Below, one piece after another: positions 1 to 64,000 of a DNA stretch of 64,000 nucleotides. Each line of letters opens with the position of its first letter. Positions within the stretch are counted from its first letter, which is position 1. Under the pieces are notes generated by a model. It was given only the letters and a program-made list of their open reading frames with translations, was not told where the DNA came from and ran no database searches. The translations under genes and the position numbers were made by a program. Origin of the DNA: Glaciimonas immobilis (lineage in GTDB: Bacteria > Pseudomonadota > Gammaproteobacteria > Burkholderiales > Burkholderiaceae_D). The DNA lies in assembly GCF_011947285.1 (NCBI RefSeq), contig NZ_JAAOZT010000012.1, forward strand, positions 62,001-126,000, given 5' to 3'.

Positions 1-441
1 CCAGGCGCGGTCTAGCTCTGCGACCTGATTAGGCAACAATTGCAATTGCGCAAGCAAGCGCTGCGCCTGCTCCAGACAACTTGCAGCCCGAACCGACGAT
101 TGCTGCTGAAGGCGCAGAACATCCAGCCGCGATTGCATCAATTTTGCGACCCGGCGATCCACGTTACGCATCGCTTGCAGCACTGTCTCCAAACCTTCCG
201 CGCTTTGCACCCATTGCGCAGCCTGTAAACGCGCATCGGCAAAATCGGCCTGAAGAATAAATACGACCGCCGACGATTCTTCGGTCAACGCAGTCGCTTG
301 CTGCAACGCTTTTTGACGGGCGCTATCGGTGGCTTGGGCGCTGGCAACGCGATTTTCCGACTGCTGACGTGCTTTTAAGACCACCTCTGACTCTGCAGCG
401 GCAGCCGTGCGATCACCACGCTTAAAAAGAAAACCAAACAT
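1..441 (-). CDS. DUF349 domain-containing protein (5' part; cut by window edge)
   Basis: The first 147 codons of a minus-strand gene, starting at the ATG at 441 and running off the left edge in an open frame. The N-terminus reads MFGFLFKRGDR and is followed by an Ala/Gln-rich, strongly helical region containing the stretch AMRNVDRRVAKLMQSRLD. This start and the NVDRRVAKLMQ pattern match what I know of the long DUF349 proteins of Burkholderiales, helical proteins of unknown biochemical role that carry several DUF349 repeats further along. No transmembrane segment or signal peptide is visible in the part present. The DUF349 repeats themselves lie outside the window, so the assignment rests on the N-terminal match. 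Confidence 0.75.
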   Translation of the reverse strand, partial: MFGFLFKRGDRTAAAAESEVVLKARQQSENRVASAQATDSARQKALQQATALTEESSAVVFILQADFADARLQAAQWVQSAEGLETVLQAMRNVDRRVAKLMQSRLDVLRLQQQSSVRAASCLEQAQRLLAQLQLLPNQVAELDRAW

Positions 442-686
442 AGAATAAGTACCAATTAATTAAGGGCGGACCGATTTAATGACACACAGTCAAAAACCAG
501 ACAAAAAAAGCAAAAATACGAGAACAAACAGGCCAGCCAGCCGATCTGTAACCGAAAGCTGAAAATGTCACCGTGAGAGGTAACAGGGTGCACGAAATCA
601 GCGCGTCAGTGTAAATGATAGCGCGCAACTACGTGGACATTTCATGCGATGTTACAAACGCCGTTGCCACCGGGCAGGCTAAAAAA

Positions 687-1508
687 TTATGTAACTTTCC
701 GATAGGCGATCTGCAACAAATCCAGCCCCGCCAGCAATTTAATGAATGCCGCGTTACATTGGGTTGGCTCACCTTTAACGCCAAGATCAATATGGCGCGG
801 CGCCTGATCGTCGCCGACATGCGGCAAACTAAACACTTTTACCGTTGGGAACTCAGCCTCAATCGCCTCCATTAAAGGCGTCAGTACCGATTCCATCGCG
901 CCGAAAACAAAAACGGATTGTTCAACTTGCGGATTTTGATGGAATAAATCGGCGTGATAGGTATCTAGCACCCATTCAAACATCGGCCATGCCATCACGG
1001 GGAAACCCGGTGCAAAATGATGTATTCCCTGGGGCTCCCCCGGCATTCTGCCCTTATTTTTGAAAGAAAATCCGGGGATCTTGTTATACGGGTTTGGAAT
1101 AATGTCCGCCCCGACTGGAAACTCGCCCATTTTCAGGCGATGCAAGTTATCGGGCGTTTCGTAGACCGGCGCGACACCCGCCTCACGCGCGGTGTCGGCG
1201 ACCCGTTCGCGGATTTTATCCCGGGCCTCAGGATGTAGCGCCAGCGGCACATCAAGTGCTGCTGCAGCGCACTGACGGGTATGATCGTCAGGCGTAGCGC
1301 CGATTCCACCCGTACAAAATACGATGTCGTTACTGGCAAAGGTCCGTTTGAGGGTCGCGATGATACGCGCTGGTTCATCCCCCAGGTACTCGGCCCAGCT
1401 CAGGGTCAGGCCTCGGGCAGTCAACATTTCCAGCATCTTAGGAAAATGTTTGTCGATCCGTTTGCCAGAAAGAATTTCGTCACCGATGATGATTAGTCCG
1501 ATTGCCAT
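687..1508 (-). CDS. MoaB/Mog-fold molybdopterin-binding (CinA N-terminal-like) protein
   Basis: A 273-residue protein beginning MAIGLIIIGDEILSGKRID. The GDEILSG start and the glycine motif FCTGGIGATPDDHT near residue 65 are the hallmarks of the MoCF-binding (MoaB/Mog) domain, also found at the N-terminus of CinA. The length covers that domain plus a C-terminal extension, with no CinA amidase domain. Such stand-alone proteins are often annotated competence/damage-inducible protein A, but their reaction is not established, so I give no gene symbol. The gene sits 47 bases after the EI24 gene on the same strand and may be the last member of that operon. Confidence 0.85.
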   Translation of the reverse strand: MAIGLIIIGDEILSGKRIDKHFPKMLEMLTARGLTLSWAEYLGDEPARIIATLKRTFASNDIVFCTGGIGATPDDHTRQCAAAALDVPLALHPEARDKIRERVADTAREAGVAPVYETPDNLHRLKMGEFPVGADIIPNPYNKIPGFSFKNKGRMPGEPQGIHHFAPGFPVMAWPMFEWVLDTYHADLFHQNPQVEQSVFVFGAMESVLTPLMEAIEAEFPTVKVFSLPHVGDDQAPRHIDLGVKGEPTQCNAAFIKLLAGLDLLQIAYRKVT

Positions 1509-1555
1509 AAGGGTTCTTTACGCTAATTGAAAGTGGGAAATGACCGAAATTAGGA

Positions 1556-2473
1556 TTAACCACGGCCTTTCGTGGCTGAAAAATGCGGGCTGTTGTCGTC
1601 CTTGGTCTCGGCGCTGAATTGACTATCAGCGTGCGCGCCAGGGACGATGCCACGTTCAGCAATAATGATGCTGGCTAAGTTGGCGGCGCGATATTTACTC
1701 AGCGCTTCCAGGCAATAATATTCAAACCATAAACCGGTAAATACAAATACCAGCACGTATAACCAGATCGACCCTGCTGCCATGAAGGGAAGTACGATCA
1801 ACCACAGCGCGCCACCTAACCATAATAAAGTCGGTGCCGCACCCAGCATTCCGGTGACTATACCGATAGTCAGTAGCGGCCATCGGTGTATCTTCAAAAT
1901 TGCCTTCAGTTCGTCTTTGTCGGCATAGGCAGAAAGCGCGTCGTAAGCAATCACGCGGTAAGTCAGCCAACCCCACAATAGCGCGGGGATAACGAACGCC
2001 AACGGGGGAATTAACCACAGCGGCAACGTGACCAGCCATAAAATACAAAACAACAAAAACGAGGTGCCGGAGATCCAGATGCTACCAAATAACGAACCGC
2101 CTTTGCGTTGCGCCAATTCAGCGTAGTGACGACCGCCAACGTGATGCGCGACGGCCGGTAACGCAATCAAGCCGACAAATATTAGCGCCGTCAGAATCAT
2201 CAACGGCAATAATAACCAGAGAGCCACCCACGGCACGATGACTGCCTTCAGCGCACCGAGTCCGAGCCAGCTTAAAGCACCTCCTGCGGCATTCAAGCCG
2301 GTGCTGCCAACCAGATGACTTTGTAGCCAGTCAACCAACGGCTGTAAGCCTAGCCATAATGCGATCGCCCAAATCGCGACAGATATCAAAAACGGCAAGA
2401 ACGTCAGCATCAACATGCGAAAATGCATTTGTGACAGCAATGCTCGTCCGAACGCAACAATCACCGGACGCAT
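1556..2473 (-). CDS. EI24 domain (CysZ-like) inner-membrane protein
   Basis: A 305-residue multi-spanning membrane protein with long hydrophobic stretches at about residues 22-45, 70-110, 140-180 and 200-250. Overall spacing and the N-terminal VIVAFGRALLSQMHFRMLML pattern fit the EI24 family, which includes the sulfate permease CysZ. The C-terminal tail is polar. The start ATG shares a base with the stop codon of the upstream hydroxylase (TAATG), showing translational coupling. Sulfate transport is known only for some family members and no cys gene is nearby, so I do not assign a substrate. Confidence 0.8.
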   Translation of the reverse strand: MRPVIVAFGRALLSQMHFRMLMLTFLPFLISVAIWAIALWLGLQPLVDWLQSHLVGSTGLNAAGGALSWLGLGALKAVIVPWVALWLLLPLMILTALIFVGLIALPAVAHHVGGRHYAELAQRKGGSLFGSIWISGTSFLLFCILWLVTLPLWLIPPLAFVIPALLWGWLTYRVIAYDALSAYADKDELKAILKIHRWPLLTIGIVTGMLGAAPTLLWLGGALWLIVLPFMAAGSIWLYVLVFVFTGLWFEYYCLEALSKYRAANLASIIIAERGIVPGAHADSQFSAETKDDNSPHFSATKGRG

Positions 2474-3459
2474 TAACGACGCGCCTTTCTAACCGATGCG
2501 ACCATGCGCTTTAATCCCAGCCATTGTTGTTCCCAGAAACTGCTTCCATAATTACGCTCGCTGCCAAATGGCGCTGGCAACTGATCGCGGATACCTGTTC
2601 GTTCGAACGTCTTACCAAAAAAAGCAGTGCGAAACAATACGTCCCAAAACGAGAACAGCACACCAAAATTGTGGCCCCCTAAGGTACCTTTTCCCTTACT
2701 TTCATGACCGATACCAACGGCATGGTGCCAACGATGATAGCGTGGCGAGACGACTACGGCGTCTCCCAACTTGCCGAAATGGATGCGCACGTTGGCATGC
2801 TGCAAACTTTGCAACATGCGCGAGGCGGCGACCAGCAAGACATATTGCGATGGTTCCACGCCAATTGCGATGGCAATAAGCGCCATGAAAATATCCCGGA
2901 TCAAATCATCTAGCAGGTGATTGCGATCATCCGACCAGAGATTCATGTTTTGCTGACTGTGATGCAAACTGTGCAAGCCCCACAGCCAGCTAAAGCCATG
3001 CTGCGCGCGGTGATACCAGTAATCGAAGAAATCGAGCACAACCAGATACACCATAAAGGTAATTAATGGCCTGTCGGTGATGCCGGACCACAAATTCTCC
3101 AGATTAAACGGGTGGATGCCTTCGAGATGAAACCATTCTGTTACCTGCGCGACCAAGGGATCAATCAGAAAGAATATCAGTATAGAAAATGCACCCAGTC
3201 GCTGAATCACGGTGTATAAAAAGTCGATCCAGCGGGCGCGTCGATCCGTAATAGGGTGCACCGGGATCATGGACTCCAGCGGTCGCAGAATGACAAATAA
3301 TATAACCAGTTCACACAACCCGATCAGAAACCACTCAACGCCGTCAAACGCGTCTTCAAGGTATTCACTAAAGCCGAAATGAAACATCAACGGTTGCACC
3401 GCGACCTGGAACAGCCAGGCTTGCACTACAGAGAACAGAGTGATCAGGTGATCGATCAT
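2473..3459 (-). CDS. Sterol desaturase / fatty acid hydroxylase family membrane protein
   Basis: A 328-residue membrane protein with the histidine clusters of the diiron fatty-acid-hydroxylase superfamily: HRAQH, then HSLHH, then HRWHH, separated by hydrophobic segments. These histidines bind two irons that activate oxygen for hydroxylation or desaturation of lipid-like substrates at the inner membrane. Four or more hydrophobic segments lie in the N-terminal half. The start overlaps the stop of the deacetylase gene (ATGA) and its own stop overlaps the EI24 start, so it sits inside a tight operon. The lipid substrate cannot be told from sequence. Confidence 0.88.
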   Translation of the reverse strand: MIDHLITLFSVVQAWLFQVAVQPLMFHFGFSEYLEDAFDGVEWFLIGLCELVILFVILRPLESMIPVHPITDRRARWIDFLYTVIQRLGAFSILIFFLIDPLVAQVTEWFHLEGIHPFNLENLWSGITDRPLITFMVYLVVLDFFDYWYHRAQHGFSWLWGLHSLHHSQQNMNLWSDDRNHLLDDLIRDIFMALIAIAIGVEPSQYVLLVAASRMLQSLQHANVRIHFGKLGDAVVVSPRYHRWHHAVGIGHESKGKGTLGGHNFGVLFSFWDVLFRTAFFGKTFERTGIRDQLPAPFGSERNYGSSFWEQQWLGLKRMVASVRKARR

Positions 3460-4352
3460 GATACTGCATGCTTCCTGCCGCTCGCGGTCGGGTTGTCATA
3501 CGGCCCGGGACTTCGGCCTCTGGCTTTTTCTGCGGCGGCTTTATAGTCGGGGTGATCCCTTAATGTAGCAAAACAAAAACCCTTTTTCTCTAATCCACTG
3601 ATCAGCGGTTCAAGCACGGCCGGTGCCCAAGGATCTTTACGCGACCAGATCCCAAGATGGGCTATCAAAATATCCCCTGCTTTAACGTTTTGAAGTTCGC
3701 GTTCCAGCAACATCTTGTTAGGCCATTTTTCGCTGGGAAGTTCATCACCTGAAAATCCCGCATCAGCCCATGCCACATGCTCGTAACCGCAGGCCTGCCC
3801 TGCTGCCAGCGTGCGCGGTGTCAGGTGACCACCGGGAGCACGCCAAAATGGATCAAGATGCGTTCCGGTCAGACTGTGAAAGCGCTGCTCGACACGATTA
3901 ATCTCATCGCAGTATTGTTGCGGCGTCCAGGCTAGCAATTTACCGGCATTGGCACCAAATTGCGGCTTCATTTCAATTTTTCCGTCCGGCAGGTCGCGCT
4001 TGGCATAAACGTGATCGAACGTATGACTTCCAAATGCGTGCCCATCCGCTACCAGTGACTTCCAGAAAGGTGCCCATGAGGGATCGAGCGAATAATCCTC
4101 ATTGACAGTTTTTTCATTTGCCATGAAAAAGGTGGCTTTGATATGGTGGCGGCGCAGCGTCTCGGCAATAAATTCAGCCTGAGACTGGCTGCCGGTATCA
4201 AAGGTCAAATACAGCGTGCCCTTACACGAAGCTGGCGTAACGGTCTTTGGCTGTGCCTGTGCCTGCAGTACAACGCCGGCGCAACTCAACGCCACAAGTA
4301 CCGCTGCTAACGCCGTGGGCGACCAACGCCGTTTTGTTGTGCGCGAAGTCAT
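3456..4352 (-). CDS. Exported polysaccharide deacetylase family protein (NodB domain)
   Basis: A NodB-type carbohydrate esterase of about 298 residues with an N-terminal signal peptide (hydrophobic run ending LQAQAQP). Metal-site motifs are visible: TFDTG (motif 1, usually TFDDG), HTFDH (motif 2) and RAPGGH (motif 3). The last usual Asp of motif 1 is Thr here, a change at a position that normally contacts metal or acts as base. Two starts are possible, GTG at 4355 or ATG at 4352. I prefer the ATG, which overlaps the propeller gene stop as TGATG. The likely role is periplasmic deacetylation of a polymer, in an operon with the propeller protein. Confidence 0.85.
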   Translation of the reverse strand: MTSRTTKRRWSPTALAAVLVALSCAGVVLQAQAQPKTVTPASCKGTLYLTFDTGSQSQAEFIAETLRRHHIKATFFMANEKTVNEDYSLDPSWAPFWKSLVADGHAFGSHTFDHVYAKRDLPDGKIEMKPQFGANAGKLLAWTPQQYCDEINRVEQRFHSLTGTHLDPFWRAPGGHLTPRTLAAGQACGYEHVAWADAGFSGDELPSEKWPNKMLLERELQNVKAGDILIAHLGIWSRKDPWAPAVLEPLISGLEKKGFCFATLRDHPDYKAAAEKARGRSPGPYDNPTASGRKHAVS

Positions 4353-5401
4353 CACAGTTCAGACGCCCGGTTAGTGAAGTAAATGCCGTGCGGCGAGCGG
4401 CCTACCGGTATGGTTTTTATCACTTTGCGCGTGGCAATGTCCACCACCGATACCTGTTTAACCCAGCGTTGCGTGACCCACATCGTCTTGCCGTCTGCAG
4501 TAACCTCCATGCAGTCCGGACCGCCAGGAACATTGATGACGCCGATATTTTCCAACGTATTCAAATCCAGAATATTAATGGTGCCTGCGACCCGATTGGA
4601 TACAAATACATGGCGCTGATCGCCTTGCGGCCGAAAATTATGCGCACCATCACCAGTCTTGATCTTTTTGATAATTTTTTGTGTGCGCCAATCCACCACC
4701 GCTACGTAATCGCTACCCATCACACCAACCAATAGATACTTATTGTCAGGCGTCATATAAATGCCGGCGGGCTGCTTGCCGATTGGCATCACCCACTTAA
4801 CTGTTTGCGTCGCCAAATCAACCGCTGCAATTTCATCGGTTCCCTGGAGGGTGATGAACGCCAGCGTGCTATCCGCACTAAACGTCATGTGACTTGGCAT
4901 TTTAGGCAATGGAAGACGTTTGGCTAATTTCAGCGCCTTACCATCGAAGCCATAAATATCAATCCGGTCCAGACGCAAGCCGTTAGCGATAAACCATTTT
5001 TGATTCGGTGAAAAGCCAATTTGATACGGATCGGCGATGTCTTTTACCTGACTTTGAATTTTGCCGGTCTTGGGATCCAGAAAGTACAGTTCGTTACCGG
5101 TAGCGGCCGCGACAATCAAGGACTTGTTATCGGGCGTCGGCATCAAATGGTGCGGCTCTTTGCCGACCGGAAAGGAGCCGATCTCTTTATAAGTGTTTTC
5201 GTCAATCAAACTGATAGTGGCATCGCGCGAATTAAGTATCACCACAACGCTGGGCGCAAGCACTGGCATTGCAGCGGCACTTGCCGCAGGAGCGACAGCA
5301 ACAGGAGGAGCGGCGGAAGCTATTGTTATATTAACGACAACAATCAATAGACCGCAGACGGTAACGATGGGACCTATAAAACGTCGGGCAAATTCGGACA
5401 T
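4352..5401 (-). CDS. YncE-like seven-bladed beta-propeller (YVTN repeat) protein
   Basis: A 349-residue secreted protein. A signal or anchor segment (residues about 10-32) is followed by an alanine-rich linker and repeats such as PVGKEPHHLMPTPDNK, PIGKQPAGIYMTPDNK and PVGRSPHGIYFT, typical of YVTN/YncE beta-propellers. Such proteins usually act as periplasmic or surface binding scaffolds, and no catalytic residues are evident. It is the first gene of a minus-strand run (propeller, deacetylase, hydroxylase, EI24) in which each stop overlaps the next start, so the four products probably act together at the envelope. No strong Shine-Dalgarno sequence precedes the ATG. Confidence 0.85.
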   Translation of the reverse strand: MSEFARRFIGPIVTVCGLLIVVVNITIASAAPPVAVAPAASAAAMPVLAPSVVVILNSRDATISLIDENTYKEIGSFPVGKEPHHLMPTPDNKSLIVAAATGNELYFLDPKTGKIQSQVKDIADPYQIGFSPNQKWFIANGLRLDRIDIYGFDGKALKLAKRLPLPKMPSHMTFSADSTLAFITLQGTDEIAAVDLATQTVKWVMPIGKQPAGIYMTPDNKYLLVGVMGSDYVAVVDWRTQKIIKKIKTGDGAHNFRPQGDQRHVFVSNRVAGTINILDLNTLENIGVINVPGGPDCMEVTADGKTMWVTQRWVKQVSVVDIATRKVIKTIPVGRSPHGIYFTNRASEL

Positions 5402-5610
5402 GGCAACATTCAGATAAGCGAAAGGGATATTTTACCGCGCATGCTGCATGGATGCCGGAGCCATTGATGTAAATAACGATTTAAAGAAAAGTTTGCAAAA
5501 CCAAATTTTAGTTCAATGCTTTATTGATTATTTCTGCAATACTTCCCTCTGTTAAACCCTTCAATTTGGTTTACACTCCCTCCCATATTAACCAACTCAT
5601 GAGGAAAGCA

Positions 5611-5964
5611 ATGTCAACTACTACAGTTTCTGGCCTGCAATACGAAGATACGACTATCGGCACAGGCGCAGAAGCCAAAGCTGGCGACCACGTCAGCGTG
5701 CATTACACCGGATGGTTGCAAAAAAGCGATGGTAGCGCCGGTACCAAATTTGACTCAAGCAAAGACCGCGGCGATCCGTTTGAATTTCCGCTGGGTGCCG
5801 GTCATGTAATTAAAGGCTGGGATGAAGGCGTTCAAGGTATGAAAATCGGCGGTGTCCGCAAGCTGGTCATTCCTGCAGCAATCGGTTACGGCGCGCGCGG
5901 TGCTGGCGGCGTAATTCCACCAAACGCTACGTTGATTTTTGAAGTCGAACTGCTCGGCGTATAA
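5611..5964 (+). CDS. FKBP-type peptidyl-prolyl cis-trans isomerase
   Basis: A 117-residue single-domain FKBP. Landmarks include VHYTGWL, the KFDSS stretch, PFEFPLGAGHVIKGWDEGV and the C-terminal PNATLIFEVELL. These form the FK506-binding pocket and proline isomerase site. There is no signal peptide, so it is cytoplasmic. I chose the ATG at 5611 because GAGGA at 5601-5605 is well spaced from it; an in-frame ATG at 5599 overlaps that ribosome site, and a longer frame reaching back to 5524 has none. It is monocistronic, facing away from the propeller operon. FKBPs help slow proline-limited folding steps. Confidence 0.95.
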   Translation: MSTTTVSGLQYEDTTIGTGAEAKAGDHVSVHYTGWLQKSDGSAGTKFDSSKDRGDPFEFPLGAGHVIKGWDEGVQGMKIGGVRKLVIPAAIGYGARGAGGVIPPNATLIFEVELLGV

Positions 5965-6021
5965 AAACCTTTTTAAAGACCTTTTTTAAAGTGCGTTAAC
6001 CCGTTTTCTTACGCTATAACA

Positions 6022-6258
6022 GTGATGACATTGATGACAATGCCCAATTCGATACCGCAAATCCTTCCACGCATTGTGTTTAATACCGCTATGTCGATGG
6101 GTTTGTTTGGGCTTGGCGGCTGCACTGTGGTTACTGTCGCATCCATGGCAGTTGGCGCTACGGTGGCGGTTGGATCTGCCGCCGTAGGCGTCGCTACTAC
6201 GGTAGTGAGTGGCACCGTAAAAGCTGGCGGTGCTGTGGTTGGCGCAGTGGTTGACTAA
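6022..6258 (+). CDS. Small putative lipoprotein
   Basis: A short gene, at most 78 residues, with a hydrophobic leader and a lipobox-like LGGC followed by a Val/Ala/Gly-rich tail with repeated AVG units, ending GAVVGAVVD. This suggests a small outer- or inner-membrane lipoprotein with a glycine-zipper-like region. Several ATG codons (6022, 6031, 6091) are candidates; the one at 6022 gives the longest leader and none has a strong ribosome site. A strong intrinsic terminator overlaps its stop codon, which supports it being a real transcription unit. Function unknown. Confidence 0.6.
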   Translation: MMTLMTMPNSIPQILPRIVFNTAMSMGLFGLGGCTVVTVASMAVGATVAVGSAAVGVATTVVSGTVKAGGAVVGAVVD

Positions 6259-6287
6259 TTCGACAGAATTGGTCAACCATGCTTTTT
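6249..6287 (+). terminator. Intrinsic terminator overlapping the lipoprotein stop codon
   Basis: A near-perfect stem with arms at 6249-6261 and 6266-6278, loop GACA, one G-U pair in RNA, followed four bases later by TTTTT at 6283-6287. The stop codon TAA lies inside the left arm. A second stem-loop without a T-run (arms 6296-6303 and 6310-6317, ATTTGCCC/GGGCAAAT) follows and may be a separate RNA structure. Confidence 0.75.
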
Positions 6288-6438
6288 GCAACATCATTTG
6301 CCCCCTCTCGGGCAAATAGACGGAATCCGAATGTTTACTCTGGTGACCGCCGTGCTTTTTGCCAATTTTTCCGATTATCATGCACGTTCTGATTAATCGC
6401 GCCTGACTCAGGCTGCCCAATTTACTCCCGGAGACCGT

Positions 6439-6693
6439 ATGACTCTGCAAACCGATTTCGATCAGGCGTTAGCCGATTCCAAAAATTTGGATGAACGTCC
6501 TGACAATATGATGTTGTTAAAAATGTATGGCATATATAAGCAAGGCAGCTTAGGCGATGCAACCGGAGATCGTCCTGGCATGACTGATTTTGTCGCCCGC
6601 GCTAAATGGGATGCCTGGAACGCACTAAAAGGCACACCGCAAGAAACAGCCCAACAACAATATATCGATATTGTAAAAGACCTGCAGGGCTAG
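6439..6693 (+). CDS. Acyl-CoA-binding protein
   Basis: An 84-residue protein of exactly the usual ACBP size. The signature DNMMLLKMYGIYKQGSLGD followed by KWDAWNALKG matches the ligand-contacting helices 2 and 3, including the conserved Tyr-Lys-Gln and Lys-Trp-x-x-Trp residues. ACBPs bind long-chain acyl-CoA esters in the cytosol and buffer or deliver them. GGAG six bases before the ATG gives a good ribosome site. It stands alone between the lipoprotein terminator and its own terminator. Confidence 0.95.
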   Translation: MTLQTDFDQALADSKNLDERPDNMMLLKMYGIYKQGSLGDATGDRPGMTDFVARAKWDAWNALKGTPQETAQQQYIDIVKDLQG

Positions 6694-6758
6694 GAATTCC
6701 GAACAAAACGCTGGGACCGATTGTCATTGTCCCAACAGTAACCATCCAGAAATTAAAA

Positions 6759-6802
6759 AAGGCCGCCCCACTTCATTGTGGCGCGGCCTTGTTTTATTTT
6801 TT
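6759..6802 (+). terminator. Intrinsic terminator after acyl-CoA-binding protein gene
   Basis: GC-rich hairpin with arms AAGGCCGC and GCGGCCTT plus an inner CCA/TGG pairing, directly followed by a T-rich run (6790-6802). The A-run at 6753-6760 on the other side gives a T-run on the minus strand, so it may also stop transcripts arriving from the dehydrogenase gene. Confidence 0.85.
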
Positions 6803-6902
6803 TACCCGGCTTCTTTTGCTTATTTTATTTTTTGCCAAATGACATCGTGTCTTTAAACAAGAAGACCTGCACGAACAGTTTGCGCAAAAAGTTACCCCTT
6901 AG

Positions 6903-7931
6903 TTACCTCTTAACCTCCGGATTTAGGAGGTTTGGAGGCAAAGCTCCCGCCGCCGCCGGCAATAACGCAGCTAGCAAATTAGCCGCAGCGCACGCCGCCA
7001 TGGCCCGCCGTGTTGGTTCTGAGGCACTGGCTATATGCGGCGTCAAAACGACATTCGACAATGTCAAAAAGTCCGGATGCAGCGCCGGTTCATTTTCAAA
7101 AACGTCTAAACCTGCGGCAGCAATCTTATGCTCCCGCAACGCTGCGATCAGCGCCACATCGTCGACAATTCCGCCGCGCGCCAGATTGACCAGGGTAGCG
7201 CCCGGCTTCATCATCGCCAATTCGGCGGCACCGATAGTGTGATGCGACGCCTTGGAATAAGGCAACACCAAAATCACGTGATCGGCTTGTCTCAACAACT
7301 CTTCTTTACTGACCAGCCGTGCATTATTGGCGCGCGCCTCCAGTTCGGGCGATACGCGGGAGCGATTATGATAAAGCACCTGCATATCAAAACCCATCGA
7401 ACGACGCGCAATTGCCTGTCCGATACGTCCCATTCCAATCACCCCAAGCGTGGCACCGTGCACGTCAGCACCCAAAAAACTATCGAAGCGCCATTTATTC
7501 CACTTGCCCGCCCGTAGCCAATGTTCGGACTCTGTGATCCGACGCGCGGTCGCCATTAGTAAAGCCCAGCCAAAATCGGCGGTGGTCTCATTGAGCACGT
7601 CAGGCGTATTGGTCACCATTACACCGGCTTTGGTGGCCGCAGCGACATCAATATTGTTGTATCCGACAGCCTGATTACAGACTGCTTTCAGGCGCGGACA
7701 GGCGCGCAATACCTCCGCCGAGACCGGCTCGCTACCGGTCGCAATTAGTCCATCTTTGTCCTGCAGTTTTTCGATGAGTTCAGTCGAACTAAAAATATGA
7801 TCGTCCTGATTAGACTCAACATCAAAGAACTGCTCCAAATGGGTAATAACCTCGGGAAAAATTGCGCGGGCTAGCAGAATTTTCGGCTTATTCGGCATAG
7901 TCGGCATAGTCGGTTTAATTACGGTAGTCAC
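6903..7931 (-). CDS. D-isomer-specific 2-hydroxyacid dehydrogenase (glyoxylate/2-ketogluconate reductase type)
   Basis: A 342-residue NAD(P)-dependent dehydrogenase. The Rossmann motif GMGRIG is near residues 166-171, and the catalytic triad is visible as Arg252 (NLARGGIVDD), Glu281 (DVFENEP) and His299 (TPHIASAS). The substrate domain includes the VGYNNIDV stretch. The family reduces 2-oxoacids such as glyoxylate, hydroxypyruvate or 2-ketogluconate to D-2-hydroxyacids. The start is a GTG at 7931 with AGGA about ten bases upstream; ATG codons 24 and 33 bases further in are alternatives. The exact substrate cannot be told. Confidence 0.9.
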   Translation of the reverse strand: MTTVIKPTMPTMPNKPKILLARAIFPEVITHLEQFFDVESNQDDHIFSSTELIEKLQDKDGLIATGSEPVSAEVLRACPRLKAVCNQAVGYNNIDVAAATKAGVMVTNTPDVLNETTADFGWALLMATARRITESEHWLRAGKWNKWRFDSFLGADVHGATLGVIGMGRIGQAIARRSMGFDMQVLYHNRSRVSPELEARANNARLVSKEELLRQADHVILVLPYSKASHHTIGAAELAMMKPGATLVNLARGGIVDDVALIAALREHKIAAAGLDVFENEPALHPDFLTLSNVVLTPHIASASEPTRRAMAACAAANLLAALLPAAAGALPPNLLNPEVKR

Positions 7932-7967
7932 TATCGCTATATCCTTTAACCGTTGTCGCGCGAAGCA

Positions 7968-9389
7968 TTATGCTGCGCGGAAGAAAATAAAACTCATTAT
8001 CGCAAATAACGGCAGCAAAACGACGCAAGCCCATGCCATATAACCAAAGAAAGATGGCATGCGTATACCGCGCTCTTCAGCAATGGCCTTTACCATCAAA
8101 TTGGGGGCATTACCGATATAGCTATTTGCGCCCATGAATACTGCACCGCAGGAAATGGCTGCCAGCGTGCCTGCCAATTTTCCCATTAATTCGACCGCAT
8201 CGCCAGACGCCGTATTAAAGAATACGAGGTAAGTCGGCGCATTATCGAGGAATGACGACAGAATGCCGGTGACCCAAAAATACATCATGTTATTTGGTTG
8301 CCCGTCGGCGCCGGTCACGGCCTCAACAATGACGCCGAACGGCCCGTGCACGCCGACGCGCAACATCGCAATGACCGGCGCAATCGTGATGAATATCGCC
8401 GCAAATAATTTGCCGACTTCCAGCATTGGTTCCCACGTAAAATTATTGCCTTCTCTTGCAATTTTTGGTGTCAACCATAACGATGCCACAATCACCACCA
8501 GCAGCAGTCCGTCACGCAATAAATTCTGTAGCTCAACCGGTGTGCCGTAAATATTGTACGTAACGCCCGACTTCCACAAGCCACTCATGAGTACGAGCCC
8601 AATCACAACGACGAGCAGGATAAAGTTAAATTTTCCTTCAAACCGTAATGTGGGGTTATCTGGCGTCGGGTCTTGCTGCACAGGCAATTGTTCTTCTTTG
8701 TTATGGAAATAATGACGGTCCAGAAAATAGAAAATTATCAGCAGCGCCGCCCACATGAACATTGTCTCTGAGAATATATTCTTAAACGTCCAGCTAAAGT
8801 CGACGCCCTTCAAAAATCCCAAAAATAGCGGCGGATCGCCTAGCGGGGTTAACGCACCACCAGCATTGGCGACCAGAAAAATAAAAAATACAATGATATG
8901 AACCGCATGCTTGCGATTGTCATTAGCCCGGATCAATGGCCTTATCAGCAACATTGATGCACCCGTTGTTCCCATCAAACTGGCTAAAACGGTGCCAAGC
9001 GCCAGTAAACCGGTGTTCAGCGCTGGGGTACCGTGCAAGTTGCCGCGCAAGCAGATCCCGCCTGCAACGACAAACAGGGCAGTCAGCAAGATAATAAATG
9101 GTAAATACTCCGCCATAAAAGCGTGCACCACCCCCGCCGCCGCCAAAGGAAGGCCGAACCAGATCGCGCAAGGAATCAAAAATGCGGCGGACCACCCCAA
9201 CGCGATTTTGCCGAAATGGTGATGCCAGAACGCAGGTATCAATAAGGGCCCCATCGCAATGGAGACCAATAAACCCATGAAGGGAATACCCCACCACACC
9301 GATAATTGGGCGCCGTCAAGTTCTGCTGCGTTAGCTATAAGCGGGAGGAAACCAACGAGGGAAATGAGAATTTTTTTAAGCAATTGCAT
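7968..9389 (-). CDS. NhaD-like sodium:proton antiporter / citrate-transporter superfamily protein
   Basis: A 473-residue membrane protein with an N-terminal signal-like segment (ending LIANAAE) and about twelve hydrophobic segments. The family-typical motifs TTGASMLLIRPLIRAN and NAGGALTPLGDPPLFLG lie around residues 145-195, and SSFLDNAPTYLVFFN lies near residue 380. This arrangement is that of the NhaD / ion-transporter superfamily, which exchanges Na+ for H+ across the inner membrane. The gene ends 36 bases before the dehydrogenase start on the same strand, so co-transcription is possible. Ion specificity is inferred from the family only. Confidence 0.82.
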   Translation of the reverse strand: MQLLKKILISLVGFLPLIANAAELDGAQLSVWWGIPFMGLLVSIAMGPLLIPAFWHHHFGKIALGWSAAFLIPCAIWFGLPLAAAGVVHAFMAEYLPFIILLTALFVVAGGICLRGNLHGTPALNTGLLALGTVLASLMGTTGASMLLIRPLIRANDNRKHAVHIIVFFIFLVANAGGALTPLGDPPLFLGFLKGVDFSWTFKNIFSETMFMWAALLIIFYFLDRHYFHNKEEQLPVQQDPTPDNPTLRFEGKFNFILLVVVIGLVLMSGLWKSGVTYNIYGTPVELQNLLRDGLLLVVIVASLWLTPKIAREGNNFTWEPMLEVGKLFAAIFITIAPVIAMLRVGVHGPFGVIVEAVTGADGQPNNMMYFWVTGILSSFLDNAPTYLVFFNTASGDAVELMGKLAGTLAAISCGAVFMGANSYIGNAPNLMVKAIAEERGIRMPSFFGYMAWACVVLLPLFAIMSFIFFRAA

Positions 9390-9710
9390 CTTTCAAATCA
9401 GGAAAAATTGCACCATTTTAATCGGGTTTAATTTACGTCAGAATTTGTGATGAAAATGATATTACCTTAAATCAATATATTTTATATTTCCAATAGGAAA
9501 TTATGCTGCAAATGTAGCACGTCTGTTTGAACGACATAAAGAGTTCTTTACTACGGTTGCCACAAATAAGCCTTCATAGCGCACTGCCCCACAGACCCTT
9601 CCATTTGTAGCATTTTTGATTTTTAAAAGATTTTTCCGCATCGATTGACAACCGATTTTACGGTATGTATTCTGTATACAGAAATTAAATGAGACGATTA
9701 AAAGCCCTGC
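9390..9710. other. Intergenic region between antiporter and GntR genes
   Basis: AT-rich divergent promoter region of about 320 bases. Apart from the promoter/operator next to the GntR gene I see no small gene or hairpin of note in it. Confidence 0.5.
9645..9680 (+). promoter_or_regulatory. Sigma-70-like promoter with overlapping TGTATACA operator of the gntR gene
   Basis: A perfect -35 box TTGACA (9645-9650) and a -10-like TATTCT (9668-9673) are 17 bases apart. The 8-bp palindrome TGTATACA (9673-9680) begins in the -10 box. Short TGTATACA-type palindromes are typical of FadR-class GntR repressors, so autoregulation by the downstream gene is the simplest reading (inference). Confidence 0.6.
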
Positions 9711-10409
9711 ATGCAGAAACTTGATACCCCAACGCAGCTTATTGAAACCGTTTATAACGCTATCCTTGATGCGATTTGCGACGGCAGACTATTGCCGAAC
9801 GAGCGCATTACACAAGAAGGCCTTGCCGAAACGCTCGGGGTTTCACGGCAACCTATTTTGCAAGCTTTCCATATGTTAAAGCGCGAAGGCTTCATTACCG
9901 ATGCAGGGCGCAAGGGGGTCATGGTCACACCGCTCGATCCACAACAGTTGATCGATCTTTACCAGATTCGGGCAGCGCTGGATGGCCTGGCCGCACGCCA
10001 GGCTGCAGAGCGGATGAAGACCCAGCATAACCCCGAGCAACAGAAAATCGGTGAAGCGCTGATCATGGCCGGTCGGCAGGCCGCATCGAATGGCGTGGCG
10101 GCAAACATGATAGTCGCTGACATTAATTTTCATCAATTTATTTACCAGACTTCAGGAAACCGGATGATCGCCGCAACCGCGTTGATCCATTGGAACCATA
10201 TTCGACGTGCGATGGGCGCTATTTTACTCAGCGATATTCGTCCATCGGATCGGGTATGGGACGAGCATCAGGCGATTCTCGAGGCCGTGATTACCGGAAA
10301 TGCAACGCAAGCCGACTTTCTCGCAAGGCGCCATGCAGAGAGTGCCGCAGAGCATCTGGCAAGTGTATTAATGAGTGACGAGTACGCGCCAATACGAAAA
10401 CAAGCCTGA
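9711..10409 (+). CDS. GntR family transcriptional regulator (FadR/FCD class)
   Basis: A 232-residue regulator with an N-terminal winged helix (QLIETVYNAILDAICDGRL to LGVSRQPILQAFHMLKREGF, residues about 8-65) and an all-helical C-terminal FCD effector domain. The domain carries DINFHQFIYQTSGN and late His residues (DEHQAILEA, RRHAESA) that usually bind a metal or a carboxylate ligand. It is the first gene of a three-gene plus-strand unit with an EctD-like dioxygenase and an SDR, which it probably controls through the TGTATACA site in its own promoter. Confidence 0.9.
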   Translation: MQKLDTPTQLIETVYNAILDAICDGRLLPNERITQEGLAETLGVSRQPILQAFHMLKREGFITDAGRKGVMVTPLDPQQLIDLYQIRAALDGLAARQAAERMKTQHNPEQQKIGEALIMAGRQAASNGVAANMIVADINFHQFIYQTSGNRMIAATALIHWNHIRRAMGAILLSDIRPSDRVWDEHQAILEAVITGNATQADFLARRHAESAAEHLASVLMSDEYAPIRKQA

Positions 10410-10441
10410 GACCATTTAAAATAACGATACGGGACACAGCA

Positions 10442-11257
10442 ATGAAACTCTCTGGTCAGCAATTAAAAGATTTCGACGAGCTCGGCTACATCTTCATGCC
10501 TGATTGTTTTCCACCAGAAGCGGTGGCATTGCTACAGCGAGAAGCAGCCGTTATTTTCAGCGAACAACGGGAAGAAATTTGGCGCGAAAAAAGCGGCGCA
10601 CCGCGTACTGCATTCGCCTGCCATCAATACAATAAAGCATTCGCACTTGTAGCTTCGGATTCACGTTTGATTGAGCCGTTACAGCAATTATTTGGCGAGC
10701 AGGTCTACATCCATCAGTTCAAGATTAACGCGAAAGCGGCCTTCACCGGGGACGTCTGGCAATGGCATCAGGACTTTCCCACCTGGCACGCCGACGATGG
10801 GATGCCGGACGCGCGCGCCATGAACATTGCGATATTTCTGGACGAGGTGATGCCAATTAACGGTCCTTTGATGGTGGTGCCCCGCAGTCATAAATCAGGT
10901 GCGCTTAAATCGAATCATGACAAAGGAACGACGTCTTATCCGTTATGGACACTGGATAACGAAACCGTTACCAGATTAGTGGCAGAAAACGGTATCGTCG
11001 CCCCGACCGGTAAACCAGGCGGCGTTCTGATGTTCCATGCAAACATGGTACACGGATCGTCCGGCAATATCACACCCTATCCCCGCAGAATCGTTTATCT
11101 GACGCTATCGGCAGTGTCCAACGCGATCAAGAACCCAACGCGCCCCGAGTTTATTGCGCATCGCGACTTCACCCCGGTGAGGTCAGAGAACATTGACGCT
11201 TTAGTAGATTACGCACGCGCTCAAAACGCGCTGGCTGCCGCAGCAGCCCTTGTATAA
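10442..11257 (+). CDS. PhyH (phytanoyl-CoA dioxygenase) family Fe(II)/2-oxoglutarate dioxygenase, EctD-like
   Basis: A 271-residue non-heme iron dioxygenase. The iron triad is visible as His109 and Asp111 in WQWHQDFPTWHADDGMP and His204 in NMVHGSSGN, with Arg215/216 positioned to bind 2-oxoglutarate. The stretch WHQDF..WH.DDGMP followed by NGPLMVVPRSHKSG strongly resembles ectoine hydroxylase (EctD). No ectABC genes are in the window, so ectoine is not assumed. It hydroxylates an unknown small molecule, perhaps passing the alcohol to the neighbouring SDR. It begins 32 bases after the GntR gene. Confidence 0.88.
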   Translation: MKLSGQQLKDFDELGYIFMPDCFPPEAVALLQREAAVIFSEQREEIWREKSGAPRTAFACHQYNKAFALVASDSRLIEPLQQLFGEQVYIHQFKINAKAAFTGDVWQWHQDFPTWHADDGMPDARAMNIAIFLDEVMPINGPLMVVPRSHKSGALKSNHDKGTTSYPLWTLDNETVTRLVAENGIVAPTGKPGGVLMFHANMVHGSSGNITPYPRRIVYLTLSAVSNAIKNPTRPEFIAHRDFTPVRSENIDALVDYARAQNALAAAAALV

Positions 11258-11393
11258 ATATTGCACTGTATCGGGTTGCGTCGGGCCTTTTACGCTGGCG
11301 TGACCGCTGATATAGATAGCCATTGGGTACGCTAGCATTCGGCCCATTATCGGCTCCAAAGAATAAAACCCAAAACAATCAGAGACTACAAAA

Positions 11394-12182
11394 ATGAAAC
11401 CACAGATGACTGGCAAAGTAGTGCTCGTAACCGGTGCCGGGTCGATTGGCGAGGGGTGGGGTAACGGTAAGGCCGCCGCTGTATTGTATGCACGCGAAGG
11501 GGCCAAAATCCTGGCGGTTGACCGCAATTTAGAGGCCGCAGAGGAGACGCGCCGCATTATCGAAAGCGAGGGCGGCGTTTGCTTTACACTCGCCGCCGAC
11601 GTGGCTAAAACGGCTGACGTAGAGCGCATGGTGCAGGCCTGCATCGACCTCTTCGGGCGCATCGATGTTTTGCATAATAATGTCGGTATTGCCGAGACTG
11701 GCGGACCGGTTGAGGCTAGCGAAGAAAGCTGGAACCGCGTCATTGCAGTCAACCAGACCAGTGTGTTTTTAACTTGCAAGCATGTGCTGCCGCATATGGA
11801 AAAGCAAAAAAGTGGTGTCATCATCAATATTGCTTCAGTTGCGGCCATCCGCTGGATCGGGTTTCCGTACGCGGCTTACTCGGCAAGCAAGGCGGCGATG
11901 ATCTCTCTGACCAAGAACGTGGCGATGCAATATGCATCGCTTGGGGTGCGCGCCAACTGCATTTTGCCGGGGTTGATGGATACGCCGATGATACGCGAAC
12001 CGTTGAAGGCGGCGTATGGTGGGGATATTGAGGTTATGCGGGAGCAGCGGCATCAGCAGTCACCTATGGGGCGAATGGGGGATGCGTGGGATGTTGCGTA
12101 TGCGGCGCTGTTTTTGGCTTCTGATAATGCGCGGTATATAACGGGGGTGGATTTGGTGGTTGATGGGGGGGTTGACGCTTAA
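11394..12182 (+). CDS. Short-chain dehydrogenase/reductase (classical SDR)
   Basis: A 262-residue classical SDR. The cofactor motif TGAGSIGEGWGNG (residues 13-25) is a lengthened glycine loop; HNNVG follows near residue 94, with catalytic Ser148, Tyr162 and Lys166 (YSASK). The C-terminal DLVVDGGVDA is typical of the family. It oxidises or reduces an alcohol/ketone with NAD(P). It lies 136 bases after the dioxygenase gene in the same direction, and the pair could hydroxylate and then oxidise one substrate. Base composition of the last 150 bases is noticeably G/T-rich, unlike the rest of the gene. Confidence 0.88.
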   Translation: MKPQMTGKVVLVTGAGSIGEGWGNGKAAAVLYAREGAKILAVDRNLEAAEETRRIIESEGGVCFTLAADVAKTADVERMVQACIDLFGRIDVLHNNVGIAETGGPVEASEESWNRVIAVNQTSVFLTCKHVLPHMEKQKSGVIINIASVAAIRWIGFPYAAYSASKAAMISLTKNVAMQYASLGVRANCILPGLMDTPMIREPLKAAYGGDIEVMREQRHQQSPMGRMGDAWDVAYAALFLASDNARYITGVDLVVDGGVDA

Positions 12183-12320
12183 GTGTGTTTGATGGGATAC
12201 AGAGTCCCGTTAGCTTAGGTCGCCTGTCGCTCACACATTGAGATCGATTTATTCTGTTGAGGGTGACGGGTTATCGCTGGAGTTCGATTGGTTCATAACT
12301 GACACGATTCGTGCCCCGAG

Positions 12321-12338
12321 GATGCTGGTCGGGGGCGG
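12321..12338 (+). repeat. Dispersed hairpin repeat, short partial copy
   Basis: Shares GATGCTGGTCGGGGGCGG with the repeat copy at 63371-63407 and, inverted with one mismatch, with the copy at 12451-12487. It lacks the closing CCCGAC arm, so it is a truncated copy. Confidence 0.6.
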
Positions 12339-12450
12339 ATTCCATTAAGGCCAGCAGAATTTAGTGTGCAACGAGGCAGTATATAAACTGCATCCTAATC
12401 TGTTTGAAAGTACACAAATAACCTGGAAAAAAGGAGGCGTCCATATAAAA

Positions 12451-12487
12451 GTCACTGGCTGTCGGGCCGCCCCCGACCAGCCTCCAC
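12451..12487 (-). repeat. Dispersed hairpin repeat, inverted copy
   Basis: The reverse complement matches 63371-63407 at 34 of 37 positions. The core forms a hairpin with arms GTCGGG and CCCGAC around a five-base loop, a structure kept in both copies. With the partial copy at 12321-12338 it makes an imperfect long inverted repeat spanning about 170 bases. Confidence 0.65.
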
Positions 12488-12696
12488 GGAGCAACAACCA
12501 TTTTAGCTACCGATCAACCAAACTAAACCAATCAAACTCTATCCCACTTTTCAAATAAATTTGCGCTCCCAAAAAATCTCCGCTATGGTTTGCTTGTCCC
12601 TGAGAAAAAAGGGGAACGGGTTTTGCAGCCTGAAAGAAAGAAATAAAAGCACACAAACGACGTAATGCCGGTTTTTACGTGTGCGTGTCTTAGGGT

Positions 12697-12736
12697 GCCC
12701 TCAATGGGCGGCGGTGGCGGGGAAGCCTTCGGGCTT
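12697..12736 (+). ncRNA. Two adjacent stem-loops heading the decayed gene (possible leader RNA)
   Basis: GCCC-TCAAT-GGGC (12697-12709) is followed by AAGCC-TTCG-GGCTT (12723-12736), the second closed by a very stable UUCG loop. They precede the remnant coding frame at 12778. I recall GC-rich paired stem-loops ahead of small orphan genes in other proteobacteria, but I cannot name a family. The function is unknown. Confidence 0.35.
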
Positions 12737-12777
12737 GCTGGATTTCCTTTATTTCGCCAGTCTGCAAACCCTGTCAT

Positions 12778-13005
12778 TCGTCGCACGCAGACAACACGCA
12801 GGAGCTTATTTTCCGCGGACTGGAAGCGATTGGCGAGGTCCTGTCTATTGCCGCGCGTAATGAAGAATCAACGGTGAATGGAACAACCGTTTCCGCCCTA
12901 GGAGAAATTATCCGACACCTGACGGTCTAGGCCCAAATGATGCGCGACATGGGCGGCTTGATGACCGATACGGTATCAGTCCACCGAAAAAGGCGCACAC
13001 CATGA
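12778..13005 (+). pseudogene. Remnant of a small helical protein gene, interrupted by TAG
   Basis: One frame reads SSHADNTQELIFRGLEAIGE, continues as coherent helical sequence through SALGEIIRHLTV, meets TAG at 12928-12930, then resumes AQMMRDMGGLMTDTVS to a TGA at 13003. The text across the stop is continuous, as if a glutamate codon had become TAG. No ATG, GTG or TTG begins the frame. I do not recognise the family. The continuity across the stop and the missing start argue for a decayed gene, possibly a member of a small repeated unit whose header is the pair of stem-loops upstream. Confidence 0.5.
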
Positions 13006-13192
13006 TTGAGCCCAACACCACCGCAGTCGCAGTCTAAACCACAGTCGCGCCGCTCAAGGCTCTTGCACAGCAAGGGCCGCCGTTTTCACGGTATTCCTTT
13101 CCTATATATCGGTCGCCCGTACCGGGCGCGTGGGTTTGCCCGGCCTGACAGCGTGCGTAAACGTTCCCGTTGCCGCAACGTTTAAAATAATC

Positions 13193-14317
13193 TTAAAAGA
13201 CAATCAGATCGCGTAGCCCTTCCCCTGAGGCCAAGCGATCAAACCCGCTATTGATTTCCGATAATTGCAAGCGTTGGCCCATCAGTTTATTGATGGGTAA
13301 ACGACCGGCTTGATACAGCCCAATATAGCGTGGAATATCGCGCAATGGCACGGCAGAACCGATATAACTACCTTTGACGGTCCGCTCTTCTGTGACCAGA
13401 CTAACCTGCTGCAGCGGCCAGTGTTGGTCGGGTGCTGGCAAGCCCGCGGTCACTGTCATGCCACCGCGCCGCGTCATGCGATATGCCGACTCCATCGCCT
13501 GCACTGAACCCGCCATTTCAAACGCATAATCCACGCCGCCTTTGGTCAACGCCCTGACCTTTTCTACAGCATCCGGATCGCGTGCATTCACGGTCGCGGT
13601 CGCACCCAACGATCGGGCAAATTCAAGCTTGCTCTCATGTATGTCGACCGCAATCACTTCGCGTGCGCCCGAGGCTAAAGCGCCGAGCATGGCGCACAAG
13701 CCAACGCCGCCCAAACCCAGCACCGCGACCGTCGTACCGGCCTTCACCTGTGCGGTATTGACGACCGCGCCAACCCCGGTTAACACGGCGCAACCGAACA
13801 ATGCAGCCTCAATCGGATCGATATCGTTGCCAATCTTGACGCAAGAATTGCGCGACACCACCGCGTGATCTGCGAATGCCGATACGCCTATATGATGATG
13901 TACCGGTTGATTATGCGCGTGCAAACGGATTGCCTCGGATAACAATTGTCCTTTGGCGTTGGCTTGCGCGCCCGGCTCACACAAAGCGGGTCGTCCTTCA
14001 GCGCAGGGCAGGCAATGTCCGCAACTGGGGACGAACACCAACACCACGATGTCCCCTTTTTTAAGGTCGGTAACGCCCGCGCCAACTTCCACCACTTCAC
14101 CCGAGGCTTCATGCCCCATCGCCATGGGCACCGGGCGCGGACGCACTCCGGTGATGACCGACAAATCGGAATGGCAAAGCCCGGCAGCGCGCATCTTGAC
14201 CAGCACTTCACCCGGACCGGGTGGATCAAGGTCAAGTTCCTCGATCTTCAGAGGTTGACTTTGGGCAAAGGGTGCAATCGCTCCCATCTCTCGTAATACC
14301 GCTGCTTGTATCTTCAT
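13193..14317 (-). CDS. Zinc-dependent alcohol dehydrogenase (MDR superfamily)
   Basis: A 374-residue medium-chain dehydrogenase. Catalytic zinc ligands are Cys48 (GLCHSD) and the His69-Glu70 of MGHEASGEV. The structural zinc lobe is CGHCLPCAEGRPALC (Cys99, 102, 105, 113). The NAD(P) motif GLGGVG is present in the middle of the protein. Overall it resembles class I/III-type alcohol dehydrogenases acting on primary alcohols or hydroxymethyl-glutathione-like substrates. It lies downstream of the LysR gene on the same strand. The 210-base gap between them contains an inverted repeat (AGCAAGT, 8 bases, ACTTGCT at 14396-14417) that could be an operator or a hairpin. Confidence 0.9.
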   Translation of the reverse strand: MKIQAAVLREMGAIAPFAQSQPLKIEELDLDPPGPGEVLVKMRAAGLCHSDLSVITGVRPRPVPMAMGHEASGEVVEVGAGVTDLKKGDIVVLVFVPSCGHCLPCAEGRPALCEPGAQANAKGQLLSEAIRLHAHNQPVHHHIGVSAFADHAVVSRNSCVKIGNDIDPIEAALFGCAVLTGVGAVVNTAQVKAGTTVAVLGLGGVGLCAMLGALASGAREVIAVDIHESKLEFARSLGATATVNARDPDAVEKVRALTKGGVDYAFEMAGSVQAMESAYRMTRRGGMTVTAGLPAPDQHWPLQQVSLVTEERTVKGSYIGSAVPLRDIPRYIGLYQAGRLPINKLMGQRLQLSEINSGFDRLASGEGLRDLIVF

Positions 14318-14530
14318 AAATAGGTTCCTTTAAAGTAAGGCTATTGCCAGATGCAGGTCGAGGAATCCTCAGACAAGCCAAGTTGTTGGTCAGAAAGCAA
14401 GTTGACTCTCACTTGCTGAGAAAGCCAAGCCAAGAATAAAGCCCCGTTCCATATCAATTTCTACATGATAGTCCTGTATTTCCATCGCGGCATCCCCTCT
14501 GCAACGATGTAACCATCCAGCGATAAGCCG

Positions 14531-15436
14531 TTATGAGACATCTCTCCAATAGTCATCGCCTACGGCCCTAATGCGTTCAATAATATAATCCGCTACTACT
14601 TTGACCCGCACCAAATCCCGCGTCTCGGCATGGGTAATCAACCAATAGCCGCGGAACAGCTTAATCTCGTCGGGCAAAATCCTCACCAGTTCGGGTTCTT
14701 TGCGCGCCATGAAACATGGCAGTGCACCTAATCCGACGCCCCCCATCACCGCGGTCATCTGGCTGATAACATTAGAGATTCTGATGCGCGGAGCTGGCGC
14801 GGCGGGTATATGTGACAGATAATCGAGTTCTTTAGTCCACATCAAATCCTCGACGTAACCGACCCATGTGTGCGCAGCCAGGGAAGATTGATTAACAATC
14901 GGTGCATGCCGCGCCAAAAGAGAACGTGCAGCGTAGACCCCCAGTTCATAGTCGTTTAGTTTGACGGCGTGCAATCGGCCCGTATCCGGGCGGGTCATGC
15001 TGATTGCTATATCGGCCTCACGCTTGGAGAGACTGAACATACGCGGATTTGCGATCAGTTCAATCTCCAGCTGCGGATGCCGGGCCACCAGCCCGGCTAG
15101 TTCCGGCGCCAGAAAATAAGTGCCGAACCCCTCCGGCGCACCAACGCGCACAGAACCCGTCAGGCCTAGCGCCACGTCATCCGAGCGTGACCTGATACGG
15201 ATCGCAAGACTTTCAACCGCCTCAGCATCGGCGATAAGTCGCTCCCCTTCGGCAGTCAGTACATACCCGGACGAGCGGCGGTCAAAGAGTGACACGCCGA
15301 GAGCATCTTCCAGTCCCACTATGCGTCGGCTTAGTGTGGAATGATCAATTCCCAACTGGAGAGCTGCGGTCGTCAGCCGTCCGGCACGTACCACTGCCAA
15401 GAATCCCTGAAGATCGTTCCAGTCAAATTTTTGCAT
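14531..15436 (-). CDS. LysR family transcriptional regulator
   Basis: About 301 residues from the ATG at 15436, with the winged helix at the N-terminus (WNDLQGFLAVVRAGRLTTAA to LGIDHSTLSRRIVGLEDALG) and a periplasmic-binding-like effector domain after residue 90. The frame is open upstream to 15541, but those 35 codons are basic and unlike LysR N-termini, and the usual family start is MQKFDWNDLQ, so I use 15436. It is transcribed away from the SAF-domain oxidoreductase, with a 27-base inverted repeat between them, the classic LysR arrangement. Confidence 0.9.
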   Translation of the reverse strand: MQKFDWNDLQGFLAVVRAGRLTTAALQLGIDHSTLSRRIVGLEDALGVSLFDRRSSGYVLTAEGERLIADAEAVESLAIRIRSRSDDVALGLTGSVRVGAPEGFGTYFLAPELAGLVARHPQLEIELIANPRMFSLSKREADIAISMTRPDTGRLHAVKLNDYELGVYAARSLLARHAPIVNQSSLAAHTWVGYVEDLMWTKELDYLSHIPAAPAPRIRISNVISQMTAVMGGVGLGALPCFMARKEPELVRILPDEIKLFRGYWLITHAETRDLVRVKVVADYIIERIRAVGDDYWRDVS

Positions 15437-15465
15437 ACGATTTTTTGCACATCCATTGTGTGATA

Positions 15466-15492
15466 TTCGATATTTACGGGGGAAATTTCGAA
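15466..15492. promoter_or_regulatory. LysR-type operator in the divergent promoter
   Basis: Inverted repeat TTCGATATTT (15466-15475), seven-base spacer, AAATTTCGAA (15483-15492), with 9 of 10 arm positions matching. It sits between the divergent lysR and oxidoreductase starts, where LysR regulators normally bind. Confidence 0.65.
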
Positions 15493-15578
15493 TGCTACTC
15501 TTTTTGCCACGCATCCGAACCATCGCGTTGCTGTTTGCCAATAATTGTAGTGTTTAAAATAATATTAGAGGAGTAGAC

Positions 15579-16961
15579 ATGTCAACCTTATTTCAACAGT
15601 TAAAAGGACTTGCCGAGGCTGGAAAGCCGGTAAGAGTAGGTTTAATCGGTGCCGGGAAGTTCGGCTCAATGTATCTCTCACAAGTGCCGCGCACGCCCGG
15701 CGTTCATCTATTGGGAATTGCCGACTTATCCCCGCAACGTGCGCGCCAGTCTCTACAACGGGTGGGCTGGCCAGAACCCATGTACGCGGCTAAAAGCTGG
15801 GGTGAGGCGCTGCGTAACGGTAGCACTTTTGTGCAGGATGATGCCGAAGCGCTTATTTCTCAGGATGAACTTGATATCGTCATTGATGCCACTGGCAACC
15901 CCGCTGCAGGCATTCGCCATGCATTGCTTTGCTGCAAGCATCGCAAGCATATCGTGATGGTCAATGTGGAGGCCGACGCGTTGGCCGGTCCATTGCTTGC
16001 CCGCCGTGCTAAAGAGGCAGGCATTATTTATTCAATGGCGTATGGCGATCAACCGGCATTGATTGCAGAGATGGTTGACTGGGCGCGCACCGCCGGGTTT
16101 GATGTCGTGTGCGCTGGTAAAGGCACCAAATATCTCCCGATTTATCACCAATCGACGCCCGACACTGTGTGGGGACATTACGGCTTCACCGATGAGCAAG
16201 TTGCAGGCGGCGATTTCAATGCGCAGATGTTTAACTCTTTTCTAGACGGCACCAAATCTTCGTTAGAAATGGCAGCAGTGGCAAACGCCACCGGATTGCG
16301 GCCAGGCGCGGATGGACTCGCTTTTCCACCTTGCGGCGTCGACGATTTACCTAATATTTTGCGCCCTGCATCGGCTGGCGGCATCTTGCCGCATTCCGGT
16401 ACAGTCGAGGTAGTCTCTTCCCTGGAACGCGATGGCCGGCCAGTATTCCGCGATTTACGCTGGGGCGTGTACGTCACCTTCGAAGCACCCTCAGAATACG
16501 TACGCGAATGCTTCTCCCAATACGGTTTAAAAACCGATACTAGCGGACGCTTTGCGACAATGTACAAACCGTACCATCTGATCGGCCTTGAACTGGGCAT
16601 TTCCATCGCCAATATTGCCATACGCGGTGAGCCAACCGGTAGCACGACTGAATTCCACGGTGACGTAGTCGCGACCGCCAAGCGCGATTTGCGCACTGGT
16701 GAGCGTCTGGATGGTGAAGGCGGTCATATGGTCTACGGCAAATTAATGTCTGCGGCGGATTCATTGAATAGCGACGCCTTGCCCATCGGACTAGCCCACA
16801 ACATTGTGTTGCAGCGTCCGATCAGCGCCGGACAGTCCGTGCGCTGGAGTGATGTCGTCGTTGACACTACCAAAGAATCGATTCAGGTACGGCGCGAAAT
16901 GGAGGCCATATTCCGCAAGGAAATGGGCTTGCAATTGCTTAGCAACGATATAGCTGCCTGA
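15579..16961 (+). CDS. NAD(P)-dependent oxidoreductase with C-terminal SAF domain (homoserine dehydrogenase-like)
   Basis: A 460-residue protein with an N-terminal Rossmann domain (RVGLIGAGKFGSMYLSQV, residues about 19-36), a catalytic domain containing the YGDQPALIAEMVDWAR stretch near residues 155-170, and a C-terminal SAF-type segment (ATAKRDLRTGERLDGEGG, LPIGLAHNIVLQRPISAGQSVRW). This layout is found in a poorly characterised family related to homoserine dehydrogenase that acts on sugar-acid-like or hydroxy-acid substrates. GAGGAG lies just upstream of the ATG. LysR control via the inverted repeat at 15466 is likely. The substrate is unknown. Confidence 0.85.
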   Translation: MSTLFQQLKGLAEAGKPVRVGLIGAGKFGSMYLSQVPRTPGVHLLGIADLSPQRARQSLQRVGWPEPMYAAKSWGEALRNGSTFVQDDAEALISQDELDIVIDATGNPAAGIRHALLCCKHRKHIVMVNVEADALAGPLLARRAKEAGIIYSMAYGDQPALIAEMVDWARTAGFDVVCAGKGTKYLPIYHQSTPDTVWGHYGFTDEQVAGGDFNAQMFNSFLDGTKSSLEMAAVANATGLRPGADGLAFPPCGVDDLPNILRPASAGGILPHSGTVEVVSSLERDGRPVFRDLRWGVYVTFEAPSEYVRECFSQYGLKTDTSGRFATMYKPYHLIGLELGISIANIAIRGEPTGSTTEFHGDVVATAKRDLRTGERLDGEGGHMVYGKLMSAADSLNSDALPIGLAHNIVLQRPISAGQSVRWSDVVVDTTKESIQVRREMEAIFRKEMGLQLLSNDIAA

Positions 16962-17029
16962 AGATAATGCAGTATTGATCTGCGTATTCAGGAGGCGCGT
17001 CCACGTCGTTGAAAAAGCGGCGTGCCTAA

Positions 17030-18751
17030 TCATTGGGTGGAGCGTGTGAAATCAAACAGATTCATCAAATCCCCGAGCGCGGGCCGGTTCAACGGCACGT
17101 AGGGATTACGTTGGTCGGTGACGGGATTGGGCAGATTGTCACGACTGCGCTTCGAAAGTGGCGGAAGACCCCAGTTGCGCTCAATAAATTTCAGGATCGA
17201 CGCATGATCGTAGTAGGTGTGATCGACCTGACCGGGCTTGGAAAAAGGCGAGATAGCGATCAATGGGATACGCGTGCCGTCGCCGAAGAAGTCGATGAAT
17301 TGCACATAGCCAGAATCGTATCCCCCGCCTCCCTCATCAAAGGTCACCAGGATTGCTGTGCTTTTCCATAACTCCGGATTCGCGCTGACGCGTGCCACCA
17401 CATCGGCGACTAATTCATCGAAACTTGGCGCCATCGCGTAGCCCGGATGACCCGAAATACTGTCGTATGGCGCAATCACGGAAATCGCTGGAAATGCCTT
17501 TGCATTCTTAACATCAACATAAAACTGGTTCAAGTCTTGCAGCTTTTCCTTGTCGGGACCAGTCATCGTGGACGCGAAGAAGGTCGGTGTATCGCACATC
17601 GCGCAATATTCTTTGTCCACAGTTTTGCCATCGTTGCGGCCACCGCTATACCATTTCCACGACACCCCGGCCGCGCTGAGCGCGTCGCCTATATGCGGAA
17701 TCGTTTGAGGCGGCAACAAGAACTTGTCAGGACCGAGCGCTAAAGGCTCACCGCTTGGCGTGAAAGCCGGGTCCATGTTGTTTACCATGTAGTAGGTATC
17801 AGGTTCACAATTGCCACCATTAAATGCGGGATACGGTAGCTTGTTCAAAAAGTTGCGAATACCGACTACGCCTGGCTGGCTAAGATCGGCGCATTTCACG
17901 TAACTGCCACCACGATAGCCATCTTCCGTGTACCAGTTATTGGTGGATGGCTGCGCATCGGGATTCTCGATCTGCTTCGCAGGCGGAACACCCGGTTTGC
18001 CATTCTCTGTGTAGAAAGAAACATCGCCGGTGGCAAGCGCAAAATAATTCACCGTAGTGCCGCCCATCACCGGCTGGTGATAGTTGTCAGCGATTGCATA
18101 GTTGTCGGCAAGGTGTTTAAAATACCGCGCGTCACCGGTTGACATGTTATAAAAACCCATTGCAACGCCGCCCTGAAAGGTGCGTCCGGGTGCCAATGGC
18201 GGCGTGCGCGGATTGCTCGGTCCGGCACCGGTCGTTTCAGCGACCCAAACCCACAGGTCATTATTACCGCCATCAATCTGCTGCCACATCTGAAAGAAGC
18301 GGTGAATCGGGTCGCCGGTGTGCGCACCGTAACTAACGTGTTGCGTAATTTGGAACGGGCCGTTCGGTAGCGCAGCCGGAAAGCGCGCATCGGGAATATC
18401 ATGGCGCTGGCCGAAGGCACCTGCTGCGTATGGTTGCGGCAATGTCGGATAAATACCGTTGATCGCCGGTGTCGGCGTATATGCCCCGCGGCTCACTCCT
18501 AATCTTTGTGCGGCGTCCTGATAATGCGGGCCGGGTGAACCATCCTCTTTCACGATACCTTTAGAAAGCAAGTTCGAAATCGTCTGTCCGCGTGTTGGCT
18601 GGTAGACCCCATACAAGTTGTCAAAGGTGCGGTTCTCACCGACGATCACGATGACATGTTCAATCGGGGTCACCGCCCTGACATCGGCTTTCGCGATGTG
18701 AGATTGCAACAGCATTAGGGCCGATATCGCGCTTGCGAGAGGCTGCTTCAT
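17030..18751 (-). CDS. Secreted acid phosphatase / phosphoesterase family protein (AcpA type)
   Basis: A 573-residue protein with a signal peptide (cleavage after HIAKA). The motif GENRTFDNLYGVY near residues 38-50 marks the metal-binding nucleophile region of the phosphoesterase family that includes AcpA acid phosphatases and non-hemolytic phospholipases C. DEGGGGYD and the C-terminal DHASILKFIERNWG complete the usual metal ligands. The family hydrolyses phosphate monoesters or phospholipid head groups in the periplasm or outside the cell. It is the last gene of a tonB-exbB-exbD-exbD run, separated from exbD by a hairpin with a T-rich tail, so expression may be partly attenuated. Confidence 0.88.
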   Translation of the reverse strand: MKQPLASAISALMLLQSHIAKADVRAVTPIEHVIVIVGENRTFDNLYGVYQPTRGQTISNLLSKGIVKEDGSPGPHYQDAAQRLGVSRGAYTPTPAINGIYPTLPQPYAAGAFGQRHDIPDARFPAALPNGPFQITQHVSYGAHTGDPIHRFFQMWQQIDGGNNDLWVWVAETTGAGPSNPRTPPLAPGRTFQGGVAMGFYNMSTGDARYFKHLADNYAIADNYHQPVMGGTTVNYFALATGDVSFYTENGKPGVPPAKQIENPDAQPSTNNWYTEDGYRGGSYVKCADLSQPGVVGIRNFLNKLPYPAFNGGNCEPDTYYMVNNMDPAFTPSGEPLALGPDKFLLPPQTIPHIGDALSAAGVSWKWYSGGRNDGKTVDKEYCAMCDTPTFFASTMTGPDKEKLQDLNQFYVDVKNAKAFPAISVIAPYDSISGHPGYAMAPSFDELVADVVARVSANPELWKSTAILVTFDEGGGGYDSGYVQFIDFFGDGTRIPLIAISPFSKPGQVDHTYYDHASILKFIERNWGLPPLSKRSRDNLPNPVTDQRNPYVPLNRPALGDLMNLFDFTRSTQ

Positions 18752-18770
18752 AACATTACTCTTTCAATCG

Positions 18771-18798
18771 AAAATAAAAACAGACAGGCATTAGCCTG
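18771..18798 (-). terminator. Attenuator-like hairpin between exbD and the phosphatase gene
   Basis: On the minus strand a GC stem (CAGGC, loop TAAT, GCCTG at 18785-18798) is followed by TCTGTTTTTATTTT (18771-18784). The stem is only five strong pairs, so partial termination is more likely than full termination. Confidence 0.5.
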
Positions 18799-18828
18799 CC
18801 CATTTGTTATGGTGGAAAACAACGTTTA

Positions 18829-19266
18829 CTATTTATCGAGGAACTGCTCGTTACCAACAATACCGATCTTAGTCACGCCCAGGCGTTGTGCCGATGCCAT
18901 CACGGCAGCAACCGATTTGTACTCCACTAGTTTGTTAGGCCGTACATGTACTTCGTCGACATTTCCCGTCGCGACTACCGCTTGCAGTTTGCTTTCCAAT
19001 TCAGCCCGGCCTGCTATCGGCGCTCCATTCCAGGTTACCGTCCCGGTTGGACCGATATCAACGTTGTTGACAATCGGTGGTGCGGATTGGACCGGCGGAT
19101 TACCGGTAGGCATGTTGAGCTTGATCGCATGATTCTGGATGGGAATCGTGATGATCAGCATAATGATGAGGACCAGCATGACGTCAATCAATGGCGTCAT
19201 GTTCATTTCCATCATCGGTTCCGGATCGTTACTATTACCACCAGATGACCCTATATTCATACCCAT
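18829..19266 (-). CDS. exbD: ExbD/TolR family biopolymer transport protein (second copy)
   Basis: A 145-residue ExbD: a short cytoplasmic N-terminus with MEMNMTPLIDVMLVLIIMLIITIP (a single membrane helix bearing the conserved proton-path Asp in PLIDV) and a periplasmic domain with a C-terminal KIGIVGNEQF. It works with ExbB to use the proton gradient to energise TonB. It is one of two adjacent exbD genes (the other at 19303-19725), which differ in sequence and are not recent duplicates. It lies in the tonB-exbB-exbD-exbD-phosphatase run. Confidence 0.93.
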   Translation of the reverse strand: MGMNIGSSGGNSNDPEPMMEMNMTPLIDVMLVLIIMLIITIPIQNHAIKLNMPTGNPPVQSAPPIVNNVDIGPTGTVTWNGAPIAGRAELESKLQAVVATGNVDEVHVRPNKLVEYKSVAAVMASAQRLGVTKIGIVGNEQFLDK

Positions 19267-19302
19267 AAATTCGTACCTATAGTATCCATATATTGCTCCC
19301 TG

Positions 19303-19725
19303 TTATTGGCGCGGCGGCGGCTCGGTAATAAATCCGATCTTGGCGATACCAGCACGCTGGGCCGTCAAGATTACTTTCCCAATATATTCATATTTTGTTC
19401 GCTGATCGCCGCGAATATGCAACTCTGGTTGCGGCACTGCCACGGCGACTTGCTTCAACCTTGCCAACAGTTGCGTGGTGTTCGGCACCAGTTGTTCGTT
19501 CCAGAAAATGTCGCCCTGTTTATTCACGGCCAGATTGATATTTTCCGGCTTGGTGACATAAGGTTGATCGGTTTCGCTCGGAAGCTTGACCGGAATCGTG
19601 TGCGTAACGACCGGAATTGTTATCAGGAAAATGATCAGTAACACCAACATAACGTCTACCAGCGGCGTCGTGTTAATCGTGCCGATCACTTCGTCTTCAT
19701 CGGAAGAGCCGAGTGACATGCCCAT
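19303..19725 (-). CDS. exbD: ExbD/TolR family biopolymer transport protein (first copy)
   Basis: A 140-residue ExbD with the membrane helix NTTPLVDVMLVLLIIFLITIPV containing the essential Asp, then a periplasmic domain with LHIRGDQRTKYEYIGKVI. It starts two bases after the exbB stop. Two ExbD proteins per ExbB are common in beta- and gamma-proteobacterial TonB systems dedicated to one receptor, and may form a mixed ExbD pair inside the ExbB pentamer. Confidence 0.93.
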   Translation of the reverse strand: MGMSLGSSDEDEVIGTINTTPLVDVMLVLLIIFLITIPVVTHTIPVKLPSETDQPYVTKPENINLAVNKQGDIFWNEQLVPNTTQLLARLKQVAVAVPQPELHIRGDQRTKYEYIGKVILTAQRAGIAKIGFITEPPPRQ

Positions 19726-19727
19726 GA

Positions 19728-20633
19728 TTAACTCACCTTTTTCTTGATGCTGGCAATCTGACCCGCCGAACTCGTCGACATCACACCGCTCAGCAAGACC
19801 GCATGCAAGTCAGCGCTGAAAGAGCGAATCTCTTCCATTGCGCTCTTGTTGCGACGCACCAGCCAGTTATAACCCAACACTGCTGGCACCGCGACTGCAA
19901 GACCAATAGCGGTCATGATCAACGCCTCGCCGACCGGACCGGCGACTTTATCAATCGATGCCTGACCAGCGACACCGATGGCGGTCAACGCATGGTAAAT
20001 CCCCCACACGGTCCCGAACAGGCCAACGAAAGGAGCGGTAGAACCAACAGTCGCCAGGAAGGCCAGGCCATCCTGCAAGCGGCTTTGCACCTTCTCGACA
20101 GAACGCTGAATCGACATCGTGATCCAGGTATTGAGATCAATTTGTTCCAACAACGCACCGTCGTGATGCTCGGTCGAAGTACTTCCTGTCTGGGCAATAA
20201 AGTGATAGGCGCTGGCGGGCTTGAGACCCGCAATCGCTACGCCAACGGTCGGCGCTTTCCAAAAATTATTCTTCGCATCTTTAGCCTGACCCATCAACTT
20301 TACCTGCTCGATGAGCTTGGTGATGATGATGTACCAGCTTCCCATCGACATCAGCACTAAAATGATCAGCGTGCCGCGAGCGACAAAATCGCCCCCTTTC
20401 CATAGCGCATCCAGCCCATACGGATTGTCAACCGTTTCGGTGACTGCCGCTGCTGGCGGTGGGACCGGGGTCGCGTTGACGTCTGTTGCCGATGCACTGC
20501 CAGGTGCACTGGCAGATACTGCAGACGCGGCAGACACCGGTGTCTCGGCAATTGCGCTCGGGGCTGCTACGCTCGCGACGGTGATCAGCAAGGCTGCAAT
20601 AAAAGCGGATAAACGGTTACTAGCGATGCACAT
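19728..20633 (-). CDS. exbB: MotA/TolQ/ExbB proton channel family protein
   Basis: A 301-residue ExbB of the long type: a signal-like segment and an Ala/Pro/Ser-rich periplasmic stretch (residues about 1-75), then three membrane helices (around 85-110, 190-215 and 235-260). The conserved LATVGSTAPFVGLFGTVWGIYHAL and ALIMTAIGLAVAVPAVLGYNWL segments are present. It forms the proton channel with ExbD that drives TonB. It follows tonB by 68 bases and precedes exbD by two. Confidence 0.93.
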   Translation of the reverse strand: MCIASNRLSAFIAALLITVASVAAPSAIAETPVSAASAVSASAPGSASATDVNATPVPPPAAAVTETVDNPYGLDALWKGGDFVARGTLIILVLMSMGSWYIIITKLIEQVKLMGQAKDAKNNFWKAPTVGVAIAGLKPASAYHFIAQTGSTSTEHHDGALLEQIDLNTWITMSIQRSVEKVQSRLQDGLAFLATVGSTAPFVGLFGTVWGIYHALTAIGVAGQASIDKVAGPVGEALIMTAIGLAVAVPAVLGYNWLVRRNKSAMEEIRSFSADLHAVLLSGVMSTSSAGQIASIKKKVS

Positions 20634-20701
20634 ACATACTCCAAATTTTATACAGTAGATTGCCGTTATATTTAACGGATGAGTGGTTGCTAACGATCTG
20701 C

Positions 20702-21367
20702 TTAATCCAGTTTCCAGGCGTACTGGATTCTGGTCCAGGACTGCTCAGGTTTGCCATCGGTCGTTGCCGGCTTAAATTTGCAAAGACTCAAGCCAGCCCG
20801 CGCCGCCTTATCAAGGTCTCTGGAACCGCTGGATTTTTCTACTTTGGAATCGACTACAGTGCCATCGATACCAATCAAAAACGCCAGAGTGACAGTGCCT
20901 TCTTCTTCATTGCGTAATGAGGTACTGGGATACTCTGGCTTTTCACAACCCTTCGCGCTTACCACGGCGGCGGTATGTAAGGGGGCTGCTGGTGCAATTG
21001 CATGGGTTGCAGGGGTTGGAGCAATTGAGGCGGTGGTCGTAGGTAATTCATTGCTTACCGGCTTGACATTGGTAACTGCTGCTATCACGCTCTCCTGCGG
21101 TACCTGCTGAACTTTAACCTCTGGTGGAGGTATGAACGGCGGCGGTGGCGCAATTAACTTTGGCGGTGGTGGCACTAGTTTGTCCGGCGGCGGTGGCGGT
21201 TTGAATTCTTCGATAATCCTGGTTTCGACCGGTTGCTGTATGACTGCGACAATTTTTCGAGCCAGTCCCGTGACAAGCGCATAAATGAGTAGTGCGTGCA
21301 GAAGGACGACAAACGCGATCCCAGTAAAATTTCTGGCCGGCTCTGTATCGCCTTGTTGGAAATCCAT
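20702..21367 (-). CDS. tonB: Energy transducer TonB
   Basis: A 221-residue TonB with an N-terminal membrane anchor (FTGIAFVVLLHALLIYALVT), a long proline-rich periplasmic spacer with repeated PPPP and Pro-Lys/Glu units (residues about 50-85), and a C-terminal domain bearing CEKPEYPSTSLRNEEEGTVT and a terminal QYAWKLD. It couples the inner-membrane ExbB/ExbD motor to outer-membrane receptors. It lies between the receptor gene and exbB on the same strand, so it probably serves that receptor. Confidence 0.95.
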   Translation of the reverse strand: MDFQQGDTEPARNFTGIAFVVLLHALLIYALVTGLARKIVAVIQQPVETRIIEEFKPPPPPDKLVPPPPKLIAPPPPFIPPPEVKVQQVPQESVIAAVTNVKPVSNELPTTTASIAPTPATHAIAPAAPLHTAAVVSAKGCEKPEYPSTSLRNEEEGTVTLAFLIGIDGTVVDSKVEKSSGSRDLDKAARAGLSLCKFKPATTDGKPEQSWTRIQYAWKLD

Positions 21368-21416
21368 GGCTACCTCAAACTTATTAATACAAAAAACAAT
21401 ATCGCTTCGTTGCGTT

Positions 21417-21447
21417 CGAGTCCACCGGCTTAAAGCCAGCGGACTCG
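21417..21447 (-). promoter_or_regulatory. Stem-loop between receptor and tonB genes
   Basis: Seven-pair outer stem (CGAGTCC/GGACTCG), a 3x3 internal loop, and an inner GGCT/AGCC stem with a three-base loop. No immediate T-run follows on the minus strand, so it may stabilise or process the polycistronic mRNA rather than terminate it. Confidence 0.5.
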
Positions 21448-21491
21448 GCGCAAGAAACGTTTTTCAGACAAGCTGTACTACGTTGGCAGAA

Positions 21492-23696
21492 TTAAATTTT
21501 GCCGCTGATAGTCAGAAAAATCTGCCGTGGCGCCCCCGTCAACAGGGTGGCGAACGAACCTGTCGGGTCGGATTTGATGAAGCCATTAGTGCCGACCGTA
21601 CTGTAATACTGCTTGTTCAACAGATTTTCGACATTGAGCTGAATGGAAAAGTCTTTCACGCCAACGAACGATTTCTGTTTATAACCTGCCGACAGATTCA
21701 TCGTCCAATATGCTGGAACCTGACCGTCGTTCAAATACGTGTAGTAACGTTTGCCGGTGTACTTGGCATTTACACGACTGAACCAATGTTCATTTTCGTA
21801 TGATAATTCGGTGTTGAACATCGTCTTCGGCGAATCGACCACTTGCTTGCCACCGACCGCAACAACGACACCATTGTCCATGTAGTCCGACTTGTATTTC
21901 GAGTTGTTGTAAGTAGCCGAATTGAACCACGACCATTGGGGCGCTAGCTTCCACACTGCAGCCGCTTCTACCCCCATCGTCTCAACCTTGCCGACGTTGA
22001 CAAAAGTACTCGGACAACCGAGGATCCCCGCGCACGTGGCGACGCTTAGCAAACGGTCGTTAAATTCCGCGTGATAGACGGCAACCGAACCACTTAAATG
22101 CTCGCGCTTGAAGCGATAACCCATATCGAGGGTGGTCGAAGTCTCCGGCTTGATCTTGCCGACACTCAGATTAAAAGCAGCTTGCGTTTGCGAGAACGGC
22201 CCGGTGACGCCGGGCTGATAGGCGCGCATGTTCTGCGCCAGCGATGTGAACAGCTCGTCATCCCTCGTCAACGCATAATTGAGACCAACCTGCGGCAAGA
22301 AGGACTTGGAAGCCGTCAGTGTACCGGCCGCGCGCGTGCCAATCAGAGAGGTAGCATCGATTGTCACTTTTGGCGTCTTGAAACCAAAATTCAAGTGCAA
22401 GGTATTTCCCAGCATCGACACTGTATCTTGCAGATACAACTGCGTCGTCGTCGTTGTAAATTTTTGCTTAAACACGGTTGAGGTTGGGTTAGACAAGAAA
22501 TAGTTGGTGTTGTCCGGACCTGACACCGCATAGAAATTCCGGCTCAGTGTGTGCAGACTACGCTCTGCCCAGAAGCCGCCATTGATGGTGTGACGACCCA
22601 GGTCCCAGGTTAAGTCAGTGATTACGCCGTCACGTTCGATTTTGTACTCGGAGGTACGGATCGAAATCGGCACCGTCGCCGAAGACGGCGTGTATGGTGT
22701 GTACCAATGGCCTTGGCCTTCGTCCCCATGATGGTAAAGGGTGGTCTTGAGCACGGACGATTCGGTCAATTTTACATCCAATGTCGCACCAGCCAAATCA
22801 TCCTTGCGCAATCCGCTACCTAGGTAGTAAGCATCATCCAGACTGTTGACTCCGCCGCTGAAGACCCCGCGTGCAGCGTTGAGTGCGCGTTGCCAGTCCG
22901 GTGCATAATTATCCCAGTTCGCACCCAGGCGTTTGGTCATGTCGAGCGACATATCCTGATAGTCTGTTTCGCGGCGGTCAGAATGGTTGTAAAACAAGCT
23001 CAACTTATTCTCGCCAAACATATGCACTAACTTAGAGTTGAACTGGTCCTGGTCTTGTGAACCAGCGCCTTTCCATTTTTCCGCCCGCTGCCGAGTCACG
23101 CTAACGTATGCCTTGGTGCCGGAAGATAGCAGACCGGTGTCGAGGCGTGCAAAGGTGCGGTAGGTGTTATTACTACCAAAGGTTTGCGCAGCGGTGACGC
23201 CGAGCTGGTCGCCTGGATCAATCGACACGAACTGCACTGTGCCGCCAAGGTTACTGGTCGAGGCCGTACCGACTGCACCTGCGCCTTGCGACAGTGTTAC
23301 GCGACCGATGTTCTCAGAGGAGATCGCGCGGCTAATGTGCAGCCCGTTATTATTGCCGTAGCTCATATCGCCGAGTGGCACGCCATCGAGCGTGAAGCCC
23401 ATCTGGCTCTGGGTGAAACCGCGCACGCTAAACCGCGTTGACCACTCATACGCGCCGAATGGATCGGCCGATTCAAAGTTCACACCAGGCAGCTTTTCCA
23501 GTGTTTTTAGCGGACTTGTTCCCGGTAATGCCTTGGCCAGATCGTCGCGCGTAATGTTCTGCACCTGGCGAGTTTGCCCTTGGCCGAAGACCGTAATCAC
23601 CTCTGGTGGTGGTGTTGCTTCTTGTGCTTGCGCATATACTGCGACCGCTTGCAGTATCAATAAATAGATAGGTTTAAATCGAAATTGATGTGTCAC
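21492..23696 (-). CDS. TonB-dependent outer-membrane receptor
   Basis: A 734-residue receptor. Signal peptide (ending AVYAQAQ), a TonB-box-like EVITVFG, a plug domain (RDDLAKALPGTSPLKTLEKLPGV region, SVRGFTQSQMGFTLDGVPLGD) and a beta-barrel ending in the outer-membrane signature FLTISGKI. No siderophore- or cobalamin-specific feature is recognisable. The start is a GTG at 23696 with only a weak ribosome site. Its position upstream of tonB-exbB-exbD-exbD and a phosphatase, together with a Pho-box promoter about 160 bases upstream, points to uptake of a phosphorus-containing compound or of a metal needed by the phosphatase. Confidence 0.93.
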   Translation of the reverse strand: MTHQFRFKPIYLLILQAVAVYAQAQEATPPPEVITVFGQGQTRQVQNITRDDLAKALPGTSPLKTLEKLPGVNFESADPFGAYEWSTRFSVRGFTQSQMGFTLDGVPLGDMSYGNNNGLHISRAISSENIGRVTLSQGAGAVGTASTSNLGGTVQFVSIDPGDQLGVTAAQTFGSNNTYRTFARLDTGLLSSGTKAYVSVTRQRAEKWKGAGSQDQDQFNSKLVHMFGENKLSLFYNHSDRRETDYQDMSLDMTKRLGANWDNYAPDWQRALNAARGVFSGGVNSLDDAYYLGSGLRKDDLAGATLDVKLTESSVLKTTLYHHGDEGQGHWYTPYTPSSATVPISIRTSEYKIERDGVITDLTWDLGRHTINGGFWAERSLHTLSRNFYAVSGPDNTNYFLSNPTSTVFKQKFTTTTTQLYLQDTVSMLGNTLHLNFGFKTPKVTIDATSLIGTRAAGTLTASKSFLPQVGLNYALTRDDELFTSLAQNMRAYQPGVTGPFSQTQAAFNLSVGKIKPETSTTLDMGYRFKREHLSGSVAVYHAEFNDRLLSVATCAGILGCPSTFVNVGKVETMGVEAAAVWKLAPQWSWFNSATYNNSKYKSDYMDNGVVVAVGGKQVVDSPKTMFNTELSYENEHWFSRVNAKYTGKRYYTYLNDGQVPAYWTMNLSAGYKQKSFVGVKDFSIQLNVENLLNKQYYSTVGTNGFIKSDPTGSFATLLTGAPRQIFLTISGKI

Positions 23697-23839
23697 TTTT
23701 TATATCTCGTGTTGGTTTTTGTGAGGGTGCAGTTGCATGCAATGGCATGCTGATCATTTTCTTTCTATCGATCACACGTGGTCACCCCGCGATGCAGACG
23801 CATGCGTTGTGATTTGTTTAATGAAATCGAGTGGGACGG

Positions 23840-23873
23840 ATTGTAGCGACGGTGTGTTACTGCTGAATGACAG
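23840..23873 (-). promoter_or_regulatory. Pho-box promoter of the receptor/TonB/phosphatase locus
   Basis: On the minus strand CTGTCAT, four bases, CAGTAAC (23856-23873) matches the two direct-repeat half-sites of the E. coli Pho box (CTGTCAT, and CTGTMAY for the second) at 13 of 14 positions. A -10-like TACAAT (23840-23845) follows after ten bases, the spacing of PhoB-activated promoters that lack a -35. It would give a leader of roughly 130 nt before the receptor start. Confidence 0.65.
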
Positions 23874-24626
23874 TATCAACGATAGAATTTCATCGCGGAA
23901 ACGTGTTGTTACGTACCCACAGGAAAGCATCAGCTTTGCCGCAATGACAGGCCCTGTTTGTGTCCATAATTTGAATTTTTGGGAACAACCGATTTGTGCG
24001 CTTTCATTCAGTCATGTTGACTTTTAGCGTCTGGGCGCAGTGGCTACTGGAAGCACGCGTAATTAAGAACCAGAAAGCAACACGAACCCAAACCCAGTCC
24101 CACCATTTATTCGATTTTTAGCGGCGATGAGATTGAAGGCCGGAAGTTCGCTTAGATAATGGGTCACAAATCGGGGTACGATGCTTCGAAAGCGTGGCGT
24201 TATCGTTTAGGTGAAAGTACGGCGCTGTGCTAGCAAATCTGCGAGTTGCCATGGGACTGTGCAGCTAATCCCGTCTTGTGGATGGTAAGGGTTTACTGGT
24301 AAAACATAAGTCCCGTTATGACGCGCAAAGTCGCACACAATATCGTTGACACGCGACGCCTAACGGTCGACGATTTAGCTTAATCTCGCAAGTGGTACGG
24401 AGTACCATTTGCAAATGATAACTATCAATGCCATTGGTATTTCCACGGTCGTTTTGGTGATGTACGAAGTTACACTCAACCCAGATTGTATAAGATCGCG
24501 TGGTGCAATGTGGCTTGCCCGCTAACCTCATCTGTTTTGAGTTCATGCATACCGATATGCTCGGGTACGTATGGGGATACGTCCGACAGTAGGCCATTCT
24601 CATAAACCATTGAGTCTGCCAATGGC

Positions 24627-24651
24627 CCTACGACCACACGGCGGTCGTAGG
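24627..24651 (-). terminator. Hairpin directly after the CoA-transferase gene
   Basis: A perfect nine-pair stem CCTACGACC/GGTCGTAGG with a seven-base loop begins ten bases past the stop codon of the CoA-transferase gene. No T-run follows, so it is a weak or Rho-assisted terminator, or an mRNA 3'-end stabiliser. Confidence 0.5.
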
Positions 24652-24660
24652 CATAACGTG

Positions 24661-25875
24661 TTACGGTGCAGGAGCGCAGACCCCGCCGACCGCCAACATC
24701 AAGTGCGCACTCTCGTCGTCGAATTCGCATTCGCGCAGGATTTCAGCGCTATGCTCGCCCAGTCCGGGCGGCAGCCGCGTGATATCTGGCGGCGACGCAC
24801 TCATACGCAGCGGATTACGTGGAATCAATAAACTACCTTCGGTCGGATGCTCACGCACGCTCCAAAAATCGACGCTTTTCAGATGCGGGTCATCACGTAA
24901 GTCTTCGATACTATTGACTGGCGAGAATGGAATATCTTCTGGTGTCAGCAAACGTAACCATTCTGCATTAGTCTTACGTCCAATCTGGCGTTCGATCTCA
25001 TCCCACACTTCGCGAAAATGCACCTGACGTGAGGCAAATAGCGTGAACCGCGGATCGTCCATGATCTGCGGCTCGCCCGCTAATTCAAAGAACCGCCGCC
25101 AATGCGCATCTGAATACGGTAACAACGATAAATAACCATCTAAGGTGCGATAAGGTCGCCGCGCTGCCGCGACGACTGGCGCATAGCCCATGTTTCCGAC
25201 AGGCGGTTCAAAAATATGCCCCCATTGATGCTCAATCATATTGAACGCGGCCATGGTCTCAAACATCGGGACATCGACCTGCTGGCCTTCGCCTGTGCGC
25301 ATGCGGTGCATGACCGCCAAAACGATGGCATACGCAGCATGTAATCCACTGATTTTGTCGGCAACAATCGTCGGAATATAACGTGGTTGCCCCGCCACCA
25401 CTTGCTGCAACATCGCCAGACCGGATGCAGCCTGAATGATGTCATCGTAAGCGGGACGACCGCCATATTCGCCTTCGTCGCCATAACCGGTAACATGGCA
25501 ATACACCAGACTCGGATGGGTTTTGGCCAGCGTTTCATAATCCAGACCCAGACGTGCTGCGGCGGGAGTACGCATTGAATGTAACAAGACATCGGTCTTG
25601 GCAAGCAGACGGTGCAGGATTTTGCGTCCCTCGGGCCGCTTCAGATCAACCACAATACTGCGTTTGCTACGGTTACTTGTCAGAAAAAATGCGCCCATAC
25701 GCGGCGACCGGCGCGGGCCGATGGAGCGCGTTAAATCGCCCTCGGGAGGCTCAAGCTTAATGACGTCCGCGCCCATATCGCCAAGGTATTGACCCGCCAA
25801 CGGTCCGAACACCATCGATGCAATTTCAAGCACGCGTATACCGTCGAGCGGCCGTTTTTTTGGAGAATTTTCCAT
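24661..25875 (-). CDS. CaiB/BaiF family (class III) CoA-transferase
   Basis: A 404-residue class III CoA-transferase. Landmarks are GIRVLEIASMVFGPLAGQYLGDMGADVIKLE at the N-terminus, the SNRSKRSIVVDLK stretch, and the catalytic aspartate in RPAYDDIIQAASG (about residue 144). These enzymes move CoA between organic acids via an acyl-aspartyl anhydride. It starts three bases after the cyclase-family gene, as the last gene of operon A, and probably activates the acid released by that enzyme (inference). Confidence 0.92.
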   Translation of the reverse strand: MENSPKKRPLDGIRVLEIASMVFGPLAGQYLGDMGADVIKLEPPEGDLTRSIGPRRSPRMGAFFLTSNRSKRSIVVDLKRPEGRKILHRLLAKTDVLLHSMRTPAAARLGLDYETLAKTHPSLVYCHVTGYGDEGEYGGRPAYDDIIQAASGLAMLQQVVAGQPRYIPTIVADKISGLHAAYAIVLAVMHRMRTGEGQQVDVPMFETMAAFNMIEHQWGHIFEPPVGNMGYAPVVAAARRPYRTLDGYLSLLPYSDAHWRRFFELAGEPQIMDDPRFTLFASRQVHFREVWDEIERQIGRKTNAEWLRLLTPEDIPFSPVNSIEDLRDDPHLKSVDFWSVREHPTEGSLLIPRNPLRMSASPPDITRLPPGLGEHSAEILRECEFDDESAHLMLAVGGVCAPAP

Positions 25876-25878
25876 GAT

Positions 25879-26757
25879 CTACAGCACTGCCACAGGCGCA
25901 AGAGGACTGCCGGTTGCGCCGACTATCGGCAAGGCACTGGCAACGAACAAAAATTCGAAGCGGCCACTGGCCACTAGCGGATCCAGCATCAAGCCTTCGA
26001 GCAATGGCACGCCAAAATCCCGAATTAACAATTGGTGTACCGGAAATACCGCGCCGGTCGCAAACGGCAATACCTCTACCGCAAAATTATCTGCGCCGAC
26101 GACAGCCACTTCGCGCTCCGCAAGCCAGCGTGCCGCATCAACATCAATGCCCGGCTCGACGTCAAAAGAGACGTTCTTCACGCCTTTTTGCGACTCCAGC
26201 CAGCCTGTGCGTAACAACACCGCATCACCACGTTCTATTTGCAATCCGGCCAAAGCTGCCGCCGCTTCAAGGTCCGCACGACTAACCACTTCGCCCGGTA
26301 CCAATACCCTGCCCCTCACCCGAACCATATCTAGCAGAACGCCACGGGTGACGATCGGCGGCATTTTTTCCACGCCCAACTTACTCGCCCCTGTGGTACT
26401 ACGAACGGTATGACTGGAAAATCCATTAAACAATTTATCGTCATACCAAGCGTGGCAGAGTGCATCTACATGCGTGCCGATGTGCAGTGGCATGATGACC
26501 GAATCTTCAGCAAACTGGAAACCACCGGGGCGGCCTGCGCCCGCCGCATAATCACCGCCATCGCGTCCCATAAAGTGCTGCAAGCCGCAACGATGCGACG
26601 GCACAGGCGTCTTGGATGACAGCAGTTGCGCCAAGCGTAAAACTTCTCCCGTTTGTACCAGCGCAGTAGCGCGACGGACCTGATCGGGTCCGATAAAATT
26701 TAACGAACCGCGTTCATCATCGGGACCCCAGCGTGACCATGTATTTTCAATCATCAT
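25879..26757 (-). CDS. Cyclase family protein (kynurenine formamidase-like metal hydrolase)
   Basis: About 292 residues with the diagnostic HIGTHVDALCH (His92, His96, Asp98, His102), the metal-binding signature of the cyclase / KynB fold, and the DMVRVRG and GDAVLLRTGW stretches usual for the family. Members hydrolyse formamides, amides or enol/lactone-like bonds. I start at the ATG at 26757 (MMIENTW), which has AGAGAG about five bases upstream; an open frame reaches 26787 without a ribosome site. In operon A, between flavin reductase and CoA-transferase, it may open the product of the monooxygenase step. Confidence 0.88.
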   Translation of the reverse strand: MMIENTWSRWGPDDERGSLNFIGPDQVRRATALVQTGEVLRLAQLLSSKTPVPSHRCGLQHFMGRDGGDYAAGAGRPGGFQFAEDSVIMPLHIGTHVDALCHAWYDDKLFNGFSSHTVRSTTGASKLGVEKMPPIVTRGVLLDMVRVRGRVLVPGEVVSRADLEAAAALAGLQIERGDAVLLRTGWLESQKGVKNVSFDVEPGIDVDAARWLAEREVAVVGADNFAVEVLPFATGAVFPVHQLLIRDFGVPLLEGLMLDPLVASGRFEFLFVASALPIVGATGSPLAPVAVL

Positions 26758-26820
26758 ATTCTCTCTTGTTATCCAAACCTGGCGCAATGCGCCGAAATAA
26801 ATCTTTTAGCACTTACGTCT

Positions 26821-27933
26821 TTAAGCACGATATCCAAGTCGAACCGATAAGCGCCGCGCCGCATCACTCAAGCGCGCCACCGCCGGATCGTCCTGCGTAA
26901 AACTGCTGGCTGCGCCCATCATAGTGAGCGCCAGTACTATCGAGCCGGAGGCATCGAACACCGGTGCGCTGACCGCGCTTACGCCGAGTTCATTGATGTC
27001 GATCATGATAGCGTCATCAATGAACCCCAGCTTTCTTTCACGCACCAGGGCCAGGTGCTCCTCGACAGCAATGCGATTACCGAACGGTGCATCGACGATG
27101 TGTTGCACTGAAGCGATTTCGGCCTCCAGATAACGCGCGGTCAACTGCGGCGCAGAAAACGCCGCGAACACTTTGCCGGTCGCAGAACCTAATAAGGGCA
27201 AAACCATCCCGCAGCGCAGACGGACATCAAGCGGTTGGCGTGCTTCAACCCACCAGATCAAGGTCGGACCCATGTTCCCCCATACGCCGAGGCCAACGGT
27301 TTTATCGGTTTCACGATTTAATTCTTCCAGACAAGGACGTGCCAGCTGGACCGCGTTTAACGTCGCCACATTGCCAGAACCCAGGTCAGCATTGGGCGCA
27401 TGCGGATGGACTACCATATACTTACCCGCACCAAATGCCAGCGGCTTACGGGAGGTACCTAAAATACGCGTGACGCGACCGAGAAACAATAGATGGTCGC
27501 CACCGGGATAGGTCGCTTCCGTGCTGCATTCAAGATAAGCCGAGCAGCCATCAATCAGCGGTAAGCCGTCGATACCGGCGGTGACCGGGATACCCTCAAA
27601 ACGATCAGGGCCGGATTTGGCGAAGCGATTCGAGACATCAACCTGCTCCTCCGATAAAATATTGACGACGAACCGCTTAGCCTTACTATAGACAGGAAAA
27701 CTGGTGGCGTTAGTACGTACGCTCCAGACGATCAGCGGTGGATCGAGTGATACCGAATTAAAGGAATTAACGGTCATACCAATCGGCGCACCATCATCGT
27801 CGAGCGCCGTAATCACGGTGACGCCAGTGACGAAAGCACCGAGGCAGCGGCGCAATTCTATCGGGTCAATCACGGACGGCTGGGCCGGGGTTAAGGCTAA
27901 ATCGTTCGCAGAATTACTCATGGTGACTGGCAT
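26821..27933 (-). CDS. Flavin reductase fused to an IclR-type effector-binding domain
   Basis: A 370-residue two-domain protein. Residues about 22-178 are a flavin-reductase-like FMN-binding split barrel (LRRCLGAFVTGVTVITA, MTVNSFNSVSLDPPLIVWSV, CSTEATYPGGDHLLFLGRV). Residues about 195-368 match IclR effector domains (VLPLLGSATGKVFAAFS, and RKLGFIDDAIMIDINELGVS followed by SAPVFDASGSIV) without any HTH. The reductase would supply reduced FMN to the LLM monooxygenase of the same operon. The appended ligand-binding domain suggests gating by substrate, as described for the C1 reductase of Acinetobacter 4-hydroxyphenylacetate hydroxylase. Its start overlaps the livM end by 20 bases; an alternative ATG is at 27921. 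Confidence 0.85.
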   Translation of the reverse strand: MPVTMSNSANDLALTPAQPSVIDPIELRRCLGAFVTGVTVITALDDDGAPIGMTVNSFNSVSLDPPLIVWSVRTNATSFPVYSKAKRFVVNILSEEQVDVSNRFAKSGPDRFEGIPVTAGIDGLPLIDGCSAYLECSTEATYPGGDHLLFLGRVTRILGTSRKPLAFGAGKYMVVHPHAPNADLGSGNVATLNAVQLARPCLEELNRETDKTVGLGVWGNMGPTLIWWVEARQPLDVRLRCGMVLPLLGSATGKVFAAFSAPQLTARYLEAEIASVQHIVDAPFGNRIAVEEHLALVRERKLGFIDDAIMIDINELGVSAVSAPVFDASGSIVLALTMMGAASSFTQDDPAVARLSDAARRLSVRLGYRA

Positions 27934-29020
27934 CTTTCAAGGAAGTAAGGGGTTCGGACAACACCCGCCGAAACCCGGCCGGACTAGCCACTGGGAGGGG
28001 GTCGGCGGCTGCCAAAGGCACGCTGTTGATCTGAAAACGGTCAGCAACCCAACCGCATAGGCCGCGCCGGAAAGACATCACACAAATGATGAAAATAGCT
28101 CCCTCTATCATGGTAACCCACGAGCCAAACCCGGCAAGATAGGTGCTAATGATAACGAGCACAAAAGCACCGACTATGGGACCAAACAATGTACCCACGC
28201 CCCCCACCAGAGTCATCAGGATCACATCGCCGGACACCGACCAGTTGACGTCGTTAAGCGTGGCAAGCTGAAACACTAACGCCTTCGTTGCACCAGCCAG
28301 GCCAGCCAGCGCTGCGGACAGAACGAACACTAATAACTTGACGCGCTCGACGCGGTAACCGAGTGAAATTGCACGTGGTTCGTTTTCACGGATAGCTTTG
28401 AGGACCTGACCAAACGGGGAATGCACGATGCGGTAAATGAGCGCAAAACCACCCACACATATCGCCAGCACTGTGTAATACATCGCAAGCGGGTGATCAA
28501 GATTAATCAAGCCGAACAGATGCCCGCGCGGAATCGCCTGTATGCCATCCTCGCCACCAGTGAAGCCGTCGAACTGCAAATAAAAGAAATACAGCATTTG
28601 CGCCAGCGCCAATGTCACCATCGCAAAATAAATACCCTGACGCCGAATCGACAACCAGCCGAAGCCGACCCCAAGTGCCGCCGCCGCCAGCGTGCCTGTC
28701 AAAATTCCGACTTCGGGCGTAATGCCCCAGTGCTTCATGGTGTAACCGGTGACGTAAGCAGCAGTGCCAAAAAATGACGCATGACCGAAAGAAAGCAATC
28801 CGCCGTAGCCAAACAGTAAATTAAACGCCGCAGCAAGTAGCGCGAAGCACAGCGCTTTCATCATGAAGACGGGATATAGCCCAATGAAGGGGGCTATCAG
28901 TCCGACTAAAAATAGCACACCAACCAAGACCATAGAAGCATTACGACGACGGTTTTCAGTCAACTCCGAGGGACTGGCTCCCACCTTAGATAGCGTGGAT
29001 AGCGTGAATAGCTTCATCAT
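27914..29020 (-). CDS. livM: Branched-chain amino acid-type ABC permease (LivM), operon A
   Basis: A 368-residue LivM-type inner-membrane permease with about ten hydrophobic segments. Family motifs are LLFGYGGLLSFGHASFFGTAAY and the coupling-helix region AIRENEPRAISLGYRVERVKLLVF. The open frame extends upstream to 29425 inside livH, but that part is the antisense-like reading of livH. The ATG at 29020 overlaps the livH stop as ATGA and gives a normal N-terminus, so I use it. It pairs with LivH to import an organic acid or amide-like solute. Confidence 0.9.
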   Translation of the reverse strand: MMKLFTLSTLSKVGASPSELTENRRRNASMVLVGVLFLVGLIAPFIGLYPVFMMKALCFALLAAAFNLLFGYGGLLSFGHASFFGTAAYVTGYTMKHWGITPEVGILTGTLAAAALGVGFGWLSIRRQGIYFAMVTLALAQMLYFFYLQFDGFTGGEDGIQAIPRGHLFGLINLDHPLAMYYTVLAICVGGFALIYRIVHSPFGQVLKAIRENEPRAISLGYRVERVKLLVFVLSAALAGLAGATKALVFQLATLNDVNWSVSGDVILMTLVGGVGTLFGPIVGAFVLVIISTYLAGFGSWVTMIEGAIFIICVMSFRRGLCGWVADRFQINSVPLAAADPLPVASPAGFRRVLSEPLTSLKDASHHE

Positions 29021-29904
29021 GCAGTCCTCCCGAACAAGCCTGCGGGCTTGGCTAACAAGACCAGCGCCATAATCACAAAAATTACCGTACTCGATGCTTG
29101 GGGATAAAAGACTTTTGTCAAACCTTCGATCAGACCGAGGGCAAAACCACTGAAAATTGCCCCGCCAATCGAACCCATGCCGCCAATAACCACCACCGCA
29201 AACACGACAATGATCGTACTCGATCCCATGCCAGGACTGACCTGATAGATCGGTGCGGCAAGCACCCCGCCCAATGCAGCCAACGCGACGCCAAAGCCGT
29301 AAGTCAGCATCATCATGCGAGGAACCCGTACCCCAAAAGCTTGCACCAGCATCGGGTTTTCTGTGGCCGCCCGCAGATAAGAGCCAAGTTTGGTTTTTTC
29401 TATCACCAGCCAGGTGGCAGCACATACGACGATTGAAAAGACGAAAACCCAGGCCCGATAAGTTGGCAAATACATGAAGCCAAGCTGATGCCCGCCTTGC
29501 AACAGTGCCGGTGTCGAATACGGTAATCCGGCGGCCCCAAATAGTTGACGGAAAGCACCCTCAATCAACAAAGCGGCACCAAACGTCAACAACAGACCAT
29601 AGACATGATCAAGCTGCTGGATGCGACGCAAAAAAAAGCGCTCTATTAACATCCCCGAAGCGCCTACCAGAAGCGGCGTCAATACCAGCGCCATCCAGTA
29701 ATTCATTCCCAGAAAATTGAGTAAAAGCCACGCACAGAACGCGCCCATCATGTATTGCGCGCCATGGGCAAAATTGATGATGTTCAGTAAGCCGAAGATA
29801 ACTGCCAGACCAAGACTGAGCATCGCATAAAAGGCACCGTTAATAGCGCCGATCATCAATTGTCCAAACAAGGCTTGCATTGATATTCCAAAAAGTTCTG
29901 TCAT
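29017..29904 (-). CDS. livH: Branched-chain amino acid-type ABC permease (LivH), operon A
   Basis: A 295-residue LivH-type permease. N-terminal GAINGAFYAMLSLGLAVIFGLLNIINFAHGAQYMMGAF is diagnostic, followed by the coupling helix region LRAATENPMLVQAFGVRVPRMMML and a C-terminal IMALVLLAKPAGLFGR. It forms the transmembrane pore with the overlapping LivM. It starts 71 bases after livF in operon A. Confidence 0.93.
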   Translation of the reverse strand: MTELFGISMQALFGQLMIGAINGAFYAMLSLGLAVIFGLLNIINFAHGAQYMMGAFCAWLLLNFLGMNYWMALVLTPLLVGASGMLIERFFLRRIQQLDHVYGLLLTFGAALLIEGAFRQLFGAAGLPYSTPALLQGGHQLGFMYLPTYRAWVFVFSIVVCAATWLVIEKTKLGSYLRAATENPMLVQAFGVRVPRMMMLTYGFGVALAALGGVLAAPIYQVSPGMGSSTIIVVFAVVVIGGMGSIGGAIFSGFALGLIEGLTKVFYPQASSTVIFVIMALVLLAKPAGLFGRTA

Positions 29905-29975
29905 AAAGTGCGCTATAAAATTACGTCAAAAAGGTGGTTCAGAAAACTGGCATTCTTGCTATGATCCATACCGCA

Positions 29976-30746
29976 TCAAATGCTCAGATAACTATGAATA
30001 TTGGCGACGGTGGCCGGATCGGCGACCTCGGCGGCGGCAATGTGATCTACCACTCGACCATCTTCGATGACATAAAAACGCTCCGATACGCTGGCGGCGA
30101 AGTTGAAGTTTTGCTCCACCAAAATGATCGTAAAACCCCGTTCCTTCAGTTTATTGATGGCATGACCAATTTGTTCGATGATCACCGGTGCCAAACCTTC
30201 GGTTGGTTCGTCAAGCAACAACAAGTCAGCACCCGTGCGCAAGATGCGCGCAATCGCCAGCATCTGTTGTTCGCCGCCGGACAATTTGGTACCGGGACTG
30301 GTGCTGCGCTCTGCCAGATTAGGAAATAATTGATGAATCTCAGCCAGCGTCATACCGCCCGCCTTGATGATCGGCGGCAACACCAAATTTTCTTGGACCG
30401 TCAAACCGGCAAAGATACCGCGCTCCTCGGGACAATAACCAATGCCCCGACGCGCGATCTGATCAGGCGACGCCGCAATGAGTTCACTACCGGAAAATTT
30501 TACTGATCCTTCGCGGCGCGCCAGCAGTCCCATGATTGATCGCAGCGTGCTGGTTTTGCCAGCGCCGTTGCGGCCCAGTAGCGTCACAGTTTCTCCGCGT
30601 CGCACGTTTAGGTTAATCCCGTGCAGAGCTTGCGACTCGCCATACCAGCCGCGCAGATTATCGATGACTAATAAATCTGCTGGCGCAGTTGATACCGTAC
30701 CGGGTTGTATCGGTGACTGAGGTGTCTGGATGACGGCATCAAGCAT
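29976..30746 (-). CDS. livF: Branched-chain amino acid-type ABC ATP-binding protein (LivF), operon A
   Basis: A 256-residue ATPase with an extra N-terminal stretch of about 25 residues. Walker A is GRNGAGKTS, the ABC signature LSGGEQQ, Walker B LLLLDEPTEGLAP with the LivF-type EGLAP, and the switch histidine is replaced by Gln in ILVEQN, normal for LivF. It overlaps the livG stop by eight bases. Together with LivG it powers importer A. Confidence 0.93.
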   Translation of the reverse strand: MLDAVIQTPQSPIQPGTVSTAPADLLVIDNLRGWYGESQALHGINLNVRRGETVTLLGRNGAGKTSTLRSIMGLLARREGSVKFSGSELIAASPDQIARRGIGYCPEERGIFAGLTVQENLVLPPIIKAGGMTLAEIHQLFPNLAERSTSPGTKLSGGEQQMLAIARILRTGADLLLLDEPTEGLAPVIIEQIGHAINKLKERGFTIILVEQNFNFAASVSERFYVIEDGRVVDHIAAAEVADPATVANIHSYLSI

Positions 30747-31491
30747 GAGCGGACCCCATATAAGCGCTGCGTACTTCAGGATTTGCCGCCACTACCGCAT
30801 ACGGCCCTTCGGCCAATATCTTGCCACGTGCCAGCACTGTAATCGTGTCCGACAAATCTGCCACTACCTTTAGATTGTGTTCGACCATCAAGACTGTACG
30901 ACCAATCGCTACCTTACGAATTAAATTAGCGATGCGTTCGATATCTTCATGTCCAAGGCCAGCCATCGGTTCATCGAGCAACATTACCTCTGGATCAAGC
31001 GCCAGCGTGGTGGCCAGTTCCAATGCACGTTTGCGGCCGTATGACAAATCGGCGGCGCGTAAATCGCGCCAACGGGTTAAGCCAACCGCATCCAGTAACT
31101 CATCCGCACGTCCGTACAAGTCTGCGAGTGTTTTATCCGAGCGCCAGAAGTGATAACTTAATTGCCGCGGACGTTGCAGTGCGATACGAACGTTGTCACG
31201 TAAGCTAAAAGCTGGAAAAGTCGAGGAAATCTGAAAAGAGCGCACCATTCCACTTTGCGCCACCAGCGCGGGATCGCGTCGGGTGATTTCTTCACCCTTG
31301 AAAAATATTTTCCCGCCGCTCGCTGGTAAAAAGCGTGTCAACAAATTAAAGACGGTTGATTTGCCCGCACCGTTAGGGCCGATTAGCGCGTGGATAGATC
31401 CCTTGCGCACTTTCAGATCGATGCCGCCGACGGCAACAAATCCCCGAAAATCCTTGGTCAGGCCGCGTGTTTCAATGATCGTGTCAGTCAT
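30739..31491 (-). CDS. livG: Branched-chain amino acid-type ABC ATP-binding protein (LivG), operon A
   Basis: A 250-residue LivG. Walker A is GPNGAGKST, signature LSYGRKRALELA (the usual degenerate LivG form), Walker B VMLLDEPMAGLG, followed by LMVEHN with the switch His. I start at the ATG at 31491, which has AAGGA eight bases upstream; a TTG at 31506 overlapping the LLM stop is less likely. It lies between the LLM monooxygenase and livF in operon A. Confidence 0.92.
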   Translation of the reverse strand: MTDTIIETRGLTKDFRGFVAVGGIDLKVRKGSIHALIGPNGAGKSTVFNLLTRFLPASGGKIFFKGEEITRRDPALVAQSGMVRSFQISSTFPAFSLRDNVRIALQRPRQLSYHFWRSDKTLADLYGRADELLDAVGLTRWRDLRAADLSYGRKRALELATTLALDPEVMLLDEPMAGLGHEDIERIANLIRKVAIGRTVLMVEHNLKVVADLSDTITVLARGKILAEGPYAVVAANPEVRSAYMGSAHA

Positions 31492-31502
31492 TGGAGTTTC
31501 CT

Positions 31503-32825
31503 TCAAGCCATCAGGTTATCGCGGAAGCTATCGCCTTCATATTCGGTGCGGAACACACCGCGGGCCTGTAAGATCGGCACTACCTGATCAACGAAGTCTT
31601 CTACGCTGTCGGGGTTAGTTGTCGGACTTAGATTAAATCCGTAACAACCGGTTTCGCGCCAGGTACGCTCCATTTCATCGGCTACTTGCTCTGGTGTGCC
31701 AATGACTTGGGGAATAGCTACCGATAAGGCCCACGTGGATGCAGCCTGCCGTAGCGTCACTGCCTTGCCGTCAGCACCGGTAACGGTAGCCGCCATCAAA
31801 CCGCGCGACGCTTGCGTTTCCATTTCTGCCAGCGGACGATCTGGATCAAGTTGACTTAAATCCACGCCGAAGACGCCAGACAAACGCGCCAGAATCGCAT
31901 CGAGCGGAATCCGCTCTGCCAGTTCCTCTGCACGCTGACGCGCTTCAAGTTCTGTACTACGGACGATCGGCTGAAGGCCGAACAATACTTTGCATTCATT
32001 ACCGTTGCCCTTGCCTTGCGCAGCGGCGGCGGCTGAAGCAGCACTCAGTTGGAGCATGCTTTTTTTCATTCCCGCTACGTGCGACTGGATCGCAAAGATG
32101 ACTTCGGCGTGCTGCATGGCGAACTGCAGGCCGCGTCCGGACGAACCAGCCTGGAACAGCAGCGGGCGACCGTAAGGCGATGGCAAAGTTGGGCCGACTG
32201 CCTTGCAATTCAAAAACTTTCCCTGAAAATCGACGACATTGATTTGTTCCGGATCGGCAAATTTCCCCGTTACAGGGTCCTGCAATATTGCGGCATCGGG
32301 CACGCAATCCCACAAGCGATAGCAGATTTCCATAAACTCATCGGCCTGATCGTAGCGTTCGTCATGGCCCAGTGCGCCGAGGCCGTTGGCCTGATGTTCA
32401 GCTGCGCTAAAGCCGGAGACGATGTTCCAGCCGACCCGGCCACGGCTCAAATAATTCAACGTCGAAATACGGCGTGTCGCCAGATAAGGCGTCGTGCCAG
32501 TGGTCGACAAAGTAACCCCGATGCCAAGATGTTTGGTGGCGGCGGCCATAATGGCGACGAGTGGCATCGGATCGTGGTTAGGCCAGGAGGCGCCGTATTC
32601 AACCGATGGCTTCACACTGCTTTTATAGACCGCATGGGTGGCGGGGCTATCTGCAAAAAATACGCCGTCGAAACAACCCCGCTCTAACGTCTGCGCAAGA
32701 TTCTGCCAATAGGAGAAATCTTGCAAACCATTCAGTTGCCCATCCTTTGGATCAGCCCAACTGAGCAGGGTATGTGTGCTGGCGCTGTGAATCAGCATCT
32801 GCATTAAGTGCATTTTTTTAGACAT
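31503..32825 (-). CDS. LLM-class FMN-dependent monooxygenase (NtaA/SnaA/DszA family)
   Basis: A 440-residue bacterial-luciferase-like monooxygenase. The NtaA-type features are visible: an early HSASTHTLLSWADP segment, EYGASWPNHDPMPLVA, TLSTTGTTPYLATRRISTLN and the signature GRVGWNIVSGF. Such enzymes use reduced FMN from a separate reductase to attack C-N, C-S or C-C substrates (nitrilotriacetate, EDTA, dibenzothiophene sulfone and others). The flavin reductase partner lies downstream in the same operon. AAGGA seven bases before the ATG gives a good ribosome site, and a 35-codon small frame precedes it. The substrate is unknown. Confidence 0.9.
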   Translation of the reverse strand: MSKKMHLMQMLIHSASTHTLLSWADPKDGQLNGLQDFSYWQNLAQTLERGCFDGVFFADSPATHAVYKSSVKPSVEYGASWPNHDPMPLVAIMAAATKHLGIGVTLSTTGTTPYLATRRISTLNYLSRGRVGWNIVSGFSAAEHQANGLGALGHDERYDQADEFMEICYRLWDCVPDAAILQDPVTGKFADPEQINVVDFQGKFLNCKAVGPTLPSPYGRPLLFQAGSSGRGLQFAMQHAEVIFAIQSHVAGMKKSMLQLSAASAAAAAQGKGNGNECKVLFGLQPIVRSTELEARQRAEELAERIPLDAILARLSGVFGVDLSQLDPDRPLAEMETQASRGLMAATVTGADGKAVTLRQAASTWALSVAIPQVIGTPEQVADEMERTWRETGCYGFNLSPTTNPDSVEDFVDQVVPILQARGVFRTEYEGDSFRDNLMA

Positions 32826-32879
32826 TAGGCCATCCTTAGAGCAAAATTAAAATCGACGCGGGCGTGTTAAGCGAGAAAC

Positions 32880-32987
32880 CTAAGAACTACAGGCGATGCG
32901 TATCGAAGTATGGAAATCACAGCGCTTCTTCGACGCGGCGTTGTGTGCCTGACCGGGAATATGAGCGGCGCGCGGATCTACCTGCAT
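32880..32987 (-). CDS. Candidate 35-residue leader peptide upstream of the LLM monooxygenase
   Basis: In the 203-base gap between the cupin and LLM genes a short frame begins MQVDPRAAHIPGQ and ends CDFHTSIRIACSS, with an AAGG about nine bases before its ATG and its stop 54 bases before the LLM start. It has two cysteines and a basic middle. I cannot assign a family. It may be a regulatory leader peptide, a small protein, or chance. Codon use is ordinary for the region. Confidence 0.35.
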   Translation of the reverse strand: MQVDPRAAHIPGQAHNAASKKRCDFHTSIRIACSS

Positions 32988-33028
32988 CCGCACACCTTGA
33001 CTTCGGATTAGCTGAACAAATTAATAAA

Positions 33029-33517
33029 TTAACGAATTAACGATTGCAGATAGTCATCGCCCAAGCCGACTTCACGGCAATATTTGGCATACCGGTCAAG
33101 ACGCAAAAATACATCATCGTAATCGGTGGCGTTACCGGCTTCGTCCAGATACACGAGCGGGCCGTGAACATGAAACAACGCAGTCATCTTGCCCGCTTCG
33201 GGATCAATATAGAGCGTATGAATATGCCCCGGAGGCTCGTACACAAAGCTGCCTGCGCGCGCCACCCAATCGTATTCGCGATAACCCCACGCGCCATCGA
33301 GCGTCCAGCCGGTTACTGGTGACGCGTGACGGTGACGCTGGATGGTTCCCTGACCTTCAGCTTTCAGAATACTGATCCATCCGCCATTGGAAACATCAAA
33401 CAGAATGGGGCGTACCTTGCCGAGTTTACCGAGTGGATACCATTTTTCATCATCAATCATCACGTCCGGAGAAAACATTTCCGGGCGAGTAAAAGGCGAC
33501 TCTGGAATATTAATCAT
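33029..33517 (-). CDS. Small cupin, 2,4'-dihydroxyacetophenone dioxygenase-like
   Basis: A 162-residue single-domain cupin. Likely metal ligands are His62 and His64 (QRHRHASPVTGW), and His98/His100 (PPGHIHTL), with HVHG near residue 118. Pattern and length match the 2,4'-dihydroxyacetophenone dioxygenase (DAD) family, which cleaves a C-C bond next to a carbonyl. Members are also found with unknown substrates. The ATG at 33517 overlaps the stop of the binding-protein gene (TAATG), so the two are coupled. An open frame to 33547 has no better start. Confidence 0.82.
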   Translation of the reverse strand: MINIPESPFTRPEMFSPDVMIDDEKWYPLGKLGKVRPILFDVSNGGWISILKAEGQGTIQRHRHASPVTGWTLDGAWGYREYDWVARAGSFVYEPPGHIHTLYIDPEAGKMTALFHVHGPLVYLDEAGNATDYDDVFLRLDRYAKYCREVGLGDDYLQSLIR

Positions 33518-34746
33518 TAAATGTTCCCTGGTTTGACCAGCGGACAACTGCCAGCCGACATTGGACGCCAGGCCTGCTCAGGGCCGAGCTTACGTTTAAT
33601 CTTGTACAAATCCCACTCACCCTTACTTTCTTCAGGCGACTTAACTTCAAACAAATAGACATCGCTGACTACCCGGCCATCTTCCCGGATACGCGCGTTG
33701 GTCAACACGTCGTCGCTGATCGGCAATTGTTTCATGCGCGCAACCACTGCCCGACCTGACCGCTTTGCTTCGACTGCGCCGACAGCGGCGACCGCTTTCA
33801 GATAATGTGTGACCGACGAATACGCACCGGCCTGTCCCATATTTGGCGGCACGCCTTTGGTTTGCGGCGTAATACGCTTGGAGAAAGCCCGCGATTTGTC
33901 GCTCAAATCCCAATAAAAGGACTCCGTCAACACCAGTCCTTTGGTAACGGGCAAGCCCAGGGCCTTGATGTCCTGCAAATAGATAATTAACGCAGCCATA
34001 CGTTGACCACCTTTGGTCAGACCAAATTCATTGGCTTGTTTGAGGCAGTTAAGCAAGTCGTTACCCGCCAGCGCCAACGCTACGACCTTGGCACCGGAGG
34101 ATTGCGCTTGCAACAAGGCCGACGCAAAATCGGTGGTGCCAACCGGTACCGCCACTTCGCCCACTACCTTGCCACCCTTGGCAATCACGACGGCAGCGGT
34201 ATCGTCACGCAATGCCTTGCCGAATACATAGTCGGCACGGATAAAAAACCAGCTATCTCCATTACCTTTTTCAATCATGCCGTTACCCATACTGGTTGCG
34301 AGCATCGCTGTATCGAAGGTCCAGTGGGTCATGTTCGGGGTGCACTCTTTGCCACTGAGTGAGGCCGAACCGACATTATTGGCGAGCATCACTTTGTCGC
34401 GTTCGCGTACCAGATTATTAACCGCTAGCGCAATGGCCGAATTGTTAAATTCCATTAAGACATCGACGCCCTGATCCAGCCACTGACGTGCAATCGCGGC
34501 ACCAATATCGGGCTTGTTTTGATGGTCAGCAGTAATCAGCTCAACGTTCAGGCCGTGCAGGCCGGACATTTCTGCAATCGCCTGTCGGGCGCACGCAATT
34601 GAACCGGTGCCACCAAGATAGCTGTATGGACCGGACGCATCTTGCAACATCCCGATACGGATCAACGGTTTCGATTGCGCTTTTGCAATCATAGGTGCCA
34701 GTGCAAATGCTGACATGCCGGTCAATATGGTACGACGATTCACCAT
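33517..34746 (-). CDS. ABC importer substrate-binding protein (branched-chain type), operon A
   Basis: A 409-residue periplasmic binding protein. The signal peptide has a twin arginine (MVNRRTILTGMSAFALAPM, cleaved near AKAQS), so Tat export is possible. The type I fold begins IRIGMLQDASGPYSYLGGTG, and the lobes include DVLMEFNNSAIALAV and SWFFIRADYVFGKALRDD. It resembles the LivJ-like proteins that bind aromatic or short carboxylic acids rather than leucine. As the first gene of operon A it defines the imported substrate of the LLM pathway. Confidence 0.9.
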   Translation of the reverse strand: MVNRRTILTGMSAFALAPMIAKAQSKPLIRIGMLQDASGPYSYLGGTGSIACARQAIAEMSGLHGLNVELITADHQNKPDIGAAIARQWLDQGVDVLMEFNNSAIALAVNNLVRERDKVMLANNVGSASLSGKECTPNMTHWTFDTAMLATSMGNGMIEKGNGDSWFFIRADYVFGKALRDDTAAVVIAKGGKVVGEVAVPVGTTDFASALLQAQSSGAKVVALALAGNDLLNCLKQANEFGLTKGGQRMAALIIYLQDIKALGLPVTKGLVLTESFYWDLSDKSRAFSKRITPQTKGVPPNMGQAGAYSSVTHYLKAVAAVGAVEAKRSGRAVVARMKQLPISDDVLTNARIREDGRVVSDVYLFEVKSPEESKGEWDLYKIKRKLGPEQAWRPMSAGSCPLVKPGNI

Positions 34747-35197
34747 CTTCAGTCTCCTTGGTTGATCGCTCTGTTTTGTACCCGGCTCCTATGAATCACC
34801 GGCATCTAACAGAACAATAACTACTTTATAGAATTGTTATATACCGGATGGTAGCTTATTTTTTATAGGCTAGCAAATTTATTGTTGCACCATGCGCTGA
34901 CCGCCTAAAAGTGCTCAGGGAAGCATGCCAGCGCCTTTGAAATGTGCGGTGTAATTTTGTGAAGAAGGATTTAAAAACGTTACTTTCAGACAAAGAACCG
35001 ATGCGTATGGAACTGACTGGCGCTGATGTTTGATTGCTACCCAGGTCCGCAATATGGCAATAACGACGGGGACACGGAACATGACAACAATTAATTGTCG
35101 GGGGAAATAACAACGGCGACTGTAGTTGGAAGGACTTGAGTAAAGTCCCCCCACATACAATCGCCGTGCATTACCTCCAATTTACGTCTCAGAACAT
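34747..35197. other. Intergenic region between operon A and the porin gene
   Basis: 450 bases without a convincing gene. It contains the palindrome TACCGGATGGTA (34842-34853) about 100 bases before the binding-protein start, and a small stem-loop GGACTT/AAGTCC (35132-35148) downstream of the porin gene. The promoter of operon A must lie here, but no -35/-10 pair is clear. Confidence 0.45.
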
Positions 35198-36385
35198 TTA
35201 GAACGAGTGGCGCATACCCAGTGATGCTGCGCGCAAAGTAGAACCGTAAGCGATCTGGCTTCCACCTGTGACTGACGTGATGGTCGATACCAAAGGACCA
35301 TTTGCGTAGGCATTGTTCTTCGTCTGTCCGTAGTTCGCGTACAAGGTCGTGAACTTTGAGAATGGATACTCATAGGTCAAGCCAAGTGTAGTGCCAGCGC
35401 CGTCCGGTGTACCGTTATGCTTATAGTTAATACGGGTGATCGATGGAATGAAAGTTCCGGTACCGACTGGAATCCGTGCACCGACCCAATACGAACGTTC
35501 TTTGCTCCATGTAAAGGCTGAAGGCGAAGCAGTAGAACTGCCGACCGTGGCGACCGGGCTTAAATTGGCAAAGTTACTAGGTCCGTTGAACTGATATGCA
35601 CCAGCAAATACTTTTGCCACAGGAAAAGCGTAAGAGCCTCCGACAATTTGCTCGCTGACCCACTCCGGCTTAGCTGTTGCAATTATGCTATCAGTTGCTT
35701 GACGCAAACGTGTTGCCGACAAACTCAGTGACAGTGGGCCGTTATCGTATGTAACACTTGGATTGATTAATTGTCCGGTGCCACGTGTATTTTCATCACC
35801 GGCAGCAACCATCAGCTTAAACGTGAAGCCGGATGTTTTATATGTTGACAATAATGAGTTATTGACCCGCGAAGTCGACTGAAAAGTGCCGCTTGAAGGC
35901 GTTGCCCCGACGGTCGGATACACCGCATGGTTGGTCGCCGTCGTTGCATTACCCCAGTACAAACCGTATGAAGGATCGATCATCGCAAAAATCACGTCAA
36001 TCGGTGCATACTGGCGACCGGCTGAGAGCGTCCAGTTACTGCCACTGAGACCGACATAAGCCTGACGACCGAACAAGACACCGCCTTGAGTGCTAGCGCC
36101 AGTGTCGACCGCAATGCCAGCCTCCAACACGAAATTGGCGTTTAAACCACCGCCGAGATCTTCAATGCCGCGAAAGCCAATCCGACTAGCCGGACCAACG
36201 CCGGAATCTTCACGGAAGGTGTGCGACGATACTGCTTTAGTCGGACCGCCAGGGGTAGTCGTGCCACCGCTTGTACTCACGTTGGTGAGAGCGACATCCA
36301 GATTGCCATAAATGGTGACATTGGAGTCGGCATGTGCTACGCCAAAAGGGGCCAGTATGGCGATTGCAGCGATGAGTTTTTTCAT
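35198..36385 (-). CDS. Gram-negative general porin
   Basis: A 395-residue outer-membrane porin of the beta-proteobacterial trimeric type: signal peptide MKKLIAAIAILAPFGVAHA, first strand SNVTIYGNLDVALTNVST, SRIGFRGIEDLGGGLNANFVLEAGI, FGRQAYVGLSG, and a C-terminus LGMRHSF with the terminal Phe required for barrel assembly. It would admit small hydrophilic substrates for the adjacent importers. It stands between operons A and B with its own promoter region, which contains a perfect 18-base palindrome. Confidence 0.93.
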   Translation of the reverse strand: MKKLIAAIAILAPFGVAHADSNVTIYGNLDVALTNVSTSGGTTTPGGPTKAVSSHTFREDSGVGPASRIGFRGIEDLGGGLNANFVLEAGIAVDTGASTQGGVLFGRQAYVGLSGSNWTLSAGRQYAPIDVIFAMIDPSYGLYWGNATTATNHAVYPTVGATPSSGTFQSTSRVNNSLLSTYKTSGFTFKLMVAAGDENTRGTGQLINPSVTYDNGPLSLSLSATRLRQATDSIIATAKPEWVSEQIVGGSYAFPVAKVFAGAYQFNGPSNFANLSPVATVGSSTASPSAFTWSKERSYWVGARIPVGTGTFIPSITRINYKHNGTPDGAGTTLGLTYEYPFSKFTTLYANYGQTKNNAYANGPLVSTITSVTGGSQIAYGSTLRAASLGMRHSF

Positions 36386-36925
36386 TTGATGTCTCCGGTG
36401 TTAATGTCGTTTTTTATAATTAAGATAGTTACTTCTTGAACATCTATCATTATTTTATGATTTCATACTCAAGACGGTGTCGCTTGCGTTTACTAGCTAA
36501 AGCAGGTAATGCGGATCAAAGTTGGCTGGATGTGTAGTTTTTTAAGCACACTGTCAAGCCAATAGTTTCCTGCATAAAACTTCTTAGAATATTAATATGC
36601 CAGTAAGATAGCATCTTATACTGATCAGTATAAAAATAGGTGTAATGTGCGTCAATATTTATTAATCGGCTTGCTGATCGCGGAACTTATGTGTCGATGA
36701 GTGAAATTATTTTCAGGCAAAGAGATGATAAAAAATGAACGACCATAAGTCTCTGGCCAGACTCAATAGCGCAACCGGCTAGTGGCACTACACCATCAAG
36801 CAAGCCCACACTGCCATTGTTGCAGTCTGGGACTTACCAGTCCTCCTCCAGCTTCGACTTTAGAACCACGTTTTATAAACGCAGTTTTATCCACCCGCTT
36901 CCAGACGCGGTTTTATAGCCCCGTT
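36386..36925. other. Intergenic region upstream of the porin gene
   Basis: 540 AT-rich bases without a gene. It holds a perfect 18-base palindrome (36616-36633) and a small stem-loop AGTCT/AGACT (36748-36763) that could end operon B transcripts weakly. Otherwise nothing recognised. Confidence 0.5.
36616..36633. promoter_or_regulatory. Perfect 18-base palindrome upstream of the porin
   Basis: TTATACTGATCAGTATAA is exactly self-complementary. It lies about 230 bases upstream of the porin start. Length and symmetry fit an operator of a dimeric repressor such as TetR or GntR type; the protein is unknown. Confidence 0.55.
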
Positions 36926-37645
36926 TTAAAGCCCCATATAGGAACGTTGAATATCAGGGTCGCGCAACAGGTCCTCTCCACTCGCCACTTTTAAAATGCG
37001 TCCATGCTCAATGATGCAGCCGCGGCGGCAAAGGCGCAGTGCGTTGCCGACGTTCTGCTCAACCAGTAACACCGCAATCCCTTTGGTGGCGACCAGCTGA
37101 CTAATAATGTCAAAGACCTTCCCCACCATAATCGGTGCGAGTCCGAGCGACGGCTCATCAAGCATCAACAATTTCGGCAACCCCATCATGGCCCGGCCGA
37201 CAGCACACATCTGGCGCTCGCCCCCAGACAGACGACCGGCAAGCTGCATCCGCCGTTCTGCCAGCAACGGGAACAAACGCATTACCTCATCCAGCGATTC
37301 GGCCATTTTGGCGCGTGCTTTGAAATGGTAAGCACCGAGTTGCAGGTTCTCCAGCACAGTCATGAACGGAAACAAGCGACCACCTTCCGGCACCATAACC
37401 AGACCGTGTTCGGCAGCCGCATGCGCGGGTAAGCGTGTGATGTCCTGACCGTCAAACATTACGCGCCCCGACTGCGCCTTCAGGTGGCCATTAATGGTCA
37501 GCAACAAGGTCGATTTACCCGCGCCATTAGCACCGACCACGGACACGATTTCGCCGCGCCCGACTTCAAAATTCATATCATGTAATACCGGCAATTCGGA
37601 ATATCCTGAACATAACCCTTCAACCCGCAAAATAGCGTCCATCAT
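36926..37645 (-). CDS. livF: Branched-chain amino acid-type ABC ATP-binding protein (LivF), operon B
   Basis: A 239-residue LivF: Walker A GANGAGKST, signature LSGGERQM, Walker B LLMLDEPSLGLAP, then LLVEQNVGNAL. The start overlaps the livG stop (ATGATG). It is the last gene of importer B (binding protein, H, M, G, F), the textbook Liv order. Confidence 0.93.
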   Translation of the reverse strand: MMDAILRVEGLCSGYSELPVLHDMNFEVGRGEIVSVVGANGAGKSTLLLTINGHLKAQSGRVMFDGQDITRLPAHAAAEHGLVMVPEGGRLFPFMTVLENLQLGAYHFKARAKMAESLDEVMRLFPLLAERRMQLAGRLSGGERQMCAVGRAMMGLPKLLMLDEPSLGLAPIMVGKVFDIISQLVATKGIAVLLVEQNVGNALRLCRRGCIIEHGRILKVASGEDLLRDPDIQRSYMGL

Positions 37646-38382
37646 TGTTGATCTCCTAAGTACGCTTTAATCACTGCCGGTGCACTTAAAATCTCTTCGG
37701 CACTACCCTCCGCAATCATGCGGCCCCGATCCAGCACGACCACCCGATCCGAGAACGTGCGCACTACTTTCAGGTTATGTTCGATAATCAAAAACGTTAG
37801 TCCTTTGGCATGCAGGCTTTGGAGTAATTCGATGACATGGCCGATTTCACTTTGGTTCAAGCCAGCCATCACTTCATCCAGCAGAACAATCTCCGGTTCC
37901 AGTGCCAGCGCCCGCGCTACCTCTAGCCGCCGCCGTTGACTTAGCGTTAAGTCACCAGCGCGTTGCATAGCATGGTGAATCAGACCCACCTGCTCTAATA
38001 CAGCCATCGCCTTGTCGCGCGCCGTTGCCAGGCGGGGATGCCGCATAAAGGCACCAATCATCACATTTTCCAAAGCACTCAATGCAATCAGCGGCTTGGC
38101 GATCTGAAAGGTACGACCGATTCCGAGTCTGGCCCTGGCATGAGGGGCTAAACGATTAATTGCATGTCCCCGCAGACGTATCTCGCCCTCGCTCGGTGAT
38201 AGCTGCCCGGATAGCAAATTGAAAAAGGTCGTTTTACCCGCACCATTGGGGCCGATAATACTGATGATTTCACCGCGCTTTACGGACAATGTAATGTTGT
38301 CGACCGCACGCAAACCAAGAAATTGCTTGCTAACGCCTTCTACGGAAAGTAGTTCTTCGTTCTCCTGCACCTGGCGCGTCAT
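37642..38382 (-). CDS. livG: Branched-chain amino acid-type ABC ATP-binding protein (LivG), operon B
   Basis: A 246-residue LivG: Walker A GPNGAGKTT, a degenerate signature LTLSQRRRLEVARAL, and Walker B VLLDEVMAGLN, in which the usual Pro after Glu is Val. The ATG at 38382 overlaps the livM stop as ATGA and has GGAGGG eight bases upstream, so the open frame reaching 38418 is not used. It pairs with LivF to drive importer B. Confidence 0.92.
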   Translation of the reverse strand: MTRQVQENEELLSVEGVSKQFLGLRAVDNITLSVKRGEIISIIGPNGAGKTTFFNLLSGQLSPSEGEIRLRGHAINRLAPHARARLGIGRTFQIAKPLIALSALENVMIGAFMRHPRLATARDKAMAVLEQVGLIHHAMQRAGDLTLSQRRRLEVARALALEPEIVLLDEVMAGLNQSEIGHVIELLQSLHAKGLTFLIIEHNLKVVRTFSDRVVVLDRGRMIAEGSAEEILSAPAVIKAYLGDQQ

Positions 38383-39506
38383 CACTTTGCCCTCCATTTC
38401 GTCTGCAACTTGTGCCAAAGGTCGGAAAATGCCCCGACCAGGCCGCGCTTCATAAACAACGCTGCCAAGACCATTAGAAACCCAAGGATGGCCAGATTAA
38501 TGCCCGGTAAAGTACCTGCCAGTTCAGCCCGAAGGAAGTTTTCAAAAGGAATAATCAGCGCCGCTCCCAGCAACGGACCCGCAATCGTACCTATGCCGCC
38601 GATGAGTGTGAGCAACGCAAATTTGACGCCGACATCGGTCAGCGTAAACAGCGTCGGAGGATCGATATAACGGAGATACATGGCAAACAAAGTCCCGCCA
38701 ATAGACGTCAACGCTGCGCTCAATGCCATGCCGCGCAGCTTCACCGCCAGTACGTTAATCCCTGCTGCACGCGCCGCGTCTTCATCCTCACGTACCGCCA
38801 GCAGGTAATAACCGAGCCGACTGCGGCGCAGCAATACGGTGATCCCAATCACGACTGCCGCAAACACGAACATTAGCAAGCCGTACTGCCAGCGTTCCAC
38901 AAAAATCATATTGGCAAACCCGGGCTTAAAAGGAATAAGAATGCCACTTGGCCCGTTAGTCAACGAATCGAAATAATTGGCAATCACAAACGCGACTTCA
39001 TTTAGTGCCATCGTTGCAATGGCAAAAAATGGTCCGCGCAACCGAAAGGTGGGCCATGAAATTAACACCGCAATAATTGCGGCGAAGATCGCGGCAGGAA
39101 TCATGGTCAGCCAAGGCGAGATATCGAACAGCGTATAAAAGCGCGCTGTGATATAAGCGCCGATGCCAAAGAAGACCCCATGACCGAGCGAAAACTGCCC
39201 CGCAAAGCCGCCGATAATGTTCCACGCCGCTGCCAGTCCACCCATCAGATAAGTGAAGGCGATAATGTTGAGCCAGTACGCGTCGTGCACCAGCAACACG
39301 AATGGCAACAACGCTAGCGCCATCCCGCCCAAATATTTTAAAAAGACCTGACGACCCGTGGCAATCACAACTTCTCGGACCTGTGAGGACTTCTCGGTCG
39401 GCGTAGCCTTTTGCGGTGCCGGAATATTCGGAATAATCGGAATATCCGGGATAATCACCGCCGTCAAAGGAACCGTGTCCAGTGCGCTTGATTTATTGTT
39501 GTTCAC
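38382..39506 (-). CDS. livM: Branched-chain amino acid-type ABC permease (LivM), operon B
   Basis: A 374-residue LivM with a 55-residue polar, Pro/Ile-rich N-terminal extension (VIIPDIPIIPNIPAPQ) before the membrane part. Motifs NIIGGFAGQFSLGHGVFFGIGAY and AVREDEDAARAAGINV are typical. The start is a GTG at 39506 overlapping the livH end by 14 bases, preceded by AGGA. The isoleucine-proline repeat at the N-terminus is unusual for the family. Confidence 0.9.
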   Translation of the reverse strand: MNNNKSSALDTVPLTAVIIPDIPIIPNIPAPQKATPTEKSSQVREVVIATGRQVFLKYLGGMALALLPFVLLVHDAYWLNIIAFTYLMGGLAAAWNIIGGFAGQFSLGHGVFFGIGAYITARFYTLFDISPWLTMIPAAIFAAIIAVLISWPTFRLRGPFFAIATMALNEVAFVIANYFDSLTNGPSGILIPFKPGFANMIFVERWQYGLLMFVFAAVVIGITVLLRRSRLGYYLLAVREDEDAARAAGINVLAVKLRGMALSAALTSIGGTLFAMYLRYIDPPTLFTLTDVGVKFALLTLIGGIGTIAGPLLGAALIIPFENFLRAELAGTLPGINLAILGFLMVLAALFMKRGLVGAFSDLWHKLQTKWRAK

Positions 39507-40383
39507 GAAATCCTACCTCTTCAGCGCCAACCTGACCAAAAAGGCCGGAGGGACGCAAGATCAAAACGATTAAAAAGATGATGAACCAGATAGCACTTTT
39601 CAACGCCGGATCAATGTAATATCCGGCAAAAGCTTCAACGATGCCGACGATCAGTCCGCCGAAATAGGCACCCCAAACGCTCCCCAGACCGCCTAGCACG
39701 ACGACTGCAAAAGCCGCGAGAATAAAGTTACTGCCAACCGTTGGCGTGATCGAATAAATCGGTGTCAGCATGACCCCCGCCAAGCCAGCCAGGCCTGCAC
39801 CAAGTCCAAATGTCAGCAAAAAGGTACGCTCCACGTTGATACCCATCACGCGCGCTGCACGCTTATCCTGCGTCACCGCACGGATCGACTTACCGGTCAT
39901 CGAACGCGACAAAAAGAAATGCAAGCCGATTGTAATCAACGTCGTGGCGACAAACGTCAGCAACCGCACCATACTGATTTTAAGATCGCCGACGGTGAGT
40001 ACGCTCGCACCCACCTGCCCGCCAATACTGGCCGCTTCTCCACGTGTTGCGGCCAACATAATGTTCTGAAACATCATCAATAAGCCGAAGGTGGCAAAAA
40101 TCTGCATATTAGGTTCGTTGTGCAACGGCTGGATAACCAGACGTTGAATCGCCATCCCAAGCAAACCTACCAGCGGCGCGACGATGAGCGCAGCAAGATA
40201 GGGATTAAGACCTAAATAGGTGTACGCGTAATAGCTGCCATACATGCCCAACATCACCAGTTCGCCCTGCGCAAAATTGACGATCCGCACTACACCAAAA
40301 ATCAGGTTCAAACCAATACTTACCAGACCGTAAATGCCGCCCAGTAAAATTCCGAAGACCAGCACATGTAATATTTGATCCAT
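39493..40383 (-). CDS. livH: Branched-chain amino acid-type ABC permease (LivH), operon B
   Basis: A 296-residue LivH permease. GGIYGLVSIGLNLIFGVVRIVNFAQGELVMLGMYGSYYAY near the N-terminus and RAVTQDKRAARVMGINVERTFLLTF in the coupling region are characteristic, with eight or more membrane segments. It follows the binding-protein gene by 70 bases. Confidence 0.93.
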   Translation of the reverse strand: MDQILHVLVFGILLGGIYGLVSIGLNLIFGVVRIVNFAQGELVMLGMYGSYYAYTYLGLNPYLAALIVAPLVGLLGMAIQRLVIQPLHNEPNMQIFATFGLLMMFQNIMLAATRGEAASIGGQVGASVLTVGDLKISMVRLLTFVATTLITIGLHFFLSRSMTGKSIRAVTQDKRAARVMGINVERTFLLTFGLGAGLAGLAGVMLTPIYSITPTVGSNFILAAFAVVVLGGLGSVWGAYFGGLIVGIVEAFAGYYIDPALKSAIWFIIFLIVLILRPSGLFGQVGAEEVGFREQQ

Positions 40384-40453
40384 TGCCTACTTTCCTTTAA
40401 GAGGTGCCGCGTAATAAGCGCCACCTCAACCTATCAACGTGTGAACCTATAAA

Positions 40454-41743
40454 TTAAGGACGCGCCAGCGGTAGCAAAGTTGCACCGGATGGCATTGCAC
40501 TAGGAGGAAAAACCGTCACCATCTTGCCCGCTTGCCATTGCGCAGTAACAGGGAAGGCCCGCTGGTTCTGGGAGTTTTTATCGAGCTTGAAACCATAGCC
40601 GGTCGCATAACTGCCGGAAGGCTTGTCCATTACCAAAGCGGCAGCACGCACTTTGGTGACATCCAGACTACCGGCGGCGCGGATTGCATCGAACAGCATT
40701 TGCATGCCAACGTACGCTGTCATGCTTTGCGAAGCAATTGGGTCTGACTTATAGCGGGCGCGGTAAGCCGTTAAAAAGCCTTGGGCACCGGGACCGAAAC
40801 GTTCAGAAATATCGGTACGCGGATAGGTCACCACCAGCACGCCTTGAATCGATGGCACGCCCAACGACTGCACCGTCTCTGGCGTATCGCCCACACCGAC
40901 CAGCAGGATGGCACCCGGTTTAAAGCCTTGATCGCGCGCTGTACGCAATAGCAAATTACCGTCTGGCACGTAGCCGGTTTGCACCAGCACATCCGGGTTA
41001 GCCTGCTTGGCACGTAATATGGTGTCATTCAAATCGATGGAACGCATTGAGTGTGCACCGACGCCGACCACTTTTGCACCCAATGTTTCCAGCAGCTTCT
41101 TTTGGGTCGCTGCAATCGATGTACCATAGACGGAATCCTCATGTTCGATCCAAACCTTGACGTCCTTCATATTTTTTTTCAATGCCGGTGCGATCAGATC
41201 GCGGATTGTATTTACCGACATCAATGCAAAATCGCCACCGTTTGGACTGATCCGCACGTAGTTGAGCAAGCCGCGCTCCGTAAGATTTTGTGCCAGAGCA
41301 CCGGTCTCCCAATACAACTTGTTATAACGCGATGCAGCATCACTGGCGGCGTTCGATACTGCGCTGGTGTAGGTACCGATAAACAGATCGACCTTATCGT
41401 TTGCCTGCAACTGCTCAACGGTTGCAATACCTTGCTGCGGGTTGGACGCGTCACCGCGCACAATCTCAATCTTGCGACCAAGCAAGCCACCGGCAGCGTT
41501 GACCTGATCTACCGCTAGCTCGTAACCTCGGGTAACTTCTACGCCGTACAGCGCCAACGGGCCGCTAAAAGGATTAATCGCGCCAATTTTTATCGGTTCC
41601 GCAGCTTGTGCAAACTGTGGCACCAGCATTGCGCCGACCAGCAAGGTGGTCTGGACAATGGGCGTTAATACCTTTATCAAAGCTGGGGTAAATTTACCCA
41701 CGCTATTGGTCATGCTGCTGGTCATGCTCTTGCGTACGTTCAT
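40454..41743 (-). CDS. ABC importer substrate-binding protein (branched-chain type), operon B
   Basis: A 429-residue periplasmic binding protein with a long N-terminus (about 48 residues) ending in a signal peptide cleaved near QFAQAAEP. The type I fold begins IKIGAINPFSGPLALYGVEVTRGYELAVD, followed by KVDLFIGTYTSAVSNAAS, a typical HAAT-family layout. TAGGAG lies six bases before the ATG. It heads importer B and is clearly distinct in sequence from the binding proteins of operons A and C, so a different ligand is expected. Confidence 0.92.
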   Translation of the reverse strand: MNVRKSMTSSMTNSVGKFTPALIKVLTPIVQTTLLVGAMLVPQFAQAAEPIKIGAINPFSGPLALYGVEVTRGYELAVDQVNAAGGLLGRKIEIVRGDASNPQQGIATVEQLQANDKVDLFIGTYTSAVSNAASDAASRYNKLYWETGALAQNLTERGLLNYVRISPNGGDFALMSVNTIRDLIAPALKKNMKDVKVWIEHEDSVYGTSIAATQKKLLETLGAKVVGVGAHSMRSIDLNDTILRAKQANPDVLVQTGYVPDGNLLLRTARDQGFKPGAILLVGVGDTPETVQSLGVPSIQGVLVVTYPRTDISERFGPGAQGFLTAYRARYKSDPIASQSMTAYVGMQMLFDAIRAAGSLDVTKVRAAALVMDKPSGSYATGYGFKLDKNSQNQRAFPVTAQWQAGKMVTVFPPSAMPSGATLLPLARP

Positions 41744-41826
41744 GCTTGTCTCCTAGAGGGAAAATATCGTTATTTTTTACGATCTTTTGTAACCGTCACC
41801 GCGCTGCTACGGTAACGTTAATACTG

Positions 41827-42765
41827 TTACGTGACCTGATTCAGCACGTAACCAATACGGGGAAAATGCACATGCACCACACCAACGCGGTCATCATGGC
41901 GGCGCAAACTAAAGTGCGAACGGGTCGCTGCAACCAAAATGCCTTCGGTCGATTCTGGCCCAAAGCTTTCTGCTGTGATCGTCACGCGACTACCCAACGG
42001 AATACCATGCTCATCTTGAAAAATATTGTCGGACAAGTGGCCCTGACCCAACGTTAGAGGCTCGGCGCTGGCAGCGGCGGCGATGGCTTGCGCCGCATCA
42101 ATCGGGGTCATCTGGCCATGACCCAACAAGGCCATACGTTGCATCCAGCAGATAATCTTTGGTGACTGGTCCAGCATTTCTGCCACTAACGGTGTAAATT
42201 GGTGGCTGAACCATAACGAGTGGTAGACCGAAAAATCTGCAATACAAGGCGCTTCACCCAACAAGAAAGGCTGAGTCACCAGCATCCCCGATAAGCGCAA
42301 GAGATAGGCTTTACATGCCGCAGCGGCGTCCGCTGCCCTTAGTCGCAGCATTGCACCTTTCATTGCGTCACGATCTTGCGCAAATTGCGCGGCTGCGTCA
42401 TCTCCCATGCCCGCAAGCATATAGCCGGTGTTTCTGGGCGGGGCAAGGACACTCCAGAACAGCGTGCTGTCGGCCCACTGCGCCAGCGTTTGCGCAAGTC
42501 CTTTCGTCCCGCGTGGATAAAGCGTGGGTTCGGGCTGGACCTGTTCGAGCACCTCACAGATCAACGTACTGTCACAATAAATATCTGCGCCAATTTGCAT
42601 GAACGGGGTTTTTCGATAGCCGCCGGTAAGTGCGACAACGTCTGGCTTGGGCATCGTTCCGGGCACAATTACCGATTTCCACGCGAGCTGTTTATAGCCC
42701 AGCACCAGTCGGACTTTTTCTGAAAACGGGGATATCAAAAAATGATGCAGAATCAAATCGGCCAT
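41827..42765 (-). CDS. Glutathione S-transferase family protein with C-terminal extension
   Basis: A 312-residue protein. Residues 1-80 are a thioredoxin-fold GST domain (LILHHFLISPFSEKVRLVLGYK, with Ser-Pro-Phe-Ser where a catalytic Ser/Cys is expected, and a cis-Pro YRKTPFMQI); residues about 95-220 are the helical GST domain (FLLGEAPCIADFSVYHSLWF). An extra 80-90 residues follow (LSDNIFQDEHGIPLGSRVTI and beyond), predicted beta-rich, not part of ordinary GSTs. It is the last gene of operon C and may isomerise or dehalogenate an intermediate. The role is unproven. Confidence 0.85.
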   Translation of the reverse strand: MADLILHHFLISPFSEKVRLVLGYKQLAWKSVIVPGTMPKPDVVALTGGYRKTPFMQIGADIYCDSTLICEVLEQVQPEPTLYPRGTKGLAQTLAQWADSTLFWSVLAPPRNTGYMLAGMGDDAAAQFAQDRDAMKGAMLRLRAADAAAACKAYLLRLSGMLVTQPFLLGEAPCIADFSVYHSLWFSHQFTPLVAEMLDQSPKIICWMQRMALLGHGQMTPIDAAQAIAAAASAEPLTLGQGHLSDNIFQDEHGIPLGSRVTITAESFGPESTEGILVAATRSHFSLRRHDDRVGVVHVHFPRIGYVLNQVT

Positions 42766-42819
42766 ACCTTGCTCCCTTTGAAAACAAACTCTGATAGCTT
42801 AAATCGTACGTCGGAGAGA

Positions 42820-43695
42820 TCAGGCGGCAGTCCGGTCGTAACCTGCGCGGGGCACCAGACTGAGCAACATACTGCTGAAGCCCCCATCCACCGTCAACGC
42901 ATCGCCGTTAATGTAGGCGGCGCGGTCACTGGCGAGAAACATCACGGCTTCGGCCACATCCTCGGGCCGACCAATACGGCCTGCCGGGATCGCTTTGCTG
43001 CGTTGTTCCAATACCCCGGGCTGGTCATACATCGCCGCTGAAAGTGGCGTCAAAATCATGCCGGGATGGACTGTATTACTACGAATGCCATGTGGCCCCC
43101 ATTCCACGGCAAGTTGCTGCGCCAGCATGGTCACGCCTGCTTTGGCAACGCTATAGGCACCACTGAAAGCGGTTGGGTTACTACCAGCGATCGAGGCAAT
43201 ATGTACTAATGCGCCCTTGCCTTTGGCGCGCATCTGGCGGCCAAATATCTGCGAGCACAAAAAGTAGCCCGTCAAATTGACCGACAACAACAGGTTCCAC
43301 TCCGCAAGGAGTAACGTATCAAGTCCGCCGAGCCGAATGAGTCCGGCGTTGTTAACCAATACATCGCAGGGACCAAAGGTGACCAGTGTTTGCGCTGCGG
43401 CGGCTTCGATGCTGACAGGATCGGCTACGTCACAATGGATGGCGATAGCCTGACCGCCCGTTTCTAAAATCTCTCTGACTGTCTCGGCGCTGCCTTCCTC
43501 ATTGACATCCAGCACCACGACACGCGCGCCCGCTTTGCTAAAAGCCACAGCGATGCTGCGTCCGATGCCACTCCCAGCACCGGTGACGGCGCAGACCTGT
43601 TGCGCCAGGCCGAATGGGTCACTATGACCAGAAGCGGTCGGGCCGCTTAAAGTAGTCGAAACCGCACTTGCATTTGCACCTGTAACGTTAGTCAT
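42820..43695 (-). CDS. Short-chain dehydrogenase/reductase (classical SDR), operon C
   Basis: A 291-residue SDR: TGAGSGIGRSIAVAFSKAGA (residues 38-57), NNAG near 115, catalytic Ser168, Tyr181, Lys185 (YSVAK), and a C-terminal DALTVDGGFSSML. I use the ATG at 43695 because AAGGA lies seven bases upstream; the frame is open to 43752 without a better site. Between livF and the GST gene of operon C, it could oxidise an alcohol to the ketone used by the Baeyer-Villiger-type enzyme of the same gene run (inference). Confidence 0.9.
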   Translation of the reverse strand: MTNVTGANASAVSTTLSGPTASGHSDPFGLAQQVCAVTGAGSGIGRSIAVAFSKAGARVVVLDVNEEGSAETVREILETGGQAIAIHCDVADPVSIEAAAAQTLVTFGPCDVLVNNAGLIRLGGLDTLLLAEWNLLLSVNLTGYFLCSQIFGRQMRAKGKGALVHIASIAGSNPTAFSGAYSVAKAGVTMLAQQLAVEWGPHGIRSNTVHPGMILTPLSAAMYDQPGVLEQRSKAIPAGRIGRPEDVAEAVMFLASDRAAYINGDALTVDGGFSSMLLSLVPRAGYDRTAA

Positions 43696-43776
43696 ATTCA
43701 TTTCCTTCTTTGAAGTTGCTTTGAAGTTATTCAGTACACCAGTGACAACCATGCCGCAGCAGGTTCCGATAAAAAT

Positions 43777-44499
43777 CTAATGCATCCCAAGATAAGCTGC
43801 GCGCACCTTGGGATCATGCATCAGATCAGCGCCTTTACCGTGCTGTATGATGTCGCCGGTTTCCAGAACGTAAGCGTAATCTGCGATCGCGAGTGCCTGA
43901 TTCGCCATTTGCTCGACCAGAACAATCGTCAATCCTTCGTCGCGTAATGCGCAAATCGTCGCAAAAATTTCTTGAATCATTAATGGCGCGAGGCCCAGTG
44001 ATGGTTCATCCAGTAGCAACAATTTAGGCGCGCTCATCAATGCTCTGGTAATGGCCAACATCTGCTGCTCACCGCCGGACAGCGTGCCAGCCGGCTGATG
44101 CTGACGCGTACCGAGAATCGGAAAGCGTGCAAACGCATGCAGAATATCGCGCTCAATTCCTGCCGGATCATGACGACGCAAATAGGCGCCCAGCATCAGG
44201 TTATCGCGCACGCTCTGATCCGGAAAAATCCCGCGCCCTTCAGGTGACAATGCAATCCCTAAGTCCGTCCTTTTATGGGATGGCAAGCGCGTAATATCGT
44301 GGTTGATGCTGCGATCAATAAAGCGGATAGAACCGCTGGTCGGTATCTCCCACCCCGCGATACTTTTCAACAGTGAACTCTTGCCCGCACCATTGGCACC
44401 AATGATCGCCACTACCGCGCCCTCGGGCACCTTCAGCGAAATCTTGCGCAGCGCCGAAATCGGGCCGTAAGAAACATCAATCTCGTCCAGTATCAACAT
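43777..44499 (-). CDS. livF: Branched-chain amino acid-type ABC ATP-binding protein (LivF), operon C
   Basis: A 240-residue LivF: Walker A GANGAGKSS, signature LSGGEQQM, Walker B LLLLDEPSLGLAP, then LVEQMANQAL. The ATG at 44499 follows the stop of the permease-ATPase fusion by seven bases; an open frame to 44541 would overlap that gene and lacks a ribosome site. It provides the second ATPase for importer C. Confidence 0.92.
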   Translation of the reverse strand: MLILDEIDVSYGPISALRKISLKVPEGAVVAIIGANGAGKSSLLKSIAGWEIPTSGSIRFIDRSINHDITRLPSHKRTDLGIALSPEGRGIFPDQSVRDNLMLGAYLRRHDPAGIERDILHAFARFPILGTRQHQPAGTLSGGEQQMLAITRALMSAPKLLLLDEPSLGLAPLMIQEIFATICALRDEGLTIVLVEQMANQALAIADYAYVLETGDIIQHGKGADLMHDPKVRAAYLGMH

Positions 44500-44506
44500 G
44501 GCATTC

Positions 44507-46360
44507 TCAGGCCGCAGCCGGAGCCCCCAGATAAGAGGCAATCACGCGTTCATCGGCCCGCACCACTGCTGGCAATCCTTCGGCAATTTTGCTGCCGTGA
44601 TCGAGAACAATGACGTGATCGGAAATTTTCATAACAAGATCCATGTGATGTTCAACCATAACGACGGTGATCCCAAGCCCTGCGATCATGACGATCAGGT
44701 CGCCTAGTTCGACGCATTCCTGCGGATTTAAACCTGCGGCGGGCTCGTCGAGCAAAAGCAGGAGCGGTTCGGTCGCCAGTGCGCGGGCAAGCTCCAGCCG
44801 CCGTTGCAGACCGTAGGCGAGACTGCCAGCGGGCCGCTGGGCCAACGCTGTCAGCCCGAAGAACTTCAATACGGAGGCGGTGTACTCCCGGGCCTGATGT
44901 TCCTCCGCACGCGAGGAAGGCAGTCCCAGCAAGGCACTGAAAAACCCGTTCTGCATACGGCAATGACGACCAATCAGAATATTTTCCTGCACTGACAGCG
45001 CCCCAAATAAGCGCAGATTTTGAAACGTGCGGGCGATACCTTTCCGACAAATCGCATGACTGCTGAGCCGACCAATATCATCGCCAAGGAACGCGATTCT
45101 CCCTGCACTGGCAGGTATGACACCACTAAGCATATTAATCATAGTAGTTTTTCCTGCCCCGTTAGGACCGATCAGCGCATGAATTTTTCCTGGGCGCAGT
45201 GAAAACGATACGTCTTGTACCGGATGGATGCCGCCGAAAGACTTACCAAGATGTTCAACCTCCAGCAAAGAATGATCTGCGCCGCCGGGACTTATCGCTT
45301 CCACCGTTCTCGCCAGTACCGAGCGACCTTTGCTTGCATCCAACTGATTTGCTGGCCCAGCCTCCGGCGCGCTCACCCCGTTGAGCCTCTTCAATAAACC
45401 AGCGACACCATCGGGCATGACATACAACGCAAATAACAAAAGTGCGCCGTAACCGAAATGCTGCACAGATGGCCAACGCGCCAGATACGCATCAATCAGC
45501 GTCAGCAGTATCGCGCCGATCAATGGTCCGTAGAGCGAACCTGCACCGCCCAATAACACCAGCAGAAGAATAAAAATCGATAAATTAAAGCTGATATAGT
45601 CGGAATTAATATACTGACCGTGCTGGGCTACTAGTGCACCGGCAATGCCGCAGCAAATCCCGGCGATGACAAACGCCAGCACTTTGTACCGATACACATT
45701 AATGCCCGCACAGGCAGCGGCAATTTCATCCGCCTGGATCGCCAGCCACGCTCTGCCGAAGCGGCCCTTGAGCAGATTGCGCAACAGAAAATAAGTGATG
45801 ACCCCCATCCCCAGTACCAACCAGACCCAGTGCAGGCCCGACAACGGGGCGCCCGATAAGGTCAGCGGTTTGACACCGTAGATCCCTTGCGCACCGCCAA
45901 AGACTTCGGTCCATCCCGCGACCAGTTTCTCCACTACGATGCCAAAAGCTAATGTCACCATCGCCAGATACGGACCCCGCACGCGCAGCGATGGCCAGGC
46001 GATCAACGCACCACACAATCCAGAGAGCACCGCCGCGCCGATCAACGCAAAAACAGGACTCCAATCGAAGCGCGTACTTAAAATCGCTGCGCCATAGGCC
46101 CCAGCCGCAAACAGTCCAGCCTGTCCGAGCGACTTCTGCCCTGCGTATCCAACCAGTACATTCATGCCAGCAGCGCAAAGAAAATACACGCCCATCATGA
46201 ACATAAGGCCCAACTGATAATCGTTGCCCGCCAATAAACTCACGCCGACAATTGCGCCAATGATGCACAGGGGGCCTGAAACGCTGCGGCTATTAATGCC
46301 AAAGAACCCACCCGGCCCACGCCATTCGGCCATACCCCTCACCCGCTGAGAATCGCGCAT
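44507..46360 (-). CDS. LivM-LivG fusion: ABC permease joined to ATP-binding domain, operon C
   Basis: A 617-residue fusion. The first half (to about residue 325) is a LivM permease (LVGYAGQKSLGQAGLFAAGAYG, AIQADEIAAACAGINVYRYKVLAF). A polar linker of some 40 residues leads to a LivG ATPase with Walker A GPNGAGKTT, signature LAYGLQRRLELARAL and Walker B LLLLLDEPAAGLN. Fused LivMG proteins are known but less common than separate subunits. The ATG at 46360 overlaps the livH stop (TGATG) with GGAG upstream. It combines the second pore subunit and one ATPase of importer C in one chain. Confidence 0.92.
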   Translation of the reverse strand: MRDSQRVRGMAEWRGPGGFFGINSRSVSGPLCIIGAIVGVSLLAGNDYQLGLMFMMGVYFLCAAGMNVLVGYAGQKSLGQAGLFAAGAYGAAILSTRFDWSPVFALIGAAVLSGLCGALIAWPSLRVRGPYLAMVTLAFGIVVEKLVAGWTEVFGGAQGIYGVKPLTLSGAPLSGLHWVWLVLGMGVITYFLLRNLLKGRFGRAWLAIQADEIAAACAGINVYRYKVLAFVIAGICCGIAGALVAQHGQYINSDYISFNLSIFILLLVLLGGAGSLYGPLIGAILLTLIDAYLARWPSVQHFGYGALLLFALYVMPDGVAGLLKRLNGVSAPEAGPANQLDASKGRSVLARTVEAISPGGADHSLLEVEHLGKSFGGIHPVQDVSFSLRPGKIHALIGPNGAGKTTMINMLSGVIPASAGRIAFLGDDIGRLSSHAICRKGIARTFQNLRLFGALSVQENILIGRHCRMQNGFFSALLGLPSSRAEEHQAREYTASVLKFFGLTALAQRPAGSLAYGLQRRLELARALATEPLLLLLDEPAAGLNPQECVELGDLIVMIAGLGITVVMVEHHMDLVMKISDHVIVLDHGSKIAEGLPAVVRADERVIASYLGAPAAA

Positions 46361-47280
46361 CAGACTTTCTCCACCGGACGCTGACCCATCAGGCCATAGG
46401 GGCGACAAGCCAGTACCACGATAACAATCAGGAATACCGCCACTTCACGCCACTGGGCCTGCCACAGGTTAACCATCGATTCGATTACCCCAAGTGCGAA
46501 ACCACCTAACACGCAACCGCGCGGGTTGGATAATCCGCCGATGATGGCTGCGGAAAAACCTTTGAGTGCAATGGCCAGCCCAATGAATAATGAAGCGGAG
46601 GTAATAGGTGCGATCAAAAACCCGCCCAGCCCGGCCAATGCTGAACTGAGGACATAAGCGCCAATCATCATTGCTGGCGCATTGATGCCCATTGCTCCGG
46701 CCACACGCGGATCATGCGCCACTGCGCGCATCGCCTTACCCATCATGGTGCTACGCATGATCCAATCGAACGTCAGCATGATGCCGATGCTGACGCCGAG
46801 GGTCAGTAGTTCCTGCGGACGCACGCCGATACCGAATAGATGTAACACCTGATCGCCCACCGGCGAGGGGACAAATACCTGCGATGGACCCCATAATGCG
46901 AGGCCGCCACTGGTCAGAATGATGCCAAAGCCGATGGTACTCATTACCCACGACATCCCCCCCTTGCCGGCAAACGGCCGCACTGCCAACAGATATAGCA
47001 ATAGGCCGGTGCCACCGACGATGATCATCACGGCAAGAGCCGAGACGACCTGATGCCAGACTACCGGTGGAACGTTGGCTAGCGACGCATTCATCGGTTT
47101 TCCGGTGAGAAACCACAGTACTGACAAGCCGATAAAGGCGCCGAAGGAAATAAAATCACCTTGTGCAAAGTTCAGCGTTTTGGTCGTCGTAAAGGTGATG
47201 CTAAAGCTCAATGCGAATAACGCATATGCACCACCGACCGCAAGGCCGCTGATAATCGCTTGAATCAATGTGATTAGCAT
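46360..47280 (-). CDS. livH: Branched-chain amino acid-type ABC permease (LivH), operon C
   Basis: A 306-residue LivH: ISGLAVGGAYALFALSFSITFTTTKTLNFAQGDFISFG at the N-terminus and RAVAHDPRVAGAMGINAPAMM in the coupling region, with a C-terminal VVLACRPYGLMGQR. I use the ATG at 47280 rather than the open frame from a TTG at 47298. The loop KPMNASLANVPPVVWHQ between early helices is longer than in the LivH proteins of operons A and B. Confidence 0.92.
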   Translation of the reverse strand: MLITLIQAIISGLAVGGAYALFALSFSITFTTTKTLNFAQGDFISFGAFIGLSVLWFLTGKPMNASLANVPPVVWHQVVSALAVMIIVGGTGLLLYLLAVRPFAGKGGMSWVMSTIGFGIILTSGGLALWGPSQVFVPSPVGDQVLHLFGIGVRPQELLTLGVSIGIMLTFDWIMRSTMMGKAMRAVAHDPRVAGAMGINAPAMMIGAYVLSSALAGLGGFLIAPITSASLFIGLAIALKGFSAAIIGGLSNPRGCVLGGFALGVIESMVNLWQAQWREVAVFLIVIVVLACRPYGLMGQRPVEKV

Positions 47281-47319
47281 GGCGAGTAAACCTTTCAAAA
47301 AATTGCGTTTACGTCGCTT

Positions 47320-48522
47320 TTACTTTTTATAGTCCACTGTCAACAACGTCTTGATCACCGGATCGGAGTAAGCCACCAATTTTCCGTCGCGCCATTTCAC
47401 CCAGCGATAGTCGGAGGAGCTAAGCGCCTCCCGATTAATTGCCGAAAATGGTTTGGCATAGGTCTTCATCACGCCGTCGACATTTCCCTGTAAATTCTCA
47501 AGCGCATCCCGCACCTTCACGCCCTCTGTACTGTTAGCTTGCTTGATTGCTGCCGCTAGCAACAAGACCGCATCATAGGCATGGCCGGCGATACCAAACG
47601 GACTGGTCGGCATTTTGGGTGCAATACGTTCAAACAATTTTTGCTGGCGTGGGGTGCGCTCATCGGTCAGGGTTTGCAAGAAAATCGGACGCATCGCGGT
47701 GCTGCCAGCAATCTCATAAAAGGATGGTTGCTGAATGCCCCACGACATCAGTGTGGTCGGCGCATAACTAATTTTTTCCATGCTGCGCATCAGTTGCGCC
47801 GACGGTACCGCCTGCGCCCAGACGATCAGCGTATCAACGCCGGCAGCCTTGCATTTGTTCAACTGCGATGTCATGTCCGTATCGGCAACTCCGAATTTCT
47901 CACTACAAGCGGGTACGATCTGATGGAGCTGTGCAAGCTCTTCGATATCCTTCAGACCGCCCTGCCCGAAACCCGTGGTCTCGACCATAAAGCCAATTTT
48001 TTTACTGCCCGGATTTTTACTGACGTAAGCCAATAGCGCCGCGATGGAATCGCGATCAACCATTGAGACCCGGAACATGTAATTGCTTGCTCCCTTGCTC
48101 ATCGGAAAAGTAATCGCGGTCGCCGATCCAATGGCACCGATGACCGGAATTTTTTTCTCATTGGCAATGTGTTTCCAGGCCAGCGCGTTACCTGAATTGG
48201 TCGGACCGATGACTGCGACGACCTTCTCGGCATCGATCAGTTCTGACATGTTTTGCATTGATTTTTGCGGCTGCGAAAGATCGTCTCTCGTGACCAGACT
48301 AAGCTTGCGCCCCAAGACACCGCCGCTGGCGTTGATATCTTCGATTGCGGCTTGAATTCCAAATACTGCGGCCTTTCCGCTCAGCGCCGATGGTGATGCT
48401 GAAAGATCGCCGTTGAAACCTAATTTGATATCTTCTGCGCAGGTGTATCCCGACGCAGCGGCCGTCGCAAACAATACTGCCAATACTAGCGCCTGGCGGT
48501 GTTTTTTCTGTTTAATTGTCAT
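47320..48522 (-). CDS. ABC importer substrate-binding protein (branched-chain type), operon C
   Basis: A 400-residue periplasmic binding protein with a signal peptide (cleavage near GYTCAED, where the Cys is not in a good lipobox). The type I fold begins IKLGFNGDLSASPSALSGKAAVFG, with VVAVIGPTNSGNALAWKHIA and AHAYDAVLLLAAAIK-like stretches. GAGGAG precedes the ATG at 48522. It is the third distinct HAAT-type receptor in 15 kb. The upstream gap holds the 11-base tandem array. Confidence 0.91.
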   Translation of the reverse strand: MTIKQKKHRQALVLAVLFATAAASGYTCAEDIKLGFNGDLSASPSALSGKAAVFGIQAAIEDINASGGVLGRKLSLVTRDDLSQPQKSMQNMSELIDAEKVVAVIGPTNSGNALAWKHIANEKKIPVIGAIGSATAITFPMSKGASNYMFRVSMVDRDSIAALLAYVSKNPGSKKIGFMVETTGFGQGGLKDIEELAQLHQIVPACSEKFGVADTDMTSQLNKCKAAGVDTLIVWAQAVPSAQLMRSMEKISYAPTTLMSWGIQQPSFYEIAGSTAMRPIFLQTLTDERTPRQQKLFERIAPKMPTSPFGIAGHAYDAVLLLAAAIKQANSTEGVKVRDALENLQGNVDGVMKTYAKPFSAINREALSSSDYRWVKWRDGKLVAYSDPVIKTLLTVDYKK

Positions 48523-48589
48523 GATGAGGTCTCCTCGGTTTGAAAGCACCTTTGTCGTAGTTATCTACGTTCTAATGGTGTGATAGGTA

Positions 48590-48655
48590 TTGCCTAACGG
48601 TTTCCTGACCGTTGCCCAACAGTTGCCTAATAGTTGCCTAGTAGTTGCTTAATAC
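48590..48655. repeat. Tandem array of six 11-base units
   Basis: Units are TTGCCTAACGG, TTTCCTGACCG, TTGCCCAACAG, TTGCCTAATAG, TTGCCTAGTAG and TTGCTTAATAC, each exactly 11 bases with no gaps. The array sits between the monooxygenase stop (48677) and the binding-protein start (48522). An 11-base period is close to one DNA helical turn. Confidence 0.8.
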
Positions 48656-48676
48656 TTTGATTGATCGAACAGAACT

Positions 48677-50344
48677 CTAGCTTCGCGCACTCACATTAAA
48701 TCCTTCATAGCCTTGCGCGGCCACCTCATTGCACTTACGGCGATAGGGCACCACGCCACCAACGTAAGGCATGAAAACCCGCGGCTTACCGGGTACATTG
48801 GCACCTACGTACCAGGAGTTGGCAAGCGGAAACAGCGTGGTATCGGCGACCTCGTTGACATGCGCGACCCATAGCGCTTCTGCGACGCTATCGGCCTCGA
48901 TGGTATGCAGCGCACGTTCGCGCAGCCATGCCAGACAGTCAGCGATCCATTCAACATGCTGCTCGATGGCAAAAATCATATTCGCCAACACTGATGGACT
49001 ACCCGGGCCGGTGATCGTGAACAAGTTAGGAAATCCAGACATCATCAAACCAAGATAGGTGGTGGGTCCGGCTTCCCATTTTTTGGCTAGCGTCTCGCCC
49101 GCGCGACCAACGATATCGATATTCAGTAGTGCGCCTGTCATGGCGTCATAACCAGTGGCGAAGACGATGCTATCAAGCGGATAATGCGCGTCCGCGGTCT
49201 GCAAACCAGTGGGTGTAATCGCGGTGATCGGCGCGGCGCACAGGTCAACGAGCGTCACATTGTCGCGGTTATAAGTGCTGTAATAATTGGTATCGATGCA
49301 AATCCGTTTGGAACCGATCGGATAACCCTTAGGCGTAAGCAAATCAGCTATTTGCGGATCTTCCACGATAGCGCTAATCTGCCCTCGTACAAATTCTGCA
49401 GCGGTATCGTTAGACTTGATATCAAGCATCAGGTCATTGAAGGAGTGCATAAAATTCACCCCACCCGATTGCCAGCGCCGCGTATATTCCGCCTGCTGTT
49501 CTTCGGGACTGGCTTCATGCGCCTTACGCACACTTTTTTCGTAGATGGTGCCGGAACTTGTGTTCTCGCGTGCCTGCTGACGCAATCCCGCGTAGTTACT
49601 TTTCCAATGCTGCGCAATTGCATCCGTCATGGGGACGTTACGCGCTGGCACGCTAAAGTTTGGCGTGCGCTGAAAAGTCAGCAATTGCCCGGCTTGTTGC
49701 GCGATGACCGGAATACATTGAATCCCGGACGAGCCTGTTCCGATCACGCCGACGCGTTGACCACTGAAATCGACTGGTGTATGTGGCCAGTTACCTGTGT
49801 GATATATGTTGCCTTCGAAGGCCTCAATGCCAAGAATGTCAGGCATCCGGGTAGAGGACAGGCAACCAGTTGCCATGATGCAGAAGCGGGTAAAAACGTG
49901 CTCGCCATGTTCGGTACAGATATCCCAGAGGCCTTGTTCTTCGTTGTAATGCGCGGCACTGATGCCGGTCTGGAAGGTTATATCGCGACGCAAATCGAAG
50001 CGATCGGCGACATGGGATGCGTAGGCTAATATTTCCGGCTGGGCAGCAAAGCGCTCGCTCCATTCGTACTCTTGTTGCAGCGCTTCTGAAAATGAGTAGG
50101 AATATTGCATGCTTTCGACGTCACAACGCGCGCCGGGATAGCGGTTCCAATACCATACGCCGCCAACGTCATGACCTTTTTCGAAGGCGCGTGTGGTCAG
50201 GCCTAACTCCCTTAAGCGATGCAGCATGTACATGCCCGCGAAGCCTGCGCCAACTACTACTGCGTCTAGCACATTGCTTGCTGGATCTTGGGTAGGGGCG
50301 GCTGTAGGCAGAACGCTGCTTTCCGTTGCGATGTTATTTGTCAT
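48677..50344 (-). CDS. Flavin-containing monooxygenase, Baeyer-Villiger type
   Basis: A 555-residue class B flavoprotein monooxygenase. The FAD motif VVVGAGFAGMYML (about residues 29-41), the Baeyer-Villiger fingerprint FEGNIYHTGNWP (176-187) and the NADPH motif GTGSSGIQ (202-209) are all present, with a late FATGYDAMTG and a C-terminal region like cyclohexanone monooxygenase. Such enzymes insert oxygen next to a ketone, forming esters or lactones. GAGGAG precedes the ATG. Between the amidohydrolase and the importer C genes it probably acts on the imported compound or its ketone. Confidence 0.92.
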   Translation of the reverse strand: MTNNIATESSVLPTAAPTQDPASNVLDAVVVGAGFAGMYMLHRLRELGLTTRAFEKGHDVGGVWYWNRYPGARCDVESMQYSYSFSEALQQEYEWSERFAAQPEILAYASHVADRFDLRRDITFQTGISAAHYNEEQGLWDICTEHGEHVFTRFCIMATGCLSSTRMPDILGIEAFEGNIYHTGNWPHTPVDFSGQRVGVIGTGSSGIQCIPVIAQQAGQLLTFQRTPNFSVPARNVPMTDAIAQHWKSNYAGLRQQARENTSSGTIYEKSVRKAHEASPEEQQAEYTRRWQSGGVNFMHSFNDLMLDIKSNDTAAEFVRGQISAIVEDPQIADLLTPKGYPIGSKRICIDTNYYSTYNRDNVTLVDLCAAPITAITPTGLQTADAHYPLDSIVFATGYDAMTGALLNIDIVGRAGETLAKKWEAGPTTYLGLMMSGFPNLFTITGPGSPSVLANMIFAIEQHVEWIADCLAWLRERALHTIEADSVAEALWVAHVNEVADTTLFPLANSWYVGANVPGKPRVFMPYVGGVVPYRRKCNEVAAQGYEGFNVSARS

Positions 50345-50660
50345 GGCGTCTCCTCTGGCTTGGAGCCGTGGGGGTTATATTTTTTTGTTGGTACGGCTCG
50401 AGCGTGTGTATATTTTTTGATTGGATTAAATAATGCCGCGTTATCTGTATTGTTTGGTTGTTTGGTAATTAAAGCGTTGCTGCTCAGCCGGGGCCGGTCA
50501 GCCAGTATATTTTTCTTGCCACGGCTGAGCGCACCCGCAGAAAAATTAATAACCGGCAACGCCTGTGACGGGCACGTCAAATGCCAGTTCAACCGACTTT
50601 ATGGCTGATGTTTGATTCAGTTTTTACTAATGCCATACAAGCGTTAACTGTCATTACACT
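50345..50660. other. Intergenic region with a divergent copy of the dispersed repeat
   Basis: 316 bases without a gene. It holds an inverted repeat GCTCAGCCG/CGGCTGAGC (50482-50490 and 50522-50530) and the repeat segment 50551-50597. Confidence 0.5.
50482..50597 (+). repeat. Dispersed repeat, diverged copy
   Basis: AACCGGCAACGCCT-TGACGGG and a following GCCAGTTCAAC (50551-50597) recur at 63571-63619 with few changes. Upstream, GGTCAGCCAGTATATTTTTC resembles the hairpin side of the 63371 copy. Likely the same intergenic element family. Confidence 0.6.
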
Positions 50661-51692
50661 TTATGACCTCAAGCGATAGAAGCTGGCAGCTGTATCGTGA
50701 AATAGGGCCGCTTTCTCGGTGTCTGACGCGCCGGAGGCAATGCGTTTGTAAGCATTCCATAGCACAGGGTAGCTGCACATGCCTTTGTCCACCGGTGAGT
50801 TACTCTCGAACATGCAACGGTCTGCACCGAAGTTTTCGATACACGCGTCGATGTATGGACGCCAGGCCTTGGCTAACTCGCCGGATGATGGTGGTAACGG
50901 TTCGGTATGGAAAGTGAAGCCGGTGATTGCCATCGCAAGGCCGCCCAACTTGACACGCACGTTGGGACACGTCGCGAGGGTCTTGATCGACGCTAGCCAA
51001 TGCATAAACACTTCATCGCGCTTGCCAGCATATGGACCAACGCCTAGCGGGCCGCCTACGTGATTGAGAACAATCGGGGTATCTGGAAATGCACGCGCTA
51101 ACGCTGTAAGTTCATCGATTTGGGTGTGATACAGCCAGGCATCGAACGTCAGATTAAACGCATTCAGACGGGCAAATCCGGCGCGGAATGCGGGTTCTGC
51201 CATTAAGTGGTGTTGCGGGGGAGGAAGCAAACTGGCGGAAAACGCATCATGCCGCGCGGAGATGTGACGGATTCCGCGGAACCGACCGCGCCCTGCCTTG
51301 ACGTGCGCTTCAAGCACAACATCGACTTGATCGCCTAGCATTAAATCAGCGGTGCCGACGATGCCCGCGCATACTCGGGTGCTGACATTGCGCTTGGCAC
51401 ACTCTTCTGCTACGGATGCGACAAATTCAGTCTCGCCCACTGGGCGCAGTGATTCCGGTCCATCGGTGCGATAGCCGTATCCGCATTGCACAAATACCGT
51501 CGCCACCACGTTATGGCCTGCGTTGGCATCAGCCAGCATTTCATCCAGAAAATAACCGCCGCCGCGTTCCCATAAATGGTGATGCGGATCCACGATCGGT
51601 AGTTCCGGCGCGATAATTTCTTCCTGCAAGCGAAGCAGCCACGCCTGATCAAGTTCGACGTGTTTAAAAACCGGGATGGGCATACTTGACAT
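50661..51692 (-). CDS. Amidohydrolase family protein (amidohydrolase-2, lactonase-like)
   Basis: A 343-residue TIM-barrel metal hydrolase. The metal motif PIVDPHHHLWERGG follows about 30 residues of N-terminal sequence, with GIRHI in mid-barrel, PIVLNHVGGPLG and a late CMFESNSPVDKG that carries the conserved Asp region. It is closest in layout to 2-pyrone-4,6-dicarboxylate lactonase and L-rhamnonolactonase-like members, so lactone hydrolysis after the Baeyer-Villiger step is plausible (inference). I start at the ATG at 51692, which has AAGGA upstream; an open frame reaches 51818. Confidence 0.88.
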   Translation of the reverse strand: MSSMPIPVFKHVELDQAWLLRLQEEIIAPELPIVDPHHHLWERGGGYFLDEMLADANAGHNVVATVFVQCGYGYRTDGPESLRPVGETEFVASVAEECAKRNVSTRVCAGIVGTADLMLGDQVDVVLEAHVKAGRGRFRGIRHISARHDAFSASLLPPPQHHLMAEPAFRAGFARLNAFNLTFDAWLYHTQIDELTALARAFPDTPIVLNHVGGPLGVGPYAGKRDEVFMHWLASIKTLATCPNVRVKLGGLAMAITGFTFHTEPLPPSSGELAKAWRPYIDACIENFGADRCMFESNSPVDKGMCSYPVLWNAYKRIASGASDTEKAALFHDTAASFYRLRS

Positions 51693-51851
51693 GGCGTGAT
51701 CCTTAACAAGATGAAAGGCGGCGGTTCGCCGAACCTGCATCGGCAAACTTATGGCATACGAAAAAATAGACTGAAACCCTGGGGAACCCAACGCCAACAT
51801 TACGTTGGCACAAGGCATCCAGCAAGAGTAATCACTAATGATGTAACTAAC

Positions 51852-51942
51852 TTATTTAGCTCACTTATTTAGCTCACTTATTTAGCTCGCTTATTTAGCT
51901 CACTTATTCGGCTAACTTATTTTGCCAACTTATTTTAGTTTT
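51852..51942. repeat. Tandem array of 13-base units
   Basis: Four near-identical units TTATTTAGCTCAC (third with G at position 12) are followed by diverging units TTATTCGGCTAAC, TTATTTTGCCAAC and TTATTTTAGTTTT, all 13 bases long. The array begins five bases past the stop of the TauD gene and lies 160 bases before the amidohydrolase start. Confidence 0.85.
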
Positions 51943-51947
51943 TTAAT

Positions 51948-52844
51948 TTAAGCCGCGACTACCGCTGCGTCTCCGACTATCGTAGTGCGGTGCATCACCC
52001 GACGTTCATCGGCATCGAACTTGGTGACCTGGTGCATGGTGCAGCGGTTATCCCATAGGACGACGTCATCGGTTTCCCAGCGATGCGAATAAACAAACTG
52101 CGGCTGACCAGAAAATGCGGTGAGTTCGGCAATCAGATCGCGACCGGCGCCTGGTGCCATGCCTTCAACTTGTTCGTTATAGATCGGACTGATGTAAAGG
52201 GACTTGCGACCGGTTACCGGATGGATCCGCACCAATGGTTGCCAGACCGGTGGCATGGCGGCGCGCTCTGCGTCTGTCAATGGCCGTAAAGAATTTTGTT
52301 TTTGCAGGAATTCAAAATCATGCAATGCCTTGCGTCCCTGCACCTCGCGCTTTAACGCTTCCGGCAAGGCTTCATAGACGGCATACATATTTGTGAACTG
52401 CGTTTCCCCACCGCTACGACTGACTTCAATACCGTGTAGTAAAGAGCCGGTGCAAGGAATCGCGCGATAACTACTATCGGTATGCCAAAATTGGGCCAGC
52501 GATACTTGTCGGGAGGTCGGATGGTCAGGCGGCATCAGGACACCGCTTTCATCTACATTCGAAACTCTAAAAATTTCACGTACGCTTTTGGAACGGATGA
52601 TGTCTTGATGAAATATTTCAGGGTCGCCAAAGTTGCGCGTAAATTCCACATGCTCCTGATCGGTAATATGCTGTTGAGGAAAAACCAGCACAAGATGCTC
52701 TGACCAGATGTCCCGCACTTGCTGGAGAGTTTCTTTATCCAGCGGCTGACGCATATCGATACCAAGCACTTCAGCACCGAGAGCCGAGCCTAAAGGGCGC
52801 ACTGTAAGTTTGCCCTGCGACGTAGTTTGAACGTTAAGCGACAT
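51948..52844 (-). CDS. TauD/TfdA family Fe(II)/2-oxoglutarate dioxygenase
   Basis: A 298-residue dioxygenase. Iron ligands are His121 and Asp123 (FWHTDSS) and His271 (NRCTMHQVT), with Arg286 (MHRTT) to bind 2-oxoglutarate. The N-terminal PLGSALGAEVLGIDMRQPL is typical. Family members hydroxylate taurine, 2,4-D, sulfonates, amino acid derivatives and others. Operon C context suggests hydroxylation of the imported compound. Its stop is followed at once by the 13-base repeat array. Confidence 0.92.
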   Translation of the reverse strand: MSLNVQTTSQGKLTVRPLGSALGAEVLGIDMRQPLDKETLQQVRDIWSEHLVLVFPQQHITDQEHVEFTRNFGDPEIFHQDIIRSKSVREIFRVSNVDESGVLMPPDHPTSRQVSLAQFWHTDSSYRAIPCTGSLLHGIEVSRSGGETQFTNMYAVYEALPEALKREVQGRKALHDFEFLQKQNSLRPLTDAERAAMPPVWQPLVRIHPVTGRKSLYISPIYNEQVEGMAPGAGRDLIAELTAFSGQPQFVYSHRWETDDVVLWDNRCTMHQVTKFDADERRVMHRTTIVGDAAVVAA

Positions 52845-53072
52845 AAAAATATCTCCGGATTAAAATTATTATTGTGGGTCGGCGGCCCCATCAGAGGTCC
52901 ACCTAAAAGAGTGCATTTGAACGGACGGCATCAACATGCCAACGAGACTAAATGTCTTCGTATCGTCTTGCGCATTGCTCTGCGCGTTATGGTGATCACT
53001 ACCTTAAACGCCCTGTAAGGATTACCGCAGCAAAGATTTTTCTCTTGCCTGCATCAAGCGCAATGCTACAAA

Positions 53073-54023
53073 TTAGTCTGCGAAAGAAAAGCCCATCGCC
53101 CGCGTGTAGTAGTAAATGCCGCCGTCCTGAATAATCAGGAACATGGCGCGTTTATTGCCTTCGTTGTGATGAGAATGCACGGCAACGCCAGGGGTGATGG
53201 TAGTAGCCCATTGCGACCATTCTTTGCGCTTGCCATCAACGATTGAGTAACAGCCTTCGCCTTGAATAATCAATGCCATTGCCATCGCATTGTGGCGATG
53301 TGGACGCTGCGCTTCACCCGCAGGTAAGGAGTTCATCGCCACGGTCAATGTTGGCAAAACGTTGCGAATAGCTTCTTGCGAAGTCGAAGAGAAAATCAAC
53401 GCTGATCCGGGAATATCCTTGCCGCGTCCTACCGCATAGAGCAAATCGATCTGGCGCGTAATTTCATCTGCAGGGTAATGCACTACACAGGTCGGTGCAT
53501 TGCCTTGGGCTGGCGCGCGGAGATTTTCGAAAGCTAATTGCGGCTCATTAGTGACGATCCACAGCACAGCATCCGCCTCGGTAGTGGCCTTATATACATG
53601 CACACCGCCGCCTGGCAGTATGAACACGTCGCCAGTACTCCATTCAATATTTTCAGCTTCGCAAGTGGTGCTACCTATGCCACTGATGACATAGACGATA
53701 ATGCCACTGGCGACAAATTCAGTGCTCAGCGTTTCGCCGGCTTTAATCTTTGCGTAGCGGGCCAGCGATAGCGGCGTGGTGGCAGGCGTCGCGCTTTCAA
53801 GCTGCGCCGATACATCGCAAGGAATCAGGCAGGTCGGGGTATCAGGATGTAATGCTTTGAGCGGTTCATTAACAAAGCTTTGATCTGGTACGGCGGGTAG
53901 CTTCACGTCAAACGCGTTCCCAGTGTTGTAATAACGCGCAGCGGCTTGCGCTGGGGTAGTCGGCGCTAAAGCAAGCTGGGCTGGCAAATCTGCAATCGTC
54001 CGTGGACGGTTCGTATCTGGCAA
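53073..54023 (-). CDS. Two-domain cupin protein, gentisate dioxygenase-like
   Basis: A 316-residue bicupin. The C-terminal cupin has RPHRHNAMAMALIIQGEG and VAVHSHHNEG, giving His ligands near residues 243, 245 and 285, and the YSIVDGKR loop seen in gentisate 1,2-dioxygenase. The N-terminal cupin (SGIIVYVISGIGSTTCEAEN, PGGGVHVY) lacks the His-x-His pair. In gentisate dioxygenase the iron sits in the N-terminal cupin, so the arrangement here is reversed. The start is a TTG at 54023, chosen because AAGGAG lies six to eight bases upstream. It is the first gene in the operon C direction. Confidence 0.82.
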   Translation of the reverse strand: MPDTNRPRTIADLPAQLALAPTTPAQAAARYYNTGNAFDVKLPAVPDQSFVNEPLKALHPDTPTCLIPCDVSAQLESATPATTPLSLARYAKIKAGETLSTEFVASGIIVYVISGIGSTTCEAENIEWSTGDVFILPGGGVHVYKATTEADAVLWIVTNEPQLAFENLRAPAQGNAPTCVVHYPADEITRQIDLLYAVGRGKDIPGSALIFSSTSQEAIRNVLPTLTVAMNSLPAGEAQRPHRHNAMAMALIIQGEGCYSIVDGKRKEWSQWATTITPGVAVHSHHNEGNKRAMFLIIQDGGIYYYTRAMGFSFAD

Positions 54024-54217
54024 AATAATCTCCTTAATATCCGGTGTCGTCTAGCCTTCATTAGTAACAGGCCTGGAACGATCTTATCTGTCCTACGTTA
54101 CGCCGCTCAACTGGCAGGGTCAAACGAGAAATTCTTATCGATACCAATCAGTACGCGGTAGGTAAAGCGTTCTCCGCCCTTCTTAAACATGCGTACGCTT
54201 ATGTGCACTCTTTCAAC

Positions 54218-55111
54218 TTAATCCGATGTTGGCGGCAACCTGCAAATGTCGGTCACGATGGCCGCGAAATCGGCGATGGCCGGATCGAGGCTATCGACAC
54301 GGGTAGCGACAAAAAAAGTAATTGACGGGATCGAAGGACTGGCATTCAACGCACACAGCGTACCGGCTTCAAGATCGTCTTTAACTAACTCATGCGGCAT
54401 CATGCACACGCATACACCACCACGCGCAACGTAAAGCATGGTGGACATACTGTTACAAAAACTGACTGACCCCGGGACTACCGCAGCTTCTGCGAACCAG
54501 CTTTGCATTTGTGTAAATAGGCGCGCTTCGCGATTCAACGAAATGATAGGTAAGGCTGCAATATCGCGGGGTGTTGCTATCGCTAACTGCGCGCTGAGAA
54601 CGGGAGTGCCAACCCACACCACTTTGAGCGCACCAATCGACACCGCGTTAATTTCCCCATCGTGTATCGGGCCGCCGACTACCGCGACATCTATCGCGCC
54701 GCGGCTGAGCTTGGATAAGAGACTGGCATTCAGGTCGATATCAAACTCCACCGCTAATCCGGGATAACGCTGCTTCAATGTGTTGATAATCGCGACCAAT
54801 GAGCGCGCTGCAATTACTTCCCCCAGTCCGATCTTGACTACGCCGGTGGTGATCTCGGGTTTCCCTGCGACCAAACGCAACTGCGACGCGTCAATGACGA
54901 CCTTTTCCGCATGCACTAACAGTTCGCGACCTTTTAGCGTCAATTGCACCTGGCGTCCAATGCGATCGAACAAGACCACATCCAGTTCCATTTCTAGCTC
55001 ACGAATCCGTGAAGAAACGCTAGCCTGCGAGGTGTATAGACGATCAGCGGCCGCACTAAAAGTACCGAGTCGTGAAATCCAGCAAAAGGTTTCAAGTTGC
55101 TGAATGTTCAT
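54218..55111 (-). CDS. LysR family transcriptional regulator
   Basis: A 297-residue LysR protein: winged helix QQLETFCWISRLGTFSAAADRL with TSQASVSSRIRELEMEL at the N-terminus and an effector domain from about residue 90. It is transcribed in the same direction as the preceding cupin-led gene run, 194 bases from it, and is the obvious local regulator of operon C. No strong inverted repeat stands out in the gap. Confidence 0.92.
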   Translation of the reverse strand: MNIQQLETFCWISRLGTFSAAADRLYTSQASVSSRIRELEMELDVVLFDRIGRQVQLTLKGRELLVHAEKVVIDASQLRLVAGKPEITTGVVKIGLGEVIAARSLVAIINTLKQRYPGLAVEFDIDLNASLLSKLSRGAIDVAVVGGPIHDGEINAVSIGALKVVWVGTPVLSAQLAIATPRDIAALPIISLNREARLFTQMQSWFAEAAVVPGSVSFCNSMSTMLYVARGGVCVCMMPHELVKDDLEAGTLCALNASPSIPSITFFVATRVDSLDPAIADFAAIVTDICRLPPTSD

Positions 55112-55138
55112 CGCATTCCGGTCAATTTTTCCGTGCGG

Positions 55139-55984
55139 TTAAAGAGCATGCGGCGGCGGGATGGCTTGGCCATACATTCTGATGGACTGAGAACTTTTAA
55201 AGAGTAACGTCGGCGTCATGCCGAATACCTGGCGTACCGAATGACTAAAATGGGTGGCGTCTGGATAACCGGTATTGAGCGCCAGATAGATCAAATTATT
55301 TGAGTCCAACAAGCGATACAGCAAACTGCGGCCACGCTTCCAGGAACGAAAACTCCGAAACGATATTCCGACCGTCGCGCGGAACAAGTGTAAAAATCTC
55401 GACACCGAAAGCCCCGAATCCGCGGCACAGGAAATAGCTGAAGCCTGACCGCAGGGATTTTCTTTGATACGCTCGACAAGCATGGCAATACGCGACTCGA
55501 AAGGCGGCGGACGAACCAGCAGCTGACCGAAAAAAAACATATCGAAGTCTTCCGTCTTTGGATCAATAATGTCGCCAAGACGGTTAATTTTTGCGTAGGC
55601 GTCAACTATTCGCTGCACTAGTTCGGGATCAGCAACCTTACCGGAGCGGGATTTCAGATACGCGGGAAGATATTCCAACGCAACCGTCTCCGGCTCGATA
55701 TGCATGACCGCAACCAAACGGTTATCGCATTCAATCCGGTGTGGCGTATAAGGTTGCACCACTGCAAAATCTGTAGTGATCCAATCGCCATTATCGATGC
55801 TAATTCGAATCGGCTCCGACAACGATACATACATCAAAATACTACCCATGACGCGGGTAGTGCGCTGTCCAATCAGACCGGAGTAAAAAACCCGGTCAGA
55901 ATTGATCCAGATATGGCGTTGGCGCGGTGGACGAGTCGGACGAGTTGGCGTCGGCGTTAGTATCAATTCAGAATTATTGAACAT
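55139..55984 (-). CDS. AraC family transcriptional regulator
   Basis: A 281-residue AraC-type regulator. An N-terminal sensor-like region contains a run of PTRPTRPPRQRHIW, and a C-terminal double HTH is visible in SAISCAADSGLSVSRFLHLFRATVG and LIYLALNTGYPDATHFSHSVRQVFGMTP. It lies 27 bases upstream of the LysR gene on the same strand, so the two regulators are probably cotranscribed, an uncommon pairing. Ligand unknown. Confidence 0.9.
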   Translation of the reverse strand: MFNNSELILTPTPTRPTRPPRQRHIWINSDRVFYSGLIGQRTTRVMGSILMYVSLSEPIRISIDNGDWITTDFAVVQPYTPHRIECDNRLVAVMHIEPETVALEYLPAYLKSRSGKVADPELVQRIVDAYAKINRLGDIIDPKTEDFDMFFFGQLLVRPPPFESRIAMLVERIKENPCGQASAISCAADSGLSVSRFLHLFRATVGISFRSFRSWKRGRSLLYRLLDSNNLIYLALNTGYPDATHFSHSVRQVFGMTPTLLFKSSQSIRMYGQAIPPPHAL

Positions 55985-56085
55985 TGCAATATGTACTAAC
56001 TAAAAATAACCTCGAAATAATAACCAGGTACCAACTAAGTACCGTCCAAATATCGCCGACTCAAACCCGCGACAATTTTCTAGCG

Positions 56086-57612
56086 TTACCCTGCCGCTAA
56101 CAATCTTAAGGCCTGCCGTCGCCGCAACGCCGCACGCCCGGCAAAGAATAATTGCCCTAATACGACCAACGAGCATATTCCAATAAATGAAGCACTAATC
56201 GGACGATCTATAAATACCATCATGTCTCCACGGGAGAGCAAAAGAGCGCGTCGGAAATTTTCTTCAATCATGGGGCCGAGCACATATCCAAGCAATATCG
56301 GCGAGACCGGAAAATCGAGTGCCACGAAGAGTGCACCGACTAGTCCGAATACCAATACTTCACCGACACCGAACAGGCTGTTGTTGGTGCTGTACACGCC
56401 GACCGCTATAAAAAATAGCGCCGCAGGAAATAAATAACGATACGGGACCTGCAATAATTTTACCCAGACGCCGATCAGTGGAATATTCAGCACCAGAAGC
56501 AATACATTACCAACCCAAAAGCTGGCAATCAAACCCCAAAAAAGGTCGGCATGTTCGGTAATTAACTGCGGTCCAGGTTGAATACCTTGAATTAATAACG
56601 CACCCAAAATCAGCGCCATTACCGCGTCGCCCGGTATTCCCAAACTCATGGTGGGAATAAAATCAACTTGTGTTTTAGAATGCGATGCTGCTTCGGGGCT
56701 AGCCACACCTTCGATCGCGCCATGACCGAAGCGCTCCGGTGTCTTGGAAATTTTACGTTCAAACGCGTAAGCGATAAATGTCGTAATAGTAGGACCGGTG
56801 CCTGGCATCGCGCCGAACAATGTACCAATTAACGTGCCCCGTACCATGGGAAAGAAAGCTTGCTTAAGCTCCGCTTTGCTCGGACGCATGTCTCGGAAGC
56901 CCAACTTGACGCCGCTACCGACGATTTCCATTCGGTTGACGCTACGCAGAAATTCTGTGACCCCAAACAGGCCTAGCGCCAATGCTACCAATTCGACTTT
57001 GTCGGATAGTTCTAACAACCCCATTGTGAAGCGTGGGGTTCCAGTATTAACATCGGTGCCCACCAGCCCGATCAAGAGTCCGACAATCGTCATCGCCACA
57101 CCTTTCAGCGGCGACCCTTTAGACATCGTTCCGCCGCATAACAAGCCCAGCAGCATAATCGAAAATATTTCTGTGGGGCCGAACTTGAATGCCACACTGA
57201 CCAATAATGGCGATGCGAAAATCATCACTACAATTCCAAATGATGCGGCAAAAAATGACGCGATCATTGTGATGCCGAGTGCGGTACCGCCCTTACCCTG
57301 GCGGGTCAACGGGTAGCCATCGAGACAGGTCACTGCGTGAGGCGGATGGCAAGGCAGATTTAACAGAATTGCGCCGATGGCTCCGCCATATTGCGATCCG
57401 TAAAAAATACCGGCCAACATCAAAATTGCGGGGATCGGGTGCAGAGAATAAGTAATCGGGAGCAGCATCGAGATCGCCGACAACGCACCCATTCCAGGCA
57501 AAACCCCGATTAAATTACCGATCAAAACGCCAACAAACGACCACATCAGGTTGTGGGGCTGCAAAGCAACACCAAAGCCTGACCAAAGATCCATTAAAGA
57601 TTGTCCGATCAT
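56086..57612 (-). CDS. tctA: Tripartite tricarboxylate transporter large permease TctA
   Basis: A 508-residue membrane protein with about twelve hydrophobic segments and the TctA hallmarks GVLPGMGALSAISMLLPITYSLHPIPAILMLAGIFYGSQYGG and GTLFGAMPGTGPTITTFIAYAFE (two glycine-rich repeats), with a late SLGIPGDAVMALILGALLIQG. It forms the proton- or sodium-coupled pore for a carboxylate. It follows tctB by three bases. No TctC binding protein is encoded in the window. Confidence 0.93.
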   Translation of the reverse strand: MIGQSLMDLWSGFGVALQPHNLMWSFVGVLIGNLIGVLPGMGALSAISMLLPITYSLHPIPAILMLAGIFYGSQYGGAIGAILLNLPCHPPHAVTCLDGYPLTRQGKGGTALGITMIASFFAASFGIVVMIFASPLLVSVAFKFGPTEIFSIMLLGLLCGGTMSKGSPLKGVAMTIVGLLIGLVGTDVNTGTPRFTMGLLELSDKVELVALALGLFGVTEFLRSVNRMEIVGSGVKLGFRDMRPSKAELKQAFFPMVRGTLIGTLFGAMPGTGPTITTFIAYAFERKISKTPERFGHGAIEGVASPEAASHSKTQVDFIPTMSLGIPGDAVMALILGALLIQGIQPGPQLITEHADLFWGLIASFWVGNVLLLVLNIPLIGVWVKLLQVPYRYLFPAALFFIAVGVYSTNNSLFGVGEVLVFGLVGALFVALDFPVSPILLGYVLGPMIEENFRRALLLSRGDMMVFIDRPISASFIGICSLVVLGQLFFAGRAALRRRQALRLLAAG

Positions 57613-57615
57613 CGC

Positions 57616-58080
57616 TTAACCCCACTGGAATAAAGGAAACTGCAGTTTCAGGGCCCACCAAAATACGATGATGCAGATCACTCCCATGCCTAGCGAGAGG
57701 AGCAATGCACTTTTCAGTGAATTATTACGGTCGCCCATTGCCGAAATGAAAACGATGGCAATGGTGGCGGGTAGCAAGCCCCCGTACACTCCCAATACCA
57801 GGAAAGCCAGGATAGATAAGACAATGCAAATCCAGCCTCGCCATTCCGGAGCAATGTATTTTTCCTCAGCTTCAGGCGTTGCAGCTTTGGCACCGATAGC
57901 GATCATTGCGCCAACAAGTACCAATAAGACACCAAGGGTAACCGGGAAAAATCCTGGACCCATGCGATTCAGACTACCGATATTGTAAGTTTTGCCCTGG
58001 ACCGCCGCGCCCAGGCCTAACAACATCATCAAGCCACCACCGTAATAATCTTTATTATATTTATTGATGAAATTGCGCAT
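57616..58080 (-). CDS. tctB: Tripartite tricarboxylate transporter small permease TctB
   Basis: A 154-residue, four-helix membrane protein with an N-terminal YNKDYYGGGLMMLLGLGAAVQG and NRMGPGFFPVTLGVLLVLVG, matching TctB. The ATG at 58080 is preferred over that at 58086 because AGGAGG is then six bases upstream rather than adjacent. Two TACT-N4-AGTA palindromes lie 165-196 bases upstream. The gene partners tctA, but the periplasmic TctC must come from elsewhere. Confidence 0.9.
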   Translation of the reverse strand: MRNFINKYNKDYYGGGLMMLLGLGAAVQGKTYNIGSLNRMGPGFFPVTLGVLLVLVGAMIAIGAKAATPEAEEKYIAPEWRGWICIVLSILAFLVLGVYGGLLPATIAIVFISAMGDRNNSLKSALLLSLGMGVICIIVFWWALKLQFPLFQWG

Positions 58081-58086
58081 CGTCAT

Positions 58087-58549
58087 CCTCCTGTTCCTGC
58101 ATGAATTATTTTTATAATTTATTGCATATTAAAAACTTACTTCTGCTAGCAGACCTTGTTTTTTGGCAAGTGTGTCCCACAATACTTCAATAATCATGCC
58201 AGCAGATACCACGAGTTGTATTTTTTACTAGCGTACCTTTATCGTACTATTGAGTATTATAATTTACTTTTGAGTAAAATTAAGTTTGCGGCGATAAATA
58301 GAGTGATTTTTTCATTGGAAGAACGCGGAGAAATGCAAGCGCCAGATACCCGTGACATGACTACCTGGCAAAATACCGGTAGTGAACACGTCGCATTACC
58401 AGCACCGGTGCATTACCCTCACGCTCCAAATATGGCTAAAAAATCAAAACGTATCTCAGGTGAAACAAGTGGGATAAAGCACAATCCGTCGCATTACATT
58501 CTGTACTAGCAGACCGCTTTCACCGTCGCCATGGTTACCCCATATCCAA
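58087..58549. other. Promoter region of tctBA
   Basis: 463 AT-rich bases with two operator-like palindromes (58245-58276). A short open frame on the plus strand (58333-58509) has no recognisable family and I do not call it a gene. Confidence 0.5.
58245..58276. promoter_or_regulatory. Paired TACT-N4-AGTA palindromes upstream of tctBA
   Basis: TACTATTGAGTA (58245-58256) and TACTTTTGAGTA (58265-58276) are centred exactly 20 bases apart; the second extends to TTTACT...AGTAAA. The same motif pairs occur before the crotonase and CoA-transferase genes, so a common regulator (probably the TetR protein at 62410) is likely. Confidence 0.65.
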
Positions 58550-59713
58550 TTACGCTACGGATCTCTTTACTTTAGGAAGCAACGCATTGCCGATAATTTG
58601 TTTCATTACCTCCGCGGTACCGCCACCGATGCGGCACATGCGTGCATCGGCAAATGCGCGTGCAATCGGGTATTCCCACATATAGCCCCAACCGCCAAAC
58701 AATTGAAGACACTGGTCCATCACGCGCCCCTGTAATTCAGTGGTTACCAGCTTGGCTGCAGCGGCATCGGTCGGGTCGAGTGCCCCTTTGAGATGCAGCT
58801 CAAGGCAGCGGTCAACGAACACGCGCTGCGCCACCAGTTCTGCGTGCAGTTCCGCTAACTTGAAACGCGTATTCTGAAAATCACCCAACGTATGCCCAAA
58901 CATCGTGCGCTCGGTGACGTACTCAATGGTCCATTGCACCGCTGCCTCCGAGCTCGCCACCGCACGGATCGCCTGCACCAGACGCTCCTGCGATAACTGG
59001 GTCATCAGTTGAACGAAACCACCGCCTTCTGCGCCCAGTAAGTTGCTCACTGGTACACGCACATCGGCGAAAAAAAGTTCCGACGTATCTTGCGCTTTGC
59101 AGCCAAGTTTTTCGAGCTTGCGTCCGCGCGTAAAACCGGCGCGATCAGTTTCGACCAAGATAAGGCTGACGCCCTTACCGCGTGCCAGAGGATCAGTCTT
59201 GCATGCTAATACCAACAAATCGGCGCTATGACCGTTAGTAATAAATACCTTCTGTCCATTAATGACATACTCGCTACCATCGCGTATTGCTTGCGTACGC
59301 ATCGCTTGCACATCGCTACCGCCTGAAGGTTCGCTCATGCCGAGTGCAGCGACCACTTCGCCGGTCGCCATTTTTGGCAACCAATATTTCTTTTGTTCTT
59401 CGGTCCCGAAGTCGACCAGATACGGGGCGACAATATCGGAATGTAAATAGAACGTTGGGCCGGTGGCACCTACTCGCGCCATTTCTTCGATCAAGATCGC
59501 GCTATGCAAAAAATCACCGCCCATGCCGCCATACTCTTCCGGCACATTGCAGCAAAGCAATCCTAGCTCCCCTGCTTTTAACCATAGCGAACGGGGAACC
59601 ATGCCTTCTTTTTCCCACTCTGCATGGAACGGCACCACATGCTCGGCGATAAAGCGCCGCACGGTATCGCGAAAGAGTTCGTAGTCGGCGCTGAAAATAG
59701 TACGTGGAATCAT
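58550..59713 (-). CDS. Acyl-CoA dehydrogenase
   Basis: A 387-residue flavoprotein. ALGMSEPSGGSDVQAMRT and KVFITNGHSADLLVLA mark the FAD/substrate region. The usual C-terminal YEG catalytic motif is replaced by CRIGGGTAE, while Glu243 in QLSQERLVQA occupies the position used as base by long-chain and isovaleryl-CoA dehydrogenases. It introduces a 2,3 double bond into an acyl-CoA. I start at the ATG at 59713; the open frame continues to a TTG at 59743. It probably works with the crotonase upstream on the same strand. Confidence 0.92.
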   Translation of the reverse strand: MIPRTIFSADYELFRDTVRRFIAEHVVPFHAEWEKEGMVPRSLWLKAGELGLLCCNVPEEYGGMGGDFLHSAILIEEMARVGATGPTFYLHSDIVAPYLVDFGTEEQKKYWLPKMATGEVVAALGMSEPSGGSDVQAMRTQAIRDGSEYVINGQKVFITNGHSADLLVLACKTDPLARGKGVSLILVETDRAGFTRGRKLEKLGCKAQDTSELFFADVRVPVSNLLGAEGGGFVQLMTQLSQERLVQAIRAVASSEAAVQWTIEYVTERTMFGHTLGDFQNTRFKLAELHAELVAQRVFVDRCLELHLKGALDPTDAAAAKLVTTELQGRVMDQCLQLFGGWGYMWEYPIARAFADARMCRIGGGTAEVMKQIIGNALLPKVKRSVA

Positions 59714-59916
59714 TGGGTGCCCAAGGTTAGAGGTTGGCAACAAGTAGAACGTCGCAATGTGCAGTCAGAACGGCTGCACTTTTAGTTATCTGGACTTATG
59801 GAAAACCGCCCCAGCGAGGCGTGCTTTTCTGGCCATCTCGCGGTCCGATCAATGTGAACTGGTGCGTATGCCCCAGTTTGCCCAACAATCTGTGGCTGCG
59901 AGTTAGCGCACAGCTA

Positions 59917-60681
59917 TCAGGTACCGGTCCACTTAGGTGCGCGTTTTTCGGCGAACGCCAATGCACCTTCCCGGGCGTCGTTAGAACGTATTACCGGACC
60001 GGTGATGGCTTCCTGAATCGCAAACATTTCGGCAATCGGCCAGTCTCGTTGCTCAATGATTACACGCTTACTGGCGGCCACCGAGAGCGGCGCATTGGCG
60101 AGAATAAGGCGGGCTAGCCGCTTCGCTTCAGCGAGTGCCCCCCCTGGCTCTACCAGTGCATTGATTAATCCGTAACGTTCGAGCCGCTCGGCCGATACCA
60201 TTTCGCCGGTCAGGGCAAGTTCCATCGCGATGCGTTGCGGAATCAGACGCGGCAACCGCAACAGGCCACCCGCCGCCGCAGCAAGACCGCGTTTGGCTTC
60301 TGGCAAACCGAATAATGCTGTACGAGAGGCAACTAGCAGATCGCATGCTAAGGCCGACTCAAATCCGCCAGCCAATGCGTAGCCTTCGACCGCAGCAATC
60401 AATGGCTTGCGTGGCGGCGTTAGTGCGATACCCAAGATTCCGCGCCCTTCTACTCGCGTGACCTCCCCCCGCGAGAAAGCCTTTAGGTCCATGCCAGAAC
60501 AAAAATTACCACCCGCCCCCGTGAGGATGGCCAAGTGCAGGTCGCTTCGGCTCTCCATTTCGTCGATCGCTTCGCATACGCCGTAGGACACCGCCCGGTT
60601 CACAGCATTCCTTGCCTGTGGTCGATTAATGGTAATAATTACCAGGCCGTCTTCGTGCGCGACCAAGACTTCGTCCGTCAT
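59917..60681 (-). CDS. Enoyl-CoA hydratase/isomerase family protein (crotonase fold)
   Basis: A 254-residue crotonase-fold enzyme. The oxyanion-hole segments are GAGGNFCSGMDLKAF (about residues 55-69) and EGYALAGGFESALACDLLVAS, and a Glu in GLPEAKRGL fits the catalytic position. It hydrates or isomerises an enoyl-CoA. The start has AAGGA nine bases upstream, and two TAC-N6-GTA palindromes lie 62-93 bases upstream of it. It is followed after 203 bases by the acyl-CoA dehydrogenase gene, suggesting a small beta-oxidation-like module. Confidence 0.92.
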   Translation of the reverse strand: MTDEVLVAHEDGLVIITINRPQARNAVNRAVSYGVCEAIDEMESRSDLHLAILTGAGGNFCSGMDLKAFSRGEVTRVEGRGILGIALTPPRKPLIAAVEGYALAGGFESALACDLLVASRTALFGLPEAKRGLAAAAGGLLRLPRLIPQRIAMELALTGEMVSAERLERYGLINALVEPGGALAEAKRLARLILANAPLSVAASKRVIIEQRDWPIAEMFAIQEAITGPVIRSNDAREGALAFAEKRAPKWTGT

Positions 60682-60742
60682 TGCTTTCTATCCTTATCGT
60701 TACTTTAGCATTCGTATTTGATGCGGGAGGCCAGCGCGACTA

Positions 60743-60774
60743 TACTAATTGGTATTATAAAGTACGGTCAAGTA
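60743..60774. promoter_or_regulatory. Paired palindromes upstream of the crotonase gene
   Basis: TACTAATTGGTA (60743-60754) and TACGGTCAAGTA (60763-60774), centres exactly 20 bases apart, the same spacing as the tctB pair. Confidence 0.6.
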
Positions 60775-60963
60775 AAAATAGTACCAGCGATCCTGAAAGA
60801 ATTAAAAAACTTAAGAGGGGACAAGAAATTATGTCGTCAAATCCTGCGCTTAAAATTGGGCGTCCGGACATAATTAAATGGGCATATTCATTTATGCTGA
60901 GAGCAATAAACTGTCTTCGAAGATAGACTATTGCTCCATAAACTAGCATCACAGATATGTGGC

Positions 60964-60996
60964 TACCCTTTAGTATTTGTTTTATACTATTAAGTA
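60964..60996. promoter_or_regulatory. Paired palindromes upstream of the CoA-transferase gene
   Basis: TACCCTTTAGTA (60964-60975) and TACTATTAAGTA (60985-60996), centres 21 bases apart; the second is embedded in TATACT-ATTA-AGTATA. Confidence 0.6.
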
Positions 60997-61031
60997 TATA
61001 AAAATCTAAACCAGAATAAAAGGACATATTT

Positions 61032-62159
61032 ATGGCAGCTCTTCCATTGGTCGGCATTCGTATCCTTAGTTTAGCCGAGCAATATCCGGGCCCCTTTGCC
61101 ACCATGTTGCTAGCCGATCTTGGTGCGGATGTTATTTTGGTTGAAAGGCCCGATGGCGGCGATCCTTCCCGTCGCTTCGCAGGATTATTTACGTCTCTTA
61201 ACCGCAACAAACGCTCAGTGGCGCTTGATCTTAAATCAGAAGCTGGCCGTGCACAGTTTTTGGAACTGGTGGACTCAGCCGATGTGGTTATTGAGGGCTA
61301 TCGCCCCGGCGTCATGGCACGTTTAAAGCTGGACGCTGACCTATTGCGTGCGCGCAAGCCAGGCTTGATTTACATGTCAATCTCGTCGTTTGGGCAAACT
61401 GGCCCGATGGCTGCGGTGGCCGGACACGATCTGAGCATTCAGGCGTCTGCCGGGATGATCAAGGTACCGCTCGGTCAGGAAGCCAACGCCAACCTGCCGG
61501 TACTGCCTTTGGCAGATATCTCATCTGCGATGTTTGCTGCACTGGGCGTCGTCACGGCACTATTTGGACGTACCCGCTCCGGACACGGTAGCCAGATCGA
61601 TGTCTCCATGTTCGACTCGCTGGTCTGCTGGATGACACCATTTTTGGTGCCCGCAATGAATGCGCTGGAGGTAAGACCGCTGCCGCCAGAAGATCCCGGT
61701 TATGGATTATTCGCCACCGCCGATGGACGTCAAATCACGCTGAGTATCGCTGGCGAAGATCACATGTGGCGGGCGCTTTGCGACCTGCTGGGATTAAAGC
61801 AATATAGCGCGTTGACTGAGCAGCAACGCAATCATCGCGCCAGGGAAATCGATCCATATTTACGCGCTGCAATTGCCAGCTGTCACTTCGATTGGCTATG
61901 TCAACATCTGGAAACCGAGCGCATTGCGTTTGGCCCCGTCTGCGACGTTGATCAAGTAGTGGAAGATGCGCAGGTTAAAGCGCGTAATATGGTGGTGGAG
62001 TTTGATGGAAAAAGTAAGCGTGAGCGCTTCATACGGCAACCGTTAATCTTTGACGGAAATATAGGGACCATCAGACATTCTGCCCCTGACCTCGGCGAGC
62101 ATGGTCCGGCGATATTTGAGGCGTTGTCTGCCGAAGAGTTGCCAGACAACGTGCGGTAA
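61032..62159 (+). CDS. CaiB/BaiF family (class III) CoA-transferase
   Basis: A 375-residue class III CoA-transferase: GIRILSLAEQYPGPFATMLLADLGADVILVERP, LNRNKRSVALDLK, and the catalytic Asp133 in GHDLSIQASAG. AAAGGA precedes the ATG by seven to eight bases. It is the only plus-strand gene in the right half of the window, divergent from the crotonase/dehydrogenase pair and sharing its operator motif. It would load CoA onto an imported carboxylate. Confidence 0.93.
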   Translation: MAALPLVGIRILSLAEQYPGPFATMLLADLGADVILVERPDGGDPSRRFAGLFTSLNRNKRSVALDLKSEAGRAQFLELVDSADVVIEGYRPGVMARLKLDADLLRARKPGLIYMSISSFGQTGPMAAVAGHDLSIQASAGMIKVPLGQEANANLPVLPLADISSAMFAALGVVTALFGRTRSGHGSQIDVSMFDSLVCWMTPFLVPAMNALEVRPLPPEDPGYGLFATADGRQITLSIAGEDHMWRALCDLLGLKQYSALTEQQRNHRAREIDPYLRAAIASCHFDWLCQHLETERIAFGPVCDVDQVVEDAQVKARNMVVEFDGKSKRERFIRQPLIFDGNIGTIRHSAPDLGEHGPAIFEALSAEELPDNVR

Positions 62160-62315
62160 ATATCGCGTTATCAGCCTCAGTAAATACACCCGGTCGGACA
62201 CAACCTGTGTCATGACCGGAATGTTAATTTACTTTACTGAAACAGGCATTCCATTGAGACGTCATTCAACCATCATTGTGTGACGATTCGACGTTGGGAC
62301 TCACGGGATCAGAAT

Positions 62316-62352
62316 GCAAAAACCCACCTTAGACAGCGCTAACGGGTGGGTT
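62316..62352 (-). terminator. Intrinsic terminator of the TetR gene
   Basis: Minus strand: AACCCACC, 16-base loop, GGTGGGTT followed by TTTGC, giving a T-run of five. It lies 58 bases past the TetR stop. The plus-strand side has no T-run. Confidence 0.7.
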
Positions 62353-62409
62353 AATGTTACCGACACACAATCCTGACAGGCGGAATCTGGTTTAGCCTGC
62401 TTACGATGT

Positions 62410-63216
62410 TTAGGACGCAGGCGCACGAGGTGTACGAGGTGCACCTTTGCGTCGCGTTGGCTTAGCCTGAATCATTGCCAGTACCAGTTTGGATACCTGT
62501 TCAGCAGTTTCCTCTGGCTTCAGCCGCCCATGGGGCCGGTACCAGACACATGACCAGCTCACAATACCGCCAACGGCCAAAGATGCAATTCTGACATCGC
62601 TCACGGTAAATTCACCAGTGGCAACACCGTCATCAAGCAAGGCGCACAGTTTTCGATCAAATTCGCGCCGCATCTGTTCGATGACATCACTGTCTTTCTT
62701 TGCCAAATGCTTTTGTTCACGGGTGTAAATTGCGATGGCTTCCTGATTTTCTAAGACGGCAATAGTGAAGTCGTGCACCATTGAACGGACTTTTTCGGTC
62801 GGTGACTGCTCTGATGCGACTACTTGATCAAGTACCTCGAGTGATGCACGAATACCGCGTGAGCAAATTTCTCCCAGCAATTCGTTCTTAGAGGTGAAAT
62901 GAGAGTAAATAAACGGTTTAGTGACGTTGATTTTTTCGGCTACTGCCTCTAGCGTCGTGTTATTGAAGCCGTTGTGATAGAACAACTCAACCGCCACTGC
63001 GATGATACGCTCACGTTTGAGTCTGGAGACCGCGTCGCGGATGTCCTCAACGTCATTTTCTGTGGCACTTTGCGCTTTACGAACAGAGGCGAGCTTGGGA
63101 GAAGGTACCCGCAGGACAGCAGGAGCAGCCTTTCCCGATGCAGCCTTCGCTACGGAAGTTGCACGCTTTTTCACGCTGACGGGTTCTTTGCTCGTAGGAT
63201 CAGGTAATTTTTTCAT
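62410..63216 (-). CDS. TetR family transcriptional regulator
   Basis: About 268 residues. A long basic, Ala/Lys-rich N-terminal tail (about 60 residues) precedes the HTH KRERIIAVAVELFYHNGFNN followed by TTLEAVAEKINVTKPFIYSHFTSKNELL. The C-terminal ligand domain resembles the TetR_C class seen with fatty-acid regulators (IVSWSCVWYRPHGRLKPEETAEQVSKLVL). Two starts (63216 and 63234) are possible and neither has a clear ribosome site. Position next to CoA-transferase, crotonase, acyl-CoA dehydrogenase and TctAB makes it the likely reader of the TACT-N4-AGTA sites. Confidence 0.9.
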   Translation of the reverse strand: MKKLPDPTSKEPVSVKKRATSVAKAASGKAAPAVLRVPSPKLASVRKAQSATENDVEDIRDAVSRLKRERIIAVAVELFYHNGFNNTTLEAVAEKINVTKPFIYSHFTSKNELLGEICSRGIRASLEVLDQVVASEQSPTEKVRSMVHDFTIAVLENQEAIAIYTREQKHLAKKDSDVIEQMRREFDRKLCALLDDGVATGEFTVSDVRIASLAVGGIVSWSCVWYRPHGRLKPEETAEQVSKLVLAMIQAKPTRRKGAPRTPRAPAS

Positions 63217-63234
63217 GTGTCGTATTTTATACAT

Positions 63235-63633
63235 TTTTCAGCATGTTCACCACAGGGTGACGGATACTTGGTGTTGGATATTGCTCTGACTGCTTATTAT
63301 CGGATGATATTGGGTGGTGGCGCTTGGTTTGATTGGTTCGTTGTTCGATGGTTTTAACGGTTGGTGCTCTGTGGATGCTGGTCGGGGGTGGCCCGACAGC
63401 CAGTTACTTTTTTTTGCCTCGCCAAAAATAAGTAACCAAAAAAAAGGCGACCGCAGAGGCGTCGCCCGCCGTTGGCGGGTCCCCGATTATTTCGACTATC
63501 AGTCGGGTCGAAATACCAACTCGCTTCGCTCAAACATGGTTTCCGACAATTCCCGACTGACAGCCGAAATAACCGGCAACGCCTATGACGGGGTAGGTCA
63601 ACGGCCAGTTCAACTTCAACTTCACCCCCCCAA
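63235..63633. other. Intergenic region with the longest copy of the dispersed repeat
   Basis: About 400 bases without a gene. Most of it (63371-63619) is the dispersed repeat. Short open frames across it are repeat-derived. Confidence 0.55.
63371..63619 (+). repeat. Dispersed hairpin repeat, longest copy
   Basis: Contains two perfect hairpins, GTCGGG-GGTGG-CCCGAC (63381-63397) and CCCGCC-GTT-GGCGGG (63465-63479), an A/T-run pair (TACTTTTTTTTGCC and AGTAACCAAAAAAAAGGC), and the AACCGGCAACGCCTATGACGGG module (63571-). Parts recur at 12451-12487 and 50551-50597. I know such elements as common intergenic repeats of Burkholderiales; their role is unknown. Confidence 0.7.
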
Positions 63634-64000
63634 TTAATCCGTGATCGGCTCGAAAAGTAGTTCCGGCGCTTCGGCCTCTAACAAGAATCGCCCTTGCACC
63701 GACTGACCGATTGTTGGGGTTACGCCGCGCCATAATCCTAGCGCGCGTACTCCCGCATCAAGATCGACCGTGACCAGGGTATAGGGTAAATCTGCTGCAA
63801 AGGCAGGATGAAATGCATGATGCGCTACGGTCCAGCTATGTACGCGGCCTGCACCACTGGCTGGTTTCCAGACTACGGTATCGGCATAACAGGCATCGCA
63901 TAGCAGACGAGGATAGTGACGTGGCTTATCGCAGACGGCACAATGTTGTACTATCAGGCGGCCTTCAGCGGCAGCTTCCCAGTATGGTCGGGATAATTCG
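63634..64000 (-). CDS. Zn-ribbon/OB-fold (DUF35) protein, C-terminal part; cut by window edge
   Basis: The last 121 codons of a minus-strand gene running off the right edge. RPYWEAAAEGRLIVQHCAVC, then RLLCDAC, gives a Cys-x2-Cys...Cys-x2-Cys zinc ribbon, followed by an OB-fold segment (GRVHSWTVAHHAFHPAFAAD, LPYTLVTVDLDAG). These proteins usually partner a thiolase- or crotonase-like enzyme in CoA-thioester chemistry. The partner, often a thiolase-family gene, is probably just beyond the edge. Confidence 0.85.
   Translation of the reverse strand, partial: ELSRPYWEAAAEGRLIVQHCAVCDKPRHYPRLLCDACYADTVVWKPASGAGRVHSWTVAHHAFHPAFAADLPYTLVTVDLDAGVRALGLWRGVTPTIGQSVQGRFLLEAEAPELLFEPITD

Follow-up and report, generated by a model that had tools for sequence, protein, structure and literature searches.

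Which regulator reads the paired palindromes of the form TAC-N6-GTA that precede several catabolic genes in a 64,000-nucleotide stretch of the Glaciimonas immobilis genome (C4:62001-126000, the window)? The initial annotation of this stretch had noted six such dyads and ascribed them to a nearby TetR gene. Few groups of bacterial repressors are as numerous as the TetR regulators, for most of which, to our knowledge, neither ligand nor operator is known. We computed the site pairs, their genome-wide confinement, conservation, co-occurrence with TetR and spacing preference. The original observation is correct and understated: the TetR protein very probably controls scattered breakdown and uptake genes through paired TAC-N6-GTA dyads situated two helical turns apart.

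All six dyads are present exactly where they had been annotated, conform to the proposed pattern TACN-N4-RGTA, and form three pairs with centre distances of 20, 20 and 21 bp (Table 1). The annotated expectation of one such dyad per 4 kb proved too frequent; shuffled sequences give about one per 9 kb, and the argument from enrichment is therefore stronger than was assumed. The window contains 19 single TAC-N6-GTA dyads versus 6.8 in 100 dinucleotide shuffles (standard deviation 2.5, maximum 14), and an exhaustive triplet scan of the window, in which triplet, inner gap and distance were combined in 12,800 ways, ranked TAC/6/20 as the most extreme.

Table 1. Predicted operators, presumed target genes and regulators, in window coordinates.
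Feature	Position	Strand	Remarks
Predicted tandem operator before tctBA	58245..58276		dyads 58245-58256 and 58265-58276, centres 20 bp apart; conserved in G002 and G004
Predicted tandem operator before crotonase/acyl-CoA dehydrogenase genes	60743..60774		dyads at 60743 and 60763; conserved in G002 and G004
Predicted tandem operator before family III CoA-transferase gene	60964..60996		dyads at 60964 and 60985, centres 21 bp apart; conserved in G002 and G004
Predicted tandem operator, one mismatch	34822..34853		76-107 bp upstream of Liv-type periplasmic binding protein gene
Weak candidate operator	36598..36630		perfect dyad TACTGATCAGTA at 36619, poor partner at 36598; score 15.1
TetR-family regulator	62410..63216	-	TetR_N and TetR_C_24; recognition helix VTKPFIYSHF; start at 63234 in longest ORF, 63216 favoured by relatives
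Family III CoA-transferase (CoA_transf_3), presumed target	61032..62159	+	
Crotonase/enoyl-CoA hydratase, presumed target	59917..60681	-	NF006100 above cut-off
Acyl-CoA dehydrogenase	58550..59743	-	downstream of crotonase, same strand; presumed co-transcribed
TctB of tripartite transporter, presumed target	57616..58086	-	
TctA of tripartite transporter, presumed target	56086..57612	-	
Liv-type periplasmic binding protein (Peripla_BP_6), presumed target	33517..34746	-	
Luciferase-like monooxygenase (Bac_luciferase)	31503..32825	-	downstream of Liv-type binding protein
AraC protein	55139-55984		neighbour regulator of cluster
LysR protein	54218-55111		neighbour regulator of cluster

The three annotated pairs are also the only perfect ones (gap 6-11) in the 4.91-Mb genome, where a backwards control pattern occurs once; perfect pairs are thus confined to this cluster, and the genome-wide search that the initial annotation had proposed as a check came out in its favour. 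When up to one mismatch was allowed, six of nine places in the genome fell within 41 kb (C4:96822-137616; binomial p ~3e-11), which brought in three further promoters, those of a gene row with tctC and a CoA ligase, of a PQQ dehydrogenase and of a Liv-type transporter, and the genes behind the six clustered pairs could fit a single pathway. At two mismatches the genome shows no excess of pairs (10 and 10, versus 13 and 19 for the control). The remaining one-mismatch pairs (C23:336273, C26:45422 and C31:220329), whose adjacent or surrounding ORFs have no evident connection with the cluster, are probably due to chance, and two perfect pairs at distances of 24 and 25 on C12 and C29 likewise look like chance.

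The three one-mismatch pairs of the cluster had not been annotated. Two of them (C4:134202 and C4:137585) lie just outside the window. The third, at 34822-34853, has a matrix score of 24.7 versus 12.8 for the best of 60 simulated sequences, and is followed by a gene row for the Liv-type binding protein, the luciferase-like monooxygenase and an ABC transporter. The weak candidate operator lies upstream of a porin gene (ORF 35198-36385, minus strand; Porin_4), its perfect dyad beginning at a distance of 234 bp.

Comparison of orthologous promoters, which the initial annotation had proposed as a check, showed the pairs to be kept in two sister species. Both sister genomes with a TetR orthologue (G002 and G004) retain them at the four promoters compared, whereas the two genomes that lack the orthologue have no strict pair. 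Operator identity at the G002 and G004 promoters is 0.75-0.91 versus 0.17-0.46 in the 40-bp flanks, with the exception of the flank to the right of the tctC operator, which is conserved as well. Strict pairs were found in all three genomes with a TetR orthologue, the present one included, as opposed to 5 of 57 other relatives. In addition, G002 and G004 each contain a paralogue of the TetR gene close to another operon, of Liv type, and the region before that operon has the same dyads; there (L038 and L039) they form an array of three, spaced by 20 and 21 bp, with an imperfect dyad in the middle. By virtue of this confinement, conservation and co-occurrence, the assignment of the dyads to the nearby TetR gene is strongly supported.

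A dyad matrix trained on the own genus was then applied to more distant TetR homologue loci. These 80 loci (the best 80 of 222) were fetched by TetR and partly scanned by the peptide [NSG]VTKPFIY, such that the presence of TetR, and of Lys-Pro in the scanned loci, is by construction. The matrix detected 56 pairs in 35 of the 80 loci, versus a mean of 1.4 and a maximum of 5 for 30 permuted matrices; the other 45 have no pair at the threshold. Of these pairs, 37 precede a pathway or tetR homologue by no more than 300 bp, compared with 7-11% of random positions. An apparent pair near tetR is ambiguous in L093, L096 and L110, and that of L093 lies inside a tblastn match and may be coding. At two mismatches there was no excess in the 80 loci (95 pairs, versus 4-154 for eleven triplets of the same composition). 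In the triplet scan TAC/6/20 ranked first of 12,800 in L041-L120 and L041-L050 and fourth in L041-L079, where GC-rich, codon-like combinations outranked it; since the Poisson background of that scan ignores codon structure, we relied on the permuted matrices instead.

The product of the TetR gene contains a TetR_N helix-turn-helix (PF00440, 55.8 bits, cut-off 24) and a TetR-type C-terminal domain (TetR_C_24, 105.5 bits). Its AlphaFold model (pLDDT 88) gave a Foldseek probability of 1.00 for each of the 50 matches listed, most of which are named as TetR-family proteins; the fold neighbours include PfmR, KstR2, AibR and FadR, which are linked to fatty acids or acyl-CoA. A Lys-Pro dipeptide occupies the recognition helix of this protein and its homologues. 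Among 20 hand-picked regions with tandem pairs elsewhere in the order, 14 contain a TetR-like gene, 13 of these with Lys-Pro, and in 13 of the 20 a TetR-like ORF abuts the pair; six have no TetR-like ORF. The regions represent 23 pair places, a manual selection among about 60 distinct places in genomes other than the present one (57 + 3), mostly perfect TAC pairs, with several near-identical orthologues left out. The first TetR profile used on them was built from Lys-Pro homologues, and a generic TetR profile returned the same 14 regions and the same 13 with Lys-Pro. A further Lys-Pro test covered three genomes, two of them chosen for carrying pairs; loci were available for 30 of the 43 TetR matches of one genome (G284), one of the 60 loci (L201) was dropped as having no domain, and the window TetR itself counted as a miss, its nearest pair lying just outside the 1.5-kb flank.

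We consider it probable that the local repressor is the TetR protein, which would control a catabolic regulon through the predicted paired dyads as two side-by-side dimers. Each target promoter would present two, sometimes three, dyads with centres 20-21 bp apart, a distance at which two dimers would occupy roughly the same side of the helix, adjacent but not overlapping. Homology with DarR suggests that the Lys of the V-T-K-P-F-I-Y helix contacts the G paired with the C in T-x-C and that the following residue (Pro here, Gly in DarR) packs against the T methyl. The crotonase dyads overlap a promoter-like sequence, TTGACC-N18-TAGTAT on the minus strand, that is conserved in G002 and G004, and occupation of these -35-like and -10-like elements would block RNA polymerase; the number of promoter-like matches is not above that in shuffles (4 versus 3.1). 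A CoA thioester, produced by the encoded CoA ligase or CoA-transferase, might then release the dimers, thereby switching on transport, activation and breakdown together. Binding, repression and cooperativity are what we infer, as is the ligand, for which an acyl-CoA is likelier than cyclic adenine nucleotides in view of the fold neighbours and the CoA-thioester target genes. TetR proteins often autoregulate, and the lack of a pair at the tetR promoter, both in the window genome, where it had gone unremarked, and in the G002 and G004 orthologues, weighs against assigning the dyads to TetR, as does the distance of the tctB operator from its start codon (159-190 bp).

It is rather unlikely that TetR binds one dyad at a time, or as overlapping dimers in the manner of DarR or QacR, with the second dyad independent and no phased cooperation. 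Known TetR dimer-of-dimers structures, as described for DarR and FadRSa, employ overlapping dyads, and at the G004 crotonase promoter the two dyads are accompanied by a third, which sits halfway between them at an offset of 10 bp. The spacing preference, however, argues for two separate, phased dimers. Outside the genus, 28 of the 44 pairs scoring at least 18 at distances of 12-44 fall at 20-21 bp (19 and 9, respectively, and never more than 5 at another distance); across 240 genomes of the order, these 2 of 18 distances account for 23 of 50 pairs.

Far less probable is that the dyads belong to the AraC or LysR protein encoded beside the cluster. Relatives of the former occur within the G002 and G004 clusters, and the G004 cluster includes a 97% LysR match (over the first 71 residues, where the stretch ends). 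Yet the paralogue loci carry the same dyads beside TetR with no AraC relative and with a single LysR match, which is 28% identical and lies some 9 kb off in L038, and a search at E 1e-15 of the best 80 of 222 distant loci, 35 of them with the motif, found no AraC and LysR once, at 31%; the TetR-like ORFs that abut pairs in the hand-picked regions point the same way. LysR boxes, moreover, follow T-N11-A, usually with an odd spacer, as in ATAC-N7-GTAT, whereas the spacer is 6 in all six dyads, which do not qualify as LysR-type sites. An AnfA-type sigma-54 activator is a still more improbable candidate: the published consensus for AnfA of Rhodobacter capsulatus is TAC-N6-GTA, with two sites in the anfH promoter (PMC7294313), but AnfA is a different kind of protein, an activator of Fe-nitrogenase genes, and the regulators identified beside the cluster (TetR, AraC and LysR) include no sigma-54 activator. 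Chance pairing in AT-rich promoters, with which the lack of a genome-wide excess at two mismatches would agree, is practically negligible in the face of the clustering, the conservation over diverged flanks and the count outside the genus.

With assignment to the TetR protein preferred, the analysis links an operator architecture, in which two separate dyads stand two helical turns from each other, to a single regulator family of Alpha- and Betaproteobacteria. Tentatively, it also links this architecture to the Lys-Pro signature, which is common to more distant TetR subfamilies, and Lys-Pro in the DNA-reading helix may predict such paired sites for other regulators. If this is true, operators could be predicted once the protein is known, and membership of the regulon would tell which transporters and oxygenases serve a CoA-dependent breakdown pathway that is otherwise unassigned. 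Evenly balanced, in our judgement, is the broader proposal that TetR proteins with [TS]-K-P-x-x-Y form a code class in which Lys-Pro reads T-x-C, each dimer reads TxC-N6-GxA, and two or more dimers follow one another at intervals of 20-21 bp; two residues would then suffice to read off the operator of an unstudied TetR, along with a large part of its regulon.

Literature searches with the site strings returned AnfA (PMC7294313), LysX of Desulfovibrio (PMC545781) and CzcR3 (PMC8469834), none of which, in the excerpts concerned, deals with the window TetR. Searches for the helix strings, for other dyads and for TetR with BVMO (our own label for a query in the locus scans; FMO-like in Pfam), AibR or tandem operators found nothing on this system; PheR (PMC13273656), an IclR-type case, was set aside as not relevant, and PADLOC gave no matches.

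Among known systems, the best PDB match by both sequence and fold is 3dcf, an uncharacterised TetR protein of Thermobifida fusca (32% identity) that likewise has TKP in its recognition helix. AibR, KstR2, PfmR and FadR share the two-domain build at about 20-27% identity; the recognition helices of AibR and PfmR contain TKA and SKA, respectively, rather than TKP. FadRSa of Sulfolobus acidocaldarius, also of the TetR family, is reported to act from four genomic sites only, on a 30-kb fatty-acid cluster, and to be released by acyl-CoA (PMC6449355). It resembles the repressor proposed here, by description and not by sequence, in having few genomic sites on one catabolic cluster, but is archaeal and recognizes a 16-bp semi-palindrome with the second dimer overlapping one side. 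In DarR of Mycobacterium and Rhodococcus, a TetR-family protein, Lys44-Gly45 read TxC in the operator ATACT-N4-AGTAT (PMC10636190), which contains the same TAC-N6-GTA dyad; its core is present here with the variants TACY/RGTA and TTC/GAA. Both sequence and fold comparisons of the window TetR include DarR chains among their matches, and Thr43, Lys44, Tyr48, Ser53 and Lys54 of DarR have counterparts in VTKPFIYSHFTSK in an alignment made by eye, its register set by Thr-Lys. Because Lys-Pro replaces Lys44-Gly45, with Pro where DarR has Gly at position 45, the window TetR is not classed as a DarR. The DarR dimers, furthermore, overlap on one 20-bp site, as opposed to the two separate dyads 20-21 bp apart predicted here, and DarR binds cyclic adenine nucleotides instead of the presumed acyl-CoA. 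The dyad is hence known from DarR, and the separate tandem arrangement together with Lys-Pro is a variation on it, with a testable recognition rule.

The TAC-N6-GTA palindrome (dyad) occurs 19 times in the window, compared to 6.8 expected occurrences and a maximum of 14 in shuffled sequences. Six of these, arranged as tandem pairs, had been reported in the initial annotation, and all six positions are exact. The genome-wide search proposed there shows that perfect pairs (dyads separated by 6 to 11 bases) are present at only three places in the G. immobilis genome (4.91 Mb, 31 contigs), precisely the three initially described, versus one for the backwards control. Allowing up to two mismatches to TACY-N4-RGTA pairs yields 20 places, i.e., 10 per spacing, against 13 and 19 in the controls; there is thus no general excess of pairs genome-wide. 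With at most one mismatch, nine places are found, six of which lie between C4:96822 and C4:137616 on the contig of the window (C4:62001-126000; p ~3e-11). The regulon is probably larger than initially stated. A position matrix was trained on 21 perfect dyads from three species (four promoters); its training set contains four of the six pairs wholly or in part, and neither the Liv nor the PQQ pair. The six pairs score 24.7 to 36.9, the best of 60 simulated sequences reaching 12.8.

Gene cluster, additional pairs (up to one mismatch) and other sequence features on contig C4 of G. immobilis
Feature	Position	Context
LysR regulator, AraC regulator, TctA, TctB, acyl-CoA dehydrogenase, crotonase, family III CoA-transferase, TetR regulator	window, around 54-64 kb	
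133-residue ORF, three thiolase-like proteins, ChsH2-type OB-fold protein, flavin monooxygenase, CoA ligase, TctC		past tetR
PQQ dehydrogenase, Liv-type ABC gene row		past TctC
Additional pair	window 34822	before Liv-type binding protein gene
Additional pair	C4:134202	before tctC
Additional pair	C4:137585	before PQQ dehydrogenase gene
Perfect dyad TACTGATCAGTA	window 36619-36630	234 bp upstream of porin gene; partner poor
Lone TACCAATCAGTA	window 54142-54153	between cupin gene (53073-54023) and LysR gene; matrix score low
Intergenic stretch of ~200 bp, repeat-like by eye	window 63390-63600	between tetR and 133-residue ORF (ends 63634)

Among 60 genomes, that of the window included, TetR orthologues occur in two sister species, G002 and G004 (76% and 74% identity), and none was found in the same-genus genomes G001 and G003. 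The order of the compared cluster genes, from tctC to AraC, is unchanged in both sister species; the repeat-like stretch was not seen in their orthologous intergenic regions. When the orthologous promoters are aligned, as had also been proposed, the pairs prove to be kept at tctB, crotonase, CoA-transferase and tctC in both species, and one half-site of the tctC pair is TTC in all three. The predicted operators share 0.75-0.91 ungapped identity with those of the window genome, versus 0.17-0.46 for their 40-bp flanks, with the exception of the flank to the right of the tctC operator (0.85-0.90). These 40 bp downstream of the operator (L003:16162-16201; C4:134162-134201) are 85-90% identical across the three species, which sets them apart from the flanks at tctB, crotonase and CoA-transferase. 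Strict pairs are present in all three genomes with a TetR orthologue and in 5 of the 57 without, a co-occurrence at the sequence level which supports the initial reading of TetR as the binder. A TetR paralogue with 68% identity and an unchanged V-T-K-P-F-I-Y-S-H-F core is also encoded in both sister species, close to a gene row for a Liv-type transporter. Upstream of this row, two perfect dyads spaced by 41 bp flank an imperfect third (L038:9666-9718 and L039:11497-11549). No second close TetR copy appears among the matches listed for the window genome.

Outside the genus, 222 relatives were found by scanning titled genomes with the TetR alignment; the top 80 (40-71% identity) were retained and come from Comamonadaceae, Roseomonas, Sphingomonadales, Rhizobiales and others. 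In the nearer loci, TetR is accompanied by several of the same pathway genes; in many of those from L081 on, few or no query genes other than TetR are present. TAC pairs with at most one mismatch number 32 in the 80 loci, versus 0-9 for eleven triplets of the same composition; with at most two, the 95 pairs fall within the range of those triplets (4-154). The matrix identifies 56 pairs in 35 of the 80 loci, compared to a mean of 1.4 and a maximum of 5 for 30 permuted matrices. Thirty-seven of the 56 are found no more than 300 bp upstream of a query-gene homologue (7-11% for random positions): CoA-transferase (13), FMO-like 'BVMO' (10), CoA ligase (8), TetR (3) and others (3). Among the 44 pairs scoring at least 18, 28 have their dyads 20 bp (19 pairs) or 21 bp (9 pairs) apart; between 12 and 44, no other distance accounts for more than 5. 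Of the 224 half-sites in these 56 pairs, TAC accounts for 141 and TTC for 35, which corresponds to T-x-C with a free middle base.

Across the order, a tandem pair (TWC allowed in one dyad) occurs in 47 of 399 genomes, that of G. immobilis being the richest with six places. Close orthologues of the window TetR are rare: 4 of 399 genomes at E 1e-25, its own included, the other three at 36-37% identity. In 20 pair-bearing regions picked by hand, 14 contain a TetR-like ORF, which in 13 abuts or overlaps the pair; the same 13 exhibit a Lys-Pro signature. As a background, 3 of 59 TetR loci in three genomes have Lys-Pro, as do 2 of 26 homologues from elsewhere. A pair with at most one mismatch lies within 1.5 kb in 3 of 5 cases with Lys-Pro versus 0 of 80 without (p ~1e-4). 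The best PDB match of the window TetR, 3dcf, also has Lys-Pro. For perfect pairs at distances of 15-32 in 240 genomes, 23 of 50 are spaced by 20 or 21 (p ~6e-10), and 18 of 43 once G. immobilis and three near-repeats are removed (p ~3e-7). Together, these data suggest a wider class of Lys-Pro TetR regulators with tandem pairs, an interpretation weakened by the way places and genomes were selected. Another genome of the order contains four dyads in a row (L163:1944-2006; G088:C1:225943-226005), with no TetR-like ORF in the surrounding 4-kb stretch.

In the most likely mechanism, two dimers would bind separate dyads two turns apart and occupy ~33 bp. The dyads of the crotonase promoter overlie TTGACC-N18-TAGTAT, a sequence also present in the sister species. 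Repression would be relieved by a CoA thioester, judging from the target genes and the fold neighbours PfmR, KstR2, AibR and FadR. FadRSa, a single acyl-CoA-sensing TetR that commands a 30-kb gene cluster from four sites, provides a precedent (PMC6449355). The sequence and fold neighbours of the window TetR include DarR, itself a TetR protein, with the operator ATACT-N4-AGTAT; Lys44 of DarR bonds the G facing the C of TxC, and Gly45 contacts the T methyl (PMC10636190). The corresponding place in the window TetR is Thr-Lys-Pro-x-x-Tyr, instead of Lys44-Gly45, so that on structural grounds its Lys-Pro may read TxC. As a counterpoint, the DarR authors expect Gly alone to be tolerated at position 45 of DarR, where G45V abolished binding (PMC10636190), a remark that speaks against a simple Gly-to-Pro swap. 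The dyad itself is already known from DarR; as far as the open-licence literature searched shows, the novelty lies in the separate tandem dyads combined with a Lys-Pro helix.
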